A DNA stretch of 64,000 nt from Phycicoccus sp. Root101 (lineage in GTDB: Bacteria > Actinomycetota > Actinomycetes > Actinomycetales > Dermatophilaceae), in contig NZ_LMCM01000006.1 in NCBI RefSeq assembly GCF_001426245.1, positions 470,865-534,864 of the forward strand, written 5' to 3'. Position 1 is the stretch's first letter, and each line of letters begins with the position of its first letter. Below the pieces are notes generated by a model. It ran no database searches and was not told the origin of the DNA. It saw only the letters and a program-made list of their open reading frames with translations. Shown here one piece after another: positions 1-64,000 of this stretch. A program made the translations under genes and the position numbers.

Positions 1-911
1 TCGCCGGCGCGGTGGCCGAGGCCGACCGGCGCCGTGACCGGTCCGACCGCGACCTCAGGACCACCGTCGCGCACTTCCGGGCCACCGTCGGCCCCGTCTG
101 CACCGCCTGGGACCTCACCGCCCGCGCGTGGTTCGACGGCGGAGCGGGGGCTCCGACGCTCGACGTGGTGCGCGTGGACGGCACCGGGGCGGTGCTCAAG
201 ATCGCGGACCCCGGCGCCCTCGACCGGGCTGCGACGGTCATGCTCGCCGCCGAGGGGCGTGGCTACGCCGAGGTCCTGGCCTGGGACGAGGCGGCCGGCG
301 CCCTGCTGACCGAGCGGCTCGGCGCCGACCTCTGGACCGAGCACCGCACGGTGTCCGCGCAGGTCGAGGTGGTCGCGCCCCTGCTCCTCGAGGCGTGGCA
401 GGTGCCGGCCGGGTCAGGGAAACGGTTCGAGGGCAAGGCTGCCGGTCTCGTGGCCATCCTCGACGACCTCGGACCCAGGTACGGCGGCGGACACGAGGGT
501 GCCCTCGCCCTGGCCTCGGCCCACGCGCACGAGCTCGCGACGACAGAGCGACCGGAGGTGGTCTGCCACGGCGACCCGCACGGCGGGAACGTCCTGCGGC
601 GAGGGACCGGCTGGGCCCTGATCGACCCGGACGGCTTCGTCGGGGAACGCGCCTACGACCTCGGGGTGGCGCTGCGCGACGCCTGCCACGAGCTGCGCGA
701 CCTGGAGGAGGCCGAGCCCGGCTCGGGCACCGACCTGTTGCGACAGGGGTGCGAGCACGCCGCAGAGCTGGCCGGGGTGGAGGCGGAGCGTGTCTGGCGC
801 TGGGCCTACGTCGAGCGGGTGACGACCGGGCTGTACCTCGCGTGGCACGGGTACCCGGAGGAGGCCCGGACGTTCCTCGACACCGCGAGCACGATCGCGG
901 CCGGGGGCTGA
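1..911 (+). CDS. Aminoglycoside/hydroxyurea phosphotransferase family protein (streptomycin 6-kinase-like), 5' end probably off-window
   Basis: This is a kinase-fold protein resembling the APH(6)/streptomycin 6-kinase family, which transfers phosphate from ATP to aminoglycoside-type substrates; the substrate here is unknown. Counting from the GTG at 12, the catalytic loop HGDPHGGNVL is at about 186-195 with the presumed base Asp188, and the metal-binding IDPDG is at 204-208. An N-terminal lobe segment GAVLKIADPG is visible. The frame is open to the window edge, no ribosome site precedes the GTG at 12, and the N-terminus looks some 20 residues short for the family, so the true start is probably upstream. 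Family assignment is good; resistance activity is not implied. Confidence 0.75.
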   Translation, partial: AGAVAEADRRRDRSDRDLRTTVAHFRATVGPVCTAWDLTARAWFDGGAGAPTLDVVRVDGTGAVLKIADPGALDRAATVMLAAEGRGYAEVLAWDEAAGALLTERLGADLWTEHRTVSAQVEVVAPLLLEAWQVPAGSGKRFEGKAAGLVAILDDLGPRYGGGHEGALALASAHAHELATTERPEVVCHGDPHGGNVLRRGTGWALIDPDGFVGERAYDLGVALRDACHELRDLEEAEPGSGTDLLRQGCEHAAELAGVEAERVWRWAYVERVTTGLYLAWHGYPEEARTFLDTASTIAAGG

Positions 912-913
912 GG

Positions 914-1249
914 TCAGCCCTCGTGGTCGTGGGCGTACTCCACGTCGTACGCCGGTCCGAGCTCGAGCTGCAGGTCGCGCGACAGCCGGCGCCCGGAGCT
1001 GACCCAGTCCGAGTAGGAGTCCTGCTGCGGCGCGGTGCGGGTGCGGTCGTGCAGCTCCTCCCAGCGACGCGCCCAGGCGAGCAGGTCCGCGGTCAACCGC
1101 GGCGAGAGCGGGAGGGTCTCGAGGTCGACCATGCCCTGCTTGGTCCAGACCGGGTCCGCGTTCCAGTCGGCCATGACGGTGAGCTCCATCCGGCAGACCA
1201 TGTCAGGGTCGCAGGGTCGCCACCTGCCGTTATGCGTGCCCTTTGCCAT
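914..1249 (-). CDS. Small hypothetical protein
   Basis: This 111-residue reading frame lies two bases from the end of the kinase gene and runs toward it. I do not recognise a named family. It is acidic, soluble-looking and rich in Trp/Arg/Asp (for example LLAWARRWEELHDRTR in the middle), with no signal peptide or membrane segment. The start is uncertain: the ATG at 1249 has AAGGAG directly abutting it, too close for a normal ribosome site, while internal ATGs at 1201 and 1189 have none. Codon composition is like the neighbours, which is the main reason to believe it is coding. Confidence 0.6.
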   Translation of the reverse strand: MAKGTHNGRWRPCDPDMVCRMELTVMADWNADPVWTKQGMVDLETLPLSPRLTADLLAWARRWEELHDRTRTAPQQDSYSDWVSSGRRLSRDLQLELGPAYDVEYAHDHEG

Positions 1250-1310
1250 CTCCTTGACGACTCCGGACCATGTCGAGGACCAGCCGTGGGGCGAGGGGTG
1301 GGGTCGGCGC

Positions 1311-1907
1311 TCAGGCGCCGGAGGACCGCCCGGGGGCGCGCCCGGCGGCGCCCCCTTCCTCCCGCAGCCGTGGCTCCGTCCGGCGCTCGGGGTGGATGCC
1401 CCTTTTGTCCCGGTAGAAGGCTCGGACCTGGTCCATGACCACCACGACGTCCTCGTCCGCCACGATGGTCGGACCGAATCCCGCTGTGCGCGAGGGGCCG
1501 TCGATGAACGCCAGGGCGATCGGCAGCCGCGCCTCGCGGGCGATGCGCCAGAAGCCGGACTTCCAGTACTCGCCCTTCGTTCGGGTCCCCTCGGCGGCCA
1601 GGATCAGCAGGAACGGCTCTCCGCTGCGCGCCTCGCGCACGAGGTCCCGCACCACGGCACCGGGGTTCTCGCGGTCCAGGGAGACCCCGCCGAGCCGGGG
1701 CAGCAACCACCCCAACGGCCCCCTGAACAGGCTGTGCTTGATGAGGACCCGCGGGGTGACCCCGCCGCGCCACATGATCAGCAGCATCATGACGAAGTCC
1801 CAGTTGGACGTGTGGGGGGCCCCGACGAGGATGCCGCTGCGGGGCACCTCGCCGACGGCGGTCCACCGCGAGAGCCGCAGCACCGCCCTGGCCAGTCGGC
1901 TCCTCAT
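1311..1907 (-). CDS. 1-acyl-sn-glycerol-3-phosphate acyltransferase-like protein (PlsC superfamily)
   Basis: It likely transfers a fatty acyl group to a (lyso)phospholipid or related acceptor at the membrane. The catalytic HX4D motif is seen as HTSNWD (His32, Asp37) and the acceptor-phosphate-binding block as EGTR (106-109). At 198 residues it is short, like the soluble-domain-only members. The C-terminus beyond about 175 is low-complexity Gly/Ala/Arg. The start ATG at 1907 has an AAGGGA site that falls inside a strong stem-loop (1913-1945). Acceptor specificity cannot be read from sequence. Confidence 0.8.
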   Translation of the reverse strand: MRSRLARAVLRLSRWTAVGEVPRSGILVGAPHTSNWDFVMMLLIMWRGGVTPRVLIKHSLFRGPLGWLLPRLGGVSLDRENPGAVVRDLVREARSGEPFLLILAAEGTRTKGEYWKSGFWRIAREARLPIALAFIDGPSRTAGFGPTIVADEDVVVVMDQVRAFYRDKRGIHPERRTEPRLREEGGAAGRAPGRSSGA

Positions 1908-1912
1908 GGCAC

Positions 1913-1945
1913 GTCCCTTCGTGGGGCTTGCTGCCCCGAGGGGAC
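1913..1945 (-). promoter_or_regulatory. Stem-loop overlapping the ribosome site of the acyltransferase
   Basis: Read on the minus strand, GTCCC-CTCG-GGGC pairs with GCCCC-ACGA-AGGGAC around a five-base loop, with one mismatch and one bulge. The AAGGGA ribosome site of the acyltransferase is the 3' arm of the stem. It could instead act as a terminator for the DUF1801 gene that ends at 2011; there is no U-run. Confidence 0.5.
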
Positions 1946-2010
1946 CAACCTACGGGGCGCGGGCCGGCGCAGGGCCCGGTGGTCACCGACCGCGCCCACC
2001 GTGCCCGGCG

Positions 2011-2472
2011 TCAGGACACGGCGGCCTTCACCAGCGCGACGACCTTCTTCTCGACCGCGGGGCTCCACCGCAGCAGGGCGAACGAGGCCGCCCACATGTC
2101 ACCGTCGTCGAGGTTCGCAGCGTCCTGGAAGCCCAGGGTCGAGTAGCGGTAGTTGAACTTGCCCGAGTCCTGGAAGAACAGGACGACCTTGCCGTCCGCG
2201 TTCGCGTAGGCGGGCATGCCGTACCAGGTCTTCGGCAGCAGGTCGGGCGCGGTCGTCGTCACGGCGACGTGGACGCGTTCGGCGAGGGCACGGTCGTCGG
2301 GCGCCATCGCCGCGATCTTGTCGAGCAGGTCCTGCAACCCGTCCGCCAGCTTCGCGCCCTTCTTCCCCTCGGCGCGCAGCTCCGCGGCCCGTTCCTTCAT
2401 CGCGGCACGCTCCTGCGCGGTGAACCCGTCCGTGGTGCCGGCGTTCTTGGTGTCGGCGGTCTTGGTGGCCAT
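2011..2472 (-). CDS. DUF1801 / YdhG-like domain protein
   Basis: The C-terminal two thirds match the DUF1801 fold (related to the frataxin-like YdhG proteins): a central PKTWYGMPAYANADGKVVLFF strand block near residues 82-102 and a Trp-rich end (DMWAASFALLRWSP). The first 25 residues are Lys/Thr/Ala-rich and probably disordered. A role in iron or small-molecule binding has been suggested for relatives, but nothing here tests it. The ATG at 2472 follows GAGGGGACGATGAC. It is divergent from the PPOX gene at 2629. Confidence 0.75.
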   Translation of the reverse strand: MATKTADTKNAGTTDGFTAQERAAMKERAAELRAEGKKGAKLADGLQDLLDKIAAMAPDDRALAERVHVAVTTTAPDLLPKTWYGMPAYANADGKVVLFFQDSGKFNYRYSTLGFQDAANLDDGDMWAASFALLRWSPAVEKKVVALVKAAVS

Positions 2473-2615
2473 GTCATCGTCCCCTCGTGGTGTGATCCCG
2501 GTATGGCGCCTTCCGGGCCCCTCGATGGAAGGCTAGGCCGCTCACCCCCGCCCGTGCTTCTCGATTCCTGACCGGATCGGCACGTCAGCACCGACCGGGT
2601 GTCGGGGCCCGCGAG

Positions 2616-2628
2616 TACCGTCGACACC
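2616..2628 (+). promoter_or_regulatory. -10 element TACCGT of a leaderless promoter
   Basis: TACCGT (2616-2621) is followed by seven bases and then the GTG at 2629. This fits the actinobacterial TANNNT consensus with transcription beginning at the start codon and decides the start of the downstream gene. Confidence 0.55.
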
Positions 2629-3129
2629 GTGAAGGAGACGGCACGCGAGGTCGACGATCTGCAGGTCCTGATGGACGCGTCCCACGCGGCCGGCACGAGC
2701 CACCTGCGCGAGATCATCACCGGCGACCGCCGTCTCACCGCCGCGCAGGTGGTGGCCGCCCTGGACGGGATGAAGGTGCTGAGCCTGGCCACCGTCACGG
2801 CCAGGGGTGAACCCCGGGTGAGTGCCGTGGACGGGCACTTCCTGCACGGGTGCTGGACGTTCGGCACCGACGGTCGGGCTGCCAAGGCCCGTCACCTCGA
2901 GGCTCGACCCGCGGTGAGCGCTGCCCACCTCGACGGTGAGCGACTCGGGGTCTTCTGCCACGGACGAGCCGTCCTGCTCTCCCCCGGCGACCCGACCTGG
3001 GACGAGACCATCGCGCACTGGACGGCCCACTACGGCTCGGACCCGACCACGTGGAGCGACGACATCCGGATGTACCGCCTCGAGCCCAGCTGGCTCGTCG
3101 GTTACGGGACGGTCGCCCCGCCCGACTGA
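2629..3129 (+). CDS. Pyridoxamine 5'-phosphate oxidase-fold (PPOX) protein
   Basis: A split-barrel flavin (FMN or F420) binding protein of 166 residues. The typical opening strands LSLATVTARGEPRVSAVDG are followed by WTFGTDGRAAKARHLEARP, where the usual phosphate-binding region lies, and by the closing RMYRLEPSWLVGYG. Such proteins reduce or oxidise small molecules or bind haem; substrate unknown. GTG at 2629 is preferred over the GTG at 2599 because a TACCGT box sits seven bases upstream and no ribosome site is visible. Its end overlaps the convergent DMT gene by 28 bp. Confidence 0.75.
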   Translation: MKETAREVDDLQVLMDASHAAGTSHLREIITGDRRLTAAQVVAALDGMKVLSLATVTARGEPRVSAVDGHFLHGCWTFGTDGRAAKARHLEARPAVSAAHLDGERLGVFCHGRAVLLSPGDPTWDETIAHWTAHYGSDPTTWSDDIRMYRLEPSWLVGYGTVAPPD

Positions 3130-3908
3130 CCGGGGGCGGCTGCCAGCACGACACAGGCACCCAGGGCCAGCAGCAGCGCGAGCACCGCCGGTGCTGCCCA
3201 GCCCGGACGGACCGCGTCGCCGAGGACCCACACGCCGACGACGGCCGGTAGGGCGACCTCGACCACCCAGAGGATCGCGGTCGCCGGACCGACCGAGCCG
3301 TGCTCCAGCGCTCCCGTGTAGCCGATCATGCCGAGGGCCCCGTAGCCGAGCACAGCCCAGGCCAGGGGTTCGTGCAGCAGGCTCGCCCAGTCGCCGGACC
3401 CGTGGGCGGCGCGGGCGCACAGGGCCGCACCCGAGAAGGCGACGCCGCCGAGGACCGCCAGCTCCGTCGAACGGGCACGGCGCCCGGCGAGCACCGTCGC
3501 CACCGCCAACACCCCCAGGGAGACGAGCATGACCGGGCTGAAGGGCCGTGGCGGTCGCACCGCCGACAGCGGTCCGGCACCGGCGGCCAGGACGACGAGG
3601 GCGGCGGTGATGACGGCCGCCGCGACGCCTTCCCGGCGGCGGACCCGGACGCCGAGGACGAGGCGGGCGAGGACGACGGTCACGGCCAGCGAGCCCGCGA
3701 GCAGGGCCTGGACCGCGAACAGCGGCAGCTGGCGCAGGGCCACGAGCGAGCCCATCCACGCGACCGCGTCGAAGGCGAGACCGGCGACGTAGGTCGGTTG
3801 GCGCGCCACGGCGACGCCACTGGCCCGGGAGGCGCCCACGCTCTGCAGGACCGACCCCGCGCCATACCCGAGGGTGCCGACAAGGGCGGCGAGGAGGGCG
3901 AGGATCAC
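3102..3908 (-). CDS. DMT-superfamily (EamA/NIPA-like) membrane transporter
   Basis: A 268-residue, very hydrophobic protein with about nine to ten membrane segments. The N-terminal half contains LLAALVGTLGYGAGSVLQS and the C-terminal half WAVLGYGALGMIGYTGAL, in keeping with the duplicated five-helix design of drug/metabolite transporters. Substrate unknown; metabolite export is the usual guess. The GTG start at 3908 lies six bases after TAGGGT (minus strand, 3915-3920), so the transcript is probably leaderless. It faces the PPOX gene tail to tail. Confidence 0.75.
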   Translation of the reverse strand: MILALLAALVGTLGYGAGSVLQSVGASRASGVAVARQPTYVAGLAFDAVAWMGSLVALRQLPLFAVQALLAGSLAVTVVLARLVLGVRVRRREGVAAAVITAALVVLAAGAGPLSAVRPPRPFSPVMLVSLGVLAVATVLAGRRARSTELAVLGGVAFSGAALCARAAHGSGDWASLLHEPLAWAVLGYGALGMIGYTGALEHGSVGPATAILWVVEVALPAVVGVWVLGDAVRPGWAAPAVLALLLALGACVVLAAAPGQSGGATVP

Positions 3909-3993
3909 AGGTGGACCCTACGTCGGTGGCCACGGGGCGCCGACGTGACGGCAGTCGTCCCCGGCGCCGGGGGCGGTGCTCGCCCCGGCCGCC

Positions 3994-5091
3994 TCAGCCG
4001 CGGTACTGCTCGACGAGTGGACAGCTGAAGGGATCACGGTTTCCCGGGCCGACGGAGTCGAGGTACCTGACGACGATGGCGTACGAGGCCATCAGGGTGG
4101 TCTCGGTGTACGTGACCCCGCGTTCGGCACAGAACTGCTGGACGAGGGGACGGGCGCGGCGCAGGTTGGCCCTCGGCATCGACGGGAACAGGTGGTGCTC
4201 CACCTGGTAGTTGAGCCCGCCCATGAGGAACGTGACGAGCCACCCGCCGCGGATGTTCCGCGACATGAGCACCTGGCGGCGCAGGAAGTCGATCCGGGCG
4301 TCCCGTGGCACGATCGGCATCCCCTTGTGGTTGGGCGCGAAGGCGGCACCGAGCAGGAACCCGAACAACCCCAGCTGGACCGCGAGGAACGCGAGCGCCT
4401 TGACGGGGTCGAGCACGAGCAGCAGGACCACGACGTACCCGGCCAACCGCACGGCGACCAGCCCGAGCTCGAGCCGGCGCCACGGGAGCTCACGACGCTG
4501 CAGCAGCACGCGCACACCGGCCTGGTGGAGGTTGAGTCCCTCGAGCAGCAGGAGGGGGAAGAACCACCAGCCCTGGTGGTCGGCGAACCAGCCGGGGAAC
4601 CCCGTGCGGTCGGCGGCGGCCTCACGGGTGAAGGCGATCGCCCCCGGAGCGATGTCCGGGTCCCGACCCACCTGGTTCGGGGCGCTGTGGTGCCGGTTGT
4701 GCTTGTGGGTCCACCACGCGTAGCTGAGGCCGACCACGCCGCAGGACAGGCAGCGCGCCAACCACTCGTTGCCCTTCCTCGTGCCCAGCACCTGCTGGTG
4801 GGCTGCCTCGTGACCGAGGAATCCGAGCTGGGCAAGGACCAGCGCGAGCCCGGCCGCGGTGCCCAGCTGCCACCACGAGTCGCCCAGGACGACGAGGAGC
4901 GCGCCGGTGCCGGTCAGCGCCGCACCCAGGGACACCAGCAGCACGAGGTAGGGCAACCGTCGGCGCTGCAGCAGGCCGGCCCCGCGGATCCGCTCGGACA
5001 GGAGGGCGTAGTCGCTGGGGGGTCGCGGTCGCCGTGGGGCGACGCGCTGGGTCGCGGACGGTGCGCTGGTTGCCGCTGGTGGCTGTTCCAT
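3994..5091 (-). CDS. Membrane-bound fatty acid desaturase
   Basis: An integral-membrane, di-iron desaturase that introduces a double bond into an acyl chain. The three histidine boxes are present: HEAAH (94-98), HKHNRHH (129-135) and VEHH in YQVEHHLFP near residue 297. Hydrophobic segments at about 47-70 and 75-95 and a pair between boxes 2 and 3 match the family. I start at the ATG at 5091 (GAGGTCCC upstream) instead of the longer frame at 5160, whose extra 23 residues look non-coding. About 365 residues, normal for acyl-lipid/acyl-CoA desaturases. Regiospecificity unknown. Confidence 0.88.
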   Translation of the reverse strand: MEQPPAATSAPSATQRVAPRRPRPPSDYALLSERIRGAGLLQRRRLPYLVLLVSLGAALTGTGALLVVLGDSWWQLGTAAGLALVLAQLGFLGHEAAHQQVLGTRKGNEWLARCLSCGVVGLSYAWWTHKHNRHHSAPNQVGRDPDIAPGAIAFTREAAADRTGFPGWFADHQGWWFFPLLLLEGLNLHQAGVRVLLQRRELPWRRLELGLVAVRLAGYVVVLLLVLDPVKALAFLAVQLGLFGFLLGAAFAPNHKGMPIVPRDARIDFLRRQVLMSRNIRGGWLVTFLMGGLNYQVEHHLFPSMPRANLRRARPLVQQFCAERGVTYTETTLMASYAIVVRYLDSVGPGNRDPFSCPLVEQYRG

Positions 5092-5179
5092 GGGACCTCG
5101 TGTCGGCGTCGTGCCGCCGGGTCCAGGGCAACTCTCGAGCTGGTCCTCCGACTGAAGCACGCACGGCGACGCGCCGCAA

Positions 5180-5219
5180 CCCCGGGGGCGGCCACCTGTG
5201 TCGCGGCCGTGCCCCGGGG
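5180..5219 (-). terminator. GC-rich hairpin downstream of the secreted propeller gene
   Basis: CCCCGGGGGCGGCC pairs with GGCCGTGCCCCGGGG across an 11-base loop. It lies just after the stop at 5258 in the minus direction and before the desaturase start, a good place for a terminator; no U-tract follows. Confidence 0.5.
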
Positions 5220-5257
5220 TGCGGACCGGTCACGCTCAGGCGCGGACCGGACGAGGT

Positions 5258-6208
5258 CTACCGCTTCACGACGACGACCTCGAACTGCGTCGCCGTGGGC
5301 GGGAAACCGGTGTCGAACTTGGCGTTCGCCAGGACGAGCCGGCCGCCGACACGGGCCACCGTGGTGGGTGTCTCGAAGAGAGGACTCGTGATGACCTTGC
5401 GCACCGTGGCCGACGACAGGTCCTTGGCCAGCCGGGCCTCGACGACCAGGTTGTCGTTGTTGCGCACCGACCACAGGGTCCGCCCGTCGAGGAGGATGCC
5501 GTCGACGTTCGGAACGCTCAACCCCGCGACGGCCCGGCTCGCCCCGGTGCGGGGGTCGACGACGTTGACGGCACCTTGGGCGCTGTGGGCGACGAGCAGC
5601 CGCGAACCGTCCTGCGTGGCCTGGATGCCGTTGTTGTTGAACGCGCCGGCGAGCTCTGCGGCGGGCCCGCTCAGGGAGAGGGTCCGGAAGGCGCCGGGCG
5701 TGCCGTGCCTGACGGGGACGAAGTACAGCACCGCCCGCGCGGAGTCGGTGAACCACGCACCCTTCTCCGTGAGTGCGACGTCGTTAATGAAGGTGGGGGC
5801 TGCAGCGAAGGTGTACGACGCCACCGGCATCCCCGTGGAGGTGCTGTAGACGTAGCCCTGGCCCGTCGGGCCTCCGGCGACGAACAGCAGGTGGTCGTCG
5901 CGGTCCACCTTCATGCCGGTGGCGAAACGGCCGGCCGGTGCATCGATGAACTTGGCCGCGGTGCCCTTGCCGACATCTCCGCGGAAGACGTCGCCCGTGA
6001 GCAGGTCCCCAGCGTAGAAGGTCGAGCCGCCACCGCTGGCGACCCCCTCGGTGCCCGTGGCGCCGGGTAGGACGATCGCCCGGTCCACGTGGTGGCGGTG
6101 GTCGGCGTGGTCGTCATGGTCGGCCGTCGCCGGTGGAGCGGCGAGGGCCAGCGTGGCGGCCGCCGCGAACACGGCAGCCAGCAGGGACGTCTTCCTCAGT
6201 GCGGTCAT
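5258..6208 (-). CDS. Secreted SMP-30/NHL-like beta-propeller protein
   Basis: A 316-residue exported protein. The N-terminus (MTALRKTSLLAAVFAAA, then ALA-APPATA) is a Sec signal peptide, followed by a His/Asp-rich stretch DHDDHADHRHHVD that could bind metal. The rest shows repeated propeller strands with motifs such as GNNNGIQA-type loops and LANAKFDTGFP at the end, as in SMP-30/ScoMcrA-like proteins. An enzymatic role (lactonase or other) cannot be assigned. ATG at 6208 follows AGAGAGGC. A longer frame to 6331 is rejected because the added residues precede the signal peptide. Confidence 0.75.
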   Translation of the reverse strand: MTALRKTSLLAAVFAAAATLALAAPPATADHDDHADHRHHVDRAIVLPGATGTEGVASGGGSTFYAGDLLTGDVFRGDVGKGTAAKFIDAPAGRFATGMKVDRDDHLLFVAGGPTGQGYVYSTSTGMPVASYTFAAAPTFINDVALTEKGAWFTDSARAVLYFVPVRHGTPGAFRTLSLSGPAAELAGAFNNNGIQATQDGSRLLVAHSAQGAVNVVDPRTGASRAVAGLSVPNVDGILLDGRTLWSVRNNDNLVVEARLAKDLSSATVRKVITSPLFETPTTVARVGGRLVLANAKFDTGFPPTATQFEVVVVKR

Positions 6209-6323
6209 CGGTGGTGCCTCTCTGGTCGCGCACCGCGACGGGTGCGGTCCTGCATGGTGGTCTGGCCGTCCCGGCCCCGCTCCCGGGTGGCAGGAGGTAG
6301 GACGACGGTCGCGGACCCCGCGT

Positions 6324-7088
6324 TCACCCACCCCCTCGGGTCGCGACGAGGGTGAGCTTGCGGATGCGCCCCTGCTCGAGCCAGTGGGTCCAGAGCCGGT
6401 GGGCCGTCAGTAGGTCGTCGAGGAAGGCGTCGCCGAGATGCGCTCGGATGTCCCCCGCGTGCTCCGAGAACGCGCGGGTCAGGGCTCGGGCGGCAGTGTG
6501 GTGGGCACGGGTGCTGTCGGTCTCCCACGTCACCCTCAGGCCGGCGTCCTCCAGGGAGGACCTCAGCTCGGCGTCCGGCACCGGCCAGACCGTGTCGGAC
6601 GCCGGCATGAGGGACCGTTCCGCCGCCGTGAGGGGCGCCCCGGTCTCGACGGTGCAGGCGAACCGGCCACCGGGGACGAGGGCGCCGGCGACCGCGCCCA
6701 GCAGGGGCGCCTTGTCGGCGAACGCGAGCATCGTCTCCAGGAGCAGGACCACGTCGAACCCGCCCTCGGGCACCGGTGGGACGTCGGCGATGGTGAACCG
6801 GCACCGGGGGCCGGCCCGCCTGCGTGCCACGGCGATCGCGTCCGGGGAACGGTCGACCCCGAGGTAGGTGCAGCCGAGCGCCTCGGCGATGAGCCGGCCG
6901 GGACCCGCGACACCGCAGCACAGGTCCAGGACCGAGGTCCCCGCCCCGATGGCGGCCCTGGTGGCGAGGTCCCGGATCTCGGTCGCCCGCATGAAGCTCT
7001 CCTGCCCGACGTACTCGCCGGGCTCGTAGGCCTCGAGGCGGGCGGCGAGCAGCCCGGCCTCGACCACCTCCCGGCCGATGGTCCTCAC
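6324..7088 (-). CDS. Class I SAM-dependent methyltransferase (cluster gene)
   Basis: A 254-residue methyltransferase. The SAM-binding motif I is VLDLCCGVAGPG (53-64), followed by the acidic end of strand 2 (YLGVDRSPDAIAVARRR) and the motif IV region FDVVLLLETML. The second half carries an Arg/His-rich ARALTRAFSEHAGDIRAHLG block typical of small-molecule methyltransferases. The GTG start at 7088 overlaps the stop of the upstream phosphatidyltransferase-sulfatase gene as GTGA, so the two are translationally coupled and probably act on the same pathway. The Cys-Cys in motif I is a small oddity. Substrate unknown. Confidence 0.85.
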   Translation of the reverse strand: MRTIGREVVEAGLLAARLEAYEPGEYVGQESFMRATEIRDLATRAAIGAGTSVLDLCCGVAGPGRLIAEALGCTYLGVDRSPDAIAVARRRAGPRCRFTIADVPPVPEGGFDVVLLLETMLAFADKAPLLGAVAGALVPGGRFACTVETGAPLTAAERSLMPASDTVWPVPDAELRSSLEDAGLRVTWETDSTRAHHTAARALTRAFSEHAGDIRAHLGDAFLDDLLTAHRLWTHWLEQGRIRKLTLVATRGGG

Positions 7089-9493
7089 CTGATGGCCCGG
7101 GTGGGTGGGGCGCTCGCGACGCCGGCCGCGGGAGCGGTCTGCCCGGCCGTGACCACCTCCGGCGACCGGTCGCCGAACGCGCCCAGGAACCGGTCCCTGA
7201 ACGCGTCCATGCGCCATACCGGCGCCCGGGGACCGGGGCGCAGGCCGTCCTGCCAACCCCACGAGGAGATGCGGGCCAGGACGGAGGGATCGCGAGCCAG
7301 GACGGTGACGGGCACGTCGTGGTTGCCCCCGAACCCGCTGACGATCGTGGCGGGCTGGTGGTCGCCGAGGAGGACGAGCACGAGGGAGTCGCTGCCGTAC
7401 CGCTCGACGAAGCCGAGCAGGGCCGTGAGGGAGTACTCGATCGAGTCCATGTAGGCCGCCGGGACCCGCTCGCGGTGGCTCCAGAGGTGGGACGCGGACT
7501 CGGCCCCGGCGTGCACGGCATCGAAGACCGTGCCGTCCCCCAGGTCGTCCCACCCCACCATGCGTGGCAGCGGCGCCCACGGCCCGTGGCTCGACGCGAG
7601 GTCGATCTCGGCCATGACCGGGGACGTCCGGCCCGGGCCGAGCTCGCGCCGCCCGAACGCGTCGAGGGCGTACTGGTCGGGCATCGAGGAGAACCCGAAC
7701 GCGGGCCCGGCGTACCCGAGGTCCGAGCTGTCGTAGATGGTGTCGAACCCGTAGTACCGCTGCCCCTGCGGCCAGGTCCCCCGGTTCGAGGGGAGCAACC
7801 CCACGGTCCGCCACCCCGAGCGAGCGAACACGCTGGGCAGGGTGGTGTGGTTCCCCGCGAGGAGCGTGTCGTAGCTGGTCTGGTTGTCGACCCACACCCC
7901 CGACAGGAAGGTGGAGTGGGCCAGCCAGCTGACTCCCCCGAAGGTGGAGGACGTGAGGTAGGCACTTCGCGCGGCATACCCGGAGGCCCCGAGCCGGGCC
8001 GAGGCCGCGTCGAGCATCGTGCGGACGCCCGCCGACGCGTCACCCTCGACGGCCACCCGGCCGTAGCTCTCGACGAAGGCGACGAGGACGTCCTTGCCGG
8101 CCAGGCCCGCGAGGTCACCGGTCCGCTGGTCCGCGTATGCGTCGTGCCGCACCGCCGCGTCGAAGGCGCGCTGCTCGCGCAGCGACGTCGAGATGCCGCG
8201 CGCCTGCCCCACCGCGAAACCGAGGGCTGCCCTGGCCGCGACCGGCTCGTCCTTCCCGACCTGTGCCCCGGACACCGCCGTGAGCGCCCAGGCGACGGTC
8301 AGGGCGACGACGGCGAGAGCGGACCGCCTGCGTCGGCGCCGAAGCTGCCGCGCGAGACGACCCACCGAGGCGGTGACGCCCGCGACGATGGCGAGCAGGA
8401 GCACCACCGCGCCCGCCTGCGCGCCGGTGGCCGCCCACGGACCGTAGGACGCACGGACGAAGTCGACCGCGGCCCCGAGGTGACCGGCGTCCGTCACGAG
8501 GTCGACCGGTCGGTCCAGCACCTCGACGAACGCCAGCTCAACGACCTCCAGCACCCCCAGCAGGCCCAGCGCGAGTCCAGCGACCCGGGCCACCACCCTC
8601 GAGGACCTCCCCGAGAGGACCACGACGAGGGCCGCCAGGGCGAGGCCCTCGACAGGGAGCCGCAGGAACGCCACCGGCGCCAGCCGGCCCGGCTCGACCG
8701 GGGCCACGAGGACGACCCAGACCAGCGCGACGGCTACGGTGTCGACGACGACGCCCCCGACACGACGCCACGACAGGCCCCGAATCTGCACGGCACCCAC
8801 GGGGGCGGTGACGCGGTGCCGCCACAGCCACCAGACGTCACGGCCGAACGACTCGGCCAGCAGCACCAGCCCGCCAATGACGGCGGTGACCACGAACCAG
8901 TGCGGACCGGCATCGGCAGCCGCGACGGTCAGCACGATCCCCACGGACGCCGTCACCACCTTGCGCCAGTAGCGGAACGGCAGCTGCGCGCGGAGCCAGG
9001 GCAGTCCCCAGCCGGCCACCGCGAACAGGTACCGCACCAGGCCGGCGAGCAGGACCCACGGACCTAGGTCGGGTGCCACGTAGACGCTCAGCACGAGGAT
9101 GAGGAACGCGTCGACCTCACCGTCGAAGCGGCCGCCGAAGGCCGACGTGGTCCCGGTGCGCCTGGCGACCCAGCCGTCGAGGGCGTCGAGCAGCAGGGCC
9201 ACCACGGTGATCGGCACCAGCAGCGCGGTGGTGCGTCCGTGCAGCAGGGCATCGGCCGTCAGGGCGGCCACGGCGCAGGTGATGACCGCGCGACCGAGGG
9301 TCACGGCGTCGGCCGGACCCGGGTCGACGCCGGCAGCCCGCAGGCCACGGGCGACGACGAGGTTGACGGTGACGCCGCACAGCAGGCCGACGACCCACCC
9401 CGTGGCGGTCAGGCCGACGCTGTTCCCGACCACGGCCAGCAGCACGGCCACGCCGACGACCCCGGCCCCGGTGAGGCGACGCACCGTCAGCAC
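7085..9493 (-). CDS. CDP-alcohol phosphatidyltransferase fused to a sulfatase/LTA-synthase-like domain
   Basis: An 802-residue two-enzyme membrane protein. The N-terminal part carries the full CDP-alcohol phosphotransferase signature DG-x2-AR-x8-G-x3-D-x3-D (Asp106, Gly107, Ala110, Arg111, Gly120, Asp124, Asp128), which joins an alcohol to a CDP-activated lipid or similar. More membrane helices follow (about 180-410), then an extracellular alkaline-phosphatase/sulfatase-superfamily domain with a likely metal ligand Glu475 in AFVESYG, a TFGGVSWLAHSTF block where the nucleophile should lie, and Asp711-His712 in LLGDHQPA. This resembles phosphoglycerol transferases such as LtaS. GTG at 9493 has GGGGAGG five bases upstream; a longer frame to 9802 is spurious. 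Confidence 0.85.
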   Translation of the reverse strand: MLTVRRLTGAGVVGVAVLLAVVGNSVGLTATGWVVGLLCGVTVNLVVARGLRAAGVDPGPADAVTLGRAVITCAVAALTADALLHGRTTALLVPITVVALLLDALDGWVARRTGTTSAFGGRFDGEVDAFLILVLSVYVAPDLGPWVLLAGLVRYLFAVAGWGLPWLRAQLPFRYWRKVVTASVGIVLTVAAADAGPHWFVVTAVIGGLVLLAESFGRDVWWLWRHRVTAPVGAVQIRGLSWRRVGGVVVDTVAVALVWVVLVAPVEPGRLAPVAFLRLPVEGLALAALVVVLSGRSSRVVARVAGLALGLLGVLEVVELAFVEVLDRPVDLVTDAGHLGAAVDFVRASYGPWAATGAQAGAVVLLLAIVAGVTASVGRLARQLRRRRRRSALAVVALTVAWALTAVSGAQVGKDEPVAARAALGFAVGQARGISTSLREQRAFDAAVRHDAYADQRTGDLAGLAGKDVLVAFVESYGRVAVEGDASAGVRTMLDAASARLGASGYAARSAYLTSSTFGGVSWLAHSTFLSGVWVDNQTSYDTLLAGNHTTLPSVFARSGWRTVGLLPSNRGTWPQGQRYYGFDTIYDSSDLGYAGPAFGFSSMPDQYALDAFGRRELGPGRTSPVMAEIDLASSHGPWAPLPRMVGWDDLGDGTVFDAVHAGAESASHLWSHRERVPAAYMDSIEYSLTALLGFVERYGSDSLVLVLLGDHQPATIVSGFGGNHDVPVTVLARDPSVLARISSWGWQDGLRPGPRAPVWRMDAFRDRFLGAFGDRSPEVVTAGQTAPAAGVASAPPTRAIR

Positions 9494-9633
9494 AGCGCCT
9501 CCCCATCTGGACGTGGAACCGTTCTGGGCGTACAGCATTACTACGGTCGTCATCGGTGGTCGGTTCACCGGCCGGATCCACGAGCAGGAATCCACCGGCG
9601 GTGGGTCCGCCGACCGCGACGCGAGGAGGTGCG
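9494..9633. promoter_or_regulatory. Divergent intergenic region in the biosynthetic cluster
   Basis: These 140 bases separate the minus-strand phosphatidyltransferase-sulfatase gene from the plus-strand methyltransferase. The segment around 9528-9552 (TACAGCATTACTACGG) is the most AT-rich in the neighbourhood and is the natural place for back-to-back promoters; I cannot fix exact -10/-35 boxes. Confidence 0.4.
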
Positions 9634-10515
9634 GTGGAGGACGGACACGGTCGGGCGACCCCGACCTGGCTGGCGCTGCGCGAGCCTGCCGATGCCGCGG
9701 CGAGATCGAGCGAGCTGGTCGACGCACTGGTCGACGCGCTGGCTGGCACCGACCCCGACGCCGACCTTGCGGCTGCAGGTCGTCGGCGCGAGCGGAGGGC
9801 ACCGGGGCGCCGGCTCGTCGTCCATGACCTCGGGTGCGGGACGGGGTCGATGTCCCGGTGGCTTGCCCCGCTGCTCCCCGGACCGCAGCACTGGGTGCTG
9901 CTCGACCGCGACGCCGACCTGCTCGCCGTGGCCGCGACGAGGGTGCCGGAGCGGGCGGCCGGCGGAGCTGCCGTGACCCTCGAGAGCCACCAGAGGGACA
10001 TCACCCGACTCGGCCCCGACGGGCTCTCGGGGAGCGACCTGGTCACGGCCTCGGCGCTGCTGGACATGCTGACCGGTGCCGAGCTCGACCGCTTCGTCCG
10101 CTCGTGCGCGGCAGCGCGCTGCCCGGTCCTGGTCACCCTGAGCGTCGTCGGGAGGGTCTCCCTCGAGCCCGCTGATCCCTTCGACCGGCAGGTGGAGGCG
10201 GCGTTCAACGCCCACCAGCGCCGGACGGTGGGCGGCCACCGGCTGCTCGGTCCCGACGGCGCCCGCGCCGCGGTCGACGCGTTCGGTCGCCTGGGGTTCG
10301 ACGTGCTGCGGCGGCCGAGTCCGTGGCTGCTGGAAGCGCAGGACCGCGAACTCGTGCGCGAGTGGTTCACCGGCTGGCTCGGTGCCGCACTGGAGCAGGA
10401 CCCGTCCCTGGTCGCACGTGCGGGCACCTACGCGGAGCGTCGCCTCGCAGAGGCCTCTGCGGGCCGACTCGCGGTCACGGTGCAGCACGAGGACGTGCTC
10501 GCCCTGCCCCGGTGA
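9634..10515 (+). CDS. Class I SAM-dependent methyltransferase, opposite strand within the cluster
   Basis: A 293-residue methyltransferase with motif I VHDLGCGTGSMSRWL (63-77), the acidic WVLLDRDADLL strand after it, and SDLVTASALLDMLT as the motif IV region. GTG at 9634 is chosen because GAGGAGG sits five bases upstream; the longer frame from 9556 lacks a site. It is the only cluster gene on the plus strand and its last 41 bases overlap the convergent ribA end. Its closest contextual role is modifying the same product as the minus-strand genes, but that is inference from position. Confidence 0.82.
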   Translation: MEDGHGRATPTWLALREPADAAARSSELVDALVDALAGTDPDADLAAAGRRRERRAPGRRLVVHDLGCGTGSMSRWLAPLLPGPQHWVLLDRDADLLAVAATRVPERAAGGAAVTLESHQRDITRLGPDGLSGSDLVTASALLDMLTGAELDRFVRSCAAARCPVLVTLSVVGRVSLEPADPFDRQVEAAFNAHQRRTVGGHRLLGPDGARAAVDAFGRLGFDVLRRPSPWLLEAQDRELVREWFTGWLGAALEQDPSLVARAGTYAERRLAEASAGRLAVTVQHEDVLALPR

Positions 10516-11170
10516 GCTGCGCGAGGTCCAGGGTGTGGTCACCGTGGCGCGCCTTCGCGGCGAGGTAGCGCACGTTGGCGTCGCTCACGTGCAGCCCCGT
10601 GGGGACCTGGGTGACGACGTCGATGCCGAGGCGCCGCAGCTGGGCGACCTTGTCCGGGTTGTTCGTCAGCATCGCGACCCGCGGCTGCCCGAGGGCCAGG
10701 AGCATCTGCGCAGCCACCGTGTAGTTGCGCTGGTCCACGGCGTACCCGAGCGCGACGTTGGCCTCGTAGGTGTCGAGCCCCACGTCCTGCAGCACGTAGG
10801 TGTCCAGCTTGGCGTAGAGGCCGATGCCGCGTCCCTCCTGCCGGAGGTAGAGCAGGAAGCCCCCCTCGGTCGCCAGCTGCCCGATGGACTCACGCAGCTG
10901 GGCACCGCAGTCGCAGCGCTGGCTGCCGAAGACGTCCCCGGTCAGGCACTCACTGTGCAGCCGGACCGGGGTGGCGGGCGAGCTCCCCACTGCCGTATGG
11001 CGTTCCGCGTACCTCCCGAGCCCGAACGCGAGGTGCTCGAGCCCGTCGACGAGTCCGTTGAAGGTGACCACCCTCGCCGTCGTCGTGGAGCCGTCCGGGA
11101 GCGCCAACGGGACCTCGACCTGGGTCCGGATCGACGCAGGGGGTGGGGGCGACGGCAGCGGCACCAGCAT
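10475..11170 (-). CDS. ribA: GTP cyclohydrolase II
   Basis: It opens the imidazole ring of GTP, releasing formate and pyrophosphate to give the diaminopyrimidine precursor of riboflavin-type molecules. The zinc site is intact (HSECLTGD with Cys75, then Cys86 and Cys88 in RCDCG), as is RQEGRGIG (110-117). The tyrosine equivalent to E. coli Tyr105 is kept (Tyr125 in KLDTYVLQD), so complete cyclohydrolase II chemistry is expected. It is a stand-alone RibA without a RibB domain. ATG at 11170 with GAGGG upstream is preferred; a GTG at 11182 would overlap the ribD stop as GTGA. No ribB, ribH or ribE is nearby, suggesting a pathway-specific copy. Confidence 0.9.
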   Translation of the reverse strand: MLVPLPSPPPPASIRTQVEVPLALPDGSTTTARVVTFNGLVDGLEHLAFGLGRYAERHTAVGSSPATPVRLHSECLTGDVFGSQRCDCGAQLRESIGQLATEGGFLLYLRQEGRGIGLYAKLDTYVLQDVGLDTYEANVALGYAVDQRNYTVAAQMLLALGQPRVAMLTNNPDKVAQLRRLGIDVVTQVPTGLHVSDANVRYLAAKARHGDHTLDLAQLTGAGRARPRAAP

Positions 11171-11178
11171 CTCGACCC

Positions 11179-11871
11179 TCACCCCTCGCCGTACCGGGGG
11201 GACAACGCGTACCTCAGCAGGGCCACGTCGTCGATCTGACGCACCTCGGCCAGGGTCGCCCGGCGGGCGACGCTCCACGGGAACGCCCCGTCGCCGACGA
11301 AGCGCGGCGCGGCCGACTCCCCCACGAAGAAGGGCGCCACCACGAGCTGCAGCTCGTCGCCGAGACCCTGAGTGAGCATCTGCGTGTGGACGGTGCCCCC
11401 GCCCTCCACCATGAGTCGGCGCACCCCTCGCGCGTGCAGCTGCTCGGCCACCCACCGGAGCTCGACCGGCTCGCCCGCGTCGATCACCGTCGCCACGCCT
11501 GCGAGTCGTTCCCGCGTCGTGGCGAGGGCCGGCCTCGCGCAGAACACCAGCTTCTCGCCGTCACCGCTGGCGAAGAACTCCGCAGCAGGGTCGAGGCACC
11601 CGTGCCTGGTGACGGTCACCTTGACCGGGGAGGGCGACCACCCGCGGGCCACCCGTTCGGCCTGTCGCTGCTGCGACCGCACGAGCAGCCGCGGGTCGTC
11701 GCAGCGGATCGTCCCTGCACCGACGAGGATGGCGTCGGAGTCGGCGCGCTCACCGTCCACCCGGTCGAAGTCCGCGAGGTTCGACAGCTGCAGCCGCCCG
11801 CGCGAGGCGCTGCCGAGGTACCCGTCCAGCGACATGCAGCAGCTCAGCAACGTGTACGGGCGGTCAGCCAC
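11179..11871 (-). CDS. RibD C-terminal-type reductase (dihydrofolate reductase-like fold)
   Basis: A 230-residue stand-alone reductase domain of the RibD/RIB7 family, which uses NADPH to reduce the ribosyl side chain of the RibA product to ribityl. Seen are SCCMSLDGYLG at the start, the DAILVGAGTIRCDDPRL block, and LMVEGGGTVHTQML for NADPH binding. The zinc deaminase domain of bifunctional bacterial RibD is absent, as in fungal and archaeal reductases. GTG at 11871 has GGGGAGGG five bases upstream and overlaps the preceding membrane-protein gene by 8 bp; the next gene is ribA. This coupling implies both act in the same pathway. Confidence 0.85.
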   Translation of the reverse strand: MADRPYTLLSCCMSLDGYLGSASRGRLQLSNLADFDRVDGERADSDAILVGAGTIRCDDPRLLVRSQQRQAERVARGWSPSPVKVTVTRHGCLDPAAEFFASGDGEKLVFCARPALATTRERLAGVATVIDAGEPVELRWVAEQLHARGVRRLMVEGGGTVHTQMLTQGLGDELQLVVAPFFVGESAAPRFVGDGAFPWSVARRATLAEVRQIDDVALLRYALSPRYGEG

Positions 11872-12847
11872 GGCGCCCTCCCCGTACCCGGCCGGCCGCC
11901 GACACCAGCAGGACGACCGCACCCGGGAGGGCCCCGACGAAGACGATCACGCCGTAGACGACGGCCGTCGTGACACCCTGCTGTGCGCCCATCCCCGCTG
12001 CGCCGAAGCTCCACGCCGCGACGCCCTCGCGGGGTCCCCAGCCCGCCACGTTCGGCAGTCCCATGGCCAGCAGGACCACGAGCGCGAGCGGGAGGACCGC
12101 CGCGGTGGCCGCGCTCGCCCCCGCCGTCCGTGCCGCGACCAGGAACGTCAGCACGTGCCCCGCCAGGGCCACCACCGATGCGAGCAGCACGCGCGACGAG
12201 GTGTGCCGGGTGAGGAGCACCGCACGGAGGTCACCCGACCCCGGGATCGCCGACCACCGGCGGCTCCTGTCGCCGGTGGGTCTCGAAGATCCCCCACGAC
12301 GTGCAGCCAGGGTGACCAGGGTGATGACGAAACCCGTTGCCAGCACGGCGATCGCGGCCAGGCGCACCTGATCCCTCACGGGCGAGGGCAGGACGGTCAA
12401 CCCCGCGATCGCCACCGCGACGAGGACGACCTGGCCGGCCACCCGGTCCCAGACGACCGACCGCACGACCCGGCCCGTGTCCCCCACGGCGCTCCCACGG
12501 CGCAGGGCGCGATCGACGTCCCCGACCACGCCGCCGGGCGTCGCGACGTTGAGGAACTGCGACCGGTAGTAGGCGGCCACCGCCGCAGTGAGCGGCACCG
12601 GCACCCCGAGGCTCCGGGCCACGAGGGTCCACCGCCACGCGCAGCAGACGGTGGTGACGAGGGCGACGCCGCAGCCCACGGCGAGGGACCGTGCGTCCAC
12701 CCGGGACAGCCCGGCAAGGAACGCGTCCGTCCCGACCCGCCAGCCCACGGTCGCGAGGACGGCCACCGCCACGGCAGCGCGCACCCAACCCCACCGACTC
12801 AGGCGTCCGGCTCGGGCCGTGGCGGGACGACGATGATCCCTGTCCAC
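11864..12847 (-). CDS. LPG-synthase transmembrane / AglD-type membrane protein (UPF0104)
   Basis: A 327-residue polytopic protein of the flippase-like UPF0104 family. The family hallmark is seen in SQFLNVATPGGVVGDVDRALR (about 95-115) and in the second WGPREGVAAW element near 270, with six to eight hydrophobic segments. Relatives occur with glycosyltransferases and lipid-linked sugar pathways; the transport or transferase role is not settled for this branch. It lacks the cytosolic aminoacyl-transfer domain of MprF. GTG start at 12847 has only a distant purine run. It sits between a glycosyltransferase and ribD. Confidence 0.8.
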   Translation of the reverse strand: MDRDHRRPATARAGRLSRWGWVRAAVAVAVLATVGWRVGTDAFLAGLSRVDARSLAVGCGVALVTTVCCAWRWTLVARSLGVPVPLTAAVAAYYRSQFLNVATPGGVVGDVDRALRRGSAVGDTGRVVRSVVWDRVAGQVVLVAVAIAGLTVLPSPVRDQVRLAAIAVLATGFVITLVTLAARRGGSSRPTGDRSRRWSAIPGSGDLRAVLLTRHTSSRVLLASVVALAGHVLTFLVAARTAGASAATAAVLPLALVVLLAMGLPNVAGWGPREGVAAWSFGAAGMGAQQGVTTAVVYGVIVFVGALPGAVVLLVSAAGRVRGGRRG

Positions 12848-12910
12848 TGGCGGACACCACCTTCCCTCGGAGGGCGCTCAGTGGGTACACGGAGGAGCCG
12901 CCCCGGAGGT

Positions 12911-13993
12911 TCACGCCGACAGGGCGGCGGGCTCCAGGACGGCGGAGACCGTCCGGGCCGTCGCCGTCCACGACGGCAGCGTGGCTCGGCGGCCGAGGGC
13001 CGCCCGGCGCCACCGGTCCCGCAGGTCCGGGTCGCCGAGCCAGTCCCGGAGCGCACCGGTGAGGGCACGGGCGTCGCCTGCGGGCACGAGGCGTCCGGGC
13101 ACCTCGCCGTCGGGAGCCGTCCCCAGTGCCTGCGCGACCCCGCCCACGGCGGTCGTCACCACCGGCAGCGCCCTCGCCAGCGCCTCGGTCACCACCAGCC
13201 CGTACGTCTCCAGCCGGGAGGGGTGGACGAGCAGGTCGGACGCGGCATACGTGTGCTGGAGCCGACCGGACGGCTGCGGGCCCACGAAGCGGACACGGTC
13301 GCCGATCCCCTCCTCCTCGCACCGGCGGGCCAACCGCCGCACGTGCCCCGGGTCGAGGTCGACGGCGCCTGCGCAGGTCATGCGCCAGGGAAGATCACGG
13401 ACACCCGTCAGGGCCGTCACCAGCTCTTCGTGCCCCTTGGCCGGCACCACCGCCGCGACGGACAGCAGCTCGCGCCCCCCGGGGGCCCCGGGCGCGACGG
13501 GCGCGGGGTCCGACCCCGGTTCGGCGACCTGCACACGCTGTGGGGAGATCGCGTAGTGCTCGAGCAACCACTCCCGGCTCCAGTCGCTGGTCGCGACCAC
13601 GGCGGCGGCACGGCGAAGGACCGCCCCCTCGGCATCGCGTCGGGTCCGGACGGGCACCGCGCCGCTCACGGTGTCAGCCGCACCGAGCGGAAGGTGCACG
13701 AGCACCACGACCCTCAGCCTCGACGACGCGGGCACGAGGAGCTCGGCCGTGCCCGAGGCGACGAGGCCGTCGAGCAGCACCGTCGCGCCGTCCGGCAGCT
13801 CGGCAAGGACTGCCGCCAGCCCGGCACGGGCCGCCGGGTCCGCGTCCGGCCAGGCTCCGGGCAGCAGGTGCCGGTGAACGCCCCAGCCGAGCTCGGCCAG
13901 GGCCGCACAGACCTTGGTGTCATAGGTGTTGCCCCCGCTGGGGTGCAGCGGGTCGTCGACGATGTCGGGCAGCACGACGTGGACGGTCCTCAC
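12911..13993 (-). CDS. Family 4-type (GT-B) glycosyltransferase
   Basis: A 360-residue retaining-type glycosyltransferase. The N-terminal Rossmann half opens with [19 protein letters not shown], the acceptor-side glycine loop. The C-terminal half has the sugar-nucleotide site with [19 protein letters not shown], including the E-x7-E type signature, and [15 protein letters not shown] in front. No membrane segment. The GTG at 13993 overlaps the stop of the PTPS-like gene by 4 bp (GTGA), so it is coupled to it. It probably adds a sugar to the cluster product or to a lipid carrier; donor and acceptor unknown. Confidence 0.85.
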
Positions 13994-14388
13994 AGGTCGA
14001 GCTCGTAGCTGGCCCAGGCGAGGTGGGACTCCCGCAACGTCACGGTGATCCCCGCCAGCCGACGTGCCCCCTCCCCGAGCCCGCCGGCACGGATGCGGAC
14101 GGCGAGGGCGTCCGCGACCACCCGGGCCAGTGTCTCGGTCGTGGTGTTGAGCCCCGCCAGGGCGGGCACCTCGTCGAGGTTCCGGTAGCCGAGCTCCCCG
14201 AGCACCTCGTGCAGCTGCTCGGTTGCCCGCCCGATGTCGACGACGACGGAGTCCTCGTCGAGGGACGCGCTGCGAAAGCTCGCGTCGACCACGTAGGTGG
14301 CTCCGTGCAGGCGTTGGGCCGGCCCGAAGACCTCACCCCGCAGGCTGTGCGCGACCATCATGTGGTCCCGGACGGTCACGGTGAACAT
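13990..14388 (-). CDS. Divergent 6-pyruvoyl-tetrahydropterin synthase/QueD homologue lacking catalytic residues
   Basis: A 132-residue T-fold protein. The frame of the family is clear: AHSL (His14) as the first zinc histidine, RLHGATY (His28) where active enzymes have [18 protein letters not shown] as the helix, and a C-terminal TLRES with Glu120 that would hold the pterin. But Ala30 replaces the third zinc histidine, Ala24 sits where QueD has its catalytic Cys, and GYRNLD replaces the catalytic DHHYLN stretch. It is therefore probably not a normal PTPS or QueD. ATG at 14388 follows GGAGGCGCC and overlaps the dehydrogenase gene by 13 bp. Confidence 0.8.
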
Positions 14389-15380
14389 GGCGCCTCCGCG
14401 TCGTAGGTGATCGTGTGGCAGATCGCGGGGAGGCTGCCGTCGGCCAGCCGGCCCATGACCTCGGGCAGCGCGTCGAAGTCCGAACGGCCCGTGAGCAGCA
14501 CGTCGAGGGCCGGGTCCCGCAGCAGCTCCAGCGCGAGGGCGCGCCGGTCGGCGGGCGAACGCCTCGGGCGTCGGGCCGCGGCCACCGCGCTGACCTGGCT
14601 GGCACGGATGGACAGCCGCCCCGAGTGGAACGAACCGCCCAGCGACACGGTGACCTCCTGGTCGCCGTACCAGCTGAGCTCCAGCACCTGACCCTCGGCG
14701 CCCAGCAGGTCGACGGCCAGCTGGAGCCCGGCCGACGTCGCGCTGGTGTGCACGGTGAGGTCGCAACCGCCGGCGAGGTCGCGGGCCCGTTCGGCGAGGG
14801 CGAAGCCGACCCCCAGGGCCGACGCCACCGCCTCCCGGGTGGGGTCGACGTCGACGAGCGTGACGCGGCTCCCCGGGACCCCTGCGAGCAGCCGCGCGAC
14901 GCAGCACCCCACCATGCCCGCGCCCACCACCGCGACCCGGTCGCCGATGCGCGGTGCCGCGTCCCACAGGGCGTTCACGGCCGTCTCGACCGTGCCCGTC
15001 AGCACGGCCCGCTCGGGTGGGACGTCGTCGGGCACCACGGACACCGAAGCCGCCGGGACGACGTACGCGGTCTGGTGCGGGTGGAGCGCGAACACGCTGC
15101 GCCCCACCAGTTCTCGTGGCCCCTCCTCGACGACGCCGACACTGAGGTACCCGTACTTCACCGGCCACGGGAAGTCGCCCTCCTGGAACGGTGCCCGCAT
15201 CGCGGCATACTCCCCGGGCGGCACCCGACCCTCGAAGACGAGGCGTTCGGTCCCCCGGCTCACTCCCGAGTGGGTGGCCCGGACGAGCACGTCGTCGGGC
15301 CCCACCGACGCCAGCCCGACGGGCCGGATCTCCCCCGTCGAGGGGCCCACCGTCCAGAAGGCGCGCGCAGCTCGGTGCAC
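14376..15380 (-). CDS. Medium-chain dehydrogenase/reductase, first gene of the cluster operon
   Basis: A 334-residue MDR-fold oxidoreductase. The NAD(P)-binding site is [17 protein letters not shown] (about 148-164) followed by [10 protein letters not shown], where Asp suggests NAD(H) preference. The N-terminal domain has [14 protein letters not shown] but lacks the Cys/His set for structural or catalytic zinc, so it is a zinc-free branch. Its GTG at 15380 is seven bases after TACAGT, making it the likely leaderless head of the six-gene run ending with ribA. The neighbouring VOC gene is transcribed divergently only 38 bp away. Confidence 0.8.
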
Positions 15381-15418
15381 GCCAGCGACTGTAGCGGCCG
15401 GGCTGGCAGGATGACCCC
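15381..15418. promoter_or_regulatory. Two back-to-back leaderless promoters in 38 bp
   Basis: On the minus strand TACAGT (15388-15393) is seven bases from the GTG at 15380. On the plus strand CAGGAT (15407-15412) is six bases from the ATG at 15419. The two -10 boxes are 13 bp apart and any -35 regions must overlap the other gene, so the promoters are likely to interfere or be co-regulated. Confidence 0.55.
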
Positions 15419-15793
15419 ATGGAACGTGTCCTCGGCATCGGCGGATGGTTCGTGCGGGCGACCGACCCGGAAGCCCTGGTGGGCTGGTACCGCGAGTGCC
15501 TCGGCCTCGACCTCGACGAGCACGGTTCGTGGCAGCCGCAGGCCGGGCCCACCGTCGTCGCGGCGTTCCCTTCCGACACGGACTACTTCGGCTCCCCCAG
15601 CCAGCAGGTGATGCTCAACTTCCGGGTGAGTGACCTGGACGCCATGCTGGCGCAGCTGCGGGCCCACGGCGCCGCGGTCTCCCCCGAGACGCAGGACATG
15701 GACGGGGTCGGCCGGTTCGGCTGGGTCACCGATCCTGAGGGCAACCGGTGGAGCTCTGGCAGCCCGCCTGATCCCGGGCCACCCGTGCCCTAG
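15419..15793 (+). CDS. VOC (glyoxalase/bleomycin-resistance) protein with an apparent 3' frameshift
   Basis: A single-module vicinal-oxygen-chelate protein: [20 protein letters not shown] opens it and [13 protein letters not shown] closes the last conserved strand. The family normally continues with VELWQP, whose Glu is a metal ligand. Here the frame reads WSSGSP instead, yet the shifted frame beginning at 15748 encodes exactly V-E-L-W-Q-P-A-stop (stop 15769-15771). One base appears to be missing in the GG run at 15747-15748, either a real mutation that removes the metal ligand or a sequence error. The tail to 15793 is then artefactual. Confidence 0.75.
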
Positions 15794-15830
15794 GGTCGGA
15801 TCGTCGCCGCGAGAAGAGTGAGGTGACCCG

Positions 15831-18593
15831 TTGCCGACCCCCCTCGTCCGCACCAAGCTGCACGTCCCTCCCGCGCGCGACGACCTGGTCCCCCGGCCAC
15901 GGCTGTCCTCCCGGCTGTCGGCCCCCTCGGCCGGCCACCCCGACCGACGCTCCGGGGGCCTCCACGGCTCCGTGGGCCCGCGGCTGGTGCTGGTGTCGGC
16001 GCCACCCGGCTTCGGCAAGTCCACGCTCCTCGCGACCTGGGCGGCCACGGCAGCGGCCGCCGGGCGCGCCGTCGCGTGGGTGTCGTTGGAGTCCTCCGAA
16101 CGCCACCCCGACACCTTCTGGGCCCACGTCGTCGCAGCCCTCGAGCAGGCCGCCCCGGGGGTCGGTGCGGGCGCGGCGACCCTGCTCGACGACGGACGTA
16201 CCCCGGTCCGTGCCGCGATCACCCTGCTGCTCAACGAGCTCGCGGCCCACCCCGACGGGATCGACCTCGTCCTCGACGACTACCACCAGGTCGACGGCCC
16301 GCAGGTCGCGGCCGATGTCGAGTTCCTGCTCCAGCACCTGCCCCCGCAGGTGCGGCTGGTGATCGGCACGCGTGCCGACCCCGACCTCCCGCTGGCCCGG
16401 TTGCGGGCCCGCGGCGAGCTGCTCGAGGTCCGGGCCGCAGACCTGCGCTTCACCGGCGACGAGGTGACCGCCTACCTCAACGGCGTCGTGGGCCTGGGTC
16501 TGCGGGCCAGCGACATCGTGGCCCTCGAGGGCCGGACCGAGGGGTGGATCGCGGCCCTGCAGCTGGCGGCCCTGTCGCTGCGGGACCGTCCTGATCCCAC
16601 CGCCTTCATCGCGGGTTTCGCCGGCGACGACCGGTACGTCGTCGACTACCTCGTGGAGGAGGTGGTGGCCCGCCAACCCGAGGAGGTGCGCCGGTTCCTG
16701 CTCGACACCTCGGTCCTCGACCGCCTCAGCGGTCCGCTCTGCGATGCCGTCACCGGGGGCGACGACGGCCGTTCCGTGCTGCAGCAGCTCGAGCGGTTGA
16801 ACCTCTTCGTCGTCCCCCTCGACGACACCCGGCAGTGGTACCGCTACCACCACCTCTTCGCCGAGGTGCTGCGCTCCCACCTCGACGACGAGGCGCCGGG
16901 GCGCGCCGTCGAGCTCCACGGGCGCGCAGCCCGCTGGTATGCCGCCCACGGCGAGCCCGAGGCGGCGGTGCGTCACGCCGTGGCCGGCCACGATGTCGAG
17001 CTCGCGGCCGACGTCGTCGAGGGGTGCGTGATCGGCATGCTGCGCGACCGCCGGGAGAGCACCGTCCGACGCTGGATCGCCGACATCCCCGCGGTGGTCG
17101 CGCACCGGCGCCCGGTCCTGGCGCTCGGGCTCATCGGGGCCCTCATGTCCAGCGGCGAATTTGCCGATGTCGAGGAGCGCCTGGGCGACCTCCAGTCGGT
17201 CCTCGACGACCCCCCACCGGACACGCGCGTGCTGGTCGCCTCGGAGCTCCCACGCCTGCGAGGGGCGATGGAGACCTACCGGGCGGCGCTCGCCCTGGTC
17301 CGCGGCGACCTGGCCGGCGCCACCGCCCACGCCGACCTCGCGGTGGCGCGGGCAGCGCCCGGTGACGACCTCACCGTGGCTGCCGGGTCAGCCCTGTCCG
17401 GTCTGGCCTCGTGGGCCACGGGGGACCTCGACACCGCCCACCGCGGCTACTCCGCCGCGGTCGCGGGCCTGCGCCGGGCCGGCAACCACTCCGACGTGCT
17501 GGGCTGCTCGATCACCCTGGCCGACCTGCGCATCACCCAGGGACGTCTCGGTGATGCGGTGGACACCTACGAGGGGGCCCTGCGCCTGGCGGAACAGCAC
17601 TCGGAGGGCGGCGCCCTGCGAGGCAGCGCGGACATGATGGTGGGCCTGGCCATGGTCGCCCTCGAGCGCGGTGAGCTGTCGGCCGCCGCGGAGCACCTCC
17701 GTCGCGCGGACGAGCTCGGCGAGCCCAACGGGCTGCCCCAGCATCCCTACCGCCTGCGCGTCGCCCGGGCCGGCCTGCTCCGGGCGACGGCAGACCCGGC
17801 GGGGACGATCCGTCTGCTCGAGGAGGCGGACCGCGTCTACGTCGGGGACTTCTCACCGAACGTCCGGCCCGTCCCGGCGCAACGGGCCAGGGCGCTCCTC
17901 GCCGTGGACCGTCTCGTCGACGCCCTCGACTGGGTGCGCGAGCAGCACCTCGGCGCGGACGACGAGCTCCACTACGTGCGGGAGTACGAACACCTCACTC
18001 TCGCGCGGATCCTGTTGCGCCAGAACGCACTCGAAGGTTCGACCCGCATCCTCGGAGCGGCCGAGGACCTCCTCGGCCGGCTCCACGAGGCGGCCCAGGG
18101 CGGCGGGCGGACCGGGACGGTGATCGAGACCCTGGTCCTGCAGTCCCTCGCCCACCGGGCCCGGCACGGCCGTCGGGACGAGCCCGGCGCCATACGCGTC
18201 CTCGAACAGGCCGTGCGCCTGGCGGAGGTGGAGGGCCACGTCCGCGTCTTCGTCGACGAGGGGTCGCCGATGCGCAGCCTGATGGAGGCGTTGGTCCGCG
18301 CGAACCCGACGTGGGGCCACCCTCGTCGAGTCCTTGACGGATTCCGTTCTGTGCCAACACCTCCCGCACCGGCAGTGCAAGGGTTGGTCGACCCCCTGAG
18401 CGGGCGAGAGCTCGACGTGCTCCGGCTGCTGGCGAGCGACCTCGACGGGCCTGCCATCGCGCGCGAGCTCGTGGTGTCGCTCAACACCGTCCGCACCCAC
18501 ACCAAGAGCATCTACGCCAAGCTCGGCGTCAACAGCCGGCTCACCGCCGTGACGCGCGGCCGAGAGCTCGGCCTGCTCCCCGACCGACGCTGA
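15831..18593 (+). CDS. Large ATP-binding LuxR (LAL, MalT-like) transcriptional regulator
   Basis: A 920-residue regulator. The N-terminal motif VRTKLHVPPARDDLVPRPRL is typical of the MalT/LAL group. Walker A is APPGFGKST (57-65) and Walker B LDLVLDDYH near 145. A long helical TPR-like arm covers about 350-830, and the C-terminal LuxR HTH lies at about 852-915 (LSGRELDVLRLLA, then SLNTVRTHTKSIYAKLGV). Such proteins bind an inducer and ATP before activating promoters. The start is TTG at 15831, supported by GAGGTGA six bases upstream. The target is unknown; the tandem repeats just downstream at 18632-18670 are a candidate site. Confidence 0.9.
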   Translation: MPTPLVRTKLHVPPARDDLVPRPRLSSRLSAPSAGHPDRRSGGLHGSVGPRLVLVSAPPGFGKSTLLATWAATAAAAGRAVAWVSLESSERHPDTFWAHVVAALEQAAPGVGAGAATLLDDGRTPVRAAITLLLNELAAHPDGIDLVLDDYHQVDGPQVAADVEFLLQHLPPQVRLVIGTRADPDLPLARLRARGELLEVRAADLRFTGDEVTAYLNGVVGLGLRASDIVALEGRTEGWIAALQLAALSLRDRPDPTAFIAGFAGDDRYVVDYLVEEVVARQPEEVRRFLLDTSVLDRLSGPLCDAVTGGDDGRSVLQQLERLNLFVVPLDDTRQWYRYHHLFAEVLRSHLDDEAPGRAVELHGRAARWYAAHGEPEAAVRHAVAGHDVELAADVVEGCVIGMLRDRRESTVRRWIADIPAVVAHRRPVLALGLIGALMSSGEFADVEERLGDLQSVLDDPPPDTRVLVASELPRLRGAMETYRAALALVRGDLAGATAHADLAVARAAPGDDLTVAAGSALSGLASWATGDLDTAHRGYSAAVAGLRRAGNHSDVLGCSITLADLRITQGRLGDAVDTYEGALRLAEQHSEGGALRGSADMMVGLAMVALERGELSAAAEHLRRADELGEPNGLPQHPYRLRVARAGLLRATADPAGTIRLLEEADRVYVGDFSPNVRPVPAQRARALLAVDRLVDALDWVREQHLGADDELHYVREYEHLTLARILLRQNALEGSTRILGAAEDLLGRLHEAAQGGGRTGTVIETLVLQSLAHRARHGRRDEPGAIRVLEQAVRLAEVEGHVRVFVDEGSPMRSLMEALVRANPTWGHPRRVLDGFRSVPTPPAPAVQGLVDPLSGRELDVLRLLASDLDGPAIARELVVSLNTVRTHTKSIYAKLGVNSRLTAVTRGRELGLLPDRR

Positions 18594-18631
18594 CGGCCCC
18601 ACCCGGGGGGCGCCGCCCGGGACCCCCCTGC

Positions 18632-18670
18632 GACCACCACGCAGGACCACCAGGCAGGACCACCACACGG
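18632..18670 (+). repeat. Three 13-bp tandem repeats upstream of the DUF4386 gene
   Basis: GACCACCACGCAG, GACCACCAGGCAG and GACCACCACACGG follow one another without gap. They begin 38 bp after the LuxR stop and end 52 bp before the next start. The last copy also forms one arm of an inverted repeat, CACCACA...TGTGGTG (18660-18685). The layout suggests a regulator-binding array. Confidence 0.7.
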
Positions 18671-18722
18671 TTCACCAGATGTGGTGAGGCCAGGCCGCCA
18701 CCGGCGCTCCTAGGTTTCGGGC

Positions 18723-19754
18723 ATGGACACCGCACCGACCAGCTGCCCGGACGAGTCCGGGTGGTACGAGATCCGCCTCCGCAGCCGTCTCGAGCCGCGG
18801 TGGGCGACCCGGTTCGAGGGCATGGCCCTGACCACCCGTGACGGCTTCAGCCAGCTCAGCGGTCCCGTCGCCGACCAGGCCGCCCTGCACGGCCTGCTCC
18901 AGCAGCTCCGCGACCTCGGGCTGCCCCTGGCCTCGGTCACGCAGCCCGACCACGGGACCCACCCGGCACACCACGGCACGACCCCTCACCCACAGGAGCC
19001 TGACATGACCACCACCGCCGCAGCACCGCCCGTCCTGACCGGAGGGGCGCCCATCGACGCCACGCGCAACCACACCCGACTGGCAGGCATCTTCTACCTG
19101 CTCACGTTCGCGTCCTCCATCCCCGCGCTCATCCTGCTCGGGCCCGTCCTCCACGACGCCGACTACATCACCGGCGGCGGACAGGACACCCGCGTCATCT
19201 GGGGCTGCGTCCTCGACGTCGTGAACGCCCTGACCGCCGTCGGGTCCGCGGTCGCCCTGTTCCCGGTGCTGAAGCGGCGCAACGAGTCCATGGCACTGGG
19301 TTTCGTCACCTCTCGTCTGATGGAGGGCGCCGTCGTGATGATCGGGGTGGTGAGCCTCCTGGCCGTGGTCACCCTGCGCCAGGACGCGGCCGGCCTCGCC
19401 GGTGACGCGACGGCCCTGACGGCCACCGGGCAGGCGCTCGTGGCCGTGCGGAACTGGACCTTCCTGCTCGGGCCCGGGCTCATGCCGGCCCTCAACGCCA
19501 TCCTCCTCGCCACCGTCCTGCACCGCGCACGGCTCGTGCCCCGCCTAATCACCACCGTGGGACTGGTCGGTGCACCGCTGCTCCTGGGCTCGGTCCTCGC
19601 CACGCTGTTCGGTGCCTTCGACCAGGTCTCCCCCGTCGCCTCGGTCCTGGCCCTCCCGATCGCGGCGTGGGAGCTCGCCCTCGGCTGCTGGATGACCTTC
19701 AAGGGCTTCGACCGCAGGGCCGTGGCCGCCCTGCCCGCCCGCAGCGACGCCTGA
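18723..19754 (+). CDS. DUF4386-like membrane protein with an in-frame N-terminal ACT-like small domain
   Basis: Two parts share one frame. Residues 1-93 form a small soluble unit (SGWYEIRLRSRLEPRWATRF, then QAALHGLLQQLRDLGLPLAS), a type I know as a separate short protein. From Met95 (ATG at 19005) the sequence is a DUF4386-type six-helix membrane protein (RLAGIFYLLTFASSIPALIL). CAGGAG lies six bases before that ATG, so it may also be translated on its own. The first start ATG at 18723 is six bases after TAGGTT and probably leaderless. No stop separates the two parts, so fusion or dual start is possible. Confidence 0.7.
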   Translation: MDTAPTSCPDESGWYEIRLRSRLEPRWATRFEGMALTTRDGFSQLSGPVADQAALHGLLQQLRDLGLPLASVTQPDHGTHPAHHGTTPHPQEPDMTTTAAAPPVLTGGAPIDATRNHTRLAGIFYLLTFASSIPALILLGPVLHDADYITGGGQDTRVIWGCVLDVVNALTAVGSAVALFPVLKRRNESMALGFVTSRLMEGAVVMIGVVSLLAVVTLRQDAAGLAGDATALTATGQALVAVRNWTFLLGPGLMPALNAILLATVLHRARLVPRLITTVGLVGAPLLLGSVLATLFGAFDQVSPVASVLALPIAAWELALGCWMTFKGFDRRAVAALPARSDA

Positions 19755-19790
19755 CCGGTCACGCATCCCGGGCCACGCCCGACCCATCGC

Positions 19791-19828
19791 CCCGAGGGCG
19801 GCGCCGCAGCTGCGGCGCCGTCCTCGGG
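19791..19828 (+). terminator. Strong hairpin after the DUF4386 gene
   Basis: CCCGAGGGCGGCGCCGCAG pairs with CTGCGGCGCCGTCCTCGGG, 19-base arms with one G-T pair and no loop bases beyond the centre. It lies 37 bp after the stop at 19754. No U-run follows, as is common in this kind of genome. Confidence 0.7.
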
Positions 19829-19867
19829 CCACGACCCGTGTCGGTGGCCCGTGGCACCATCTCCCTC

Positions 19868-20452
19868 GTGAGCGAGGAGCGCCGGACCGCCTACCGCACC
19901 GCACCCCTGACCATCGAGACGTGGCCGGACTTCAGCGCGCTCGTCGAGGCCAACAACGGCGTATGGGGCGGGTGCTGGTGCATGGGGTTCCATCCCGAGG
20001 GCGTCGGCGCGGGCCACACGCGCGAGGGAAACCGGCAGGCGAAGCTCGGGCACGTCGAACGCGGCACGGTGCACCAGGTGCTCGTCTACGACGACGCGAC
20101 CTGCGTGGGCTGGTGCCAGTACGGCTCGCCGGTCGAGCTCCCCAACATCCAGAACCGCGCGAGGTACGAGCGCGGTGCGGACGTCCTCCCCGACTGGCGC
20201 ATCGGGTGCATCTTCACCGGTGCGAAGCACCGTGGCGCGGGGGTCGCCCGGGCTGCCGTCGACGGCGCCCTCGAGGCCATCCGGGCGGCCGGGGGCGGTG
20301 TGGTCGAGGCCTACCCCGAGCAGACCGCCGAGCGTCCTCCGCAGCGAGGCGCCTACCTGCACACCGGCCCGGAGGAGCTCTTCGAGCAGTTCGGCTTCGT
20401 CCGTGACCGGCAGATCGCCAAGTGGCGCTGGGTCATGCGCACCACGGTCTGA
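19868..20452 (+). CDS. GNAT-family N-acetyltransferase
   Basis: A 194-residue acetyl-CoA-dependent acyltransferase. The N-terminal WGGCWCMGFHPEG motif and the V-G-W-C-Q-Y-G strand followed by GAKHRGAGVARAAVDGALEA (acetyl-CoA pyrophosphate loop, R-G-A-G-V-A) fit a GNAT subgroup common in actinobacteria. The acceptor substrate is unknown. The GTG at 19868 is seven bases after CACCAT, a possible leaderless start; the longer frame from 19667 runs back into the preceding gene and is rejected. It ends 15 bp from the convergent AHSA1 gene. Confidence 0.8.
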   Translation: MSEERRTAYRTAPLTIETWPDFSALVEANNGVWGGCWCMGFHPEGVGAGHTREGNRQAKLGHVERGTVHQVLVYDDATCVGWCQYGSPVELPNIQNRARYERGADVLPDWRIGCIFTGAKHRGAGVARAAVDGALEAIRAAGGGVVEAYPEQTAERPPQRGAYLHTGPEELFEQFGFVRDRQIAKWRWVMRTTV

Positions 20453-20467
20453 GCCACCTGCGGCCGC

Positions 20468-21001
20468 TCAGGGGGACGTCGCGGCCCCGGCGTCCTGGTA
20501 ACGGGGAGTGAGCTCGGTCCACCGTGCGTGCCAGGCCGGGGCGGGCTGCTCGGCGGACCACCCCGTGGCGTGGACGGGCCCGTCGCCACGCAGGGACCGT
20601 CCGAGGTCCTCGAGGTGGGCCTGCCAGCCGGCGCCGTAGAAGGCCAGCGCACCCACCGGCAGCCCGCGCTCCTCCACCACGAGGCGGGTGCCGGAACCCT
20701 CGACGGTGAACCAGGCCTCGATCGTGGAGGCCTCGTCCGACCCCGGCTCGGAGCTGATCAGGAGGTGGTGCGGTGCGTCGCAGACCTCGATCCGCACCGG
20801 CCCCGCCCACGAGCTCGTGAACACCGCCTGCGCGGTGCCGCCCTCCCGCAGGTCGCCGGACACCTCGGCGATCCAGCGCGCCAGCCGCTCGGGGACGGTG
20901 CACGCGTCCCACAGGTCGTGGATGTCGGTGTCGTAGACGTCCTCCACGCGTACTGCTCCCCTGGTCTGGTCCAGGGCCCTCATCGTCCCGTTGACGGTCA
21001 T
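20468..21001 (-). CDS. SRPBCC/AHSA1-family protein
   Basis: A 177-residue START-like ligand-binding protein (activator of Hsp90 ATPase homologue type). It opens with VRVEDVYDTDIHDLWDACTV and contains PERLARWIAEVSGDLREGG, the usual fold signature, with a closing GWQAHLEDLGRSLRG helix. The ATG at 21001 lies eight bases after the ArsR stop, so the pair is one operon. ArsR-AHSA1 pairs are common, with the AHSA1 partner thought to bind a small molecule; nothing shows which. The upstream extension to 21085 is antisense noise. Confidence 0.82.
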   Translation of the reverse strand: MTVNGTMRALDQTRGAVRVEDVYDTDIHDLWDACTVPERLARWIAEVSGDLREGGTAQAVFTSSWAGPVRIEVCDAPHHLLISSEPGSDEASTIEAWFTVEGSGTRLVVEERGLPVGALAFYGAGWQAHLEDLGRSLRGDGPVHATGWSAEQPAPAWHARWTELTPRYQDAGAATSP

Positions 21002-21009
21002 CTGCGTGC

Positions 21010-21315
21010 CTACTTTCCTCGAGCGATCTCCGTGTGCAGCGCACCGAGGCGGTTCTGCCACAGGGCGCGGTAGTCCTCCAGCCACTCGTCGACCTCGACG
21101 AGCGCCTCGGGCCTCAGGCTGTAGATCCGGCGCTGCGCGTCCTGGCGGACCTCGACCAGCCCGGCCTCCCGCATCACCCGCAGGTGCCGTGACACCCCGG
21201 GCCTCGCGATGGGCAGGGCGTCGGCGAGCTCGCCCGCGGTGGCCGGGTGGTCCCGAAGGATCCCCATCACCGTGCGCCTGCTCGGGTCCGCCAACGCCTG
21301 CAGCACTGCATCCAT
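21010..21315 (-). CDS. ArsR-family transcriptional regulator
   Basis: A compact 101-residue winged-helix repressor. The HTH is ATAGELADALPIARPGVSRHL (about 25-45), followed by the wing RVMREAGLVEVRQDAQRRIYSL. No cysteine pair for metal sensing is visible, so it is probably not an arsenic or cadmium sensor. The ATG at 21315 is six bases after TACTCT, a leaderless promoter, and an inverted repeat covers the promoter (21323-21358). Operon with the AHSA1 gene. Confidence 0.87.
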   Translation of the reverse strand: MDAVLQALADPSRRTVMGILRDHPATAGELADALPIARPGVSRHLRVMREAGLVEVRQDAQRRIYSLRPEALVEVDEWLEDYRALWQNRLGALHTEIARGK

Positions 21316-21322
21316 GCAGCGA

Positions 21323-21358
21323 GAGTACCCGGTCGGTTACGTACCCGCAAGGGTACTC
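21323..21358. promoter_or_regulatory. Inverted repeat overlapping the arsR promoter
   Basis: GAGTACCC (21323-21330) and GGGTACTC (21351-21358) are perfect 8-bp inverted arms 20 bp apart, and the first arm includes the TACTCT -10 box of the ArsR gene. A further GTACCC lies in the centre. This is a good candidate for the autoregulatory operator. Confidence 0.6.
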
Positions 21359-21455
21359 ATCGAGGAACCCTGAGGCCGCCTCAGGGTGCGGTCAGGGACG
21401 GGCAGGGGTTCCTCCCCGATGTGGCGGGCACCCGTGCGGCGACACGATGCTCGTC

Positions 21456-22358
21456 ATGATCACCGTCGAATCACTCACCAAGACCTACGGACGCGCGATG
21501 ACCGCCGTCGACGACGTCTCGTTCACTGCGGCCACCGGTCGGGTGACCGGCTTCCTCGGCCCGAACGGCGCCGGCAAGTCGACCACCATGCGCATCATGG
21601 TCGGCCTCACCCCTCCCACCTCCGGGACCGTCACCATGGACGGGCACCGGTTCGCCGACCTGCCGAACCCCGGTGCCGAGGTCGGCGTCCTGCTCGACGC
21701 TTCGGCGCAGCACGCCGGCCGGACCGGGCGCGAGATCCTCACCCTGGCCCAGCGGACGATGGGGCTGCCCCGCACGCGGGTCCAGGAGATGCTCGACCTG
21801 GTCAGCCTGACCTCCGCGGAGGCCGACCGCCGGGTCCGCGACTACTCGTTGGGCATGCGTCAACGGCTCGGGATCGGCACCGCGCTCCTCGGCGACCCGC
21901 GCATCCTCATCCTGGACGAGCCGGCCAACGGGCTCGACCCTGCCGGGATCCGCTGGATGCGTGACCTCCTGCGCGGGTTCGCGGACCAGGGCGGGACCGT
22001 CCTGCTCTCCTCCCACCTCCTGCACGAGATCGAGGTCATCGCCGACGACCTCGTCGTCATCGGGCACGGGCGGATCGTGGCCCAGGGAACCAAGGCCGAC
22101 CTCCTCGCCGCTGCGGGCACCCTCGCCCGCACCCGTGACGCCGCGGCCCTCGCCCGCGCGATGGAGCAGGCCGGACTCACCGCCACCGTGCACGCCGACG
22201 GCAGCGTGCGCACCGACGCCTCGCCCGACCAGGTCGGTGAGGCGGCCCTCGCCGCACGTGTGGTGCTCACCGAGCTCCGTGCCGCCGAGGGGGCAGGGCT
22301 CGAGGAGATGTTCCTCGAGCTCACCGCAGACACCCAGCGCGAAGGAGCAGCAGCATGA
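21456..22358 (+). CDS. ABC transporter ATP-binding protein
   Basis: A 300-residue ATPase of the drug/antibiotic exporter type. Walker A is GPNGAGKST (35-43), the signature YSLGMRQRLGIG follows, then Walker B ILILDEPANGLD and the H-loop LLSSHLLHE. A C-terminal domain of about 80 residues resembles that of bacitracin-type exporters. ATG at 21456 begins the conserved MITVESLTKTYG; CACGAT lies seven bases upstream, so it may be leaderless. Its stop overlaps the permease start (ATGA). Confidence 0.9.
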   Translation: MITVESLTKTYGRAMTAVDDVSFTAATGRVTGFLGPNGAGKSTTMRIMVGLTPPTSGTVTMDGHRFADLPNPGAEVGVLLDASAQHAGRTGREILTLAQRTMGLPRTRVQEMLDLVSLTSAEADRRVRDYSLGMRQRLGIGTALLGDPRILILDEPANGLDPAGIRWMRDLLRGFADQGGTVLLSSHLLHEIEVIADDLVVIGHGRIVAQGTKADLLAAAGTLARTRDAAALARAMEQAGLTATVHADGSVRTDASPDQVGEAALAARVVLTELRAAEGAGLEEMFLELTADTQREGAAA

Positions 22359-23197
22359 CCACCACGACCCTGACCCCGTCGACCCCGACCGCGGGCCCGC
22401 CCCGGTCCACGAGCGGCACCGTCGCGCCCCGTCCCCGGAGCACGCAGACGCGCATCCCCCTGACCCGTCTCGTCGGGGTCGAGCTGCGCAAGATGTTCGA
22501 CACCCGCGCCGGGTTCTGGCTGATGGCGAGCCTGGTCATCACGAACCTCCTGGCCACCGCCGCGATCATCGTGTTCGCGCCCGACGACCAGCTGACGTTC
22601 GACAACTTCGCCGCGGCGATCGGCGCACCGATGACCGTCATCCTGCCCATGATCGGCATCCTCGCCGTGACGAGTGAGTGGACCCAGCGCAGCGGTCTGA
22701 CCACCTTCACCCTCGTCCCCCACCGCGGCCGGGTGCTGGGCGCGAAGTTCCTCGCCGCCACCGGTGTGGGGGTCGTGTCGATGTTCGTCGCCCTGGCCGT
22801 GGGCGCGGTCGGCACGCTCGTCGGCAGCGCCGTCGCCGGGGTCGACCCCGTCTGGAACGTCTCGGTGGCCCACTTCGCCCTGATCGTCCTCGGCAGCGTC
22901 CTCGGCATGCTGTTCGGCTTCATGCTCGGGCTGGTCATCCGCAACTCCGCCGGGGCGATCGTCACCTACTTCGTCTACACCCTGGTGCTGCCTCCCCTGT
23001 TGGGCCTGCTGGCCGCCAACCAGAAGTGGTTCGCCGACCTGCAGCCCTGGGTGGACTACAGCTACGCGCAGCGGCCGCTGTTCGACGGCACCCTGAACAG
23101 CCAGCAGTGGCAGCAGCTCGGGGTGTCCGGGGCGCTGTGGTTCCTCCTGCCGATGGCTGTCGGACTCCTCGTCGTCCGTCGCACCGAGGTGAAGTGA
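22355..23197 (+). CDS. ABC-2 type permease
   Basis: A 280-residue membrane partner of the preceding ATPase. The N-terminal 40 residues are Pro/Thr-rich and cytosolic; VELRKMFDTRAGFW introduces the first of about six helices, and the C-terminal FLLPMAVGLLVVRRTEVK ends in the cytosol. It overlaps the ATPase by 4 bp (ATGA), so both make one exporter. Substrate unknown. Confidence 0.88.
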   Translation: MTTTTLTPSTPTAGPPRSTSGTVAPRPRSTQTRIPLTRLVGVELRKMFDTRAGFWLMASLVITNLLATAAIIVFAPDDQLTFDNFAAAIGAPMTVILPMIGILAVTSEWTQRSGLTTFTLVPHRGRVLGAKFLAATGVGVVSMFVALAVGAVGTLVGSAVAGVDPVWNVSVAHFALIVLGSVLGMLFGFMLGLVIRNSAGAIVTYFVYTLVLPPLLGLLAANQKWFADLQPWVDYSYAQRPLFDGTLNSQQWQQLGVSGALWFLLPMAVGLLVVRRTEVK

Positions 23198-23210
23198 CCC
23201 GTACGGACGC

Positions 23211-23245
23211 AGGGCCCCCGAGTCGCCAGGCGACCCGGGGGCCCT
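23211..23245 (+). terminator. Strong terminator-like hairpin after the ABC operon
   Basis: AGGGCCCCCGAGTCGCC pairs with GGCGACCCGGGGGCCCT around one A, with a single mismatch, and is followed by TCCC. It begins 13 bases after the permease stop. Confidence 0.8.
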
Positions 23246-23270
23246 TCCCGTGCGTGGGTAGGGTCCTCAC

Positions 23271-24197
23271 ATGGGGCACCGAGCGTCAGGCGACCGCTGG
23301 GCCGGGGCGGCTCTACCGGTGCTGGACCAGGAGGGCGCTCGCCGCCTCGTCGCGGCCTACCTCGCGCAGCAGTGCGCCGCCCTCGTGGTCGGCGACCAGC
23401 GCCTCGGTGCCGGCGACGACTTCGCGGTCCACGACACGCGGGTCGCCGGTCGTCGGATCCGCAGCACGTTGCGGGTGTACTCACCGCTGTTCGACAGGGA
23501 GGCGGCCGATGCCCTCGATGGCGAGCTGCGTTGGTGGTCAGGGCTTCTCGGCGCCGTGCGCGACCTGCAAGTGCTCCAGGGCCGACTCGACACGCTGGTG
23601 TCCGGGGTCGACCCGGCACTGCCGCGGGACCGTGTCAGGGCTCGGATCGATGCCGCGCTGGAGCGGGACAGGCTCGAGCACTGGACCCGGGTCCGGGAGG
23701 CGCACGCCGGGGTGAGGCACCGCGCCCTCCTCGTTGCCGTCACGAGCTGGGGTGCCCGTCCGGCCTGGAGCGGCGGCGTCCTCCGGTCCTCCTCCGCCGT
23801 CGCCACGATGGTGGACAGGGCCGACCGGACGGTCGACCGGACGCTGCGCCCTGCGGCCGCCTCCGACGACCTCGACGAGCTGCACCGTGCCCGCAAGGCG
23901 GCGAAGCGGGCCCGGTATGCCGCAGAGGTGCTCTTGCCGGTCGTGGGACCGGCGGCCGCGAAGTCGGCACGGCGCCACGAGCGGCTGCAGAAGGCGCTGG
24001 GAGAGCACCGGGACTGCACCGTGGGTGCCGAGCTGCTGCTGCGGCTCGGCTCGGCCGCAGGCTCCTCGCCGGGCGAGAGCTTCGTGTTCGGCGTCCTCCA
24101 CGAACGCGAGCTGCGGAGGGCGCAGGCCCTCCGCGCGGAGGTGCAGGGCCTGGTTCGCCGACGCCGTCGACCCAGCGGCTCGCACGGCCCGAGGTGA
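23271..24197 (+). CDS. CHAD-domain protein
   Basis: A 308-residue all-helical protein with two CHAD halves: VHDTRVAGRRIRSTLRVYSP near 53-72 and LHRARKAAKRARYAAEVL near 203-220, both with the conserved His and Arg/Lys lines. CHAD domains bind polyphosphate. The CYTH triphosphatase domain often found with it is absent here and from the neighbours. The ATG at 23271 follows TAGGGT by six bases, a clear leaderless start. No partner gene is evident. Confidence 0.88.
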   Translation: MGHRASGDRWAGAALPVLDQEGARRLVAAYLAQQCAALVVGDQRLGAGDDFAVHDTRVAGRRIRSTLRVYSPLFDREAADALDGELRWWSGLLGAVRDLQVLQGRLDTLVSGVDPALPRDRVRARIDAALERDRLEHWTRVREAHAGVRHRALLVAVTSWGARPAWSGGVLRSSSAVATMVDRADRTVDRTLRPAAASDDLDELHRARKAAKRARYAAEVLLPVVGPAAAKSARRHERLQKALGEHRDCTVGAELLLRLGSAAGSSPGESFVFGVLHERELRRAQALRAEVQGLVRRRRRPSGSHGPR

Positions 24198-24236
24198 GGG
24201 GCAGGCACCCTGACCGCAGTGTGGACTAGTCCCTGA

Positions 24237-24269
24237 CCCGAGGAAATCCCGAGGTCCCGGCGGGACGGT
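24237..24269 (+). promoter_or_regulatory. SARP-type promoter of the multicopper oxidase operon
   Basis: CCCGAGG (24237-24243), four bases, CCCGAGG (24248-24254), nine bases, then a -10-like GACGGT (24264-24269). Heptamer direct repeats with an 11-bp period set close upstream of -10 are the known signature of SARP activators. GACGGT is six bases from the ATG at 24276, so the message is leaderless. The same arrangement is found at 31524-31556. Confidence 0.72.
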
Positions 24270-24275
24270 GACCTC

Positions 24276-26519
24276 ATGAACGACGTGACCATCGACCCAG
24301 GCGAACCGCTCGGGGGAGCCGACCCCGTCGGCACCGCCACGAAGGACAATGACAGCGCCGGGGTGACGCGGCGAACCGTCCTGCGCCTCGGGGCCGCCGG
24401 CAGCCTCGGCCTCGCCGTCGCGGCCGCCCAGGGACCGGGGAGCCTCTTCCTCTCCCAGCGGGGGCTGCTCTCGCCGAGCGGCGCCTTCGCCGCCACCTCC
24501 ACAGCCCTGGCCGACCTCGTCTACATCGAGGCCTTCCCCACGAGCCCACTGATCCTGTCGCCGTTCACCGACGTCCTGCCGGTGCCCAAGGCCCTCGCAC
24601 CCGTGCCCGTGTCGGAGTTTAGCTCGTGGTCCAAGCCACCCGGTCCCGGGTCAGGCCAACAGAACTCGATGCAGAACGAGCGCCACCAGATCTGGTCGAG
24701 CGACATCGGGTGCCCGGACCCGCTCGTCTACAAGATCGACCTGCTGGTTCGCCAGCACGCCTTCACGACGTCCATGGTCCTGCCCATCGACAAGAACGGG
24801 CGTCCAACGCTCTCCTTCGACCAGCAGGGGCACCCGGTCGCCGCCGGGACGAAGCGGTTCCTCCCCCTCAGCACCATCTACGGCTTCAACGGCGCCTTCC
24901 CCGGTCCCATGATCAACGCCGAGTACGGGCGGCCCGTCCTCGTGCGGTTCGAGAACCACCTCGACGAGAACCCGCTCGGGCTGGACCGCCAGGACTTCGG
25001 CGCACCCGACTGGTCCTTCCTGACCCACCTGCACAACGGCCACACGGCCCCCGAGAGCGACGGCAACCCGCACTACTCGATGACGGCCGGTCCGAAGTAC
25101 CACGGCTACCTTCCGCAGACCTTCTGCGACAACCTCTACCTCAACTGGCCGGCGGGCAACGACGACCGGGAGAAGCAGAGCTTCTTCTGGTTCCACGACC
25201 ACCGGATGGACCACACCGGAGCCAACGTCTACAAGGGCATGGTCGGGCTCTACCCCATCTACGACCCGAAGAACGGGATGGACATGGGCGACGAGCGGCA
25301 GGGCCTTCGGCTGCCCGGCGTCCGCACCGACCACCCTGACGGCTCCTTCGACGTGGACTACGACATCCCGCTGGCCTTCTACGACTGCCGGCTCGACGAC
25401 GGTGTCACCATGCACAAGGACATGCACGACACCCTCGGTGAGTTCCCCGCGGCCAAGAACCCGTCGGTCCACCCGGAGTGGTGGGGCAAGACGTTCTTCA
25501 AGCACTTTCCCAGCCACGGGTTCGTCGGCGACATCTTCACGGTCAACGGCACCGCATACCCGGTCCTGGAGGTGAAGCGCCGCAAGTACCGCTTCCGCTT
25601 CCTCGACTGCTCGGTCGCCCGGATCTACGAGTTCAAGCTGATGGCCTCGACCCAGGGCCCCCGGACGGCAGCCTCGCTCGGCTACACCGATGACGAGCTC
25701 GAGGGCCAGTACCGCATCCCGGACGGCCAGCAGTGCATGCAGTTCACCCAGATCGCCTCCGACGGCGGGCTGCTGCCGTTCCCCGTGAAGCGCGACTCGT
25801 TCGAGCTCTGGCCGGCCAAGCGCCGCGAGGTCATCATCGACTTCACCCGGTACCAGGACGGGACGCCCACCACCAAGGGCGACGTCATCTACCTCACCGA
25901 CGTCATGAAGATGCCGAACGGCCGGATGTGGTCGAACTCCTCGAGGTTCTCCCCCGACCCGAACTACAAGGTGCCGGTGCTCAAGTTCGTCATCGGCGAC
26001 AGCGCCCCCGACGACAGCCAGGTCCCCACGGCCATGCGGCCCCTCCCCCCTCTGCCCAGCAACTGGAAGACCATGCTGGACAACCGCTTGATCTTCGAGG
26101 TCCAGCGAGGCAGCGCCGGCGGCGAGATCGAGTGGTTGATCAACGGCAGCCCGTTCACCCCGGACGTCGTCGCCACGAGCCTGAAGAACAACGCCGGCAA
26201 GACCCCCCTCGCCCAGCAGCGGAAGAACAGCTTCAACCTGTGGGAGATCCGCAACGGCGGAGGCGGCTGGGTCCACCCGTTCCACCTCCACATGGAGGAG
26301 CACCGCACCGTGATGCGCGGCGGCAAGGACGTCACTGCCGGAGGCGACAAGGGCCATCCTGACGACGTCTCCCGCGAGGACCTCGCCGCCCTCGACCCCG
26401 GTGAGTCGGTGATCGTCTACCGAGGGTTCCGCGACTTCGTGGGCCCGTACGTCGCCCACTGCCACAACCTCGCCCACGAGGACCACGCCATGATGTTCGG
26501 CTGGGAGATCACCTCCTGA
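24276..26519 (+). CDS. TAT-exported multicopper oxidase
   Basis: A 747-residue secreted oxidase that would oxidise a phenol, metal ion or similar while reducing oxygen to water. Twin arginines Arg32-Arg33 in TRRTVLRLGAAG mark the TAT signal. Copper ligands are complete: HLHNGH (251-256), HDH (307-309), HPFHLH (667-672) and HCHNLAHEDHAMM (728-740), giving type 1, 2 and 3 sites with Met739 as a likely axial ligand. The architecture resembles bilirubin-oxidase/CotA-type enzymes but is longer. A SARP-type promoter precedes it, and a membrane protein gene follows by 30 bp. Confidence 0.9.
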   Translation: MNDVTIDPGEPLGGADPVGTATKDNDSAGVTRRTVLRLGAAGSLGLAVAAAQGPGSLFLSQRGLLSPSGAFAATSTALADLVYIEAFPTSPLILSPFTDVLPVPKALAPVPVSEFSSWSKPPGPGSGQQNSMQNERHQIWSSDIGCPDPLVYKIDLLVRQHAFTTSMVLPIDKNGRPTLSFDQQGHPVAAGTKRFLPLSTIYGFNGAFPGPMINAEYGRPVLVRFENHLDENPLGLDRQDFGAPDWSFLTHLHNGHTAPESDGNPHYSMTAGPKYHGYLPQTFCDNLYLNWPAGNDDREKQSFFWFHDHRMDHTGANVYKGMVGLYPIYDPKNGMDMGDERQGLRLPGVRTDHPDGSFDVDYDIPLAFYDCRLDDGVTMHKDMHDTLGEFPAAKNPSVHPEWWGKTFFKHFPSHGFVGDIFTVNGTAYPVLEVKRRKYRFRFLDCSVARIYEFKLMASTQGPRTAASLGYTDDELEGQYRIPDGQQCMQFTQIASDGGLLPFPVKRDSFELWPAKRREVIIDFTRYQDGTPTTKGDVIYLTDVMKMPNGRMWSNSSRFSPDPNYKVPVLKFVIGDSAPDDSQVPTAMRPLPPLPSNWKTMLDNRLIFEVQRGSAGGEIEWLINGSPFTPDVVATSLKNNAGKTPLAQQRKNSFNLWEIRNGGGGWVHPFHLHMEEHRTVMRGGKDVTAGGDKGHPDDVSREDLAALDPGESVIVYRGFRDFVGPYVAHCHNLAHEDHAMMFGWEITS

Positions 26520-26549
26520 CCGGCGACAGCCGAAACGAGAGAGTGCGCC

Positions 26550-26585
26550 GTGTCCACCTCCATGTCCACCTCCATGTCCACCTCC
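26550..26585 (+). repeat. 12-bp coding tandem repeat (M-S-T-S units)
   Basis: The unit (A/G)TGTCCACCTCC occurs three times in a row at the very start of the gene, each copy beginning with a possible start codon. Unit length is a multiple of three, so copy-number change would alter protein length and start choice without shifting the frame. Confidence 0.75.
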
Positions 26586-27698
26586 ATCGCCACGAACCGT
26601 CCCGCGGTCGCCGGCCGCGCAGCCGTCCCCTGGCTGACCGTCCTGCCGCTTGCCGTGCTGATGTCGTTCGCGGACGGGTACTGGATGACGTCGCTGCGGG
26701 GCGCCTTCGGAGCCATCCAACGCACGCAGGACCTGTTCGGCAGCTGGGTGCGTGACTCCACCGTCCTCGTCCCCGCCTTCGTGCTGGCCGTGCTCGCAGC
26801 GCTCGTCCTCTCGGCCCGGCTGTACGGCCCGGTGCTGCGAGCCCGGCCCTCGGTCCCTGTCACGGCCCTGCTCATCGCCCTCGCCGGGACCGTCGCCGGA
26901 CTCCTCGCCCTCGGGGCCAGCACGGCCTACGACTACGAGCTCGAGAGCAGCCAGCTCGGCCTCATGGCCACGATGCAGGGCCGGTGCGTGGCCGGAGACT
27001 GCCTGGGCATCCAGCGCCGGGCGACGCTCGCCCTGCAGGAGCGTTCGGTCGTCATGGGGATGGGGCTGATCCTGCTCACCAACCTCGTCCTGGTCGGCTG
27101 GGTGGTGGCGGTGCGCGGGGGAAGGCTCCGGGTCAGCGCGCCCGGGCGGGCCGAGGGCGCGGCACGCTCCCGCGCGGACGACCTGCGCCGCCTGCTCGCC
27201 GTCGGACTGGTGTGCAGCGCGGTGATCCACGGCGCCGTGGTACCCGAGCACCTGGTCGAGTGGCCCGCGGCCGGCGCCTTCTTCGTCGCACTCACCGGTG
27301 TCGAGCTCGCCGCCGCGATCCTCGTCATCCGACGACCCCAGGCATCCACCCTGGTGGCCGCGGCGGTCGCCTCGCTGGGACCGCTCCTGGTGTGGCTCTG
27401 CTCGCGGACCGTGGGGCTGCCGTTCGGGCCCGAGCCGGGCACCGCCGAGGCCGTCGGGCTGGCGGACGTCTCCGCCTGCCTGCTCGAGCTCGCCACCCTG
27501 GCGGCAGCAGTCGTCCTCGTCCTCGCGCGACCCGGGCTGGGGTCCCGGCCAGGGACCGGGCCACACCGCGGCTGGATCGCCGTCATGGCCCTGCTCACGG
27601 TGACCACGGTCGGGTTCTCCGGCACCGGGCTCGCGGGCTTCGACGGCTTCGGCGTCGCCCCCGCCCACGGCTCCACCGTCGCGGGGCACCACCACTGA
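26550..27698 (+). CDS. Polytopic membrane protein co-transcribed with the multicopper oxidase
   Basis: A 382-residue membrane protein of unknown function with about nine hydrophobic segments. After the first helices comes a loop with two cysteines, MQGRCVAGDCLGIQRR, and the C-terminus ends in AHGSTVAGHHH, a possible metal-binding tail. The N-terminus is three 12-bp repeats encoding M-S-T-S each. GTG at 26550 follows GAGAGAG. Its position 30 bp after the oxidase suggests a membrane partner, for example for electron or copper supply, but I do not recognise a family. Confidence 0.75.
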   Translation: MSTSMSTSMSTSIATNRPAVAGRAAVPWLTVLPLAVLMSFADGYWMTSLRGAFGAIQRTQDLFGSWVRDSTVLVPAFVLAVLAALVLSARLYGPVLRARPSVPVTALLIALAGTVAGLLALGASTAYDYELESSQLGLMATMQGRCVAGDCLGIQRRATLALQERSVVMGMGLILLTNLVLVGWVVAVRGGRLRVSAPGRAEGAARSRADDLRRLLAVGLVCSAVIHGAVVPEHLVEWPAAGAFFVALTGVELAAAILVIRRPQASTLVAAAVASLGPLLVWLCSRTVGLPFGPEPGTAEAVGLADVSACLLELATLAAAVVLVLARPGLGSRPGTGPHRGWIAVMALLTVTTVGFSGTGLAGFDGFGVAPAHGSTVAGHHH

Positions 27699-27710
27699 GA
27701 AGTGTTGTGC

Positions 27711-28079
27711 TCAGGTCACCGGGCTCGCCGCCCGGACGGCCGCCAGCAACGACTCCGGCCCGTCTCCCTTCATGACGAAGACGGTGGCCCCCGCCTCCAG
27801 AGCCGCCTTCTCCGAGCGAGCGCGGGAGCGTCCGGTCAGCACGACCACTCGGACGTGGGGGGCTGCTTCGAGGATCTGGCGGGTGGCCTCCAGGCCGTCG
27901 AGTCCGGGCATCGAGAGATCCATGACGACCACGTCGGGGGACGTGGTCGTGGCCATGAGCACCCCTGCGTGGCCGTCCCGTGCATCCCCGCAGACCACGA
28001 GGTCGTGCTGCGAGGCGAACAGGGCCAGCAGCCCCAGCCGCACCGGGGCCGAGTCGTCGACGACGAGGACCCGGATCAC
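27711..28079 (-). CDS. Stand-alone response-regulator receiver protein (CheY-like)
   Basis: A 122-residue receiver domain with no output domain. Acidic pocket residues sit in VLVVDDS (Asp8-Asp9), the phospho-acceptor is Asp54 in VVMDLSMPG, and VVVLTGRS and FVMKGD supply the Thr and Lys. GTG at 28079 has a perfect AAGGAGG five bases upstream. It lies 99 bp after the histidine kinase and likely receives phosphate from it, perhaps as a sink or a protein-interaction switch. It faces the membrane-protein gene tail to tail. Confidence 0.85.
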   Translation of the reverse strand: MIRVLVVDDSAPVRLGLLALFASQHDLVVCGDARDGHAGVLMATTTSPDVVVMDLSMPGLDGLEATRQILEAAPHVRVVVLTGRSRARSEKAALEAGATVFVMKGDGPESLLAAVRAASPVT

Positions 28080-28178
28080 CTCGACCTCCTTGTCGTAGCG
28101 GAAGGGCCACTGCACCAGGCCCGTGGACGCATCGTCGCCGAACGGCCTCGGGCTGACCTCGGGCCCGACGAACACCTG

Positions 28179-29567
28179 CTAGTCACGGCGGGACGCCGGA
28201 TCGGAGCGCACGGTGTCCAGCGAGGTCAGCCGCGGGTCGAGGGTCAACGGGATGGTCGCCCGGACCTCGACCCCGCCACCCTTCGGGGTGCCCAGCTCGA
28301 GGCCGCCCCCGAAGTCGACCAGGGTGTCCGCGAGCAGGCGAAGGCCGACATGACCGCGCTCCGTGGCACCCGGCGCCATACCCACTCCGTCGTCGGCCAC
28401 CGTCACGCGGGCCACCGGCCCTTCCACCCACGCCTCCACCCACGCGGACGAGGCGTGGGCGTGGCGCACGACGTTGCGCAGCGCTTCCCGCACGACCCGG
28501 TAGACGAGCTGGACCGACTCGGCGGAGGCGCGTGGGATCTCGGGGTCGATGCGCACGTGCACGTCCAGCCCCTTCTCGCGTGCTCGTTCGGCCAGCTCCT
28601 CGACGGCGACGAGCAGCCCCTCGTCGGCCAGGTCCGCAGGGTAGATGTCGGTCAGCAGACCACGCAGGGCGATGACGTCCCGGTCGAGCCCCTCACGCAC
28701 GGCGACCAGCACCCGCCGTGAGTCGGCGTCGGACTCCGGGATCGCCCGGATCACCGCCGGGAGCGTGTACGCCAGCCCCGTCAGGTCCTGGACGAGGCCG
28801 TCGTGGAGGTCCGCGGCGATCCGGCGCCGCTCCAGGTCCGACGCGGACAACGCGTGGCGCACCATGACGTTCCGCTCGTCCCGGGCCTTGTCGACCCTGC
28901 GCACGAGGGTGCGCACCAGGGGCAGCAGCGCGAGCTGGAAGAGGGCCAGGGCACCCAGGGCGAGCAACGACAGCTTGACGACGATGTCGCGGTTGTCGGC
29001 GCGCATCCGGTCGGTCGACCAGTAGGACTCGAACACGATCGGCTGTCCTTCGGCGTCGTGCGCACCGGCGTACACCTCGAGCAGCTGGCGGCTGGGGCGG
29101 TCCTCGACGTTCTCGACCTTGGTCAGGTCGGACACTGCTGCGGTGACCTTCTCGGTGCCGAACAGCTCCGCCACGTCGGCGTCCAGGGGGTAGCGCTCGC
29201 CGATCAGGGCGGACTCGTCGGACCAGATGACCTTCCCGTCCGGCCCCCAGAGCTTCACGTGGACGATCGACCCGTCCTGCAGTCGCGCCCGCATCACGTT
29301 GGCGAACACCGTGGTCCGCGCCGGGTCACCCCTACGCACGGCCGCGTCGACGAGGGGCGCGGCGACGGTGTGGGCGAAGGCCGCACCGCGCACGCGCGCC
29401 TCACCCAGCGCGATGTCGGCGGCAAGGGTGCGGGCGACGAGCACCACCGCGATGCCGACGGCCACGAGGACCACCGCGCTGGAGAGGAGGTACCGCGTGA
29501 CGGCGAAGGCCAGGGACCGGCCCCCGACCGGTCTCCTCCACCGCGCCAGGAGCCTAGTCGGGGTCAT
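28179..29567 (-). CDS. NarL-partner-type sensor histidine kinase
   Basis: A 462-residue membrane kinase. Transmembrane helices lie at about 28-46 and 197-220, enclosing an extracytoplasmic sensor of about 150 residues. The dimerisation/phosphorylation helix is LERRRIAADLHDGLVQDL with His255, and the ATPase domain shows VYRVVREALRNVVRHAHA, VADDGVGM and a closing GGGLELGTPKGGG. The ATG at 29567 overlaps the response-regulator stop by 14 bp, so the two are coupled. The ligand is unknown; its place between two oxidase-type secreted systems suggests a redox or metal cue, which is inference. Confidence 0.88.
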   Translation of the reverse strand: MTPTRLLARWRRPVGGRSLAFAVTRYLLSSAVVLVAVGIAVVLVARTLAADIALGEARVRGAAFAHTVAAPLVDAAVRRGDPARTTVFANVMRARLQDGSIVHVKLWGPDGKVIWSDESALIGERYPLDADVAELFGTEKVTAAVSDLTKVENVEDRPSRQLLEVYAGAHDAEGQPIVFESYWSTDRMRADNRDIVVKLSLLALGALALFQLALLPLVRTLVRRVDKARDERNVMVRHALSASDLERRRIAADLHDGLVQDLTGLAYTLPAVIRAIPESDADSRRVLVAVREGLDRDVIALRGLLTDIYPADLADEGLLVAVEELAERAREKGLDVHVRIDPEIPRASAESVQLVYRVVREALRNVVRHAHASSAWVEAWVEGPVARVTVADDGVGMAPGATERGHVGLRLLADTLVDFGGGLELGTPKGGGVEVRATIPLTLDPRLTSLDTVRSDPASRRD

Positions 29568-30198
29568 CGAGCTGGATGAGTCCGCGGCGGTGCGCCGTCA
29601 CGACCGCCTCGAGCTGGGTGTGGGCACCCAGCTTGGACAGGATGTTCTTGATGTGGCCCCGACACGTCAGGAGCGAGATGCCGAGGCCGCGGGCGATCCC
29701 GCCGGCGTCCTCGCCCGCCGCCAGGCGCGCAAGGACGTCCCGCTCCCGGGAGGTGAGGGGGGTGGTCGGGGGGTGGTGCTTCCCGGCACCACCACCGACG
29801 AGGAGCCGCACCAGGCTGGGGTGCACCATGAAGTCGTCCCGGCGCGACGACCGGACCGCGGCCAGGAGGTCGTCGAGCTGCCCGTCCTTGGGCATGAGCC
29901 CGCAGGCGCCCGCAGCGACGGCACGCTCGAGCAGCCCACGTGTGACGAACCCGGTGAGGATGATGACCCGCGTCGCTGGTGCGGTGGCGAGCAGCCGCGA
30001 CGTCGTGTCGATCCCGTCCGCGTCGCGGAGTCGGACGTCCATGACGACCACGTCCGGGCGGAGCTCGCCGGCCAACCTCAGCGCCTCGTCCGCGTCGCCC
30101 GTGGTCGCGATGCACTCGAGGTCGTCCTCCCTCGAGATGGCGACGGCCACGGCGTCGGCGACGGTCCCGTGGTCGTCGACGACGAGCACGCGCGTCAT
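29554..30198 (-). CDS. NarL/FixJ-family response regulator
   Basis: A 214-residue two-domain regulator. The receiver has VLVVDDH (Asp8-Asp9) and phospho-acceptor Asp54 (VVMDVRL). The LuxR HTH runs from PLTSRERDVLARLAAGE to GLGISLLTCRGHIKNILSKLG, near 142-205. Its start is taken as the ATG at 30198, with GAGGTG almost abutting it; an in-frame GTG just upstream is an alternative. The frame continues far upstream but that part is antisense to the SARP gene. It pairs with the adjacent kinase. Confidence 0.88.
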   Translation of the reverse strand: MTRVLVVDDHGTVADAVAVAISREDDLECIATTGDADEALRLAGELRPDVVVMDVRLRDADGIDTTSRLLATAPATRVIILTGFVTRGLLERAVAAGACGLMPKDGQLDDLLAAVRSSRRDDFMVHPSLVRLLVGGGAGKHHPPTTPLTSRERDVLARLAAGEDAGGIARGLGISLLTCRGHIKNILSKLGAHTQLEAVVTAHRRGLIQLDDPD

Positions 30199-30507
30199 CA
30201 CCTCGCCCACCAGAGCCGCCACCTCCCCACAGGTCACCCCCGATGCAGGGCGCGGCGTCCCCCACGCCGTGGACCCCCGCCCAGCAAGCCCAGTATCCGC
30301 GCGGCCCGTCCCCCGGGCCATAGTCCGTGCGAACCATCGTGGCCACCCGATGGTGTCGTGAACCACAGCAAACCGCAGCGAACGATCGCGACCGCCGTGG
30401 GCGCGTGGATCCCACCGCCCCAGATTGGGTGTCGTTCGACCCCGAGGCTGCCGGAGCTCTGGATCGCTGCTCGGCGCGAGCATGGTCGTGGCGGAAGGGG
30501 AACGGCC
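30199..30507. promoter_or_regulatory. 309-bp divergent regulatory region between response regulator and SARP genes
   Basis: No gene is seen. It holds a perfect inverted repeat ACCATCG-N8-CGATGGT (30333-30354), a minus-strand GATACT box near 30290 that may serve the response-regulator operon, and on the plus side a single CCCGAGG (30441-30447) followed by a poorer half copy CCGGAGC (30451-30457), a weak hint of SARP self-regulation. GGAAGGGG before 30508 is the SARP ribosome site. Confidence 0.5.
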
Positions 30508-31494
30508 ATGACCGGTGGGGATGGGGTCGAGGACATCACAGGCACCGCGGTGCTGCGGGCCACGCTGTGCGGACGGGTGACGGTCACGGGGCACGGATCG
30601 GTGCTCGGTCCGCGCGAGCTCGGGGGGACGAAACCGCGCCACATCCTCATCGCACTGCTCCTGCGGGCCGGCCAGCCGGTCACGAAGGCGCGCCTCGTCG
30701 AGGCGCTCTGGGGAGACGCGCCGCCGTCGGGGGCGACAGGCACGCTCGAGGGCTACGTCAGCCTGCTGCGCAAGCGCATCGAGCCCCTGCACCCGGGACA
30801 GGACAGCCCGGTCCGCACCGTGCCCGGGGGGTACCTCGCGGACCCGTCGCTGGTCGAGGTGGACGTCGAGCGCTTCCGTGCCCTCGTGGCAGCCGCGCGA
30901 CGCCCCGGGAACCCTCCGACGCGGGCGCTGGTGGACTACGCCGCCGGCCTCCTGCTCGTGGAGGGTGGCCTCGTCCCGGACGAGCTCGCCCCGTCGTGGC
31001 TCGAGGAAGAGCGCCGAGCGCACGCCGCCCTCGTCGGCAAGGTGGTGGTCGAGGCCGGGATGCTGGCGCTCGACGCCGACCAGCCCGTCCTCGCCGAACA
31101 CTGGGCCCGTCGGGCCCTGGACCGTGACGCCTTCGACGAGACGGCCTGGAGGGTGCTGCTGGAGTCGTTGGAGGTGCGCGGCCTGCACGCTGACGGTGTG
31201 CGCGCCTACGACACCTGCCGGCGACTCTTCGACCGAGAGCTCGGCTGCGCCCCCGGTCCCGGGATCAGGGCGGCCTTCAGCCGACTGCTCGCCGGGACCC
31301 GGGGTGACGACGGGGGGCTGGGGAGCCTGCTGCAAGCGGTCCTGCGCGTGCACGCCGAGCTCTCTCCCCCACCCCTTCGTTCCGTCGAGCGCACCGGCGA
31401 CGCCACGGGCCTCGAGGAGGCCTGTCGGGCCCTCGACGCCCTCATCGCCACGGCCCGGCACCGCTGCGGCCTGAGGGTGGCCAGCTCCGCCTGA
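30508..31494 (+). CDS. SARP-family transcriptional activator (OmpR-like DNA-binding domain plus BTAD)
   Basis: A 328-residue activator. The winged-helix domain covers roughly 15-105 (PRHILIALLLRAGQPVTKAR, then LEGYVSLLRKRIEP and VRTVPGGYLAD). The bacterial transcriptional activation domain follows to about 270 (YAAGLLLVEGGLVPDELAPS, EARRAHA-type helices, RRALDRDAFDETAWRVL). There is no NB-ARC ATPase, so it is a small SARP. ATG at 30508 has GGAAGGGG upstream. SARPs bind direct heptamer repeats; matching repeats lie before the oxidase (24237) and the TIG protein (31524), on both sides of this gene. Confidence 0.88.
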   Translation: MTGGDGVEDITGTAVLRATLCGRVTVTGHGSVLGPRELGGTKPRHILIALLLRAGQPVTKARLVEALWGDAPPSGATGTLEGYVSLLRKRIEPLHPGQDSPVRTVPGGYLADPSLVEVDVERFRALVAAARRPGNPPTRALVDYAAGLLLVEGGLVPDELAPSWLEEERRAHAALVGKVVVEAGMLALDADQPVLAEHWARRALDRDAFDETAWRVLLESLEVRGLHADGVRAYDTCRRLFDRELGCAPGPGIRAAFSRLLAGTRGDDGGLGSLLQAVLRVHAELSPPPLRSVERTGDATGLEEACRALDALIATARHRCGLRVASSA

Positions 31495-31523
31495 GCAGGT
31501 CCCCCATCTGAGGGGGCTGGCGG

Positions 31524-31556
31524 CCCGAGGTGACCCCGAGGTCACGCAGAGACGAT
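31524..31556 (+). promoter_or_regulatory. SARP-type promoter of the TIG-domain protein
   Basis: CCCGAGG (31524-31530), four bases, CCCGAGG (31535-31541), nine bases, then GACGAT (31551-31556). Spacing is identical to the oxidase promoter at 24237-24269. Transcription would begin near 31563, leaving a leader of about 70 bases with a GGAGGA ribosome site. A small CCCCC/GGGGG hairpin at 31501-31516 just before it may end the SARP transcript. Confidence 0.72.
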
Positions 31557-31634
31557 GCATCGGTACGACACATCCGGTGTCGACGAACAGGGACGGGATC
31601 CCTCGGACCACCGCCCGAGACCACGGAGGACGAA

Positions 31635-34484
31635 ATGAGCACACAGCCTCGGAGGCAGAGCTGGGGGCAGGCTGGCCTCGCGGTTCCGGTCCCACCAGCA
31701 GCGAGCACGGTCGGGAGCAGGCGTCGCAAGGCGCTGGGCGCCGTCGCGGTCGCGTCCCTGCTGGCGGTCGCGGGTTCCGCGACGCTGGCCACCACGGCCC
31801 AGGCAGCCCTCGTCACGGGCACCCTGGTGGCGCAGAACCTCACCCGACCCGGCGGCGGGGTCTTCCTCCCCGGGGGAGGCGGCCACTTCTGGGTCAGCGA
31901 CGGGGTGCTGGGTCTGTGCGAGACCCTTCCCGCGACGGCCGGCACCACCAAGTGCAACGGCACGGCAAAGGGCGGCCAGGTGGCCTACGACTCCACGAAG
32001 AACCTTGTCTACCAAGCGGACTCGTCGAGCAAGACCAACCAGGTCCTCCGCTTCACCTACACCGCCGCCTCGGACGGGCTGGGCGGTGCCACGGCGCTCC
32101 AGGTGCCGAACGTGACGGCAGTCGGCGGCGGATCGGGTGGTGGACGCGCCCAGGGCATCGCCCTCGGCACCGGACCCGACGGCGCCGAACGGCTCTACGT
32201 CGGCTACCTCAAGTCCGGCGACATCATGCAGGTGCTCAACCCCTCCGGAAAGGACCGCACGGGCGCCACGGTCACGCCGACGGTGACGAAGATCGGCTCG
32301 ACCTCTGACGGCCGCGGGGTCAACGCCCTCAGCCTGATCTCCCTGACGGGGTCCGACGGGGTCACCCACCACGACCTGTACGTTGCGGAGCTCGGTGGCG
32401 CGGGGATGTCGGTCATCAAGGACGTCGACGGCACCGGCGGGCGGCCCGCCTGTGGCGCCTCGGCGTGCACGGCCACCACGGTGGCCAGCGCCAACGGCGC
32501 CGCGCTCTTCAGCTTCCCGGGCGGCCTGGCCAACGACGGCAAGGTCCTCTACATCGCCGACGCACCGCGGAACACGCCGTCGCAGGTCCTGACGTACAAC
32601 CCCCGCACGGGCGCGACGGACGTCCTGTCCACCGACATCAGCCCGGCGTACACCTCGACGTTCGACGGGGTCCGCCGCACGCAGTACCAGAACATCACCG
32701 GCGTGGCAGTCGACCCGGCGACACTCGACGTGTACGTCGGGGACGACCCCAGCTTCCCCCTCGCGACCCCGGTCAACGCCCAGGCGCACGAGTGGAAGGC
32801 GGCGGGCGCCGCCTCACAGCCCAGCGTCACCGGTGTCTCCCCCGCCACGGGCGACGTCGCCGGTGGGCTCGCGGTGACCGTCACGGGCAAGAACCTCGTG
32901 AACTCCGTCGCAGGGTCGGCGGACCCGGTCGCCTTCGGGACCACCATCAGCTTCGGCACCCTGCACGCAACGGCTGTGTCGTGCCTGGCCGACGGGACCT
33001 CCTGCACGGCGACCTCGCCGGCCTCGACCGGTTCCGGCGTCGTGGACGTGCGGGTGACCAACGTCGAGTCGCAGACCAGCGCCAGGGTGGGGGCCGACCA
33101 GTTCACCTACACGGCGACGGCCCCCGCGCCCGGGAGCCCGGTCGTGACCGGCATCAGCCCGACGACGGGCCTCGCCAAGGGCGGGACGGCGGTCACCGTC
33201 AAGGGCACGGCCCTGGTCAGCCCCGACGGCACCGCGACGATCAGCTTCGGGACGGCGTCCGGAACGGGCGTCAGCTGCCTGGCCGACGGGTCCCAGTGCA
33301 CCGTGGTGAGTCCCGCCGGCACCGACGGCTCCGTGGTTGACGTCCAGGTCACCACCACCGCCGGCACCAGCGCCGCCGTGGCCGCCGACCGGTTCACGTA
33401 TGCCGCGCCGATCGGCACGCTGTACAGCTCCGGAGTGACCGCGCCCAAGGGTGGGGTGACCTGGATCCCCGACGGCACCTCGTCCGGTGGGCACTACTGG
33501 GTCTCCGACCACGGCAACGGGCTGTGCCGTCTCGACCCCGTGCCGGGGACCAAGGTGAACGCGCCCAACGTCGCAGCCTGCGACCCCGGCTTCACCATCG
33601 GCTCCCCCGGCCAGGCCGTCTACGACCCGCGCGCCAGGGCCGACGGGACGCACTGGGTGTACGTGCCCGACAACGCGGTCCGGAGCCCCGGCGTCTGGCG
33701 ACTGACCTTCCACCCCGACACCGCGACGATCGATGCGCCCGTCGGCATGGCCCCCGGGCTGCTGGACAACCTGAAGACCAACTCCTTGGCCCTCGACGCC
33801 GCCCGCGACACCCTGTACGTCGGCGACCTGGTGGACGGGAACATCCGCCGCATCAACGGCATCGCGGGTGACCCGAGGTCGCAGACCGTGGACGTCGTGG
33901 CGGTGACGCAGGCGCAGAAGGTCGGCGCTGCCAGCCGCGGGATCAACGGGACGATGAGTCTCCTCGGCAACCGGCTCTTCATGCCGGAGAACAACGCCGC
34001 GACCTACTTCGACACCACGGCCGCCTGCGCCAACCCCACCGCCAGCCCCAACCCGGCACCGTGCCAGACGACCACGGTCGACTTCCTGCCGACCCCCGCG
34101 CCGGTCTTCATCGCCGGGGTGGCTGCTGACTCGAAGCACAACCTGGTCTACATCTCGGAGTCGCCCGGCACCGCGAACGCCACGATCTACCGGTTCGACG
34201 CCTCGACATTGACGGCCGCGCTGCCCGGTGGGTCCGCGGGCACCGTGTACGTCACCGCTGGCAAGGTTCCGGCGGCCGGGTCACCCGAGGCGACGGTGTA
34301 CTGCTCCCTCACCTGCACCCGTCCGGCAGACCCGAGCCTGACGCCGGGAGGCACGACCGGGTTCCCGTTCGCCCAGGGTCTGTTCGTGGACCCCACGAGC
34401 TCGGACCTCTACGTCACCGAGGACGTCACGGCGGGTGCCAGGTCCGGCAGGGGCCACGTGTGGGTGGTGCCGTACATCCCCTAG
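31635..34484 (+). CDS. Large secreted protein: beta-propeller, two IPT/TIG domains, beta-propeller
   Basis: A 949-residue exported protein. A signal peptide follows a basic stretch (SRRRKALGAVAVASLLAVAG, cleavage near TAQA-AL, about 58). The N-terminal region (70-390) and C-terminal region (600-949) both contain the block GH(F/Y)WVSDxxxGLC (83-93 and 619-629) followed by loops with VYxxD strands, so they look like an internal duplication of a propeller. Between them are two immunoglobulin-like TIG domains starting near 395 (VTGVSPATGDVAGG) and 501 (VTGISPTTGLAKGG). ATG at 31635 follows GGAGGACGAA. Function unknown; it shares a SARP-type promoter with the oxidase. Confidence 0.82.
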   Translation: MSTQPRRQSWGQAGLAVPVPPAASTVGSRRRKALGAVAVASLLAVAGSATLATTAQAALVTGTLVAQNLTRPGGGVFLPGGGGHFWVSDGVLGLCETLPATAGTTKCNGTAKGGQVAYDSTKNLVYQADSSSKTNQVLRFTYTAASDGLGGATALQVPNVTAVGGGSGGGRAQGIALGTGPDGAERLYVGYLKSGDIMQVLNPSGKDRTGATVTPTVTKIGSTSDGRGVNALSLISLTGSDGVTHHDLYVAELGGAGMSVIKDVDGTGGRPACGASACTATTVASANGAALFSFPGGLANDGKVLYIADAPRNTPSQVLTYNPRTGATDVLSTDISPAYTSTFDGVRRTQYQNITGVAVDPATLDVYVGDDPSFPLATPVNAQAHEWKAAGAASQPSVTGVSPATGDVAGGLAVTVTGKNLVNSVAGSADPVAFGTTISFGTLHATAVSCLADGTSCTATSPASTGSGVVDVRVTNVESQTSARVGADQFTYTATAPAPGSPVVTGISPTTGLAKGGTAVTVKGTALVSPDGTATISFGTASGTGVSCLADGSQCTVVSPAGTDGSVVDVQVTTTAGTSAAVAADRFTYAAPIGTLYSSGVTAPKGGVTWIPDGTSSGGHYWVSDHGNGLCRLDPVPGTKVNAPNVAACDPGFTIGSPGQAVYDPRARADGTHWVYVPDNAVRSPGVWRLTFHPDTATIDAPVGMAPGLLDNLKTNSLALDAARDTLYVGDLVDGNIRRINGIAGDPRSQTVDVVAVTQAQKVGAASRGINGTMSLLGNRLFMPENNAATYFDTTAACANPTASPNPAPCQTTTVDFLPTPAPVFIAGVAADSKHNLVYISESPGTANATIYRFDASTLTAALPGGSAGTVYVTAGKVPAAGSPEATVYCSLTCTRPADPSLTPGGTTGFPFAQGLFVDPTSSDLYVTEDVTAGARSGRGHVWVVPYIP

Positions 34485-34512
34485 GTCGACAGGCACCGCC
34501 CGATCGACAGGC

Positions 34513-34548
34513 GTGGCCCCGCACCCTCCCTCACGGGTGCGGGGTCAC
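34513..34548. terminator. Bidirectional hairpin between convergent genes
   Basis: GTGGCCCCGCACCC pairs with GGGTGCGGGGTCAC around an eight-base loop, one mismatch. It is placed midway between the stops at 34484 (plus) and 34586 (minus). Confidence 0.75.
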
Positions 34549-34585
34549 GTCGTGCCGGTCCCACCCCGGCCCGGGCGGAGGCACC

Positions 34586-35404
34586 TCACGAGCCAAGCGT
34601 GCGCAGCAGGCGACGTCGCTCCTCCGACGACAAGGGCACGGACAGCGTCGTCAGCCACTCATCGACCTCGTCGACCGCCAGGGGGCGGTGCTGGGTCGGT
34701 TCGCCGGGAGTGCGGATGGTCAGCGCCTCGTGGGTCACCGCGACGTGGCGGCCCGGCAGGTGCTTGGTGACCATGAGGCCGCGGGTGAAGTGCGAGCCCG
34801 GGAAGGTGCTCGTGAAGTGGTGCCCCATCACGACGTCGACCGGCCGCACCTCGAGCTCGTCGGTGGTGTGCGTGACCTCCCAGTCCTGTCCGTGCCGGCG
34901 GTCCAGGGCCCAACCTCCCGGGGTGTGCCGCACCCGGTAGTCCCAGCCCGGCTCCTGTTCGGCGCGGGCGCCGTCCTCCAGCGGGATCGGCCGCAGCAGG
35001 CTCATCCCGAACCCGGTGTCGCACAGCAGCCGCCGCCCGTCCAGGACGACCTCGACGACCATGTGGGTGCGACCCTGCTGGGTCCCGGCCGCGGGATCGC
35101 CGACCCGACCGAGGTGCCGGCGCACGTCATACCCCAGTCGGTGCAGGACGGCGGCGAAGATGGTGCTGTGCTCGAAGCAGTACCCACCCCGTCCCCGGCC
35201 GACGAACTTCTCCTGCACTGCGTCGAGCGAGACACCGGGGTGCTGGCCGAGCAGCACGTCGATGTTGTCGAACGTGAAGGTGCGGACGTGGGCCTCGTGC
35301 AGCTCCGCCAGCGCATCGACCCCCGGGGCCCTGGCAGGCAGCCCGACCCGAAGCAGGTACCCCTCGAGGTCGAGCGAGTCGGTGTGCCAGTCATCGGTCG
35401 GCAT
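34586..35404 (-). CDS. nat: Arylamine N-acetyltransferase
   Basis: A 272-residue enzyme that moves acetyl from acetyl-CoA to arylamines or hydrazines through a cysteine. The Cys-His-Asp triad is intact: Cys76 in GGYCFEHS, His114 in RTHMVVEV and Asp129 in LLCDTGFG. Length and fold are normal. The start is put at the ATG at 35404 (MPTDDWH); a GTG six bases earlier is also possible and there is no ribosome site, so it may be leaderless. In some actinobacteria relatives handle amide formation in natural products, but no such cluster is adjacent. Confidence 0.9.
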   Translation of the reverse strand: MPTDDWHTDSLDLEGYLLRVGLPARAPGVDALAELHEAHVRTFTFDNIDVLLGQHPGVSLDAVQEKFVGRGRGGYCFEHSTIFAAVLHRLGYDVRRHLGRVGDPAAGTQQGRTHMVVEVVLDGRRLLCDTGFGMSLLRPIPLEDGARAEQEPGWDYRVRHTPGGWALDRRHGQDWEVTHTTDELEVRPVDVVMGHHFTSTFPGSHFTRGLMVTKHLPGRHVAVTHEALTIRTPGEPTQHRPLAVDEVDEWLTTLSVPLSSEERRRLLRTLGS

Positions 35405-35501
35405 GCGCACAGTCAAGCAAACCCCGACCCCCTGCGGACGACAGGCGAGACGGAGCCGGCAAGCCTTGCGGAGCACAGGCGCGAGGAGGACGCTGCTGGA
35501 C

Positions 35502-35792
35502 GTGTCCAGCATTCATGAGGCCAGCGCCCTCGAGCAGGTCGTCGGCCAGTTGGTGTCGAAGTTCCCGTCCGTGGACCCCGAGGCGGTGCGAACGGTCGTC
35601 GACGAGGTCTACCGCACGTTCGACGGACCGGTCCGTGACTACGTCCCGCTGCTCGTGCAGCGGGTGAGCACCGACCGGCTCCGCGCCCTGGCGACCGGGT
35701 CCACAACACCGGCTTCACCGACGTCATCCGCGTCACCGGCGTCACCGGCGGCAACGGCTCCTCACGCGCGCCGGACGCGTGTCTCGGCCTGA
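35502..35792 (+). CDS. Small three-helix hypothetical protein
   Basis: About 96 residues. The core EQVVGQLVSKFPSVDPEAVR with VVDEVYRTFDGPVRDYVPLL is a small helical unit widely found in actinobacteria as an uncharacterised protein. The C-terminal 35 residues are Ser/Pro/Ala/Thr low complexity encoded by short GTCACCG-type repeats. GTG at 35502 lies 14 bases after GAGGAGG, too far for a normal site; a CTG nearer to it is an alternative start. Divergent from the nat gene. Confidence 0.6.
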   Translation: MSSIHEASALEQVVGQLVSKFPSVDPEAVRTVVDEVYRTFDGPVRDYVPLLVQRVSTDRLRALATGSTTPASPTSSASPASPAATAPHARRTRVSA

Positions 35793-35855
35793 ACCCAAGC
35801 GCCTGCTGACGCCGGGTCAGGTCCTGCGGCGAGGCACCTCCGAGCCGCTTTGGTC

Positions 35856-36185
35856 TCAGGCTCCGGCGACGTACACCTTGCGCAGGACCTCGTGCACCGT
35901 CCACGTCGTCCGGTCCCCCGCCCGCAGGTGGACGGTGACGCCGGGCCCGAGGTCGATCACCTCGCCGTCCTCGAAGCTGACGGTCGCGGACCCGCTCAGC
36001 ACCACGAACACCTCGTCGACCTCGACGTCGGTGACGGTGCCAGCCGTCAGCTCCCACACGCCGACCTCTGTCCCGACGACCTCGGCGAGCGGCCGCGCAC
36101 CGGCCTGAGGGCTGCCCTCGACGACGGTGGTGGCGGGAACAGGCTCCAGGGTGACGGGCGCCGTGGTGTCGAGGAGTCGAGTCAT
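35856..36185 (-). CDS. Small cupin-domain protein
   Basis: A 109-residue single cupin barrel: VWELTAGTVTDVEVDEVFVV carries the first motif without the usual paired histidines, then LSGSATVSFEDGEVIDLGPG and a closing RTTWTVHEVLRKVYV. This is the cupin_3 type, often thought to bind small amines or sugars. Metal ligands are mostly missing, so an enzymatic role is doubtful. ATG at 36185 is six bases after CAGGAT, consistent with a leaderless mRNA. Confidence 0.8.
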   Translation of the reverse strand: MTRLLDTTAPVTLEPVPATTVVEGSPQAGARPLAEVVGTEVGVWELTAGTVTDVEVDEVFVVLSGSATVSFEDGEVIDLGPGVTVHLRAGDRTTWTVHEVLRKVYVAGA

Positions 36186-36320
36186 GCCCCCATCCTGCCC
36201 GTCGAGGGCCAGGCGTCGCCCCCGTAATCCGCCGGGTCCGAGGCCTCAGGTCGCGGCTCCCCCGGCCGATGGGAGTCAGTACTCGATGACTCCGTGTCGA
36301 GACTCTGGCGAGGGAACGGC

Positions 36321-38402
36321 GTGGATGCGATGAGAGCCGCACAGGGATGGCGGCTGCGTGCTGGACCCGTGCCCGGGCACCGGGCGTTCCGGGTGGTCCT
36401 GCTCCAGCTGAGCGTGTTCGCCGCGGCGTGGCTGGTCCTGGGCGATGTCGACGCGTCGAGCCGGGTCCCGGCCGTGTGGCCCGCTGTGGGGCTCATCGCG
36501 GGATTCCACCTGACCTCGTCCCGGGTCTGGCGACCCCGGCTGCTCGCGGCGGGTTTCGCCGTCATGGTGGTCGCCTACCTCCTGCGCGGCTACCCGTTGG
36601 CCATCGCGACGGGGTTCAGCGCCAGCTCGGTGGTGGCGGCGCACGTGGTTCGGCAGCTGCTCATCCGCAGCAGCGGACGGGCTGCCCTGCTCGACAAGGG
36701 TGACGTGTCCACGATGATCGGCTCCACGGCCATGGGCGCCGCCGTGGCGGGCCTGGGGTATGGCGCGGTGTGCGCCGTCACCGGCACCGGCAACCCCCTG
36801 CTGGGTGCGCTGGCCGCCTTCGGTTCCCACACGGCCTCACTGATGGTCCTGCTGCCGCTGTTCCTGAGGACCCCCAGGTTCCAGCCGCTGGCCGGTCAGC
36901 GCGAGCGCCTGGTGCAGTCGGTGATCCTCCTCGCCACGACCGTGGTGGTGTTCGTGGTGGCCGACGCGCCACCGATCATCTTCGTGGTGATGCCGATGTT
37001 CGCCTGGCTGGCGTTCCGCGGAACCCTGCGGGAGGCCACTCTGCTGCTCACCGCGGTCGGGGTGATCGGCTCCGGCCTGACAGCGGCCCACCTCGGGCCC
37101 ATCTGGGACATCAGGGCGCGCTACGACCTCTCACCCGAGCTCGCCGCCGGCGTGCTCCAGCTGTTCCTCATCGACTCGGGACTGATCCTGCTGCCGCTGG
37201 CCGTCATGGCCACCCAGCAACGGATGTCGGCGGCGAGCGCGGCTCGGGAACGCGAGACCCGGGAACGGCTCGTGGCCCAGGCCACCGGCACCGCGGTCGT
37301 CACCACGGACCGCGACGGCAGGGTCGTCCTGTTCAACCCCGGCGCGGAGACGATGCTGGGGCGCAGGCCCGAGGCCGTGGTCGGGAGCCTGCTGGACGCC
37401 TACCTGTCCCCCGACGAGCTCCGTCGCCACGCCTCGGACCTGAGCGCCGAGCCCACCTTCGCCGGCATCTGTCGGGCCTCGGTCGGGCTCGGCGACACCC
37501 ACCGGCTGTGGTCGTTCCGGCGCAGCGACGGTGCGGAACGGTCGGTCCGGATGACCCTCAGCGCCATCCCTGACGAGGACGGCGGGGTGTCCGGCTTCCT
37601 GGCGACCGCGGAGGACGTCACCGAACGCGAGGCCGCCCACGAGGCCCTGATGATGAGCCTCCAGCACGAGCGGGAGGCGGCTGAGCGGCTGCGTGAGACC
37701 GACCGGGTCAAGGCCGACTTCCTGGCCACGGTGAGCCACGAGCTGCGCACCCCCATCACCAACATCATCGGCTACACCGAGGTCCTCGACGACGGCGTGG
37801 CCGGGGAGCTCACGACCCGCCAGCACGACATCATCGGCCGGGTCGAGCGCAACAGCCGCCGACTGCTGCTGCTCGTCGAGGACCTCCTGACGCTGTCGCA
37901 GATCGAGTCCTCCGAGCTGCAGCTCGAGCTGGTCCCCACCGACCTGCGCCGCACGGTGAGGGGGGCCCTCGAGTCGCTCGCGCCGGTACTGGCCTCTCGC
38001 TCGCTCGAGATCTCGACCGTCGTGCCCGAGGCGCCGCTGGTCAGCCACGTCGACCCGGTGCAGCTCGAACGGGCCCTGCTCAACCTGTTGACCAACGCGG
38101 TGAAGTTCACTCCGGACGGTGGCTCCATCGAGGTCCGGCTGGCCCACACCACGTCGGGCAGCGAGATCGTCGTCCACGACACGGGCATGGGGATCCCCGA
38201 GGCCGAGCACGGTCAGCTGTTCCGGCGCTTCTTCCGTTCCTCGACCGTGACCGAGCAGGCGATCCAGGGCACCGGTCTCGGGCTGAGCATCGTCCATGCC
38301 ATCGTCGCCCAGCACCAGGGCCACATCGAGGTGGCGTCGGCCCAGGGCAGGGGCAGCACGTTCACGGTCAGGCTGCCCCACGTGGTCGGCGAGCAGGCCT
38401 AG
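36321..38402 (+). CDS. MASE1-PAS sensor histidine kinase
   Basis: A 693-residue membrane kinase with no response regulator beside it. About eight helices in the first 290 residues form a MASE1-type sensor (VVLLQLSVFAAAWLVLGD, then PAVWPAVGLIAGFH). A PAS domain follows (about 318-435, ATGTAVVTTDRDGRVVLFNP), then HisKA with VSHELRTPITNIIGY and the ATPase domain (LLNLLTNAVKFTP, DTGMGIP, GTGLGLSI). The start GTG at 36321 has GAGGGA six bases upstream; a GTG at 36294 and ATG at 36330 are alternatives. Signal and partner unknown. Confidence 0.85.
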   Translation: MDAMRAAQGWRLRAGPVPGHRAFRVVLLQLSVFAAAWLVLGDVDASSRVPAVWPAVGLIAGFHLTSSRVWRPRLLAAGFAVMVVAYLLRGYPLAIATGFSASSVVAAHVVRQLLIRSSGRAALLDKGDVSTMIGSTAMGAAVAGLGYGAVCAVTGTGNPLLGALAAFGSHTASLMVLLPLFLRTPRFQPLAGQRERLVQSVILLATTVVVFVVADAPPIIFVVMPMFAWLAFRGTLREATLLLTAVGVIGSGLTAAHLGPIWDIRARYDLSPELAAGVLQLFLIDSGLILLPLAVMATQQRMSAASAARERETRERLVAQATGTAVVTTDRDGRVVLFNPGAETMLGRRPEAVVGSLLDAYLSPDELRRHASDLSAEPTFAGICRASVGLGDTHRLWSFRRSDGAERSVRMTLSAIPDEDGGVSGFLATAEDVTEREAAHEALMMSLQHEREAAERLRETDRVKADFLATVSHELRTPITNIIGYTEVLDDGVAGELTTRQHDIIGRVERNSRRLLLLVEDLLTLSQIESSELQLELVPTDLRRTVRGALESLAPVLASRSLEISTVVPEAPLVSHVDPVQLERALLNLLTNAVKFTPDGGSIEVRLAHTTSGSEIVVHDTGMGIPEAEHGQLFRRFFRSSTVTEQAIQGTGLGLSIVHAIVAQHQGHIEVASAQGRGSTFTVRLPHVVGEQA

Positions 38403-38461
38403 TCGACGGAACCCGGAGGGTGCTGCGACGCCCGACGGGTCCCTGCCCGCCCAGCCGGACG

Positions 38462-39823
38462 CTAGATCCCGCGGCCCGGCGAGAGGATGCCGAGCGGGTC
38501 GAACGCCTGCTTGACGAGCCGGTGGGCCGCCAGCGTGGGGGCGTCGAGCTGCTTGGGCAGCGCGTGCCGCTTCAGCGAGCCGATGCCGTGCTCCCCGGTG
38601 AGGGTGCCGCCCAGGGCGAGGGCCGCGTCGCTGACCTCGTCGAGGACCATCTCCCCCCTGTCGCGGGCCTCGGCGTCGTCGGGGTCGACGATGACCGAGG
38701 GGTGCAGGTTCCCGTCACCGGCGTGGGCGAAGGTCGGGATCGAGACCCCGTGCGCCATACCGATCTGCTCGATCGCGGCGAACATGTCGGCGAGGCGAGA
38801 GATCGGGACCGCGATGTCCGAGGACACCCGCAGCCCTTCGGCCGAGAGGGCCCGGCCGGTCACCCGACGCGCCTCGAGCAGCACGTCGCCGTCGGCCTGG
38901 GCGACGCCGAGCGCGTTATGTCGGCGGCAGATCTCGGCCACCGCGACGACGTCCTCGCGTGCCCCCGGTCCGATGAACTGGCCCACGAGCACGGCGGCGG
39001 CACCCTCGACGACGGCCCCCGTGGGTTGGAGCCGTTCGACGGCCTCGACGCTGAGGCGGTCCATGAGCTCCATGACGTCGGGCGGGCTCGGGCGACGCAT
39101 GATCGCCGTCACCGCCTCCCCCGCGTCGACCAAGGAGGGGAAGGCCGCCCGGAAGGTGATGGTGTCGCCCGTGGGTCGGGGCAGCAGCCGGACCGTCGCA
39201 GACGTGACGACGCCCAGTGTGCCCTCGGAGCCGACGAACAACCGGGTCAGGTCGTACCCCACGACGTCCTTGCGGGTCTGGCCGCCGGTCCTGATGACCT
39301 CGCCGGTCGCGAGGACGACCTCGAGGCCCGCGATGCTGTCCGCCGTCACGCCGAACTTCACGCACCTGAGCCCACCGGCGTTGGTGGCGATGTTCCCGCC
39401 GATGGTCGACTCCTGGTAGCTGGCCGGGTCGGGTGCGTACATCAGGCCGTGCGCCGCGGCAGCGCGGTCGATGTCGGCCGTGATGACGCCGGCCTGGACG
39501 TGGGCCAGGCGGTTCGCGGGGTCGACGGCCTCGATGGCGTCCATGCTGGCGAGGGAGATGACCAGGCCCCCGGGGTAGGCGACAGCGCCCCCGGTGAGCC
39601 CGGTGCCGCTGCCACGCACCGAGACCGGCACCTGGTGGCGGCTCGCCCAGCGCAGGGCCACGCTGACGTCCGACGTCGACGTCGCCGTGACGACTGCAGC
39701 CGGGGGGCCCACCAGGACGGCGCGGGACGCGTCGGTCGAGAAGGCCTCCATCGCGATGCCGTCGGTGACCACCCGTCCGGGCAGCAGCTCGGCGAGCTCC
39801 TGCAGCGCGGCCGTGTCGGTCAT
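38462..39823 (-). CDS. FAD-linked oxidase, GlcD/D-lactate dehydrogenase type
   Basis: A 453-residue flavoprotein oxidising a 2-hydroxy acid such as glycolate or D-lactate. The FAD-binding PCMH domain has VRGSGTGLTGGAVAYPGGLV and ESTIGGNIATNAGG; the C-terminal half has HAGDGNLHP (active-site His) and GEHGIGSLKR. ATG at 39823 follows GGGGGAG. It lies 34 bp downstream of serA on the same strand. 2-Hydroxyglutarate or other acids linked to the SerA reaction are possible substrates; that link is inference. Confidence 0.88.
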   Translation of the reverse strand: MTDTAALQELAELLPGRVVTDGIAMEAFSTDASRAVLVGPPAAVVTATSTSDVSVALRWASRHQVPVSVRGSGTGLTGGAVAYPGGLVISLASMDAIEAVDPANRLAHVQAGVITADIDRAAAAHGLMYAPDPASYQESTIGGNIATNAGGLRCVKFGVTADSIAGLEVVLATGEVIRTGGQTRKDVVGYDLTRLFVGSEGTLGVVTSATVRLLPRPTGDTITFRAAFPSLVDAGEAVTAIMRRPSPPDVMELMDRLSVEAVERLQPTGAVVEGAAAVLVGQFIGPGAREDVVAVAEICRRHNALGVAQADGDVLLEARRVTGRALSAEGLRVSSDIAVPISRLADMFAAIEQIGMAHGVSIPTFAHAGDGNLHPSVIVDPDDAEARDRGEMVLDEVSDAALALGGTLTGEHGIGSLKRHALPKQLDAPTLAAHRLVKQAFDPLGILSPGRGI

Positions 39824-39857
39824 GCCCGGCTCCCCCGGCCCGGCGTGCACGGACCGC

Positions 39858-41057
39858 TCAGACGGCCCATGACCGGATCCAGATCGTGTTGTCGAGCTGG
39901 CGCAGGCGTTCGGCCGTCTCCTCGGGGACCGGGGTGTCGGTGTCGGTGACGACGTAGCCGTACTCCCCGCGGGTCGACAGGGACTGGCCGGTGATGTTCG
40001 TGCCGGCCTCGGCGAAGATCTGGTTGATCGAGGCGAGCACGCCGGGGACGTTGTGGTGCAGGTACCCGAGCCGCTGGACGCTGTCGACCGACGGTGCGGC
40101 GACCTCGGGCAGGTTCACCGACAGCGACGTGGAGCCGCCCTCGACGAACCCGAGCAGCTTGGTCGAGACGAAGCCGGCGATCTCCTCCTGCGCCTCCTGC
40201 GTCGAACCGCCCACGTGGGGGGTGAGGATGACGTTGTCGAGGCCGCGCAGCGGCGAGTCGAACGGGTCGCCCTGCGCCTTGGGCTCGGCGGGGAACACGT
40301 CGATGGCAGCACCCGAGAGGTGTCCCGACAGGATGTGGTCGCGCAGGGCGAGGTCGTCGACGACCATCCCGCGGGAGGCGTTGATGAGCACCGCCCCCGG
40401 CTTCATCTGTGCGAGCTGCTCGGCGCCGAACAGGCCGGCGTTGCCCGGCCGACCGTCCACGTGCAGGCTCACGACGTCCGACTGGCCGAGGAGCTCCTCG
40501 AGCGTGTCGACCCGTCGGGCGTTGCCGTGGGCCGGACGGTCCGCGGTGTCGTAGAACACGACACGCAGGCCCACCGCCTCGGCCACGTTGGACAGCTGGG
40601 TGCCGATGTTGCCGTACCCGATGATGCCCAGCGTGCGACCGCGGATCTCGCGGCTGCCCTTGGCCGACTTGTCCCAGATGCCGTCGTGCATGCGCTGGGT
40701 CTTCTCGGGCAGGCGGCGCGCCAGCGCGATCAGCTCGCCGAGCACGAGCTCGACGACGCTTCGGGTGTTCGAGAAGGGCGCGTTGAAGACCGCCACCCCG
40801 AGCGTGGAGGCCGCGGCGACGTCGACCTGGTTGGTCCCGATGCAGAAGCAGCCCACGGCCAGGAGGTCGGGCGCCGACTCGAGGACCCGTCGGGTCACCT
40901 TGGTGTTCGACCGTATGCCGAGCAGGGACACTCCCTCGAGCGCCTCGACGAGCTCGTCCTCGGTCATGGAGGCGGCCCGCAGGTCCACCTCGTGGCCACT
41001 CCTGCGGAACGCCTCGGCAGCACGTGCGTGCACGTTCTCCAGCAGCAATACCTTCAC
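39858..41057 (-). CDS. serA: D-3-phosphoglycerate dehydrogenase
   Basis: It oxidises 3-phosphoglycerate to phosphohydroxypyruvate, the first step of serine synthesis. The 399-residue length and C-terminal ACT domain (HHNVPGVLASINQIFAEAG) match the E. coli-type enzyme that serine inhibits, not the longer mycobacterial form. The NAD site is TLGIIGYGNIGTQ; catalytic Arg lies in NASRGMVVD, Glu in the FPAEPKAQGDPF region and His in LTPHVGGSTQEAQ. GTG at 41057 has GGAGGA six bases upstream. It is likely co-transcribed with the FAD-linked oxidase. Confidence 0.92.
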   Translation of the reverse strand: MKVLLLENVHARAAEAFRRSGHEVDLRAASMTEDELVEALEGVSLLGIRSNTKVTRRVLESAPDLLAVGCFCIGTNQVDVAAASTLGVAVFNAPFSNTRSVVELVLGELIALARRLPEKTQRMHDGIWDKSAKGSREIRGRTLGIIGYGNIGTQLSNVAEAVGLRVVFYDTADRPAHGNARRVDTLEELLGQSDVVSLHVDGRPGNAGLFGAEQLAQMKPGAVLINASRGMVVDDLALRDHILSGHLSGAAIDVFPAEPKAQGDPFDSPLRGLDNVILTPHVGGSTQEAQEEIAGFVSTKLLGFVEGGSTSLSVNLPEVAAPSVDSVQRLGYLHHNVPGVLASINQIFAEAGTNITGQSLSTRGEYGYVVTDTDTPVPEETAERLRQLDNTIWIRSWAV

Positions 41058-41208
41058 GCGATGTCCTCCGGTTGAGCCTTCGTTCGAGTGGTCGCCTCAT
41101 GCTGCCATCCCCGCCGAGGTGGACGTCGAGCAGCCCGTACTGCGGATCACCCCTGCATCGAGAGGCCCCCTCAGACGCTGCTCAGGTCGGCCGACCGACA
41201 CTCAGGCA

Positions 41209-42528
41209 GTGACCCGTATGGCGACCTCCGGCGCCGTCCGACGGCCCCGGGCGCCGCACCCGGCGTCGGTCGTGGCGTTGGTCCTGGCGTGGTGGCGCAC
41301 CGTGGTCCTCGTCCTCTGGGCTGCGGGCTGGTTCGCCGCCCTGGCGGTGCACGGCGGCGGCTCGTGGCACTTCTTCGCCACCGGGGGTCGCGTGCTGGCC
41401 GACCTCGACGACGGCACCACGGCCGGACTGCACGTGTACGCCGAGCACCCGCTGCTCCAGATCGGCCCCGTCGCGCTCGGCCTGGCCTGGGCGCTGACCC
41501 AGCTGTCGGCCGGCCACGGCCTGCTCGCCGCAGAGGCGCTCGGAACCGCGTCGGGCGCCGCCGTGGTGGTCCTCGTCCACGGCATCGACGGCCGGCTCCG
41601 CCGTCGACGCGGCACAGCGGCCCGCAAGGGCGCCGAGGGTCCCCTCCTGCTTGCCACCGCGTGCTTCACCCCCGTCTGGCTGTACGCCGCGATCAGCTCG
41701 GCCCACCTCGACGACGTCCTGGCCCTGACCTTCTGCGTCATCGCCCTGTCCTGCGTGCTCTCCGACCACCCCGCCTGGGCCGGGGTGGCCGTCGCCGCCG
41801 CGGTCGACTCCAAGCCCTGGGCCCTCCCGGTGACGGTCGTGCTCCTGGCCCTTCCCGGCCTGCGCTCCCGGGCCATCGGCGTCGGCGCGGCGGTGGTCGG
41901 CGTGACCGCGGGGTGGCTGCCGTTCTTCGTCGCCGACCCGCAGACGATCCGCGCCATGCACTACACGATCGTCAACCGCCCCCTGTCCGGGTTGCACCTC
42001 CTGGACCCCCGCGCGGCCCGGACGCCGTTCTGGGACCGGCCTCTCCAGACCGCCATCGGCCTCGTCCTCGGCGGGGTCGCGGTGTGGCGCCGAAGGACGA
42101 CCGGGGTCCTGCTGCTCGTCATGGCCAGCCGGCTGGCCCTCGACCCGGGCACCAACCGCTACTACACGGCCGGACTGGCGGCAGGGGCGCTGCTGTGGGA
42201 CGTGGCGGGATCGCGAAGGCGTTGGCCCTGGTGGAGCCTGACGGTCGTCCTCGCCCTGCACCTGGCGCGCTGGGTCCCCGCCCTGGACCCACTCCACGGT
42301 TCGGCGATGATCGCCTTCGCCCTGGCCGCGACCTACGTCATCCTCGTCGGCCCCCTGCGGGCGGAACGTCCCCCCACGATCCCGAGCGGATCGGCAGGAG
42401 CGGCGCCGCTTCACCGGTGGGCGATGCTGACCGTCACCTCAGGGAGGGCGGCGCGGTCCGGTGGTGCTGGAGGTGGTCGCACCGATCTGCGATCCAGCCG
42501 GACAGCCGCTGCAGGCTGGCGGCTGTGA
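41209..42528 (+). CDS. Polytopic membrane protein, glycosyltransferase-C/DUF2029-like
   Basis: A 439-residue protein with about ten helices. The loops DLDDGTTAGLHVYAEHPLLQ, SSAHLDDVLALTF and DPGTNRYYTAGLAAG recall polyprenol-phosphate-dependent mannosyltransferases of the DUF2029/GT-C type, where an Asp after the first helix is catalytic; identification is tentative. The start is GTG 41209 (GACACT six bases upstream) or ATG 41218. The last 95 bases run antisense into the esterase gene and encode a low-complexity Arg/Gly/Ser tail, so the natural stop may have been lost. Confidence 0.65.
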   Translation: MTRMATSGAVRRPRAPHPASVVALVLAWWRTVVLVLWAAGWFAALAVHGGGSWHFFATGGRVLADLDDGTTAGLHVYAEHPLLQIGPVALGLAWALTQLSAGHGLLAAEALGTASGAAVVVLVHGIDGRLRRRRGTAARKGAEGPLLLATACFTPVWLYAAISSAHLDDVLALTFCVIALSCVLSDHPAWAGVAVAAAVDSKPWALPVTVVLLALPGLRSRAIGVGAAVVGVTAGWLPFFVADPQTIRAMHYTIVNRPLSGLHLLDPRAARTPFWDRPLQTAIGLVLGGVAVWRRRTTGVLLLVMASRLALDPGTNRYYTAGLAAGALLWDVAGSRRRWPWWSLTVVLALHLARWVPALDPLHGSAMIAFALAATYVILVGPLRAERPPTIPSGSAGAAPLHRWAMLTVTSGRAARSGGAGGGRTDLRSSRTAAAGWRL

Positions 42529-43132
42529 TCCCGTGACCGCCCGGGGCCCGGTGCGCCACCGTCGGCGCCCCGGACTCGCCCAGCAGATAGGTCCAGGTGG
42601 CATCGAGGAGCTCGCGCGGGATGACCTGGTCCGCCTCGCCCTGGGCCACGAGGACGGGGAGGTTCGCCAGTCGGCCCGTCGTGACGGGGACACCGGCGTC
42701 GAACGGCAAGGTGCCGTAGAGGATCGCCGCTCCGGAGTAGCGGGAGGGATCCGACAGGACGAGACCGCCGGCGAACGCGGCGCCACCACTGAACCCGACC
42801 AGGATCACGGGCCGCCCGGCAGGGGCGACCTCGTCGAGCCACGTTTCGAACCAGCCCATCGTGGCCTCGAGCGACGAGGCCACGGGACGGCCGATCCCCC
42901 GGTTGGCGAACCACGCGAACCCTCCGCCCTCGGCGATCGGAGCCCGCACCGCGGCATACGACGCTCCGTGCGGGAGGTGGGGAGTCAGCGAAAGGATCTC
43001 CCGCTCGGTGGAACCACGCCCGTGCAGCAGGACGACGAGCGGAACGCTCGGGTCGGTCGAGCCGGACCAGGCCACCACGGGGCGGCCGAACGGCTGGGTC
43101 GGTCCGGTGGTCGGGCTGACGGGGGTGCTCAC
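42434..43132 (-). CDS. Phospholipase/carboxylesterase family alpha/beta hydrolase
   Basis: A 232-residue cytosolic esterase of the YpfH/acyl-protein-thioesterase type. The oxyanion strand LVVLLHGRGS is followed by the nucleophile elbow GFSGGAAF, the acid in VAQGEADQVIP and the histidine in GGHGITA. GTG at 43132 has TTGGAGC four bases upstream. The substrate is probably a small ester or lysophospholipid; unknown. Next gene downstream on the strand is the convergent membrane protein. Confidence 0.87.
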   Translation of the reverse strand: MSTPVSPTTGPTQPFGRPVVAWSGSTDPSVPLVVLLHGRGSTEREILSLTPHLPHGASYAAVRAPIAEGGGFAWFANRGIGRPVASSLEATMGWFETWLDEVAPAGRPVILVGFSGGAAFAGGLVLSDPSRYSGAAILYGTLPFDAGVPVTTGRLANLPVLVAQGEADQVIPRELLDATWTYLLGESGAPTVAHRAPGGHGITAASLQRLSGWIADRCDHLQHHRTAPPSLR

Positions 43133-43200
43133 GGGTGCTCCAAGGGGGTGGGTGGTGTGACGCTCGCGGGACGGTGAGGCACCAGGGGCGCCCCGGCGTG

Positions 43201-43779
43201 TCAGGCCGGGACGACGCCGAAACCGCCGGTCCAGGCGATCTTCTCGCCGGCGGCCAGCGTGATCTGCAGGAAGCCGATGGCCTCGAGCTCACGGGCCCGC
43301 GAGAGCTGTCCGGCGTCGATGGCCTTGAGACCGCCCGACGTGACGATGCCGGCGAGCGTGGACTTGGCGTCGGCGTCGTCACCGGCGATGAGGACGGTGG
43401 TCGGCAGGTCTCCGACCGTGCCGCCGGCCAGCGTCGCGGCGAAGTTGGTGTTGAACGCCTTCAGCACGTGCGACTGCGGCAGGGCGGCAGCGATCTCGGC
43501 CGCGGCCGAACCGTCGGGGGCAACCGTGAGCGAGTCGAACGTCTCGAAGTTGAGGGGGTTGGTGATGTCGACGACGACCTTGCCGGCGAAGGACTCCCCG
43601 CGCTCCGCGATGACCGCGGCGACGGCCGGGTAGGGGACGGCGAGCACCACGATGTCGCCCGTGATCGAGGTGCTCGCGTCGGACTGCCCGAGCAGCTGGA
43701 CGGTGTGGCCGCCGCGACCCGCGACGGCCGCGATGGCCTGACCCATGGTGCCGGTGCCGATGATGCTGAGGTGTGCCAT
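43201..43779 (-). CDS. NADPH-dependent F420 reductase-like protein
   Basis: A 192-residue Rossmann protein: LSIIGTGTMGQAIAAVAG binds NADP, DIVVLAVPYPAV and VVVDITNPLN follow, and KAFNTNFAATLAGG is the family's conserved substrate loop. Members move hydride between NADPH and F420, but short homologues like this often act on other small molecules. ATG at 43779 follows GGGAGAGCGTC. It is divergent from a MarR gene with operator-like palindromes between them, so MarR probably controls it. Confidence 0.82.
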   Translation of the reverse strand: MAHLSIIGTGTMGQAIAAVAGRGGHTVQLLGQSDASTSITGDIVVLAVPYPAVAAVIAERGESFAGKVVVDITNPLNFETFDSLTVAPDGSAAAEIAAALPQSHVLKAFNTNFAATLAGGTVGDLPTTVLIAGDDADAKSTLAGIVTSGGLKAIDAGQLSRARELEAIGFLQITLAAGEKIAWTGGFGVVPA

Positions 43780-43807
43780 GACGCTCTCCCGGGGGTGTGG
43801 TGATTGG

Positions 43808-43867
43808 TTGATGCTTCAAGTAAGAGCCTACACCAATTAGTTGTTCCATCAAGTATTCACCTAGCAT
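43808..43867. promoter_or_regulatory. MarR operator candidates and leaderless marR promoter
   Basis: In an unusually AT-rich stretch, TTGATGCTTCAA (43808-43819) and CAATTAGTTG (43834-43843) are imperfect palindromes, and TCAAGTA occurs twice. TAGCAT (43862-43867) is the -10 box six bases before the MarR ATG. Confidence 0.6.
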
Positions 43868-43873
43868 CGGCCC

Positions 43874-44359
43874 ATGGAACCGAACTGGCTCGAGCCCGAC
43901 GAGCGGGCGGCCTGGCTGCGCCTCATGGCGGTCGTCGAGCTGCTGCCCGCGGCGCTCGACTCGCAGCTGCGCCGCGAGGCCGGGGTGACGCACTTCGAGT
44001 ACTTCGTCCTGGCGATGCTCTCCGAAGCCGATGACCGGACGCTGCGCATGACGGCCCTGGCCCAGCGCACCAATGCCACCCTCCCCCGGTTGTCCCACGT
44101 CGTGCGCCGCCTCGAGGACCGCGGCCTGGTGGAACGGTTCCCCTGCCCCCAGGACAAACGGGCCACCAACGCGCGCCTGACGCCCGAGGGGATGGAGGCC
44201 GTGGTGGCGGCGGCACCCGGGCACGTCGGCGCGGTGCGGCGGCTGGTCTTCGACGCGCTCGACGCGCGACAGGTCGCCCAGCTCCGCGAGCTCGGTGACG
44301 CCCTGTTGTCGACGCTGGACGCCGACGGCCAGATGACGAGCCTCTACGCGGGTTCCTGA
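43874..44359 (+). CDS. MarR-family transcriptional regulator
   Basis: A 161-residue winged-helix dimer. The HTH lies at MTALAQRTNATLPRLSHVVR (about 59-78) and the wing at GLVERFPCPQDKRATNARLT. A single Cys in the wing (PCPQDKR) is typical of many MarR proteins and could be redox-sensing, but that is not shown. ATG at 43874 is leaderless. It is divergent from the F420-reductase-like gene and likely represses both. Confidence 0.88.
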   Translation: MEPNWLEPDERAAWLRLMAVVELLPAALDSQLRREAGVTHFEYFVLAMLSEADDRTLRMTALAQRTNATLPRLSHVVRRLEDRGLVERFPCPQDKRATNARLTPEGMEAVVAAAPGHVGAVRRLVFDALDARQVAQLRELGDALLSTLDADGQMTSLYAGS

Positions 44360-44472
44360 GCCCGGATCCGTCCCCATGGAGCCGGTCGGAACGGCGGTTG
44401 CGGGGCCGGGGACCTGACTCGACGACGCTCTCTCAGGAACCGCTCAAGTCGACCCACCTAGCGTGGGCGGTT

Positions 44473-45342
44473 GTGGAGCAGCGCCCGGACCCGGTCACCG
44501 AAACCTCCCCGCCCGCGCCGACCCGTCGGGCGGTCCTGGGCGCGGCCCTCACCGGCGCGTCCGCCCTGGCCGTCGCGAGCTGCTCCACCCCGTCAGGCCA
44601 GCCGCAGGCCTCCCCCACATCGCCCGCGAGGCCCGCGTCCGCAGGCCGCGCGACGTCCTCGACGAGCGCTCCGACCACGACGACGACCGCCCACGTTGCG
44701 GGGCCCGGTTCGGGTCCACCGGCGATCGCCCTGACCGCCGGCGACGACATCACCCACGGCCCGGCGTCCACCCAGCAGGTGGCCCTCACCTTCCACGGCC
44801 AGGGACCGGCGGACCTGGCCCACGAGGTCCTGCGGGCGTGCGCCGACGCGGAGGCAGAGATCACCGTCTTCGCCGTCGGCACGTGGCTGCGACAGAACCC
44901 GCACCTCGGTCGGCAGGTGGTGGCTGCGGGCCACGAGCTCGGCAACCACACGTGGAGCCACCAGCAGATGAAGCAGCTGAGTGCGGCGCAGGCCGTCGAC
45001 GAGGCCGTCCGTGGCGCCCACGCCCTCGAGGCAGCGATCGGGACGCCCGGCTGGTGGTTCCGTCCCTCGGGTACGCAACGCAGCACCCCGACGATCCGCG
45101 CTGCCGCCGCGGCCGCCGGCTACCACCGGTGCGTCTCCTACGACGTGGATCCCGAGGACTTCCGTGACCCCGGCGGAGCCGCCGTCCGCGACCGCACCCT
45201 CGGAGCGGTGAAGGCCGGGTCCATCGTCAGCCTCCACTTCGGCCACCGGGGCACGGTGGACGCGCTGCCCGCCATCCTCGCGGGCCTGCAGCGCAAGGGT
45301 CTCCGGGCCGTCACCCTCTCGACGATGCTGCGTGACGCGTGA
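44473..45342 (+). CDS. NodB-like polysaccharide deacetylase lipoprotein with altered first motif
   Basis: A 289-residue exported lipoprotein. Its TAT-like signal has TRRAVLGAALTG and a lipobox AVASC; a Thr/Ser/Pro linker follows. The NodB fold is visible: motif 2 HELGNHTWSH (zinc histidines) and motif 3 WWFRPSGTQR, with SLHFGHRGT near the end. But motif 1 reads VALTFHGQGP in place of TFDDGP, so both the catalytic base Asp and the metal Asp are missing. GTG at 44473 is eight bases after TAGCGT. Its stop overlaps the next lipoprotein gene by 4 bp. Confidence 0.85.
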   Translation: MEQRPDPVTETSPPAPTRRAVLGAALTGASALAVASCSTPSGQPQASPTSPARPASAGRATSSTSAPTTTTTAHVAGPGSGPPAIALTAGDDITHGPASTQQVALTFHGQGPADLAHEVLRACADAEAEITVFAVGTWLRQNPHLGRQVVAAGHELGNHTWSHQQMKQLSAAQAVDEAVRGAHALEAAIGTPGWWFRPSGTQRSTPTIRAAAAAAGYHRCVSYDVDPEDFRDPGGAAVRDRTLGAVKAGSIVSLHFGHRGTVDALPAILAGLQRKGLRAVTLSTMLRDA

Positions 45343-46634
45343 AGGCCCGCGAGCCGGCGTCGATCCGCGAGCCCGTCCCGCCGCGACCCGCGGCGCGCGT
45401 CCGGCCGCGAGGGGTGAGGACGACGGCCCTCGCCCTCCTGCTGGCTGTGGGCGCGGGAGGCTGTGCCGCGGGCCAGGGCCCGCGGCACACCGCGTCGTCG
45501 TCGACCACCACGTCCGCCGGCTCCGGCGTCGCACCCGTGGCTGCCGCCGGCACCACCACGCCCGACGTGTATGCCGCCGCCGGCGCCCAGGCGCTCACCA
45601 CCGTCACCCGCCGCGCGCGACCGATGGTCTACGTGCCCGACACCCTGAGCAACACGGTGCAGCTCATCGATCCGCACACCTACAAGGTCGTGGGGCGCTT
45701 CCCCACCGCGCGGGAGCCCCAGCACGTCGTGCCCTCGTGGGACCTGAAGACGTTGTGGGTCAACGCCGACAAGGGCAACACGCTGACCCCGATCAACCCG
45801 GTGACCGGTCACGCAGGCAGGCCGGTGGCCGTCCAGGACCCCTACAACCTGTACTTCACCCCGGACGGCGCCCACGCGCTGGTGATGGCCGAGCGCCTGC
45901 ACCGCATCGACGTCCGCGACGCGCACACGATGAAGCTGCAGCGTTCGCTGTCGGTGCCCTGCTCGGGCATCAACCACGCCGACTACTCGGCCGACCAGTC
46001 CTTCTTCGTGGCGAGCTGCGAGTTCAGCGGCAAGCTCCTCGTCATCGACAGGGCAGCGACGAAGGTCCACAAGGTCATCGACCTCAACGCGGTGAGGACA
46101 CCTGGAGCGACCTCCCCGGGCGAGGCGATGGCCATGCCGGGCAGTCCCAAGAACGGCCTGGCCCCCGGCGCCAGCGCGATGCCCCAGGACGTCCGGCTGG
46201 CCCCCGACGGCAGGCACTTCCTGGTCGCGGACATGCTGCGCAACGGTGTCTGGGTCGTCGACGCACGCCGCCTCACGGTGACCCGGTTCATCCGCACCGG
46301 GCTCGGCGCCCACGGCATCTACCCGTCGCGCGACGCCAGGCACGTCTATGTCTCCAACCGCGATGAGGGCACCATCACCGTGCTCGACTCCACCACGCTG
46401 GCCAGGACGGCTCTGTGGAGGATCCCGGGCGGAGGGTCGCCGGACATGGGCGGCGTGACCGCCGACGGGTCGCAGCTGTGGCTCGCCGGACGCTACGACG
46501 CCGTGGTCTACGTGTTCGACACCACGACGGGCAGGCTCCTGCACAAGATCCCCGTCGACTCCGGTCCGCACGGCCTGTGCGTGTGGCCTCAGCCCGGGCG
46601 CTTCAGCCTCGGTCACACCGGCAACATGCGCTGA
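45339..46634 (+). CDS. YncE-like beta-propeller lipoprotein
   Basis: A 431-residue secreted lipoprotein coupled to the deacetylase by a GTGA overlap. The signal ends in the lipobox VGAGGC (about 42-46), followed by a Thr/Ser linker. The body has repeated propeller blades: VYVPDTLSNTVQLIDPHTYK, VYVSNRDEGTITVLDSTT and LAGRYDAVVYVFDTTTG. Relatives often bind DNA, ligands or cell-wall material; nothing is known here. Coupling suggests a surface pair with the NodB-like protein. Confidence 0.85.
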   Translation: MKAREPASIREPVPPRPAARVRPRGVRTTALALLLAVGAGGCAAGQGPRHTASSSTTTSAGSGVAPVAAAGTTTPDVYAAAGAQALTTVTRRARPMVYVPDTLSNTVQLIDPHTYKVVGRFPTAREPQHVVPSWDLKTLWVNADKGNTLTPINPVTGHAGRPVAVQDPYNLYFTPDGAHALVMAERLHRIDVRDAHTMKLQRSLSVPCSGINHADYSADQSFFVASCEFSGKLLVIDRAATKVHKVIDLNAVRTPGATSPGEAMAMPGSPKNGLAPGASAMPQDVRLAPDGRHFLVADMLRNGVWVVDARRLTVTRFIRTGLGAHGIYPSRDARHVYVSNRDEGTITVLDSTTLARTALWRIPGGGSPDMGGVTADGSQLWLAGRYDAVVYVFDTTTGRLLHKIPVDSGPHGLCVWPQPGRFSLGHTGNMR

Positions 46635-46656
46635 GCGGTCGCACCTCCGGCGCCGC

Positions 46657-47352
46657 CTACTTGAGCAGGCTGACCCCCCGCGCGATGACCAGGACCGAGA
46701 GCATCAGGGCCGACACCGACTCCAGCGCCATCAGCATCTTCGCGCGCGGCGACAGGGGCATCGTGTCGGTGGGGCTGAACGCGGAGGAGTTGGTCACCGA
46801 CACGTAGAGGTAGTCGATGTAGCCCGGCACCCAGCCCGACTTGGCCGACGACCGGGCGGCCACCTCGGCGATGGCGTCGTGGTCCTCGTCCTGGGGGAAG
46901 CGGAAGTCCGCGACCGGGAGGCCGGGGCGGGAGGTCTGGGTGCGGGCCACCGGGCCGCCACGGTCGAGCTCCCAGAAGCCGAGTGCGAAGATGAGCACGT
47001 TCGTCAGCCACACCTGCAGCGCGGCCAGCAGCAGGCTGCTGCCTTCCTCGGCCTGCCCGGACACCAGGGCGCGGACTAGCAGGACCAGGGCGCAGCCGTT
47101 CGTGGTGGCGATGAGCAGCACCAGGGCGATCGACACCCTGCGCAACCCGCGGTTGTCGCGGGTCATCCTCCGGGGGTTGGCGGCCACGAGGGGGAGGAAC
47201 AGGAGCGCCTCCAGGCCCGGGACCACGAGCCGAGGAGCGAAGAGGAGGCTCTGCGGCAGGGCGGCATACAGGCCGATCGCCGTCAGCACCGCCAGCGCTG
47301 CCGGCAGTCGCACCTCGCCTGGATGTTGTCGTCGGTGGATCTGTGTGCTCAC
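46657..47352 (-). CDS. DUF1345 family membrane protein
   Basis: A 231-residue membrane protein with five to six helices. The family signature is near the C-terminus: YLYVSVTNSSAFSPTDTMPL followed by SPRAKMLMALES. A cytosolic loop with FRFPQDEDHD precedes it. No function is established. GTG at 47352 has GGGGGAG about nine bases upstream. It is convergent with the YncE-like gene and divergent from the dehydrogenase operon. Confidence 0.8.
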   Translation of the reverse strand: MSTQIHRRQHPGEVRLPAALAVLTAIGLYAALPQSLLFAPRLVVPGLEALLFLPLVAANPRRMTRDNRGLRRVSIALVLLIATTNGCALVLLVRALVSGQAEEGSSLLLAALQVWLTNVLIFALGFWELDRGGPVARTQTSRPGLPVADFRFPQDEDHDAIAEVAARSSAKSGWVPGYIDYLYVSVTNSSAFSPTDTMPLSPRAKMLMALESVSALMLSVLVIARGVSLLK

Positions 47353-47393
47353 GCGCTTGGTCTACTCCCCCGGTGAGCCGGTTGCCTGTTGCC

Positions 47394-47463
47394 ACACCGC
47401 CAGCGGTGTCGGTCTCGTCCCAGGTAGCCCGTTCGTGTGGGTTTGGGTGCACCCCGTACGGGG
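47394..47463. promoter_or_regulatory. Two perfect palindromes upstream of the ADH-SDR-HAD operon
   Basis: ACACCGC-CA-GCGGTGT (47394-47409) and CCCCGTACGGGG (47452-47463, flanked by GTGC/GCAC) lie in the 171-bp divergent region between DUF1345 and the dehydrogenase. Either could be an operator; no regulator gene is adjacent. Confidence 0.5.
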
Positions 47464-47523
47464 CACAGCCCAGGTGGACGACGCGTCCGGTCTGGACGCG
47501 CGACGTGGGAAAGGACCTCATCG

Positions 47524-48708
47524 ATGAAGGCACTGACGTGGCAGGGAAAGCGCGATGTGCGCGTGGAGGAGGTGCGCGACCCCGAGCTCGAGGCGCCCAC
47601 CGACGCGATCATCAAGGTCACGTCCACAGCCATCTGCGGCTCCGACCTGCACCTGTACGAGGTGCTCGGCGCGTACCTCACCCCCGGTGACGTCCTGGGT
47701 CACGAGACGATGGGCATCGTCGAGGAGGTCGGGCCCGAGGTCACCAACCTCAAGCCGGGCGACCGGGTGGTCATCCCGTTCAACATCTCGTGCGGCCGCT
47801 GCTGGATGTGCGAGCGAGGCCTCTACGCCCAGTGTGAGACGACCCAGGTCCGCGACCAGGGCAAGGGCGCGTCGCTGTTCGGTTACACCAGCCTGTACGG
47901 CGCGGTGCCGGGTGGGCAGGCCGAGTACCTGCGGGTGCCGCAGGCCCAGTTCGGGCCGATCGTCGTGCCGGAAGGACCCAGCGACCAGCACTTCCTGTAC
48001 CTCTCGGACATCCTCCCGACCGCGTGGCAGGGCGTGAAGTACGCCGAGGTGCCCAAGGGCGGGACCCTGGCCGTGATCGGGCTCGGACCGGTCGGCCAGC
48101 TGGCCACCCGGATCGGCAAGCTCCTGGGTGCCGGCCGCGTCATCGGCGTCGACCTCGTCGACGAGAGGCTGGCCCTCGCCCGCGAGCACGGGATCGAGAC
48201 GCTCGACCTCCGGGAGGTGGACGACGTCGCCGCCGCGCTCATCGAGATGACCGGGGGTCGCGGGCCGGACGGCGTCCTCGAGGCCGTCGGCATGGAGGCC
48301 CACGGCAACCCCGTCGCCAAGACCGCCCAGGCTGCTGTCGGCCTGCTCCCCGATGCCCTCGCCAAGCCCCTCATCGACCGGCTCGCGGTCGACCGGCTCG
48401 ACGCGTTGCTCACCGCCCTGAAGGCGGTTCGCCGGGGTGGCACCGTGTCGATCAGCGGCGTCTACGGTGGAGAGGTCGACCCGCTGCCGCTCATGGAGAT
48501 GTTCGACCGCGGGATCTCGCTGCGGATGGGTCAGTGCCACGTCAAGCGCTGGATCGACGAGATCATGCCGTTCGTGCTCGACCCCGCCGACCCGCTCGGC
48601 ACGGCGACGCTCGCGACGCACATCCTCCCGCTGTCCGACGCGGCGCGCGGCTACGAGCTGTTCCAGGCCAAGGCCGACGGCTGCGTCAAGGTGGTCCTGC
48701 AGCCGTGA
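47524..48708 (+). CDS. Zinc-dependent alcohol dehydrogenase, formaldehyde-dehydrogenase-like
   Basis: A 394-residue MDR enzyme. Catalytic zinc ligands are in STAICGSDLHLYE and GHETMG; the structural zinc cysteines in SCGRCWMCERGLYAQC; and the NAD site in LAVIGLGPVGQLATRIGKLLG. The long insert and the C-terminal GQCHVKRW match the glutathione-independent formaldehyde-dehydrogenase-like branch. ATG at 47524 follows AAAGGA. Its stop overlaps the SDR gene by 4 bp. The trio probably handles one alcohol/aldehyde substrate. Confidence 0.9.
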   Translation: MKALTWQGKRDVRVEEVRDPELEAPTDAIIKVTSTAICGSDLHLYEVLGAYLTPGDVLGHETMGIVEEVGPEVTNLKPGDRVVIPFNISCGRCWMCERGLYAQCETTQVRDQGKGASLFGYTSLYGAVPGGQAEYLRVPQAQFGPIVVPEGPSDQHFLYLSDILPTAWQGVKYAEVPKGGTLAVIGLGPVGQLATRIGKLLGAGRVIGVDLVDERLALAREHGIETLDLREVDDVAAALIEMTGGRGPDGVLEAVGMEAHGNPVAKTAQAAVGLLPDALAKPLIDRLAVDRLDALLTALKAVRRGGTVSISGVYGGEVDPLPLMEMFDRGISLRMGQCHVKRWIDEIMPFVLDPADPLGTATLATHILPLSDAARGYELFQAKADGCVKVVLQP

Positions 48709-49679
48709 GGTCCTGGGCCGGCAGGACCGTGCTGGTCACCGGTGCCTCCAGTGGCATCGGGCGGGCGACCGCACTGCTGCTCGCCGCGCAGGGCGCGGAC
48801 CTCGTGCTCGTCGCCAGGTCCCAGGCGTCGCTCGAAGCCGTCCAGAGCGAGTGCGTCGGCGCCGGGGCGCGAGCCCTGGTGGCCGTGGCGGACGTGGGCG
48901 ACGCGGACGCCGTGGCCGCTGCCTTCCGCTCGGGGGAACGGGTCTTCGACCGGATCGACGCCGTCGTGCACTCGGCTGCGTCGCTGGCCTACGGCCGGTT
49001 CGAGGACGTACCGGTGGAGGTGTTCGACGCAGCCGTGCGCACCACGCTCCTGGGAACGGCGAACGTGGCCCGCAGCGCCCTGTCGGCGTTCGCGCGATCC
49101 CCCGAGGGAGGCTCGCTCGTCGTGGTCGGCTCCCTGCTGGGCAAGATCAGCACCCCGTGGATGAGCTCCTACGTGACCGCGAAGTGGGGGGTGCACGGGC
49201 TGGTCCGCACCCTCCAGGTCGAGGCCCGCAGCACGCCCGGCATCCACGTCAGCCTGGTCTCCCCCGGTGGTGTCGACACCCCGGTCTACCTCCAGGCCGG
49301 CACGTACCTCCGTCGGCACGGTCGTCCGCCGCCCCCGGTGGACCCGCCCGAGAAGGTCGCTCGGGCGATCGTCCGAGCGCTGGGGCGCTCACGGCGCGAG
49401 GTCTCCGTCGGAGCGGCCAACCACCTGGCGGTGACCGGGTTCCGGGTGTTCCCCGGCCTGTTCGACGCCCTCGTCACCCCGTTGATGCAGATCGGCGGCC
49501 TGTCCCACTCGGCCACGGCCAACTCTGCGGGCAACGTCCTGGAACCGCAGCCCGCGGGCGAGGCGCTGCACGGTCGCTGGGGACGACACTGGCTGCGTCC
49601 GGCCGCAGCGGCGGCGACCCTCGCGGCGGGCGCCGTCGCGGCGCACTCCGCCCACGTCACCTGGCGCCGGTCGGGGTGA
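48705..49679 (+). CDS. Short-chain dehydrogenase/reductase
   Basis: A 324-residue oxidoreductase with TGASSGIGRATALL for cofactor binding, a catalytic serine in VVGSLLGK and YVTAKWGVHG carrying the Tyr-x3-Lys pair. The C-terminal 70 residues end in a hydrophobic alanine-rich stretch (RPAAAAATLAAGAVAAHSA) that may anchor it to the membrane. GTG at 48705 overlaps the dehydrogenase stop (GTGA) and its own stop overlaps the HAD gene the same way, so all three are co-translated. Substrate unknown. Confidence 0.88.
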   Translation: MRSWAGRTVLVTGASSGIGRATALLLAAQGADLVLVARSQASLEAVQSECVGAGARALVAVADVGDADAVAAAFRSGERVFDRIDAVVHSAASLAYGRFEDVPVEVFDAAVRTTLLGTANVARSALSAFARSPEGGSLVVVGSLLGKISTPWMSSYVTAKWGVHGLVRTLQVEARSTPGIHVSLVSPGGVDTPVYLQAGTYLRRHGRPPPPVDPPEKVARAIVRALGRSRREVSVGAANHLAVTGFRVFPGLFDALVTPLMQIGGLSHSATANSAGNVLEPQPAGEALHGRWGRHWLRPAAAAATLAAGAVAAHSAHVTWRRSG

Positions 49680-50389
49680 CGTCGTCCGTGGACCCTGTGC
49701 TGACCGTGCCCGCAGGCATCGTCTTCGACCTCGACGGCACCTTGGTCGACACCACCTACCTCCACGCGTTGGCGTGGTGGCAGGCCCTCGAGCTCTCGGG
49801 CTACGTCGTCCCGATGGCGCGACTGCACCGTGCGGTCGGCATGGGTGCCGACCGCCTCCTTCCACACGTCCTCGGCGACGGACGTGACCCCCGGCACGAC
49901 GAGGACATGGTCAACGCCCACGACGTGATCTTCGCCACCTGGCACGACCGCGTCGAGGAGCTGCCGGGCGCCTGCCACCTGGTGGGTCTGTGCCACCGGA
50001 TGGGTCTGACCACGGCCCTTGCCTCGTCGTCCGCGGGCCGGGACCTCGAGGCGATGTTGCGGGTCCTCGACCACCCGGACTTCGACGTGGTCGTCACCAT
50101 CGACGACGTCCGGGATTCGAAGCCGAGCCAGGACCTCGTGGCCGTCGCCCTGTCGCGCATGGGGTTGGAGCCGAGCGAGATCCTGGTCGTGGGTGACTCG
50201 GTGTGGGACGTCAAGGCGGCCCAAGCGGTCGGCGCGCGATCCGTCGGGCTGGAGTGCGGCGGCACCAGCAGGTGCGAGCTCGACGAAGCCGGCGCGACGT
50301 GGGTCCTCGCCAACCCTGACGAGCTGTGCCGGGAGCTGACGCGGGCCGTGTCGAGCCGGCGCGACAGCCAGTCGGCCGACAGCGCGTGA
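49676..50389 (+). CDS. HAD-superfamily phosphatase (subfamily IA)
   Basis: A 237-residue phosphatase. Motif I FDLDGTLVDT has the nucleophile Asp, motif II is ALASSSAGRD, the lysine lies in RDSKPSQDLV, and motif III/IV is VVGDSVWDVKAA. The helical cap sits between I and II, as in phosphoglycolate phosphatase and beta-phosphoglucomutase relatives. GTG at 49676 overlaps the SDR stop by 4 bp. The substrate may be the phosphorylated form of what the dehydrogenases act on (inference). Confidence 0.88.
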   Translation: MTSSVDPVLTVPAGIVFDLDGTLVDTTYLHALAWWQALELSGYVVPMARLHRAVGMGADRLLPHVLGDGRDPRHDEDMVNAHDVIFATWHDRVEELPGACHLVGLCHRMGLTTALASSSAGRDLEAMLRVLDHPDFDVVVTIDDVRDSKPSQDLVAVALSRMGLEPSEILVVGDSVWDVKAAQAVGARSVGLECGGTSRCELDEAGATWVLANPDELCRELTRAVSSRRDSQSADSA

Positions 50390-50592
50390 CCGAGCGGTTC
50401 CGGGCCGCAGAGGAGGCCGTGCTGCGCACCGCCACGGCCTCGAATTGCCCTGGGCCCGGTTCCTCCTGCACCGCGAGTCGAGCGACGACCCGGTGTGTTG
50501 GCACCGGTCGCTGCCCGTCGTACCATCGGGATCGGTCAAGGAGTGGCCTTCTCGCTTGAGAGATCCCCAGGGTCGTCACGTAGGAGGAAACG
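50390..50592 (+). promoter_or_regulatory. Leader/promoter region of the PAS-ANTAR gene
   Basis: No gene is seen in these 203 bases. TACCAT (about 50522-50527) is the best -10 box, which would leave a leader of about 60 bases before AGGAGGAAACG and the GTG at 50593. Confidence 0.45.
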
Positions 50593-51261
50593 GTGGCCCG
50601 GCACGCAGTGCAGCCTGACGGACAGGCGATGTTCTTCGAGTACCAGGTGGAGGGGCGCCGCTGGTCGTGGTCACAGGGGCTCCGTGACCTGCACGGCCTC
50701 GACGAGGGTGAGGAGCCCACCACGGAGGCGATGCTTGCCCGCATCGTCCTCGACGACCGGGCCGCGATGCTGTCCCGGTTCCAGCACCACCTCGAGGACG
50801 CCGGTCCCTACTCGTGCGTCTACACCATGACCGACGCGCACGGGCGAGCCCGTCGGCTGGTCCTCGTGGGTCGCAGCGAGGCAGTGGCGGGAACGGTCAA
50901 GCGACTGACGGGGTTCGTCGCGGACATCACCGAGGCGATGCGCGAGGGGGCCCGGGTCGCGGTCGCGGCGTCGGCCGAGAACCGGGCCGCCATCGAGCAG
51001 GCCAAGGGCGCCCTGATGGTCACCTTCGGCATCGACGAGGACGTGGCCTTCGACCTCCTCCGCACCTATTCGAGCCAGCACAACATCAAGCTGGCAGCCG
51101 TCGCCGACCGGATCGTCGATGGACTCGGTGATCCGGCCTTCTCCCGCGAAGAGCCGGCGCGAAGCCTGCTGGACATCGTCATCGGGCTCGCGGCCGAGGC
51201 GGGTGACGGCACTGGTGTGGTCACCCGAAGCTCTGCCGGTGGTGGGCTCTCGGGGGCCTAG
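50593..51261 (+). CDS. PAS-ANTAR domain protein (predicted antiterminator)
   Basis: A 222-residue sensor-effector. The N-terminal PAS domain (about 10-120) includes WSWSQGLRDLHGLDEGEEP and GRARRLVLVGRSEAV. The ANTAR RNA-binding domain follows (about 128-185): AAIEQAKGALMVTFGIDEDV with AFDLLRTYSSQHNIKLAAVA, with the helix-helix pattern used for binding dual hairpins in nascent RNA. GTG at 50593 has AGGAGGAAACG upstream. It shares a CTAG stop with the RsbU-like gene on the other strand. The RNA target is not identified. Confidence 0.88.
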   Translation: MARHAVQPDGQAMFFEYQVEGRRWSWSQGLRDLHGLDEGEEPTTEAMLARIVLDDRAAMLSRFQHHLEDAGPYSCVYTMTDAHGRARRLVLVGRSEAVAGTVKRLTGFVADITEAMREGARVAVAASAENRAAIEQAKGALMVTFGIDEDVAFDLLRTYSSQHNIKLAAVADRIVDGLGDPAFSREEPARSLLDIVIGLAAEAGDGTGVVTRSSAGGGLSGA

Positions 51262-53057
51262 CTCGAGAGGTGTGGTTGCAGTCCGCCGCCGTGTCGGCGG
51301 AGGGCCACCGCGGCGACGTCGTCGTCCTGGGTGTCGTCGCGCACTCGCCCGACCAAGCCGTCGAGGCCACTGCTGAGGTCGTCGCCGCGGAGGCCGGACA
51401 GCGCCTCCTCGAGTCGAGTCCTACCCGCGTCGATGTCCTCGGTGCGCCGCTCGATCAGGCCGTCGGTGAACACGACGATCGTGTCGCCGGGGCAGAAGCT
51501 GAACGTGCTCCGGCGACGCCGCGGCCCGACGATCCCGAGCGGAGCCCCGTCAGCGCAGGGAAGGTGCTCGACCACCCCGCCGTCGCGCAGCAGGGTCGGC
51601 GCCGGGTGTCCTGCGTTGGCCACCACGATCTCGTTCCTGCTCGGGTCGGCCACCAGGTAGACGAGCGTGACGAGCTGGTCCTCCCCGAAGGCGGCCATCA
51701 TCATGTCCAGCTTGGTGAGCACGACGTCGGGTCGCGGGTCCACGGCGACATACGCGCGCACGGAGGCACGCATCTGGGCCATGGAGGCTGCGGCCTCCAC
51801 CCCGCGGCCCATCACGTCCCCGACGAACACGGCAACCCGTCCGTCGGGCAGGGAGAGCACGTCGTAGAAGTCTCCACCGACACCGGTGCGACCGGAGGGC
51901 GAGTAGTGCGCGGCTGCATCACAACCCACCAGCGCCGGCAGGGCGCGTGGGAGCACGGCGTGCTGGAGACGTTCCGCCACTGCCGACGTCTGGCTGTGCA
52001 GGTCGGAGTTGTCGATGGAGACGGCGGCCCGGCGCGCGAGCTCCTCGGCGAGCTCGACGTCGGCCTGGTCGTAGCGGACCCGGGACTCGGCCCTGACCCA
52101 GGTCATCACCCCGAGGGTTCGTCCACGGGCGATCAGCGGCACGGTGATCGCGCTGTGGAGCGCCAGCTCCCGCGCGATCCGGAGGTGCTCGTCGTCGCGG
52201 GCCGCGGCGACGAGCATCTCGTCCGTGATCTCGGGGATGAGCTCGCTGCGTCCCGTGCGCATCACCTGCCACGGTCCATTGCCCGAGTCCGGGTCGCTCG
52301 GATACCGCTGTGCCAGCTCGTGGGCGTACTCGACCTTCGCAGGATCGACGTGGGCCACCGCGAGGCGTCGAAGTCGGTTGTCCTTGACCAGGTCGATGGC
52401 GCACCAGTCGGCGCGGCTCGGGACGGCAAGCTGCGCGACCCGAGCCAGCGTGGCCTCGTAGTCGAGGCTGCTGGCGAGCTCGGCCGACGCCTCGACCAGG
52501 AAGGAGAGCTGGGCCTGTCGTTCAGCAGCCTGCCCTTCGGCCCGGATGCGCAGCAGCGCCTGCGCGCAGCTGTCGGCAAGGATGTCGAGGAAGTTCAGCT
52601 CGGCGTTCTCGAAGTGCCGGCGTCCGGGAAAGGACAGTCCGACCGCACCCAGCGTGCCGTCCGCCGTGTTGAGCGGCAGGACCAGGATGGAGCGTTCCCC
52701 TCGGTCCATCCGGGGCACCGTGGGGTACGCCTCGAGGATCGCCTCACGCCCGACCAGCACCATGCGTCGTCCTGAACGGATGACGTCCGCCGCTGGAGTC
52801 GCGATGGCGAGCGGATACGACGCGAACACCTCCGCGTCCCCCTCGAGCCCGCCGAACAGACCCGCGAGTCGCACCTCGTCGTCCTCGGCGCGCAGCGTCA
52901 GGGACGCGATGGTGGCACCGACCGCGACCGCACTGTGTTCGACCACCACCTTCGTGACCGCCTCCGAGGTCCTGGCCTCGATCAGCTCGGCGGTCACCCG
53001 GGCCAGCCCTGTCAGCCGGGCGTCCAGGGCGGACTCGTCGCCGGTGCCGGGTCTCAT
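51258..53057 (-). CDS. GAF-GAF-SpoIIE serine phosphatase (RsbU-like)
   Basis: A 599-residue signalling phosphatase that would dephosphorylate an anti-anti-sigma factor. Two GAF domains lie at about 18-165 and 185-350 (SILVLPLNTADGTLGAVGLS; HSAITVPLIARGRTLGVMTW). The PP2C-type domain is C-terminal, with GVGGDFYDVLSLPDGRVAVF, VGDVMGRGVEAAASM and FTDGLIERR holding the metal aspartates. ATG at 53057 is six bases after CATCAT, so probably leaderless; upstream frame to 53273 is rejected. No sigma or anti-sigma gene is nearby. Confidence 0.88.
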   Translation of the reverse strand: MRPGTGDESALDARLTGLARVTAELIEARTSEAVTKVVVEHSAVAVGATIASLTLRAEDDEVRLAGLFGGLEGDAEVFASYPLAIATPAADVIRSGRRMVLVGREAILEAYPTVPRMDRGERSILVLPLNTADGTLGAVGLSFPGRRHFENAELNFLDILADSCAQALLRIRAEGQAAERQAQLSFLVEASAELASSLDYEATLARVAQLAVPSRADWCAIDLVKDNRLRRLAVAHVDPAKVEYAHELAQRYPSDPDSGNGPWQVMRTGRSELIPEITDEMLVAAARDDEHLRIARELALHSAITVPLIARGRTLGVMTWVRAESRVRYDQADVELAEELARRAAVSIDNSDLHSQTSAVAERLQHAVLPRALPALVGCDAAAHYSPSGRTGVGGDFYDVLSLPDGRVAVFVGDVMGRGVEAAASMAQMRASVRAYVAVDPRPDVVLTKLDMMMAAFGEDQLVTLVYLVADPSRNEIVVANAGHPAPTLLRDGGVVEHLPCADGAPLGIVGPRRRRSTFSFCPGDTIVVFTDGLIERRTEDIDAGRTRLEEALSGLRGDDLSSGLDGLVGRVRDDTQDDDVAAVALRRHGGGLQPHLSS

Positions 53058-53167
53058 GTCGGCATGATGGCAGGAGCCCCTTCGAAACTTCTTCGAAACG
53101 CCCGAACACCACGGACGCTGGCCAGCCGGCGGGCACGAGCTGACACACCCACCGGCTGGCTGTGCCG

Positions 53168-53476
53168 TCACCTCCCGACGCGGGGCCGAGACGCGCCAGG
53201 AGGTGAGCGCTGTCGACGGCGACCTCCGACGGGTCGTGGCTGCGGTCGCGCGGGGGTGGCGGCCCGGAGCCATACGGACCGTCGTGGGTTCGGCCGGTCG
53301 CCCGGTGCCGTCGCCCCTCTCGCGCCCTCACGTCCCGCTGGGGGTTTCGCCCATGCCTCGCCGATGATCGCGTCGAACTCCTCGCGCAGGAAGTCCTCAT
53401 CGGCCAGCACGAGGTCGAAGAAGTCCTCGCACGATCCAGTGGCGAGGTCGCTGCGTTCAGCCGGGCTCGCGGCCAT
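53168..53476 (-). CDS. Small acidic protein following Hsp20
   Basis: About 102 residues. The first 50 (SCEDFFDLVLADEDFLREEF, then DAIIGEAWAKPP) match a short protein type often found near small heat-shock or stress genes in actinobacteria, of unknown function. The second half is Arg/Pro/Gly-rich and probably disordered. The ATG at 53476 is 19 bp after the Hsp20 stop; GTGs just upstream are alternative starts. Likely co-transcribed with hsp20. Confidence 0.65.
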   Translation of the reverse strand: MAASPAERSDLATGSCEDFFDLVLADEDFLREEFDAIIGEAWAKPPAGREGARGATAPGDRPNPRRSVWLRAATPARPQPRPVGGRRRQRSPPGASRPRVGR

Positions 53477-53495
53477 GGTCACCACCACCCGCGGC

Positions 53496-53927
53496 TCAGG
53501 CGCTGATCGCCTGCTGTCCTTCGTGCCTGCTGGCGATCTCGACCTTGCGGGGCTTGGCCTGCTCCGCGACGGGGATCCGCAGCGAGAGCACTCCGGTGTC
53601 GTAGCTGGCCTCGATGTGGCCGGTGTCGAGGTTGTCGCCCAGCACGAGCTGCCGGCTGAACACCCCACGCGGTCGCTCTGCGGCGAGGAGCTCGGCGTCG
53701 CTGGCCCTGGCCGGACGTTCGGCCTTGACCGTGACGACGTTGCGCTCCACGTCGATGTCGATCGCCTCCTGGCTCACGCCGGGCAGGTCGAACTCGACGT
53801 GGAACACGTCTCCCTCACGCCAGGCATCCATGGGCATGACCGAAGGACGGGCCAAGGTGCCGTCCGGGCCGAACACCTGCTGGGTGAGCCGGTCCAGCTC
53901 ACGGAACGGGTCGGTGCGCATCAGCAT
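53496..53927 (-). CDS. hsp20: Small heat-shock protein, Hsp20/alpha-crystallin family
   Basis: A 143-residue chaperone that holds unfolding proteins. It opens with [18 protein letters not shown] and contains the alpha-crystallin domain (about 45-130): [19 protein letters not shown], then [15 protein letters not shown] and [12 protein letters not shown] (the I/V-x-I/V strand). ATG at 53927 has GGAGGTG six bases upstream; the ATG six bases further in is an alternative. A 36-bp inverted repeat (53965-54000) lies in its leader or promoter, and a MerR/HspR-like regulator is divergent. Confidence 0.92.
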
Positions 53928-53964
53928 CGTCTTCACCTCCGTTGTGTTGTTCTGATGCTCCCCA

Positions 53965-54000
53965 CAGCGGCACCATCCAGAGCAACATCTGATGCCGCTG
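53965..54000. promoter_or_regulatory. Inverted repeat in the hsp20-merR intergenic region
   Basis: CAGCGGCA (53965-53972) and TGCCGCTG (53993-54000) are perfect 8-bp arms 20 bp apart. The AT-rich TATAGATTTCTTGTAG segment next to it (54002-54017) probably holds the hsp20 -10 (TATAGC on the minus strand). It may be a regulator site or an RNA stem in the hsp20 leader. The HAIR consensus of HspR is not seen. Confidence 0.5.
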
Positions 54001-54040
54001 CTATAGATTTCTTGTAGCACCACTGACCATACTGTCGTAA

Positions 54041-54376
54041 GTGGCCAGACAGGATTCCTCAGCAGGGCGCGCGCCCGCAGCGACACCGGCCCCCGACGGC
54101 GACCGCGGCGTCTACGCCATCTCCGTGGCCGCCGAGCTGGTCGGGATGGGCGCGCAGAACCTGCGCCTGTATGAGGCGCGTGGGCTGATCGAGCCCAACC
54201 GCACCGACGGAGGCACCCGTCGCTACAGCGCCAACGACCTGGACCGGCTGCGCCGGATCGGCGACCTCCTCGATGCGGGCCTCAACCTCGCGGGGATCGG
54301 GATGGTCCTCGTGCTCGAGGAGGAGAACGCCCGCCTGCGCCTGGCACGCAAGGGCAGTCAACCGTCCACGGGCTGA
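54041..54376 (+). CDS. MerR-family regulator, HspR-like
   Basis: A 111-residue MerR protein without a metal-binding tail. The [23 protein letters not shown] (about 25-44) is followed by [19 protein letters not shown] and a short coiled-coil ([19 protein letters not shown]). The I-S-V-A-A-E-L start and the N-L-A-G-I motif resemble HspR, the repressor of chaperone operons, and it is divergent from hsp20. GTG at 54041 lies seven bases after CATACT (54028-54033), a leaderless promoter. Confidence 0.85.
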
Positions 54377-54377
54377 C

Positions 54378-54453
54378 GGCCCTGACCTCTCAGGGCCCTG
54401 GTTGCGGTGGGACGCATGCGGCGGCCCCCCTCATCCGACGATGAGAGGGGCCG
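54378..54453. terminator. Two hairpins between convergent merR and sugar dehydrogenase genes
   Basis: GGCCCTG-ACCTCT-CAGGGCC (54378-54397) directly follows the MerR stop. CGGCCCCCCTCATC-CGAC-GATGAGAGGGGCCG (54422-54453) is a longer, nearly perfect stem in the middle of the gap and can serve both strands. Confidence 0.75.
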
Positions 54454-54498
54454 GGGCATCGACGCAGTCGCCGGGGCCGGCGACCGGTCGACCGGAGG

Positions 54499-55890
54499 TC
54501 AGGGCCGGGTGATCCGCAGGACGGTGCCGGTCGTCCCGGACAGGACCCCAGTGGTGTTGCCGAGGACGTAGAGCTCACCCCTGCGGTCCTGGGCGAACCC
54601 GAACACGGCGATGCCGGGGTCCTGCAGCGAGGTGACCGCCGAGCCCTTGTTGACGAACAACCGCCCCAGCGGTTGGGCGAAGGCCCGCGAGTAGTCACCG
54701 AAGACGTAGTGCCCACGAAGGGCCTTCACGTCGTGGCCGCGGTAGACGTAACCGCCCACCACGGCGATGCCCTGGCAGGCGCTGGCCGGCGCCCCACCGC
54801 CGCACCGCGTCCCACCGGGCGCGGTGTGGTCGTACTCGAGCACCGGGTCGACCAGCCCTGCGGGGCTGCCCGGCGAATTTGCCGTCACGAAGCCGGGGCC
54901 GTCGCCGCCGTTGTCGAACAGGAAGCTGCCCTCCTTGACCGGCCAGCCGTAGTTGCGGCCCGGGCGAACCACGTCCACCTCCTCGATGTCGTTCTGGCCC
55001 ACCTCACCGACCACGAGGCGACCGGAGCGGGAGTCGAAGGAGAACCGGTAGGGGTTGCGGAAGCCGTAGGCCCAGATCTCGTCCGCACCCTCGCGACCGA
55101 CGAACGGGTTGCTCCTGGGGATGCCGTACTGCCCGTTGGCCGAGTTGTGTCCGTGCGGGTCGATGCGCAGCACCTTGCCGAGGACGTTGCCCGCAGCGAG
55201 GCTCTGCGCGTTGCCACCCGCGACGTGCCCCGGACCCTGGTCGTCCGCAGCGCCCCCGTCACCGATCGCGATGTAGAGCTTGCCGTCGGGACCGAAGGCG
55301 ATCTCACCGCCGTTGTGGTTGAACTGCGGCTTGTCGATGCGCATCAGCTCGCGTCGCGTGCTCGGGTCGACCACCGGGTGCTCGGCCCGCGCGTTCCGGA
55401 CCTTCCACTGCGCGATCACGGTCTGTCCTCCCCCGGGCGTGACCCCGGGCTGCGTCGTGAAGTCCGGTGAGGGAGTGGGGTTCTCGGACGTGAACGTGTA
55501 GAGCAGGCCGTTGTGCTTGTACCCCGGGTCGAAGGCGAGGCCGAGCAGGCCCCGCTCGTCGTAGGGCAGTCCGGGGATCACCTTGGCGAGGTCCGAGACG
55601 AGCCGCGCGGACAGGTCGGCGACCAAGGTCTTCGGTGACCTCCCGCGGACGTCGACCTGCCAGATCTGGCCGCCCTGGTCCGCGATGTAGAGGTGGTCGT
55701 GGTCTCCGGGAGCCACGGCGCCGGTGACGGGAGCCACCAGACCGGTGGCCACGGGCTTGAGAGCGATGCGGGTGTTGCTGACCGGGATGGGTGAAGGGAT
55801 GGGATCTGCGAGGGCAGTGGCCGCAGCCACCGGGGCGGCGACGGCGATGACCGCGACCGCGGCCAGAGCGATGGATCTGTGAACTCTCAT
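54499..55890 (-). CDS. Secreted PQQ-dependent sugar dehydrogenase (glucose/sorbosone dehydrogenase type)
   Basis: A 463-residue exported propeller enzyme. The Sec signal is SIALAAVAVIAVAAPVAAAT. Family motifs are DERGLLGLAFDPGYKHNG with the metal-binding Glu/Asp region, PQFNHNGGEIAFGPDGKLYI (conserved His), GDGGAADDQGPG, AYGFRNPYRFSFD and YGWPVKEGSF. A Cys pair lies in TRCGGGAPASACQG. Relatives oxidise sugars with PQQ and pass electrons on; whether PQQ is used here is unproven and no pqq genes are in the window. ATG at 55890 follows GAGGAAG. Confidence 0.88.
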   Translation of the reverse strand: MRVHRSIALAAVAVIAVAAPVAAATALADPIPSPIPVSNTRIALKPVATGLVAPVTGAVAPGDHDHLYIADQGGQIWQVDVRGRSPKTLVADLSARLVSDLAKVIPGLPYDERGLLGLAFDPGYKHNGLLYTFTSENPTPSPDFTTQPGVTPGGGQTVIAQWKVRNARAEHPVVDPSTRRELMRIDKPQFNHNGGEIAFGPDGKLYIAIGDGGAADDQGPGHVAGGNAQSLAAGNVLGKVLRIDPHGHNSANGQYGIPRSNPFVGREGADEIWAYGFRNPYRFSFDSRSGRLVVGEVGQNDIEEVDVVRPGRNYGWPVKEGSFLFDNGGDGPGFVTANSPGSPAGLVDPVLEYDHTAPGGTRCGGGAPASACQGIAVVGGYVYRGHDVKALRGHYVFGDYSRAFAQPLGRLFVNKGSAVTSLQDPGIAVFGFAQDRRGELYVLGNTTGVLSGTTGTVLRITRP

Positions 55891-56152
55891 CAGACTTCCT
55901 CTGCTCGAGCGCGCTTGAGCACGCGTGGTCGGATACTGCTCACCACGAGCCCCGCGCACACAGAGTTCACCTTGGCGGCCAATCTCCGGCGCAGACAGGG
56001 CGATCGCCACTTTTCGGACACGCGGTCGGCGTCGGCCGCTTCGCCCGGCACGCAGGTACGTCGTGGCCGGTCCGTCGCTCTGGCCCGGTGGCTCGTGAGG
56101 GTGTAGGCAGGGGGTGGGCGCGACCTTCGCGTTCGTCACCGAGGAGGACCCC
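55891..56152. promoter_or_regulatory. Divergent intergenic region between sugar dehydrogenase and acyl-ACP desaturase
   Basis: No gene is seen. The imperfect dyad GCTC-GAGCGCGCTT-GAGC (about 55904-55921) near the dehydrogenase start is the only notable feature; -10 boxes cannot be fixed. Confidence 0.35.
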
Positions 56153-57091
56153 GTGGCCGCCACACTCGACAGCGCCCAGTTGCTCGCCGCACTCGAGCCG
56201 GTGGTCGAGGAGAACCTCAACCGTCACCTCGAGGCCGCCCAGGACTGGATGCCGCACGAGTACGTGCCGTGGTCGATGGGCCGCGACTTCGCTGAGCTGG
56301 GGGGCGACCCGTGGTCACCGGACCAGTCGCAGCTCTCGCCGATCGCCCGGACGGCCCTGGAGGTCAACCTCCTCACCGAGGACAACCTGCCCAGCTACCA
56401 CCGCGTGATCGACCAGGCCTTCGGCCGCGACAGTGCCTGGGGCACCTGGGTCAACCGGTGGACCGCCGAGGAAGGGCGACACGCGTTCTGCATCCGCGAC
56501 TACCTGCTCGTCACCCGGGGCGTCGACCCCGACGAGCTCGAGCGGGCCCGCATGGACACGATGGAGACCGGCTACGACTCAGGTGACAAGGCGCTGCTCA
56601 ACATCTGCGCCTACGTCTCGTTCCAGGAGCTGGCCACCCGTGTCTCGCACCGGAACACGGGCCGCTACACCGAGGAGCCGATCGCGGAGAAGCTGCTCAC
56701 GCGGGTCGCCAAGGACGAGAACCTCCACATGATCTTCTACCGGAACCTCGTCCAGGCGGCCCTGGAGCTGACCCCGAACCAGACCATGCGGGCGATCACC
56801 GACGAGGTCGTGACGTTCCAGATGCCCGGCTCGATCATCCCCGGCTTCGGGCGCAAGGCGGTGCAGATGGCCATGGCCGGCATCTACGACCTGCGCATCC
56901 ACCATGACGACATCGTGACCCCGATGCTGCGCCAGTGGGGTGTCTGGGACCTCGAGGGCCTGGACGCCTCCGGCGAGCAGGCCCGGGAGGAGCTCGCGAG
57001 CGCGGTCGCCTCCCTCGACGAGGAGGCTGCTCGCTTCGTCGCCCGCCGCGAGGAGCGAGCGGCCAAGCAGGCGGCGCGCCAAGGATCCTGA
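56153..57091 (+). CDS. Acyl-ACP desaturase (soluble di-iron type)
   Basis: A 312-residue soluble enzyme that puts a double bond into acyl carrier-bound fatty acids. Iron ligands are clear: the E-x2-H pairs EEGRH (106-110) and DENLH (188-192), with Glu20 and Glu76 as likely partners. MPHEYVPW and IIPGFGRKAVQMA agree with the mycobacterial DesA group. I start at GTG 56153 because GAGGAGG sits five bases upstream; the GTG at 56114 has none. A membrane desaturase at 3994 shows that two unrelated desaturase types are present in the window. Confidence 0.92.
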   Translation: MAATLDSAQLLAALEPVVEENLNRHLEAAQDWMPHEYVPWSMGRDFAELGGDPWSPDQSQLSPIARTALEVNLLTEDNLPSYHRVIDQAFGRDSAWGTWVNRWTAEEGRHAFCIRDYLLVTRGVDPDELERARMDTMETGYDSGDKALLNICAYVSFQELATRVSHRNTGRYTEEPIAEKLLTRVAKDENLHMIFYRNLVQAALELTPNQTMRAITDEVVTFQMPGSIIPGFGRKAVQMAMAGIYDLRIHHDDIVTPMLRQWGVWDLEGLDASGEQAREELASAVASLDEEAARFVARREERAAKQAARQGS

Positions 57092-57097
57092 CCCCGC

Positions 57098-57141
57098 CCC
57101 GCCGGAAGCGCGGCGGGCCACCGGACCTGTGTGCCGGGTGG
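57098..57141. terminator. Hairpins between convergent genes
   Basis: CCCGCCG (57098-57104) pairs with CGGCGGG (57111-57117), and CCACCGG with CCGGGTGG (57118-57141) forms a second stem. They fill the 74-bp gap between the desaturase stop and the transporter stop. Confidence 0.6.
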
Positions 57142-57165
57142 CCCCGGCCGTGGCGTCCACCGGCG

Positions 57166-58293
57166 TCACCGTCGGGCGTGCACCCGCCGGATCGTCACCA
57201 CGCTCGCGACGGCGCAGAGGGCCCAGGTGCCACACAGCGCCGCGGTCGCGGCCACGCCGACCGCGGTGACGAAGGGGTGGCTCGTCGAGCTGCCCAGGAG
57301 CCGCGTACCGAGGGCCAAGGTGCCGATGGGGAAGGTCAGCGCCCACCATCCCGGGCTGAACGGCATACGCGCGCGGAATCCTCGAACGGTCATCGTGACG
57401 GCGTGGGCGACCACCGGCAGGGCGACGGCGAGCATCACGTAGCCGTAGGCGTCGGCCAGCCGTCGAGCGGCATCGGCCGCTGAGAGCGTGAGGAGCGGCG
57501 AGCTCCGGCTCGCGATCACCTGGGCCGCGGCCATCGACTGACCGACCATGCCCAACGGGATCCAGGCCGAGGCCGAGGCTGCGATCGGTAGGGCCGCTCT
57601 CCGGAAGTGGTGGTGGTAGGCCGTCGCGAAGACGAGCGTCCCGAGGAACAGCGCGAGGAAGAAGCAGGCGACGACGGCCACGAGGAGGGCCATGCGGACG
57701 TGGGGGCCGACCTGGGGGATCAGGGCCGCGCCGGTCGTCGCGGACACCATCGGCGGCACCAGCGGGAGCCCCCACGCGGGGACCGGGTCCCGGAGGTTTC
57801 GCCTGAGCAGGACGGTGGCGAACCCGAAGGCGGTGACGACACCGAGGCCCGTGCCCACCACCCAGCACCCTGCATCGGTGACCACCACCCATCGGGCGGG
57901 GACGCCGGAAGCGGCGTGCGCCCCGAGCTGTGGCAGCACGGTGAGCAGCGCTGAACCGATCGAGAGGATGCCCATCGACACGGTGCCCCACGTCGGCACC
58001 ACTGCTGGGTCGCGGAGGGTGTTCGTCAGGACGGCCGGGTCGCGAGCGGCACGCCCACCGAAAGAAGCCGTCAGCCCGATGAGCAGCAGCACGCCGACCA
58101 GCGTCAGCAGCGACGCCGGCACCAGCAGGACCGGGACCTGGGAGGCGTCACGTGCAAGGAGGGTCGCCAGGATCCCCGTTCCCATGACGGAGGAGAACCA
58201 CACCGGTCCCGCCGGAGGCAGGACGGGTCGAGCCGAGCGCCCACTTCGCTCTCGGGGCAGGCGTGTGGCGACCTGGTCCACAACGGTTCTCAT
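57166..58293 (-). CDS. TDT/SLAC1-family transporter (TehA-like)
   Basis: A 375-residue membrane protein with about ten helices. The start FSSVMGTGILATLLARD is the family's conserved first helix, and later helices contain FATAYHHHFRRAALP and SPGWWALTFPIGTLALGTRL. Members move C4-dicarboxylates, sulfite or tellurite-related anions. ATG at 58293 has GTGAGG three bases upstream; the frame to 58353 is longer but unsupported. It is divergent from a LysR gene with a perfect palindrome between them (58351-58367). Confidence 0.87.
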   Translation of the reverse strand: MRTVVDQVATRLPRERSGRSARPVLPPAGPVWFSSVMGTGILATLLARDASQVPVLLVPASLLTLVGVLLLIGLTASFGGRAARDPAVLTNTLRDPAVVPTWGTVSMGILSIGSALLTVLPQLGAHAASGVPARWVVVTDAGCWVVGTGLGVVTAFGFATVLLRRNLRDPVPAWGLPLVPPMVSATTGAALIPQVGPHVRMALLVAVVACFFLALFLGTLVFATAYHHHFRRAALPIAASASAWIPLGMVGQSMAAAQVIASRSSPLLTLSAADAARRLADAYGYVMLAVALPVVAHAVTMTVRGFRARMPFSPGWWALTFPIGTLALGTRLLGSSTSHPFVTAVGVAATAALCGTWALCAVASVVTIRRVHARR

Positions 58294-58350
58294 GAGCCTC
58301 ACTCTGGGCCCGCGGGGCGACGTGCGGTACCCGGCCCGATGGTGTCGCGC

Positions 58351-58379
58351 CACAAGAGATGCTTGTGAGCCCCTAGGGT
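58351..58379. promoter_or_regulatory. LysR operator candidate and leaderless lysR promoter
   Basis: CACAAG-AGATG-CTTGTG (58351-58367) is a perfect 17-bp palindrome with the T-N11-A type layout expected for LysR proteins. TAGGGT (58374-58379) follows by six bases and is six bases before the GTG at 58386. Confidence 0.65.
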
Positions 58380-58385
58380 GCAGGG

Positions 58386-59315
58386 GTGCAGAGCCTCCAT
58401 CGCATCCCGTCGCTCGAGCAGCTGTCGGCCCTGACTGCTGCCGCCGCCCACGGCAGCATGGGGGCTGCTGCCCATGAGCTGGGAATCAGCCAGCAGGCAG
58501 TCAGTGCACGGATATCCGCCGCAGAGACCTTGATGGGCCTCGCGGTGCTCGAGCGGTCGAGCGGCGGCGTCAGGCCGACGGGGCAAGGACAGCTGGTGCT
58601 TGCCTGGGCAGAGCGGGTGCTGGACGCAGCCCGAGACCTGGGCGACGGCATACAGGGGATGGACGCCTCTGGGCGCACCCTCCTCGTGGCGGCGAGCAAC
58701 ACGATCTCCGAGGCGCTCCTCCCCCAGTGGGCCACCCGGCTGCGCCGCGCGCACCCGGATGTCGCCCTCCAGGTCGAACCGGGCAACTCCCGGTCCGTGA
58801 TCGAGGCCGTCACGAACGGTGCGGTCGACCTGGGCTACGTCGAGACGCCGCAGATCCCCCGAGGGCTGCGCTCCAGGACCGTCGCCCACGACGAGCTCAT
58901 CGTCGTGGCGCCACCGGACCACCCCTGGGCGCGGAGGCGGCGAGGCATCGACACGGCCGAGCTGTCGAGCACCCCGCTCATCCTGCGGGAGGACGGTTCC
59001 GGGACCCGCACCCACATCCAGCAGGCACTGCCGGGCCACGCCTCGCCCCTGCACACCCTCGCCTCCACGGCAGCCGTGCGCGACGCGGCCCGCACCATGG
59101 GCGTGCCCACCATCCTGTCCTCCCTTGCCGTCGTGGACGACCTCGCGACCGGACGCCTGGTGCGCGTGAAGGTCACCGACCTCTCCATGCCGCGCGCCCT
59201 GCGAGCGATCTGGAACCCCCACCAACGACCCCGCGGGCCGGCTGCCGAGCTGCTGCGCATCTCGACCCAGCCGTCGCGCTCCCCCCGAAGGGGCCCACGA
59301 GTGCCGCCGGCCTGA
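58386..59315 (+). CDS. LysR-family transcriptional regulator
   Basis: A 309-residue regulator. The N-terminal HTH is HGSMGAAAHELGISQQAVSA (about 22-41), followed by the linker helix and the periplasmic-binding-like effector domain (TLLVAASNTISEALLPQWAT; GAVDLGYVETPQIPRGL). GTG at 58386 is leaderless. Divergent from the TDT transporter, which is the obvious target. The last 15 residues are Arg/Pro-rich. Confidence 0.9.
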   Translation: MQSLHRIPSLEQLSALTAAAAHGSMGAAAHELGISQQAVSARISAAETLMGLAVLERSSGGVRPTGQGQLVLAWAERVLDAARDLGDGIQGMDASGRTLLVAASNTISEALLPQWATRLRRAHPDVALQVEPGNSRSVIEAVTNGAVDLGYVETPQIPRGLRSRTVAHDELIVVAPPDHPWARRRRGIDTAELSSTPLILREDGSGTRTHIQQALPGHASPLHTLASTAAVRDAARTMGVPTILSSLAVVDDLATGRLVRVKVTDLSMPRALRAIWNPHQRPRGPAAELLRISTQPSRSPRRGPRVPPA

Positions 59316-59350
59316 GTCCGGGGTCCTTTAGGCGCGAGCCGACCAGGCCG

Positions 59351-61180
59351 TCAGCCGACCACCTCGTGGAGGTGGACCCCGTGGTCCGCGGCGATGAGCT
59401 CGGCGGCCTTCTCCCCGATCATGATTGCGGCGGCGTTGGTGTTGCCGCTGACGACGTTCGGCATCACGCTCGCGTCGGCCACGCGCAGGGCCTCGATGCC
59501 GTGGACCCGCAGCCGCGGGTCGACGACGTCACCGATCCGACAGGTCGACGTCGCGTGGTAGACGGTCAGCGCGTAGTGGCGGGCAAGGTCCTCGAGCAGC
59601 TCGTCGCTCGGCTCGGCGCCGGCGACGTGGCCGTGTGCCTGAGCCAGGTGCGGCGGGATGACCGGCTCGCCGAGGCCGCCGCCGGGCCATGCCTGCGCGA
59701 CCTCGAGTGCTCGGCGCATCACGGCGATCATGATCGTCACGTCGTGCGGGTCGCCGAAGTAGTTGAAGTCGATCGTCGGCGGTACCGCAGGGTCCGCACT
59801 GGCCAGCGTCACCGAACCCTCGGAGTGGGGTTGCACGGGATTGGGCAGCACCACGACCTGTCCGCGCGTCGGGTCCAGGAAGGTCTCCGGGTCCTCGAAG
59901 AAGGCAGCCGGCGGCAGCCGGAAGACGCCCTCCCAGATCGCCGGTGTGTAGCCGGTCGCGAGGAAGCCGATCTGCGCGTCGTGGGTGTGCTCGTCGCCCA
60001 GTCCGGTCGAGAAGAACGCGACCGCGTCGTAGAGGGAGGACGAGGCGAGGCCGCTGCCGGTCGTGAACCACTCGCCGATGCGGCGCTCGGCCTCGGCCTT
60101 GGCCGCCGCCAGGGGCTCGGGCAGGTCGTCGTCGTCCGCGGGGTCGGCCGGCAGCGGTCCGGCGGGGGCCCGTAGTGCATCCGGCCCGAGCGACATCGCC
60201 ACCTCGGTCATCGTCTCCCCGATGCCGTCGGCGGCGAACATCAAGGGTGTGTGCAGGTGGTCCTTGAGGTGGCGTCCCACGGCCGGGAGGTCCACGACGC
60301 AGGCCACCCCGACGTCCGTGAGCTCTTCTCGGGACCCGACCCCTGAGAGCAGGAGCAGGTGCGGCGACCCGATGGCGCCTGCGCACAGCACCACCTCGGT
60401 GCTCGCGGCCACCGTCTCGGACGTGCCGTGCTCGGTGCGGTAGGCGACCCCGGTGGCGCGAAGCACCTCACCGGCCGTCTCGAACAGGACCCGCTCGACG
60501 AGGGCGCCGGTGACCACCGTCAGGTTGTCCCGGTCCATCGCCGGCTCGAGGTAGGCGTGGAAGGTCGAGCTCCGCCTGCCGTCCTTCGTCGTCGTCTGGA
60601 AGAGCGAGGCAACCCCGTCGGGGTTGAGGCGGTCACGACCGTTGTAGTCACCCTGCTTCAGTCCTGCGGCGCCCGCGGCCTCCACGAACTGCACCGAGGC
60701 ACGCAGGATCGGCTGACGCACCGACACCCCCACCGGGCCGTCGTGGCCGTGGGCGTCGGGGTCGGCGTGGAGGTCGGGGCTGCCCACGAACCCCTCGGCC
60801 TTGAGGAAGTACGGAAGGACCTCCTCGTAGGACCAGCCGACCGCGCCCCCTGCGGCCCACGAGTCGAAGTCGCCCGGGTGCCCCCGTACGTACGCCATGT
60901 AGTTGAGTCCGGAGGAGCCGCCGAGCATCTTCCCGCGGGGCACCATCATCCGACCGCCGACCAGGCCCTTGCCGACCCCGCCGGGATCACCGTTGTACAT
61001 CCAGTCGGTCGCGGGGTCGTTCTGCAGGCTGGCGACGGCGGCCGGCACCAGCTCTGCGGGAGGTGGCGGCCCGCCGGCCTCGAGCAGGCAGACCCGGACG
61101 TCCGGGTCCTCGCTCAGCCGGGCAGCGACCACGGCGCCCGCCGATCCCGCCCCCACGATGACGTAGTCGTACGAGTCCAT
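59351..61180 (-). CDS. GMC-family oxidoreductase (choline-dehydrogenase-like)
   Basis: A 609-residue FAD enzyme oxidising an alcohol. The FAD dinucleotide motif is VIVGAGSAGAVVAARLSED (about 8-26), then MLGGSSGLNYMAYVRG, VVLCAGAIGSPHLLLLSGVG and the C-terminal active-site block YHATSTCRIG with the catalytic His. NTNAAAIMIGEKAAELI closes the flavin site. An insert of about 90 residues near 340-430 is longer than in choline dehydrogenase, so the substrate is open. ATG at 61180 has GAGGTGGG upstream. Confidence 0.9.
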   Translation of the reverse strand: MDSYDYVIVGAGSAGAVVAARLSEDPDVRVCLLEAGGPPPPAELVPAAVASLQNDPATDWMYNGDPGGVGKGLVGGRMMVPRGKMLGGSSGLNYMAYVRGHPGDFDSWAAGGAVGWSYEEVLPYFLKAEGFVGSPDLHADPDAHGHDGPVGVSVRQPILRASVQFVEAAGAAGLKQGDYNGRDRLNPDGVASLFQTTTKDGRRSSTFHAYLEPAMDRDNLTVVTGALVERVLFETAGEVLRATGVAYRTEHGTSETVAASTEVVLCAGAIGSPHLLLLSGVGSREELTDVGVACVVDLPAVGRHLKDHLHTPLMFAADGIGETMTEVAMSLGPDALRAPAGPLPADPADDDDLPEPLAAAKAEAERRIGEWFTTGSGLASSSLYDAVAFFSTGLGDEHTHDAQIGFLATGYTPAIWEGVFRLPPAAFFEDPETFLDPTRGQVVVLPNPVQPHSEGSVTLASADPAVPPTIDFNYFGDPHDVTIMIAVMRRALEVAQAWPGGGLGEPVIPPHLAQAHGHVAGAEPSDELLEDLARHYALTVYHATSTCRIGDVVDPRLRVHGIEALRVADASVMPNVVSGNTNAAAIMIGEKAAELIAADHGVHLHEVVG

Positions 61181-61314
61181 CGATCCCACCTCGCTGTGGC
61201 ACCTCGCCGGACGGCGGGGACGGTCTCGCCACGCAACCACACTCGGGAAGGCGAAACAAGGGAGCCGGGGCCGCTGCTTCTCCCAGTCGGGGGGGCCGGA
61301 CGCATGATGGTCGG

Positions 61315-62112
61315 GTGCTCTCTGCCCTCGCCCCGGCCCGACGGCGCCTGACCCTTGCTGTCGGCGGCCTGGTCCTCGTCGCGATCGCTGCCTCAGGGGT
61401 CGCCGTCGTCGTGGGACGCGACGGCGCGGCCAGGCCGGTCGACCAGGCCGTGCCGGGACCGGTGCTGCTCGTTCCCGGGTACGGCGGCTCGACCTCCGCG
61501 TTCGGCCGACTCGCCTCGACCCTGCGCTCGGCAGGCCGGGACGTCACGGTCGTCCAGCTGCCTGACCAGGCCCTCGGCGACCTGCAGGGCCAGGCCGACG
61601 AGCTCGCCCACGTCGCAGCCGCCGTCCTCGCCCGCACCGGGGCGACCTCGGTGGACGTCGTCGGCTACTCCGCGGGAGGTGTGGTGGCTCGGCTCTGGGT
61701 GCAGGAGGGCGGCGGAGCCGGCTCCGTGCGTCGGCTGGTCACCCTCGGGTCGCCCCACCACGGGACCCAGCTCGCCGCCCTCGGCTCGCTGGTCGCCGGC
61801 GCCTGCCGGGTGGCGTGCCAGCAGCTGGCCCCGGAGAGTCCCGTGCTGGCTCGGCTGAACAGCGCTCCACTCCCCCGCGGTCCCCGTTACCTCGCGGTGT
61901 GGACGACCCAGGACGACGTGGTGGTGCCCGCGGCGTCGGCCGAGCTCGACGGCGCGACCAGCGTCTCGGTCCAGCAGGTGTGTCCCACGGACGGGGTGCG
62001 CCACTCGGGTCTGCCCGAGGACGTCGTCGTCGTGGGCCTGGTGGCCGGGTCCGTCGGCGCGGAGCCCATCCCCGCGTGGGGTCCGTCGGACTGCGCCCGA
62101 CTCAGCTCGTGA
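61315..62112 (+). CDS. Membrane-anchored or secreted lipase-like alpha/beta hydrolase
   Basis: A 265-residue hydrolase with an N-terminal membrane helix (RLTLAVGGLVLVAIAASGVA). VLLVPGYGGSTSAF is the oxyanion strand and VVGYSAGGVVARLWV the nucleophile elbow; LVTLGSPHHGTQ and the Asp in WTTQDDVVVP follow, with His in GVRHSGLP. This is the triacylglycerol lipase-like group. GTG at 61315 is six bases after CATGAT (leaderless). It overlaps the ABC permease gene by 11 bp tail to tail. Confidence 0.85.
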   Translation: MLSALAPARRRLTLAVGGLVLVAIAASGVAVVVGRDGAARPVDQAVPGPVLLVPGYGGSTSAFGRLASTLRSAGRDVTVVQLPDQALGDLQGQADELAHVAAAVLARTGATSVDVVGYSAGGVVARLWVQEGGGAGSVRRLVTLGSPHHGTQLAALGSLVAGACRVACQQLAPESPVLARLNSAPLPRGPRYLAVWTTQDDVVVPAASAELDGATSVSVQQVCPTDGVRHSGLPEDVVVVGLVAGSVGAEPIPAWGPSDCARLSS

Positions 62113-62917
62113 TGTCCTTGGTGGCGAAGTTGGCCCATGCAGCCCCGAGGAGCACGGCGACGTAGACGGCCTGCAACCCGACGCCCCGCTCGACCCCGCT
62201 CAGCAGGAGGGGGTCACGGTAGAGGTCGACGAACGTCAGCCAGTACCGCGTCGGCAGGTAGGGCTGCAGGGGACGGGCCGCGTCGATCGTGAGCAGCAGG
62301 GAGGACCCGATGAGGAAGGCGAGTGCGCCCAGGGTCGCCGTCTGCGGTGAGTCGGTCAGCGTCGACAGGAACAGCGCCATCGCCGCCACCCCGAGCATCG
62401 AGAAGGTGATGAAGGCGATCGCCAGCACGGTGCGCCAGGCGATCTGACCGGGAGTGAGCAGGGTGCCCGAGACGCTGACCATGGACTGCGACAGCGGTGC
62501 GTTCCCGAGCGTGAGCCGCCCCACGACGAACCCGACGGCAGCCACGGTGAGCACCGACACGAGGACGTATGCCGTGCTCGCGACCAGCTTGGCCACGAGC
62601 AGCCGCGTACGGCCGACAGGGCGGATCAGCAGGTACCGCAACGTTCCTGCCTGGGACTCACCCGCCACCGCCTCCCCGGCGACGACGGCAACGGAGATCG
62701 GCAGGAACAGCGGGAGCACGATGGCCAGGGCCGCGATCGCGAACAGCGACCCGTTGGCCACCACGGCCGAGAGGAAGGCGGGCCCCTGACCCGGACGCGG
62801 CGCGATACCGGTCACCGCGAGCAGCACCGCCACGATCGTCGGCAGCAGGTTGAGCAGGGCGATGGTCAGCCAGGTGCGGCGGCGGCGGAAGAGCTTGCCG
62901 AGCTCGACGACGATCAC
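62102..62917 (-). CDS. ABC-2 type permease
   Basis: A 271-residue permease with six helices: IVVELGKLFRRRRTWLTIAL opens it, VAGEAVAGESQAGTLRYLLI and RPVGRTRLLVAKL are the cytosolic signature between helices 2 and 3. GTG at 62917 overlaps the ATPase stop (GTGA), so it is the membrane half of that exporter. Substrate unknown. Confidence 0.87.
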   Translation of the reverse strand: MIVVELGKLFRRRRTWLTIALLNLLPTIVAVLLAVTGIAPRPGQGPAFLSAVVANGSLFAIAALAIVLPLFLPISVAVVAGEAVAGESQAGTLRYLLIRPVGRTRLLVAKLVASTAYVLVSVLTVAAVGFVVGRLTLGNAPLSQSMVSVSGTLLTPGQIAWRTVLAIAFITFSMLGVAAMALFLSTLTDSPQTATLGALAFLIGSSLLLTIDAARPLQPYLPTRYWLTFVDLYRDPLLLSGVERGVGLQAVYVAVLLGAAWANFATKDITS

Positions 62918-63840
62918 CGGGCCACCTCTCCCGGAGCCCGCGCGCTGGTGCGCTCGGCGATGACGTCCTCGAGGCGGCGGCGCTCGGGTCCGAGCTCCAC
63001 GACGCGCAGCCCCGCGGCCACGAGCCGGGCGTTGATCTCAGCGGCGTCGGCGGTGCGGACGAAGAGCAGGTCGTCCTCCCGCACCTCGACGCGGCCGTCG
63101 AGGAGGCGGTGCGCCTCGTCGGCGTCGGGGGTGCGCACCACCACTCTGCCGGTGGGTGCCCGCAACGTGGCGAGGTCCTCCTGGACGACCAGCCGGCCAC
63201 GGTCGAGCAGCCCGATGCGGGTGCAGAGCTCCTCGACCTCGGCGAGCAGGTGGCTGGAGAGGAAGACCGTCGTGCCGGCGGCGTTGAGGGTCTGCAGGAG
63301 GGTCCTGACCTCGAGGATGCCCTGGGGGTCGAGCCCGTTCGTCGGCTCGTCGAGGACGAGGAGCTCGGGCTGGCGCAGGAGGGCACCGGCCAGCCCCAGC
63401 CGCTGACGCATGCCGAGCGAGTAGGCACGCACCGGACGACGGCCCACGGACGCGAGGCCGACGAGCGAGAGGGCCTGCGCCACCCTGTCCCGGCGGCCGC
63501 GACGGCCACCACCCAACGGACCCTGGGGCGCCGGACCGCTCGCGTCGAGGATGGTGAGGTTCGCTGCACCGGAGAGGTGGCCGTATGCAGCCGGGCCCTC
63601 GACGAGGGCCCCGACACGGGGCAGCACGCTGGCCGCGTTCTTGGGCATCGGCTGTCCGAGGACCCGGACCTCCCCCGAGGTCGCCAGGACGAGCCCGAGC
63701 AGGCAGCGCACCGTCGTGGTCTTGCCCGATCCGTTGGCACCGAGGAAGCCGTAGACGTCACCGGGACGCACGTCGAGGTCGATGCCGTCGACGGCCGCGA
63801 CCGCGCCATACCGCTTGACCAGGCCCTCGGTGCGGATCAC
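62914..63840 (-). CDS. ABC transporter ATP-binding protein
   Basis: A 308-residue ATPase: Walker A GANGSGKTT (34-42), signature YSLGMRQRLGLAGALL, Walker B LLVLDEPTNGLDP, H-loop FLSSHLLAEVE and a C-terminal RTADAAEINARLVAAGL tail domain. The GTG start at 63840 overlaps the stop of the gene before it (GTGA), with AAGGGG upstream. Middle gene of a three-gene coupled operon. Confidence 0.9.
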   Translation of the reverse strand: MIRTEGLVKRYGAVAAVDGIDLDVRPGDVYGFLGANGSGKTTTVRCLLGLVLATSGEVRVLGQPMPKNAASVLPRVGALVEGPAAYGHLSGAANLTILDASGPAPQGPLGGGRRGRRDRVAQALSLVGLASVGRRPVRAYSLGMRQRLGLAGALLRQPELLVLDEPTNGLDPQGILEVRTLLQTLNAAGTTVFLSSHLLAEVEELCTRIGLLDRGRLVVQEDLATLRAPTGRVVVRTPDADEAHRLLDGRVEVREDDLLFVRTADAAEINARLVAAGLRVVELGPERRRLEDVIAERTSARAPGEVAR

Positions 63841-64000
63841 GACGGGGCCCCTTGACCGTGGAGCAGCTCGTCCGCGGCCTCGGAGAGGCCCGCGGGGGTC
63901 ATCGTCCCGGTGAGCAGCCACTGGATCCCCGACCGGTCGGGCCGGGTCAGGAGGAGGGCGAGGGGGCCGACGTCGACGGCGGTGCCGGCCGGTACGGCGT
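63837..64000 (-). CDS. C-terminal fragment of a protein upstream of the ABC exporter
   Basis: The last 54 codons of a gene that begins beyond the window. The visible end includes VGPLALLLTRPDRSGIQWLL and TGTMTPAGLSEAADELLHGQ, then a stop that overlaps the ATPase start as GTGA. Strand-loop-helix pattern and position fit the LolA/RseB-like lipoprotein-carrier fold often placed in front of such exporters, but the fragment is too short to be sure. Confidence 0.5.
   Translation of the reverse strand, partial: AVPAGTAVDVGPLALLLTRPDRSGIQWLLTGTMTPAGLSEAADELLHGQGAPS

Follow-up and report, generated by a model that had tools for sequence, protein, structure and literature searches.

SARPs are known mainly from antibiotic clusters. 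AfsR of Streptomyces is described as acting at the afsS promoter through 11-bp direct repeats, upstream of a poor −10 element of the form CACTGT (PMC10936776). In Pseudomonas putida GB-1, the Mn(II)-oxidation genes mnxG, mcoA and mopA are described together with MnxS1/S2 and MnxR, and according to the same source, how Mn biomineralization is regulated and what it does are unknown (PMC11930936); CotA of Bacillus pumilus has been reported to oxidise Mn (PMC3618234). We analyzed a 64,000-nucleotide stretch of the Phycicoccus sp. Root101 genome (the window) that contains direct repeats with the same 11-bp period as at afsS, and the −10 elements here and in relatives read GACGAT, CACCGT and CACCAT. 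We propose that a small SARP controls a secreted-oxidase regulon in the region from 24.2 to 34.5 kb; judged from sequence comparison, this SARP very probably binds these repeats and activates the genes behind them.

The 4.38-Mb genome has three copies of the full motif, CCCGAGG-N4-CCCGAGG-N9-GACGNT, all inside the same 7.3 kb, and 185 other genomes of the family have none; the whole-genome search left no unrelated sites of this form. The motif precedes a multicopper oxidase gene (24237-24269, plus strand, CCCGAGG-AAAT-CCCGAGG-N9-GACGGT), the gene of a TIG surface protein (31524-31556, plus strand, CCCGAGG-TGAC-CCCGAGG-N9-GACGAT) and a single-domain response regulator gene (28163-28131, minus strand, CCCGAGG-TCAG-CCCGAGG-N9-GACGAT). 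An earlier note had described the two plus-strand sites as a matched pair. Their coordinates, heptamers and spacing are as it gave them, but calling the −10 elements the same was slightly too strong because they differ in one base, and the pair was incomplete: the minus-strand site, between the stop of a kinase gene (28179) and the likely GTG start of the response regulator (28079), had been overlooked. Heptamers and −10 agree among the three sites, and the spacers and N9 sequences differ. The period is 11 bp at each of them, one of the two values (11 or 22 bp) expected of SARP repeats, and the −10 follows the heptamer end after 9 bp, within 1 bp of the described value of 8, the exact count varying with the position chosen for the repeat end.

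When the direct repeat is counted by itself, the whole genome has five copies (reversed control, 0); the two beyond the three sites have no −10 and fall within genes called on the opposite strand. Per genome, a Markov model of the window expects 0.0024 copies of the full motif and 1.26 of the repeat. With up to 3 mismatches the window shows no enrichment (54 matches, 58 expected), and thus only the near-exact form of the motif is informative. The transcript start of the multicopper oxidase gene, placed by the usual distance from −10 to +1, falls at the ATG (24276), so its mRNA may be leaderless. As a separate observation, the palindrome ACTAGTC lies upstream of this gene (24226) and of the second-cassette SARP in two related loci (L036 and L037). 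As a response-regulator site it is not general, and many other CTAGs overlap stop codons; it remains a lead.

The multicopper oxidase (24276..26519, plus strand, 747 aa) carries the twin-Arg signal RRTVLRLGAAG, and its HLH, HDH, HPFHLH and HCHNLAHEDHAMM motifs align with those of CotA (both read by eye), so that the copper ligands are kept. CotA and bilirubin oxidase are its closest relatives among solved structures, with CotA the best; against the NCBIfam equivalogs it stays below both curated cut-offs (CueO, 101.5 of 525 bits; PhsA, 89.4 of 950). The membrane-protein-like gene behind it (26562..27698, plus strand), for which a longer frame (26550-27698) gave no Pfam match, follows oxidases of this type in several related cassettes. 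On the minus strand lie the single-domain response regulator (27711..28079, receiver only, its start picked by a GGAGG before the GTG at 28079), a sensor histidine kinase (28179..29567, HisKA_3 and HATPase_c) and a NarL-type response regulator (29554..30198, receiver and GerE helix-turn-helix, ATG start picked by eye). The kinase has a sensor loop with no assigned fold. A single-sequence model of this region (pLDDT 60) is too poor for a structure search. The proposed activator follows (30508..31494, plus strand, 328 aa): as the earlier note had supposed, it is a small SARP, with Trans_reg_C (37 bits) and BTAD (42 bits) both over the Pfam cut-off and no extra C-terminal domains. The large surface protein (31635..34484, plus strand) has two TIG domains and is probably exported, its signal having been read by eye. 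The gene caller, which scores by GC frame, is crude and misplaces starts, as in the TIG gene and in the peroxidase genes of L102 and L103 (called starts upstream of the box); distances to starts are therefore approximate.

In related genomes we searched for a relaxed box, CCCRAGGN4CCCRAGGN9SANNNT. It has 15 matches in 186 genomes of the family, against about 3.9 expected, none in the reversed control and 2 in a control with spacer 5; in a sample of the order (396 genomes, 34 of the family), every match fell in family members. Genomes with the box track the SARP subfamily, 9 of the 11 belonging to the 24 (of 186) that have this SARP (hypergeometric 1e−7). Most matches lie in cassettes that combine the SARP, a NarL-type regulator and a HisKA_3 kinase with a secreted oxidase, and they precede multicopper oxidases, RTX haem peroxidases, surface proteins and some small response regulators; three (L071, G122 and G179) have no fitting target. 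In L102 and L103 the box is not linked to the SARP and lies about 41 to 42 nt before the likely start of a haem peroxidase gene. Boxes before these gene classes are found in other genera too and, in L135, in another family of the class. A search for related loci with the SARP alignment returned only one distant mycobacterial locus.

Of the 15 relaxed matches, 11 went into a weight matrix; G055 (a duplicate sequence), the L083 site, and G122 and G179 (no fitting target) were omitted. In the first held-out test of this matrix, 18 oxidases were compared with 208 other genes (P = 8.5e−5), 7 of the 18 scoring below 6. In loci that had not entered the matrix, a box scoring at least 12 was found before 28 of 57 target-class genes and before 5 of 360 others; the others include MnxG-like genes, and CopC/CopD genes whose matches were weak. 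We named the target classes once a first scoring run had been made, and the loci fetched afterwards (L132-L149) give the cleaner comparison: 8 of 26 target-class genes against 5 of 165. Counts peak at spacer 4 (28, next 9) and at a −10 distance of 9 (28, next 17), in related loci that are not independent of one another; a 22-bp period gave nothing consistent among the matches listed. At a score of at least 12, roughly half of the genes in the target classes lack a box, and none was seen before the peroxidases of L070 and L072, the TIG homologue of L069 or the small regulators of L075, L077, L079, L080 and L081.

The genome has a second cassette with its own SARP, 40% identical to the first, and a relaxed box that precedes a P169/MnxG-like pair. 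The haem peroxidase of this cassette has the domains of a MopA-type enzyme (Pfam An_peroxidase and HemolysinCabind) and one PERCAL motif, which recurs in 7 of 16 homologue rows (15 distinct genes, one partial) and in none of 618 other predicted proteins. The giant oxidase (L150:2041-6732) matches Bacillus MnxG (PDB 9bxa, E = 3.3e−95), collinear over 220-1229/5-830 with a weak last piece at 1501-1555/1158-1213, the stretch between aligning only out of order. In a scan of its homologues in L140 and L136 with the NCBIfam MnxG equivalog NF041487 (cut-off 3100), the two reached 105 and 118 bits, below the cut-off.

What was computed, namely the three boxes, their exclusivity, the conservation of box, spacing, −10 and target class in related cassettes, and a match between heptamer and recognition helix, leads us to infer SARP binding, activation, a signal and the order kinase, regulator, SARP. 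We hypothesize that at each of three promoters the SARP sits as a side-by-side dimer on the two CCCGAGG repeats, which are separated by one turn of the helix, and that from there, directly ahead of a poor −10, it recruits RNA polymerase. One promoter would drive the Tat-exported oxidase together with the membrane-protein-like gene next to it, another the TIG surface protein, and the third the single-domain response regulator. This regulator may exert feedback on the kinase/NarL-type pair beside it; that pair probably senses an extracellular cue and would act upstream of or alongside the SARP. The comparative evidence favours the earlier proposal of SARP control over the oxidase and the surface protein, with transcription of exported proteins, rather than their export, as the step probably activated. 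Its list of members was incomplete, as the single-domain regulator and the kinase/response-regulator pair also belong. Since related cassettes drive MnxG-like oxidases and haem peroxidases as well, its term "copper oxidase system" probably covers too little.

What do these oxidases act on? Because they belong to classes that include known Mn(II) oxidases, a testable if tentative reading, to which we give somewhat less than an even chance, is that they make up an actinobacterial regulon for Mn(II) oxidation that has not been described before. In it, kinase/NarL-regulator pairs together with SARPs would act through one box type that co-varies with the SARP recognition helix. They would drive the two enzyme classes known from bacterial Mn(II) oxidation, namely multicopper oxidases (MnxG-like and CotA-like) and MopA-like haem peroxidases, along with surface scaffold proteins; here, the CotA-like oxidase would be under the window SARP, and the MnxG-like oxidase and peroxidase under its paralogue. 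Oxidation of phenolic or lignin-type compounds or copper tolerance, compatible with SARP control, comes close to an even chance. CotA and bilirubin oxidase, the nearest solved structures, are known for phenolic substrates, and CopC/CopD genes accompany the peroxidase cassettes; however, the same cassettes contain MnxG-like oxidases, and copper tolerance alone leaves the haem peroxidases unexplained.

Which protein reads the box is suggested by the recognition helix, TLEGYVSLLRK in the window SARP. AfsR and EmbR were the only solved relatives found. The SARP keeps the AfsR backbone-contact residues W74, P79, S80, S91, R94 and K95, and AfsR Q81, R87, T88 and R92 correspond to Gly, Glu, Gly and Leu (PMC10936776). 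Positions 82 and 86 align with the base-contacting T88 and R92. SARPs with Gly82 and Leu86 (6 loci) pair with CCCGAG, and those with Ala, Ser or Thr82 and Val86 (15 loci) have A in place of the G; placing this base at the T88 contact presupposes an 8-bp site whose first base lies immediately ahead of the heptamer. The exceptions in A-type loci are single repeats, CCCGAGG or TCCGAGG, before the small regulator of L087 and the surface protein of L135, each beside an A repeat. On the tree the G group needs two changes, or possibly one, and as few as one or two evolutionary events may account for the covariation.

Binding by the NarL-type regulator instead of the SARP is very unlikely. Its linkage to the cassettes is as tight, and 7 of its 218 columns separate G-type from A-type loci, two of them (169 and 192) in the helix-turn-helix part; the kinases have 8 of 462, and the SARPs 13 of 328, with L069 (AACC repeats) and L076 (start cut by the gene caller) omitted, a recheck again giving 13 SARP columns, one of them different. 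The SARP columns, however, include both AfsR base-contact positions, and 11-bp direct repeats beside a poor −10 are the geometry described for SARPs (PMC10936776). It is highly improbable that another OmpR-type regulator of the genome binds the boxes and that the SARP lies between them by accident. The 40% identical paralogue is a candidate of this kind, but it has Thr82 and Val86, and its own cassette carries boxes of the AAAG/AAGG type. OmpR-type regulators in general also bind direct repeats; the link between relaxed boxes and this SARP subfamily argues against such a regulator. That the repeats arose by chance or recent duplication without function is hardly credible, even with no enrichment at 3 mismatches, given the differing spacers, the low expectation, the boxes in other genera and in L135, and the full-motif, relaxed-box and held-out results.

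Linked to a two-component pair and to secreted oxidases, this SARP subfamily would widen the role of SARPs, and the pairing of Gly82/Leu86 with G and of Ala/Ser/Thr82/Val86 with A would amount to a small recognition code between protein and DNA that can be tested. Should the oxidases act on Mn(II), the cassettes would make manganese oxidation in actinobacteria accessible to genetics.

Compared with AfsR, the heptamer differs, the SARP is small and lacks NOD and TPR parts, and the targets are secreted oxidases. EmbR of Mycobacterium tuberculosis has a role outside antibiotic clusters, with targets that differ from those of the window SARP. EmbR (PDB 2fez) is a SARP-type protein like the window SARP and, unlike it, carries an extra FHA domain (PMC10936776). 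In Bacillus, MnxG is matched by the giant oxidase of the second cassette, and CotA is the best solved relative of the window oxidase, yet a distant one. We know of no SARP in these Bacillus systems. P. putida GB-1 shares with our cassettes multicopper oxidases, an animal-type haem peroxidase and sensor kinases, there proposed as regulators; its MopA is described as without activity in that strain (PMC11930936). For the cassettes described here, a Mn(II) role is putative. The mnxG and mcoA promoters of P. putida GB-1 are predicted to be of the sigma-54/IHF type (PMC11930936), whereas the cassettes described here would combine a SARP with a NarL-type regulator.

The small SARP encoded in the window (30508-31494) very probably binds the sequence boxes around it and, as predicted here, would activate a secreted-oxidase regulon. 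The earlier note's proposal of such a regulon was right in substance; the regulon now predicted is larger than stated, is conserved, and has a recognition code that appears to co-vary with the boxes. One box, consisting of two CCCGAGG heptamers 4 nt apart, N9 and a -10 hexamer, precedes a multicopper oxidase gene (box, 24237-24269; gene, 24276-26519), and another precedes a gene for a TIG-domain protein (box, 31524-31556; gene, 31635-34484; all genes assigned by Pfam). Both sites are present as first described, but they are not identical down to the -10, as had been claimed, because these hexamers are one base apart (GACGGT and GACGAT). We found a third box with the same heptamers and spacing and GACGAT on the minus strand (28163-28131), between the genes for a HisKA_3 kinase (28179-29567) and a receiver-only, single-domain response regulator (27711-28079). 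A NarL-type regulator is encoded at 29554-30198.

The whole genome (4.38 Mb in 12 contigs; window at G000:C6:470865-534864) contains five direct repeats CCCGAGG-N4-CCCGAGG and none of the reversed pattern. The two repeats outside the window lie within called genes on the opposite strand and lack such a -10. A genome-wide count, proposed as a check for many unrelated sites, returned three full motifs (CCCGAGG-N4-CCCGAGG-N9-GACGNT), every one in the window; a model expects 0.0024 full motifs and 1.26 repeats per genome by chance. The full motif was absent from the 185 other genomes of the family.

The cassette itself is shared more widely. A profile of three SARPs (E ≤ 1e-25) matched 31 places in 24 of 186 family genomes, representing 12 of 53 genera. 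We inspected the gene neighborhoods at 27 of the 31, coverage of those in G042, G118, G133 and G136 being confined to short loci. According to gene calls, a response regulator and kinase of the cassette type lie no farther than about 6 kb from the SARP in 25 of the 27 (exceptions, L071, on a short contig, and L145), and a multicopper oxidase or animal-type haem peroxidase is present in the stretch in 26 (exception, L071). At E ≤ 1e-100, the multicopper oxidase family of the window was found in 12 of the 186 family genomes, and 10 of those 12 belong to the 24 with this SARP. Of 394 genomes sampled across the class, 15 had a match to the SARP, 13 of them from outside the family; among ten loci from those 13 genomes, an oxidase was found in seven (L132, L133, L135, L136, L138, L139 and L140) and none in L134, L137 and L141. 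Several related cassettes (L076, L078, L082-L087, L144 and L145) have a signal peptidase I gene after the oxidase (Peptidase_S26; domain scanned in L083 and L076), and several have large PKD or ASH-domain surface proteins close to it. In L081, a long poly-G/poly-C tract, possibly a phase-variable spacer or an assembly feature, separates the regulator and oxidase promoters; it lies 160-130 bp or so ahead of the response regulator gene (4823-5497, minus strand).

A relaxed box, CCCRAGGN4CCCRAGGN9SANNNT, had 15 matches in the 186 family genomes and none when reversed; a control with a spacer of 5 had two, both in genomes without this SARP at E ≤ 1e-25. Among 396 genomes sampled from the order, matches were confined to family members already found. 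Twelve matches lie outside the own genome, eight of them in SARP cassettes (L071, L075, L079 and L083-L087). The exact match in L071 (2034-2066) has no target gene downstream on its short contig, which carries a SARP and regulator and no called kinase or oxidase, and is perhaps a decayed cassette. In L102 and L103, the box lies about 41-42 nt before the likely ATG of haem peroxidase genes, whose called starts had been placed upstream of the box, and the SARP is far off or on another contig. Two exact matches come from genomes in which the profile search (E ≤ 1e-25) did not find this SARP. One (L101, G122:C1, 9871-9903) stands some 300 bp upstream of where the gene for a 3139-aa subtilase/CarboxypepD_reg/PQQ-repeat protein is called to begin; the other (L104, G179:C119, minus strand, 9899-9867) precedes a short open frame that would encode a small membrane-like peptide, in a draft genome with the multicopper oxidase on another contig. 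A few stray boxes are to be expected, since the model gives about 3.9 chance matches over the family.

Box position was scored with a weight matrix from 11 relaxed matches, on loci outside that set and with the window left out. A box scoring at least 12 preceded 28 of 57 target-class genes (oxidases, 17/33; surface proteins, 4/9; P169 genes, 5/6; single-domain regulators, 2/9), classes named after a first scoring run on part of the loci, and 5 of 360 others (SARPs, 0/24; response regulators, 1/26; kinases, 0/26). Several of these five are cassette neighbors, namely, CopC/CopD and a short receiver protein in L135 and a gene beside the L139 cassette. In later-fetched loci alone, the counts were 8/26 versus 5/165 (Fisher P = 3e-5, a value that overstates independence because the loci are related). 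Spacer length peaked at 4 (28 boxes; runner-up 5, with 9) and the distance to the -10 at 9 (28 boxes; runner-up 12, with 17). Upstream of the L073 haem peroxidase gene (3942-9230, minus strand) stand three consecutive CAGAAGG repeats with an 11-bp period, to which three SARP protomers might bind.

What do the oxidases do? Published work attributes direct Mn(II) oxidation in bacteria to two enzyme classes, the multicopper oxidases and the animal-type haem peroxidases (PMC6247904 and PMC11930936, in part), and we regard Mn(II) oxidation as a good candidate for the role of the secreted oxidases. The genome has a second cassette (G000:C9, L036:8239-16580 and L150:1493-6732) with its own regulator and kinase, CopC/CopD, and a SARP 40% identical to that of the window. 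Its haem peroxidase, a 1740-aa protein containing RTX and fn3 repeats, has a weak box (score 12.1). The protein includes a single PERCAL motif and six copies of the GGxGxD repeat; MopA proteins are reported to contain PERCAL motifs and calcium motifs of the hemolysin type (PMC6247904, in part). A box scoring 21.8 leads a pair encoding P169 and a 1563-aa oxidase that matches Bacillus MnxG (E = 3e-95). Six of the 186 family genomes contain a match to a 387-aa piece of this oxidase (E ≤ 1e-60), and in each of them the match lies no more than about 12 kb from a cassette-type SARP. Outside the family, giant oxidases beside SARPs in L136 and L140 also have MnxG as best match (E = 6e-89 and 6e-90), with scores far under the NCBIfam MnxG cutoff. 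The palindrome ACTAGTC, possibly a response-regulator site and not general among cassettes, lies just upstream of the multicopper oxidase box (24226) and about 190 bp upstream of second-cassette SARPs (L036:8047 and L037:10706).

The window oxidase can be aligned with CotA laccase, retains the copper motifs of that enzyme, and could serve phenolics or copper instead. Mn-oxidase activity is reported for Bacillus pumilus CotA (PMC3618234, in part); MopA is reported inactive in Pseudomonas putida GB-1, which counts against the Mn(II) reading (PMC11930936, in part). Among the open-licence papers listed in literature searches, we found no description of a SARP-driven secreted-oxidase regulon.

Returning to the predicted SARP regulon, the heptamer varies with the SARP. 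The six SARPs with Gly82 and Leu86 (window, L075, L077, L079, L080 and L081) accompany CCCGAGG or CCCGAGC boxes, and 15 SARPs with Ala, Ser or Thr82 and Val86 accompany A at the corresponding base, except in one L087 repeat (CCCGAGG, paired with TCCAAGC, in the small-regulator box). Later loci mostly agree: A in L139, L142 and L145 (weak, score 9.1) and throughout L135 save one TCCGAGG repeat; L143 combines an AAGG repeat with an AACC repeat, and L136, L138, L140 and L144 yielded no clear box. The L069 SARP helix has Ser83 and Arg85, and its oxidase box reads CACAACC-TTTT-CCCAACC-N9-TACGGT. The window SARP is just 46-49% identical to other Gly82 SARPs, about the same as to some Ala82 SARPs; in the SARP tree, the Gly82 group needs two changes, and one change remains compatible. 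The groups are split by 13 of 328 SARP columns, including 82 and 86, which align with base-contacting positions of AfsR (one column changed on repetition), and by 7 of 218 columns in response regulators (two in the helix-turn-helix part) and 8 of 462 in kinases.

According to the AfsR structure report (PMC10936776), each SARP protomer touches the first 8 bp of the 11-bp repeat, base contacts at -36 and -38 come from T88 and R92, and afsS has a poor -10, CACTGT. Aligned and mapped by eye, W68, P73, S74, S85, R88 and K89 of the window SARP equal AfsR residues, whereas AfsR Q81, R87, T88 and R92 are replaced by Gly75, Glu81, Gly82 and Leu86; assuming that the 8-bp unit begins one base ahead of the heptamer, the base that varies would be the one that T88 faces in AfsR.
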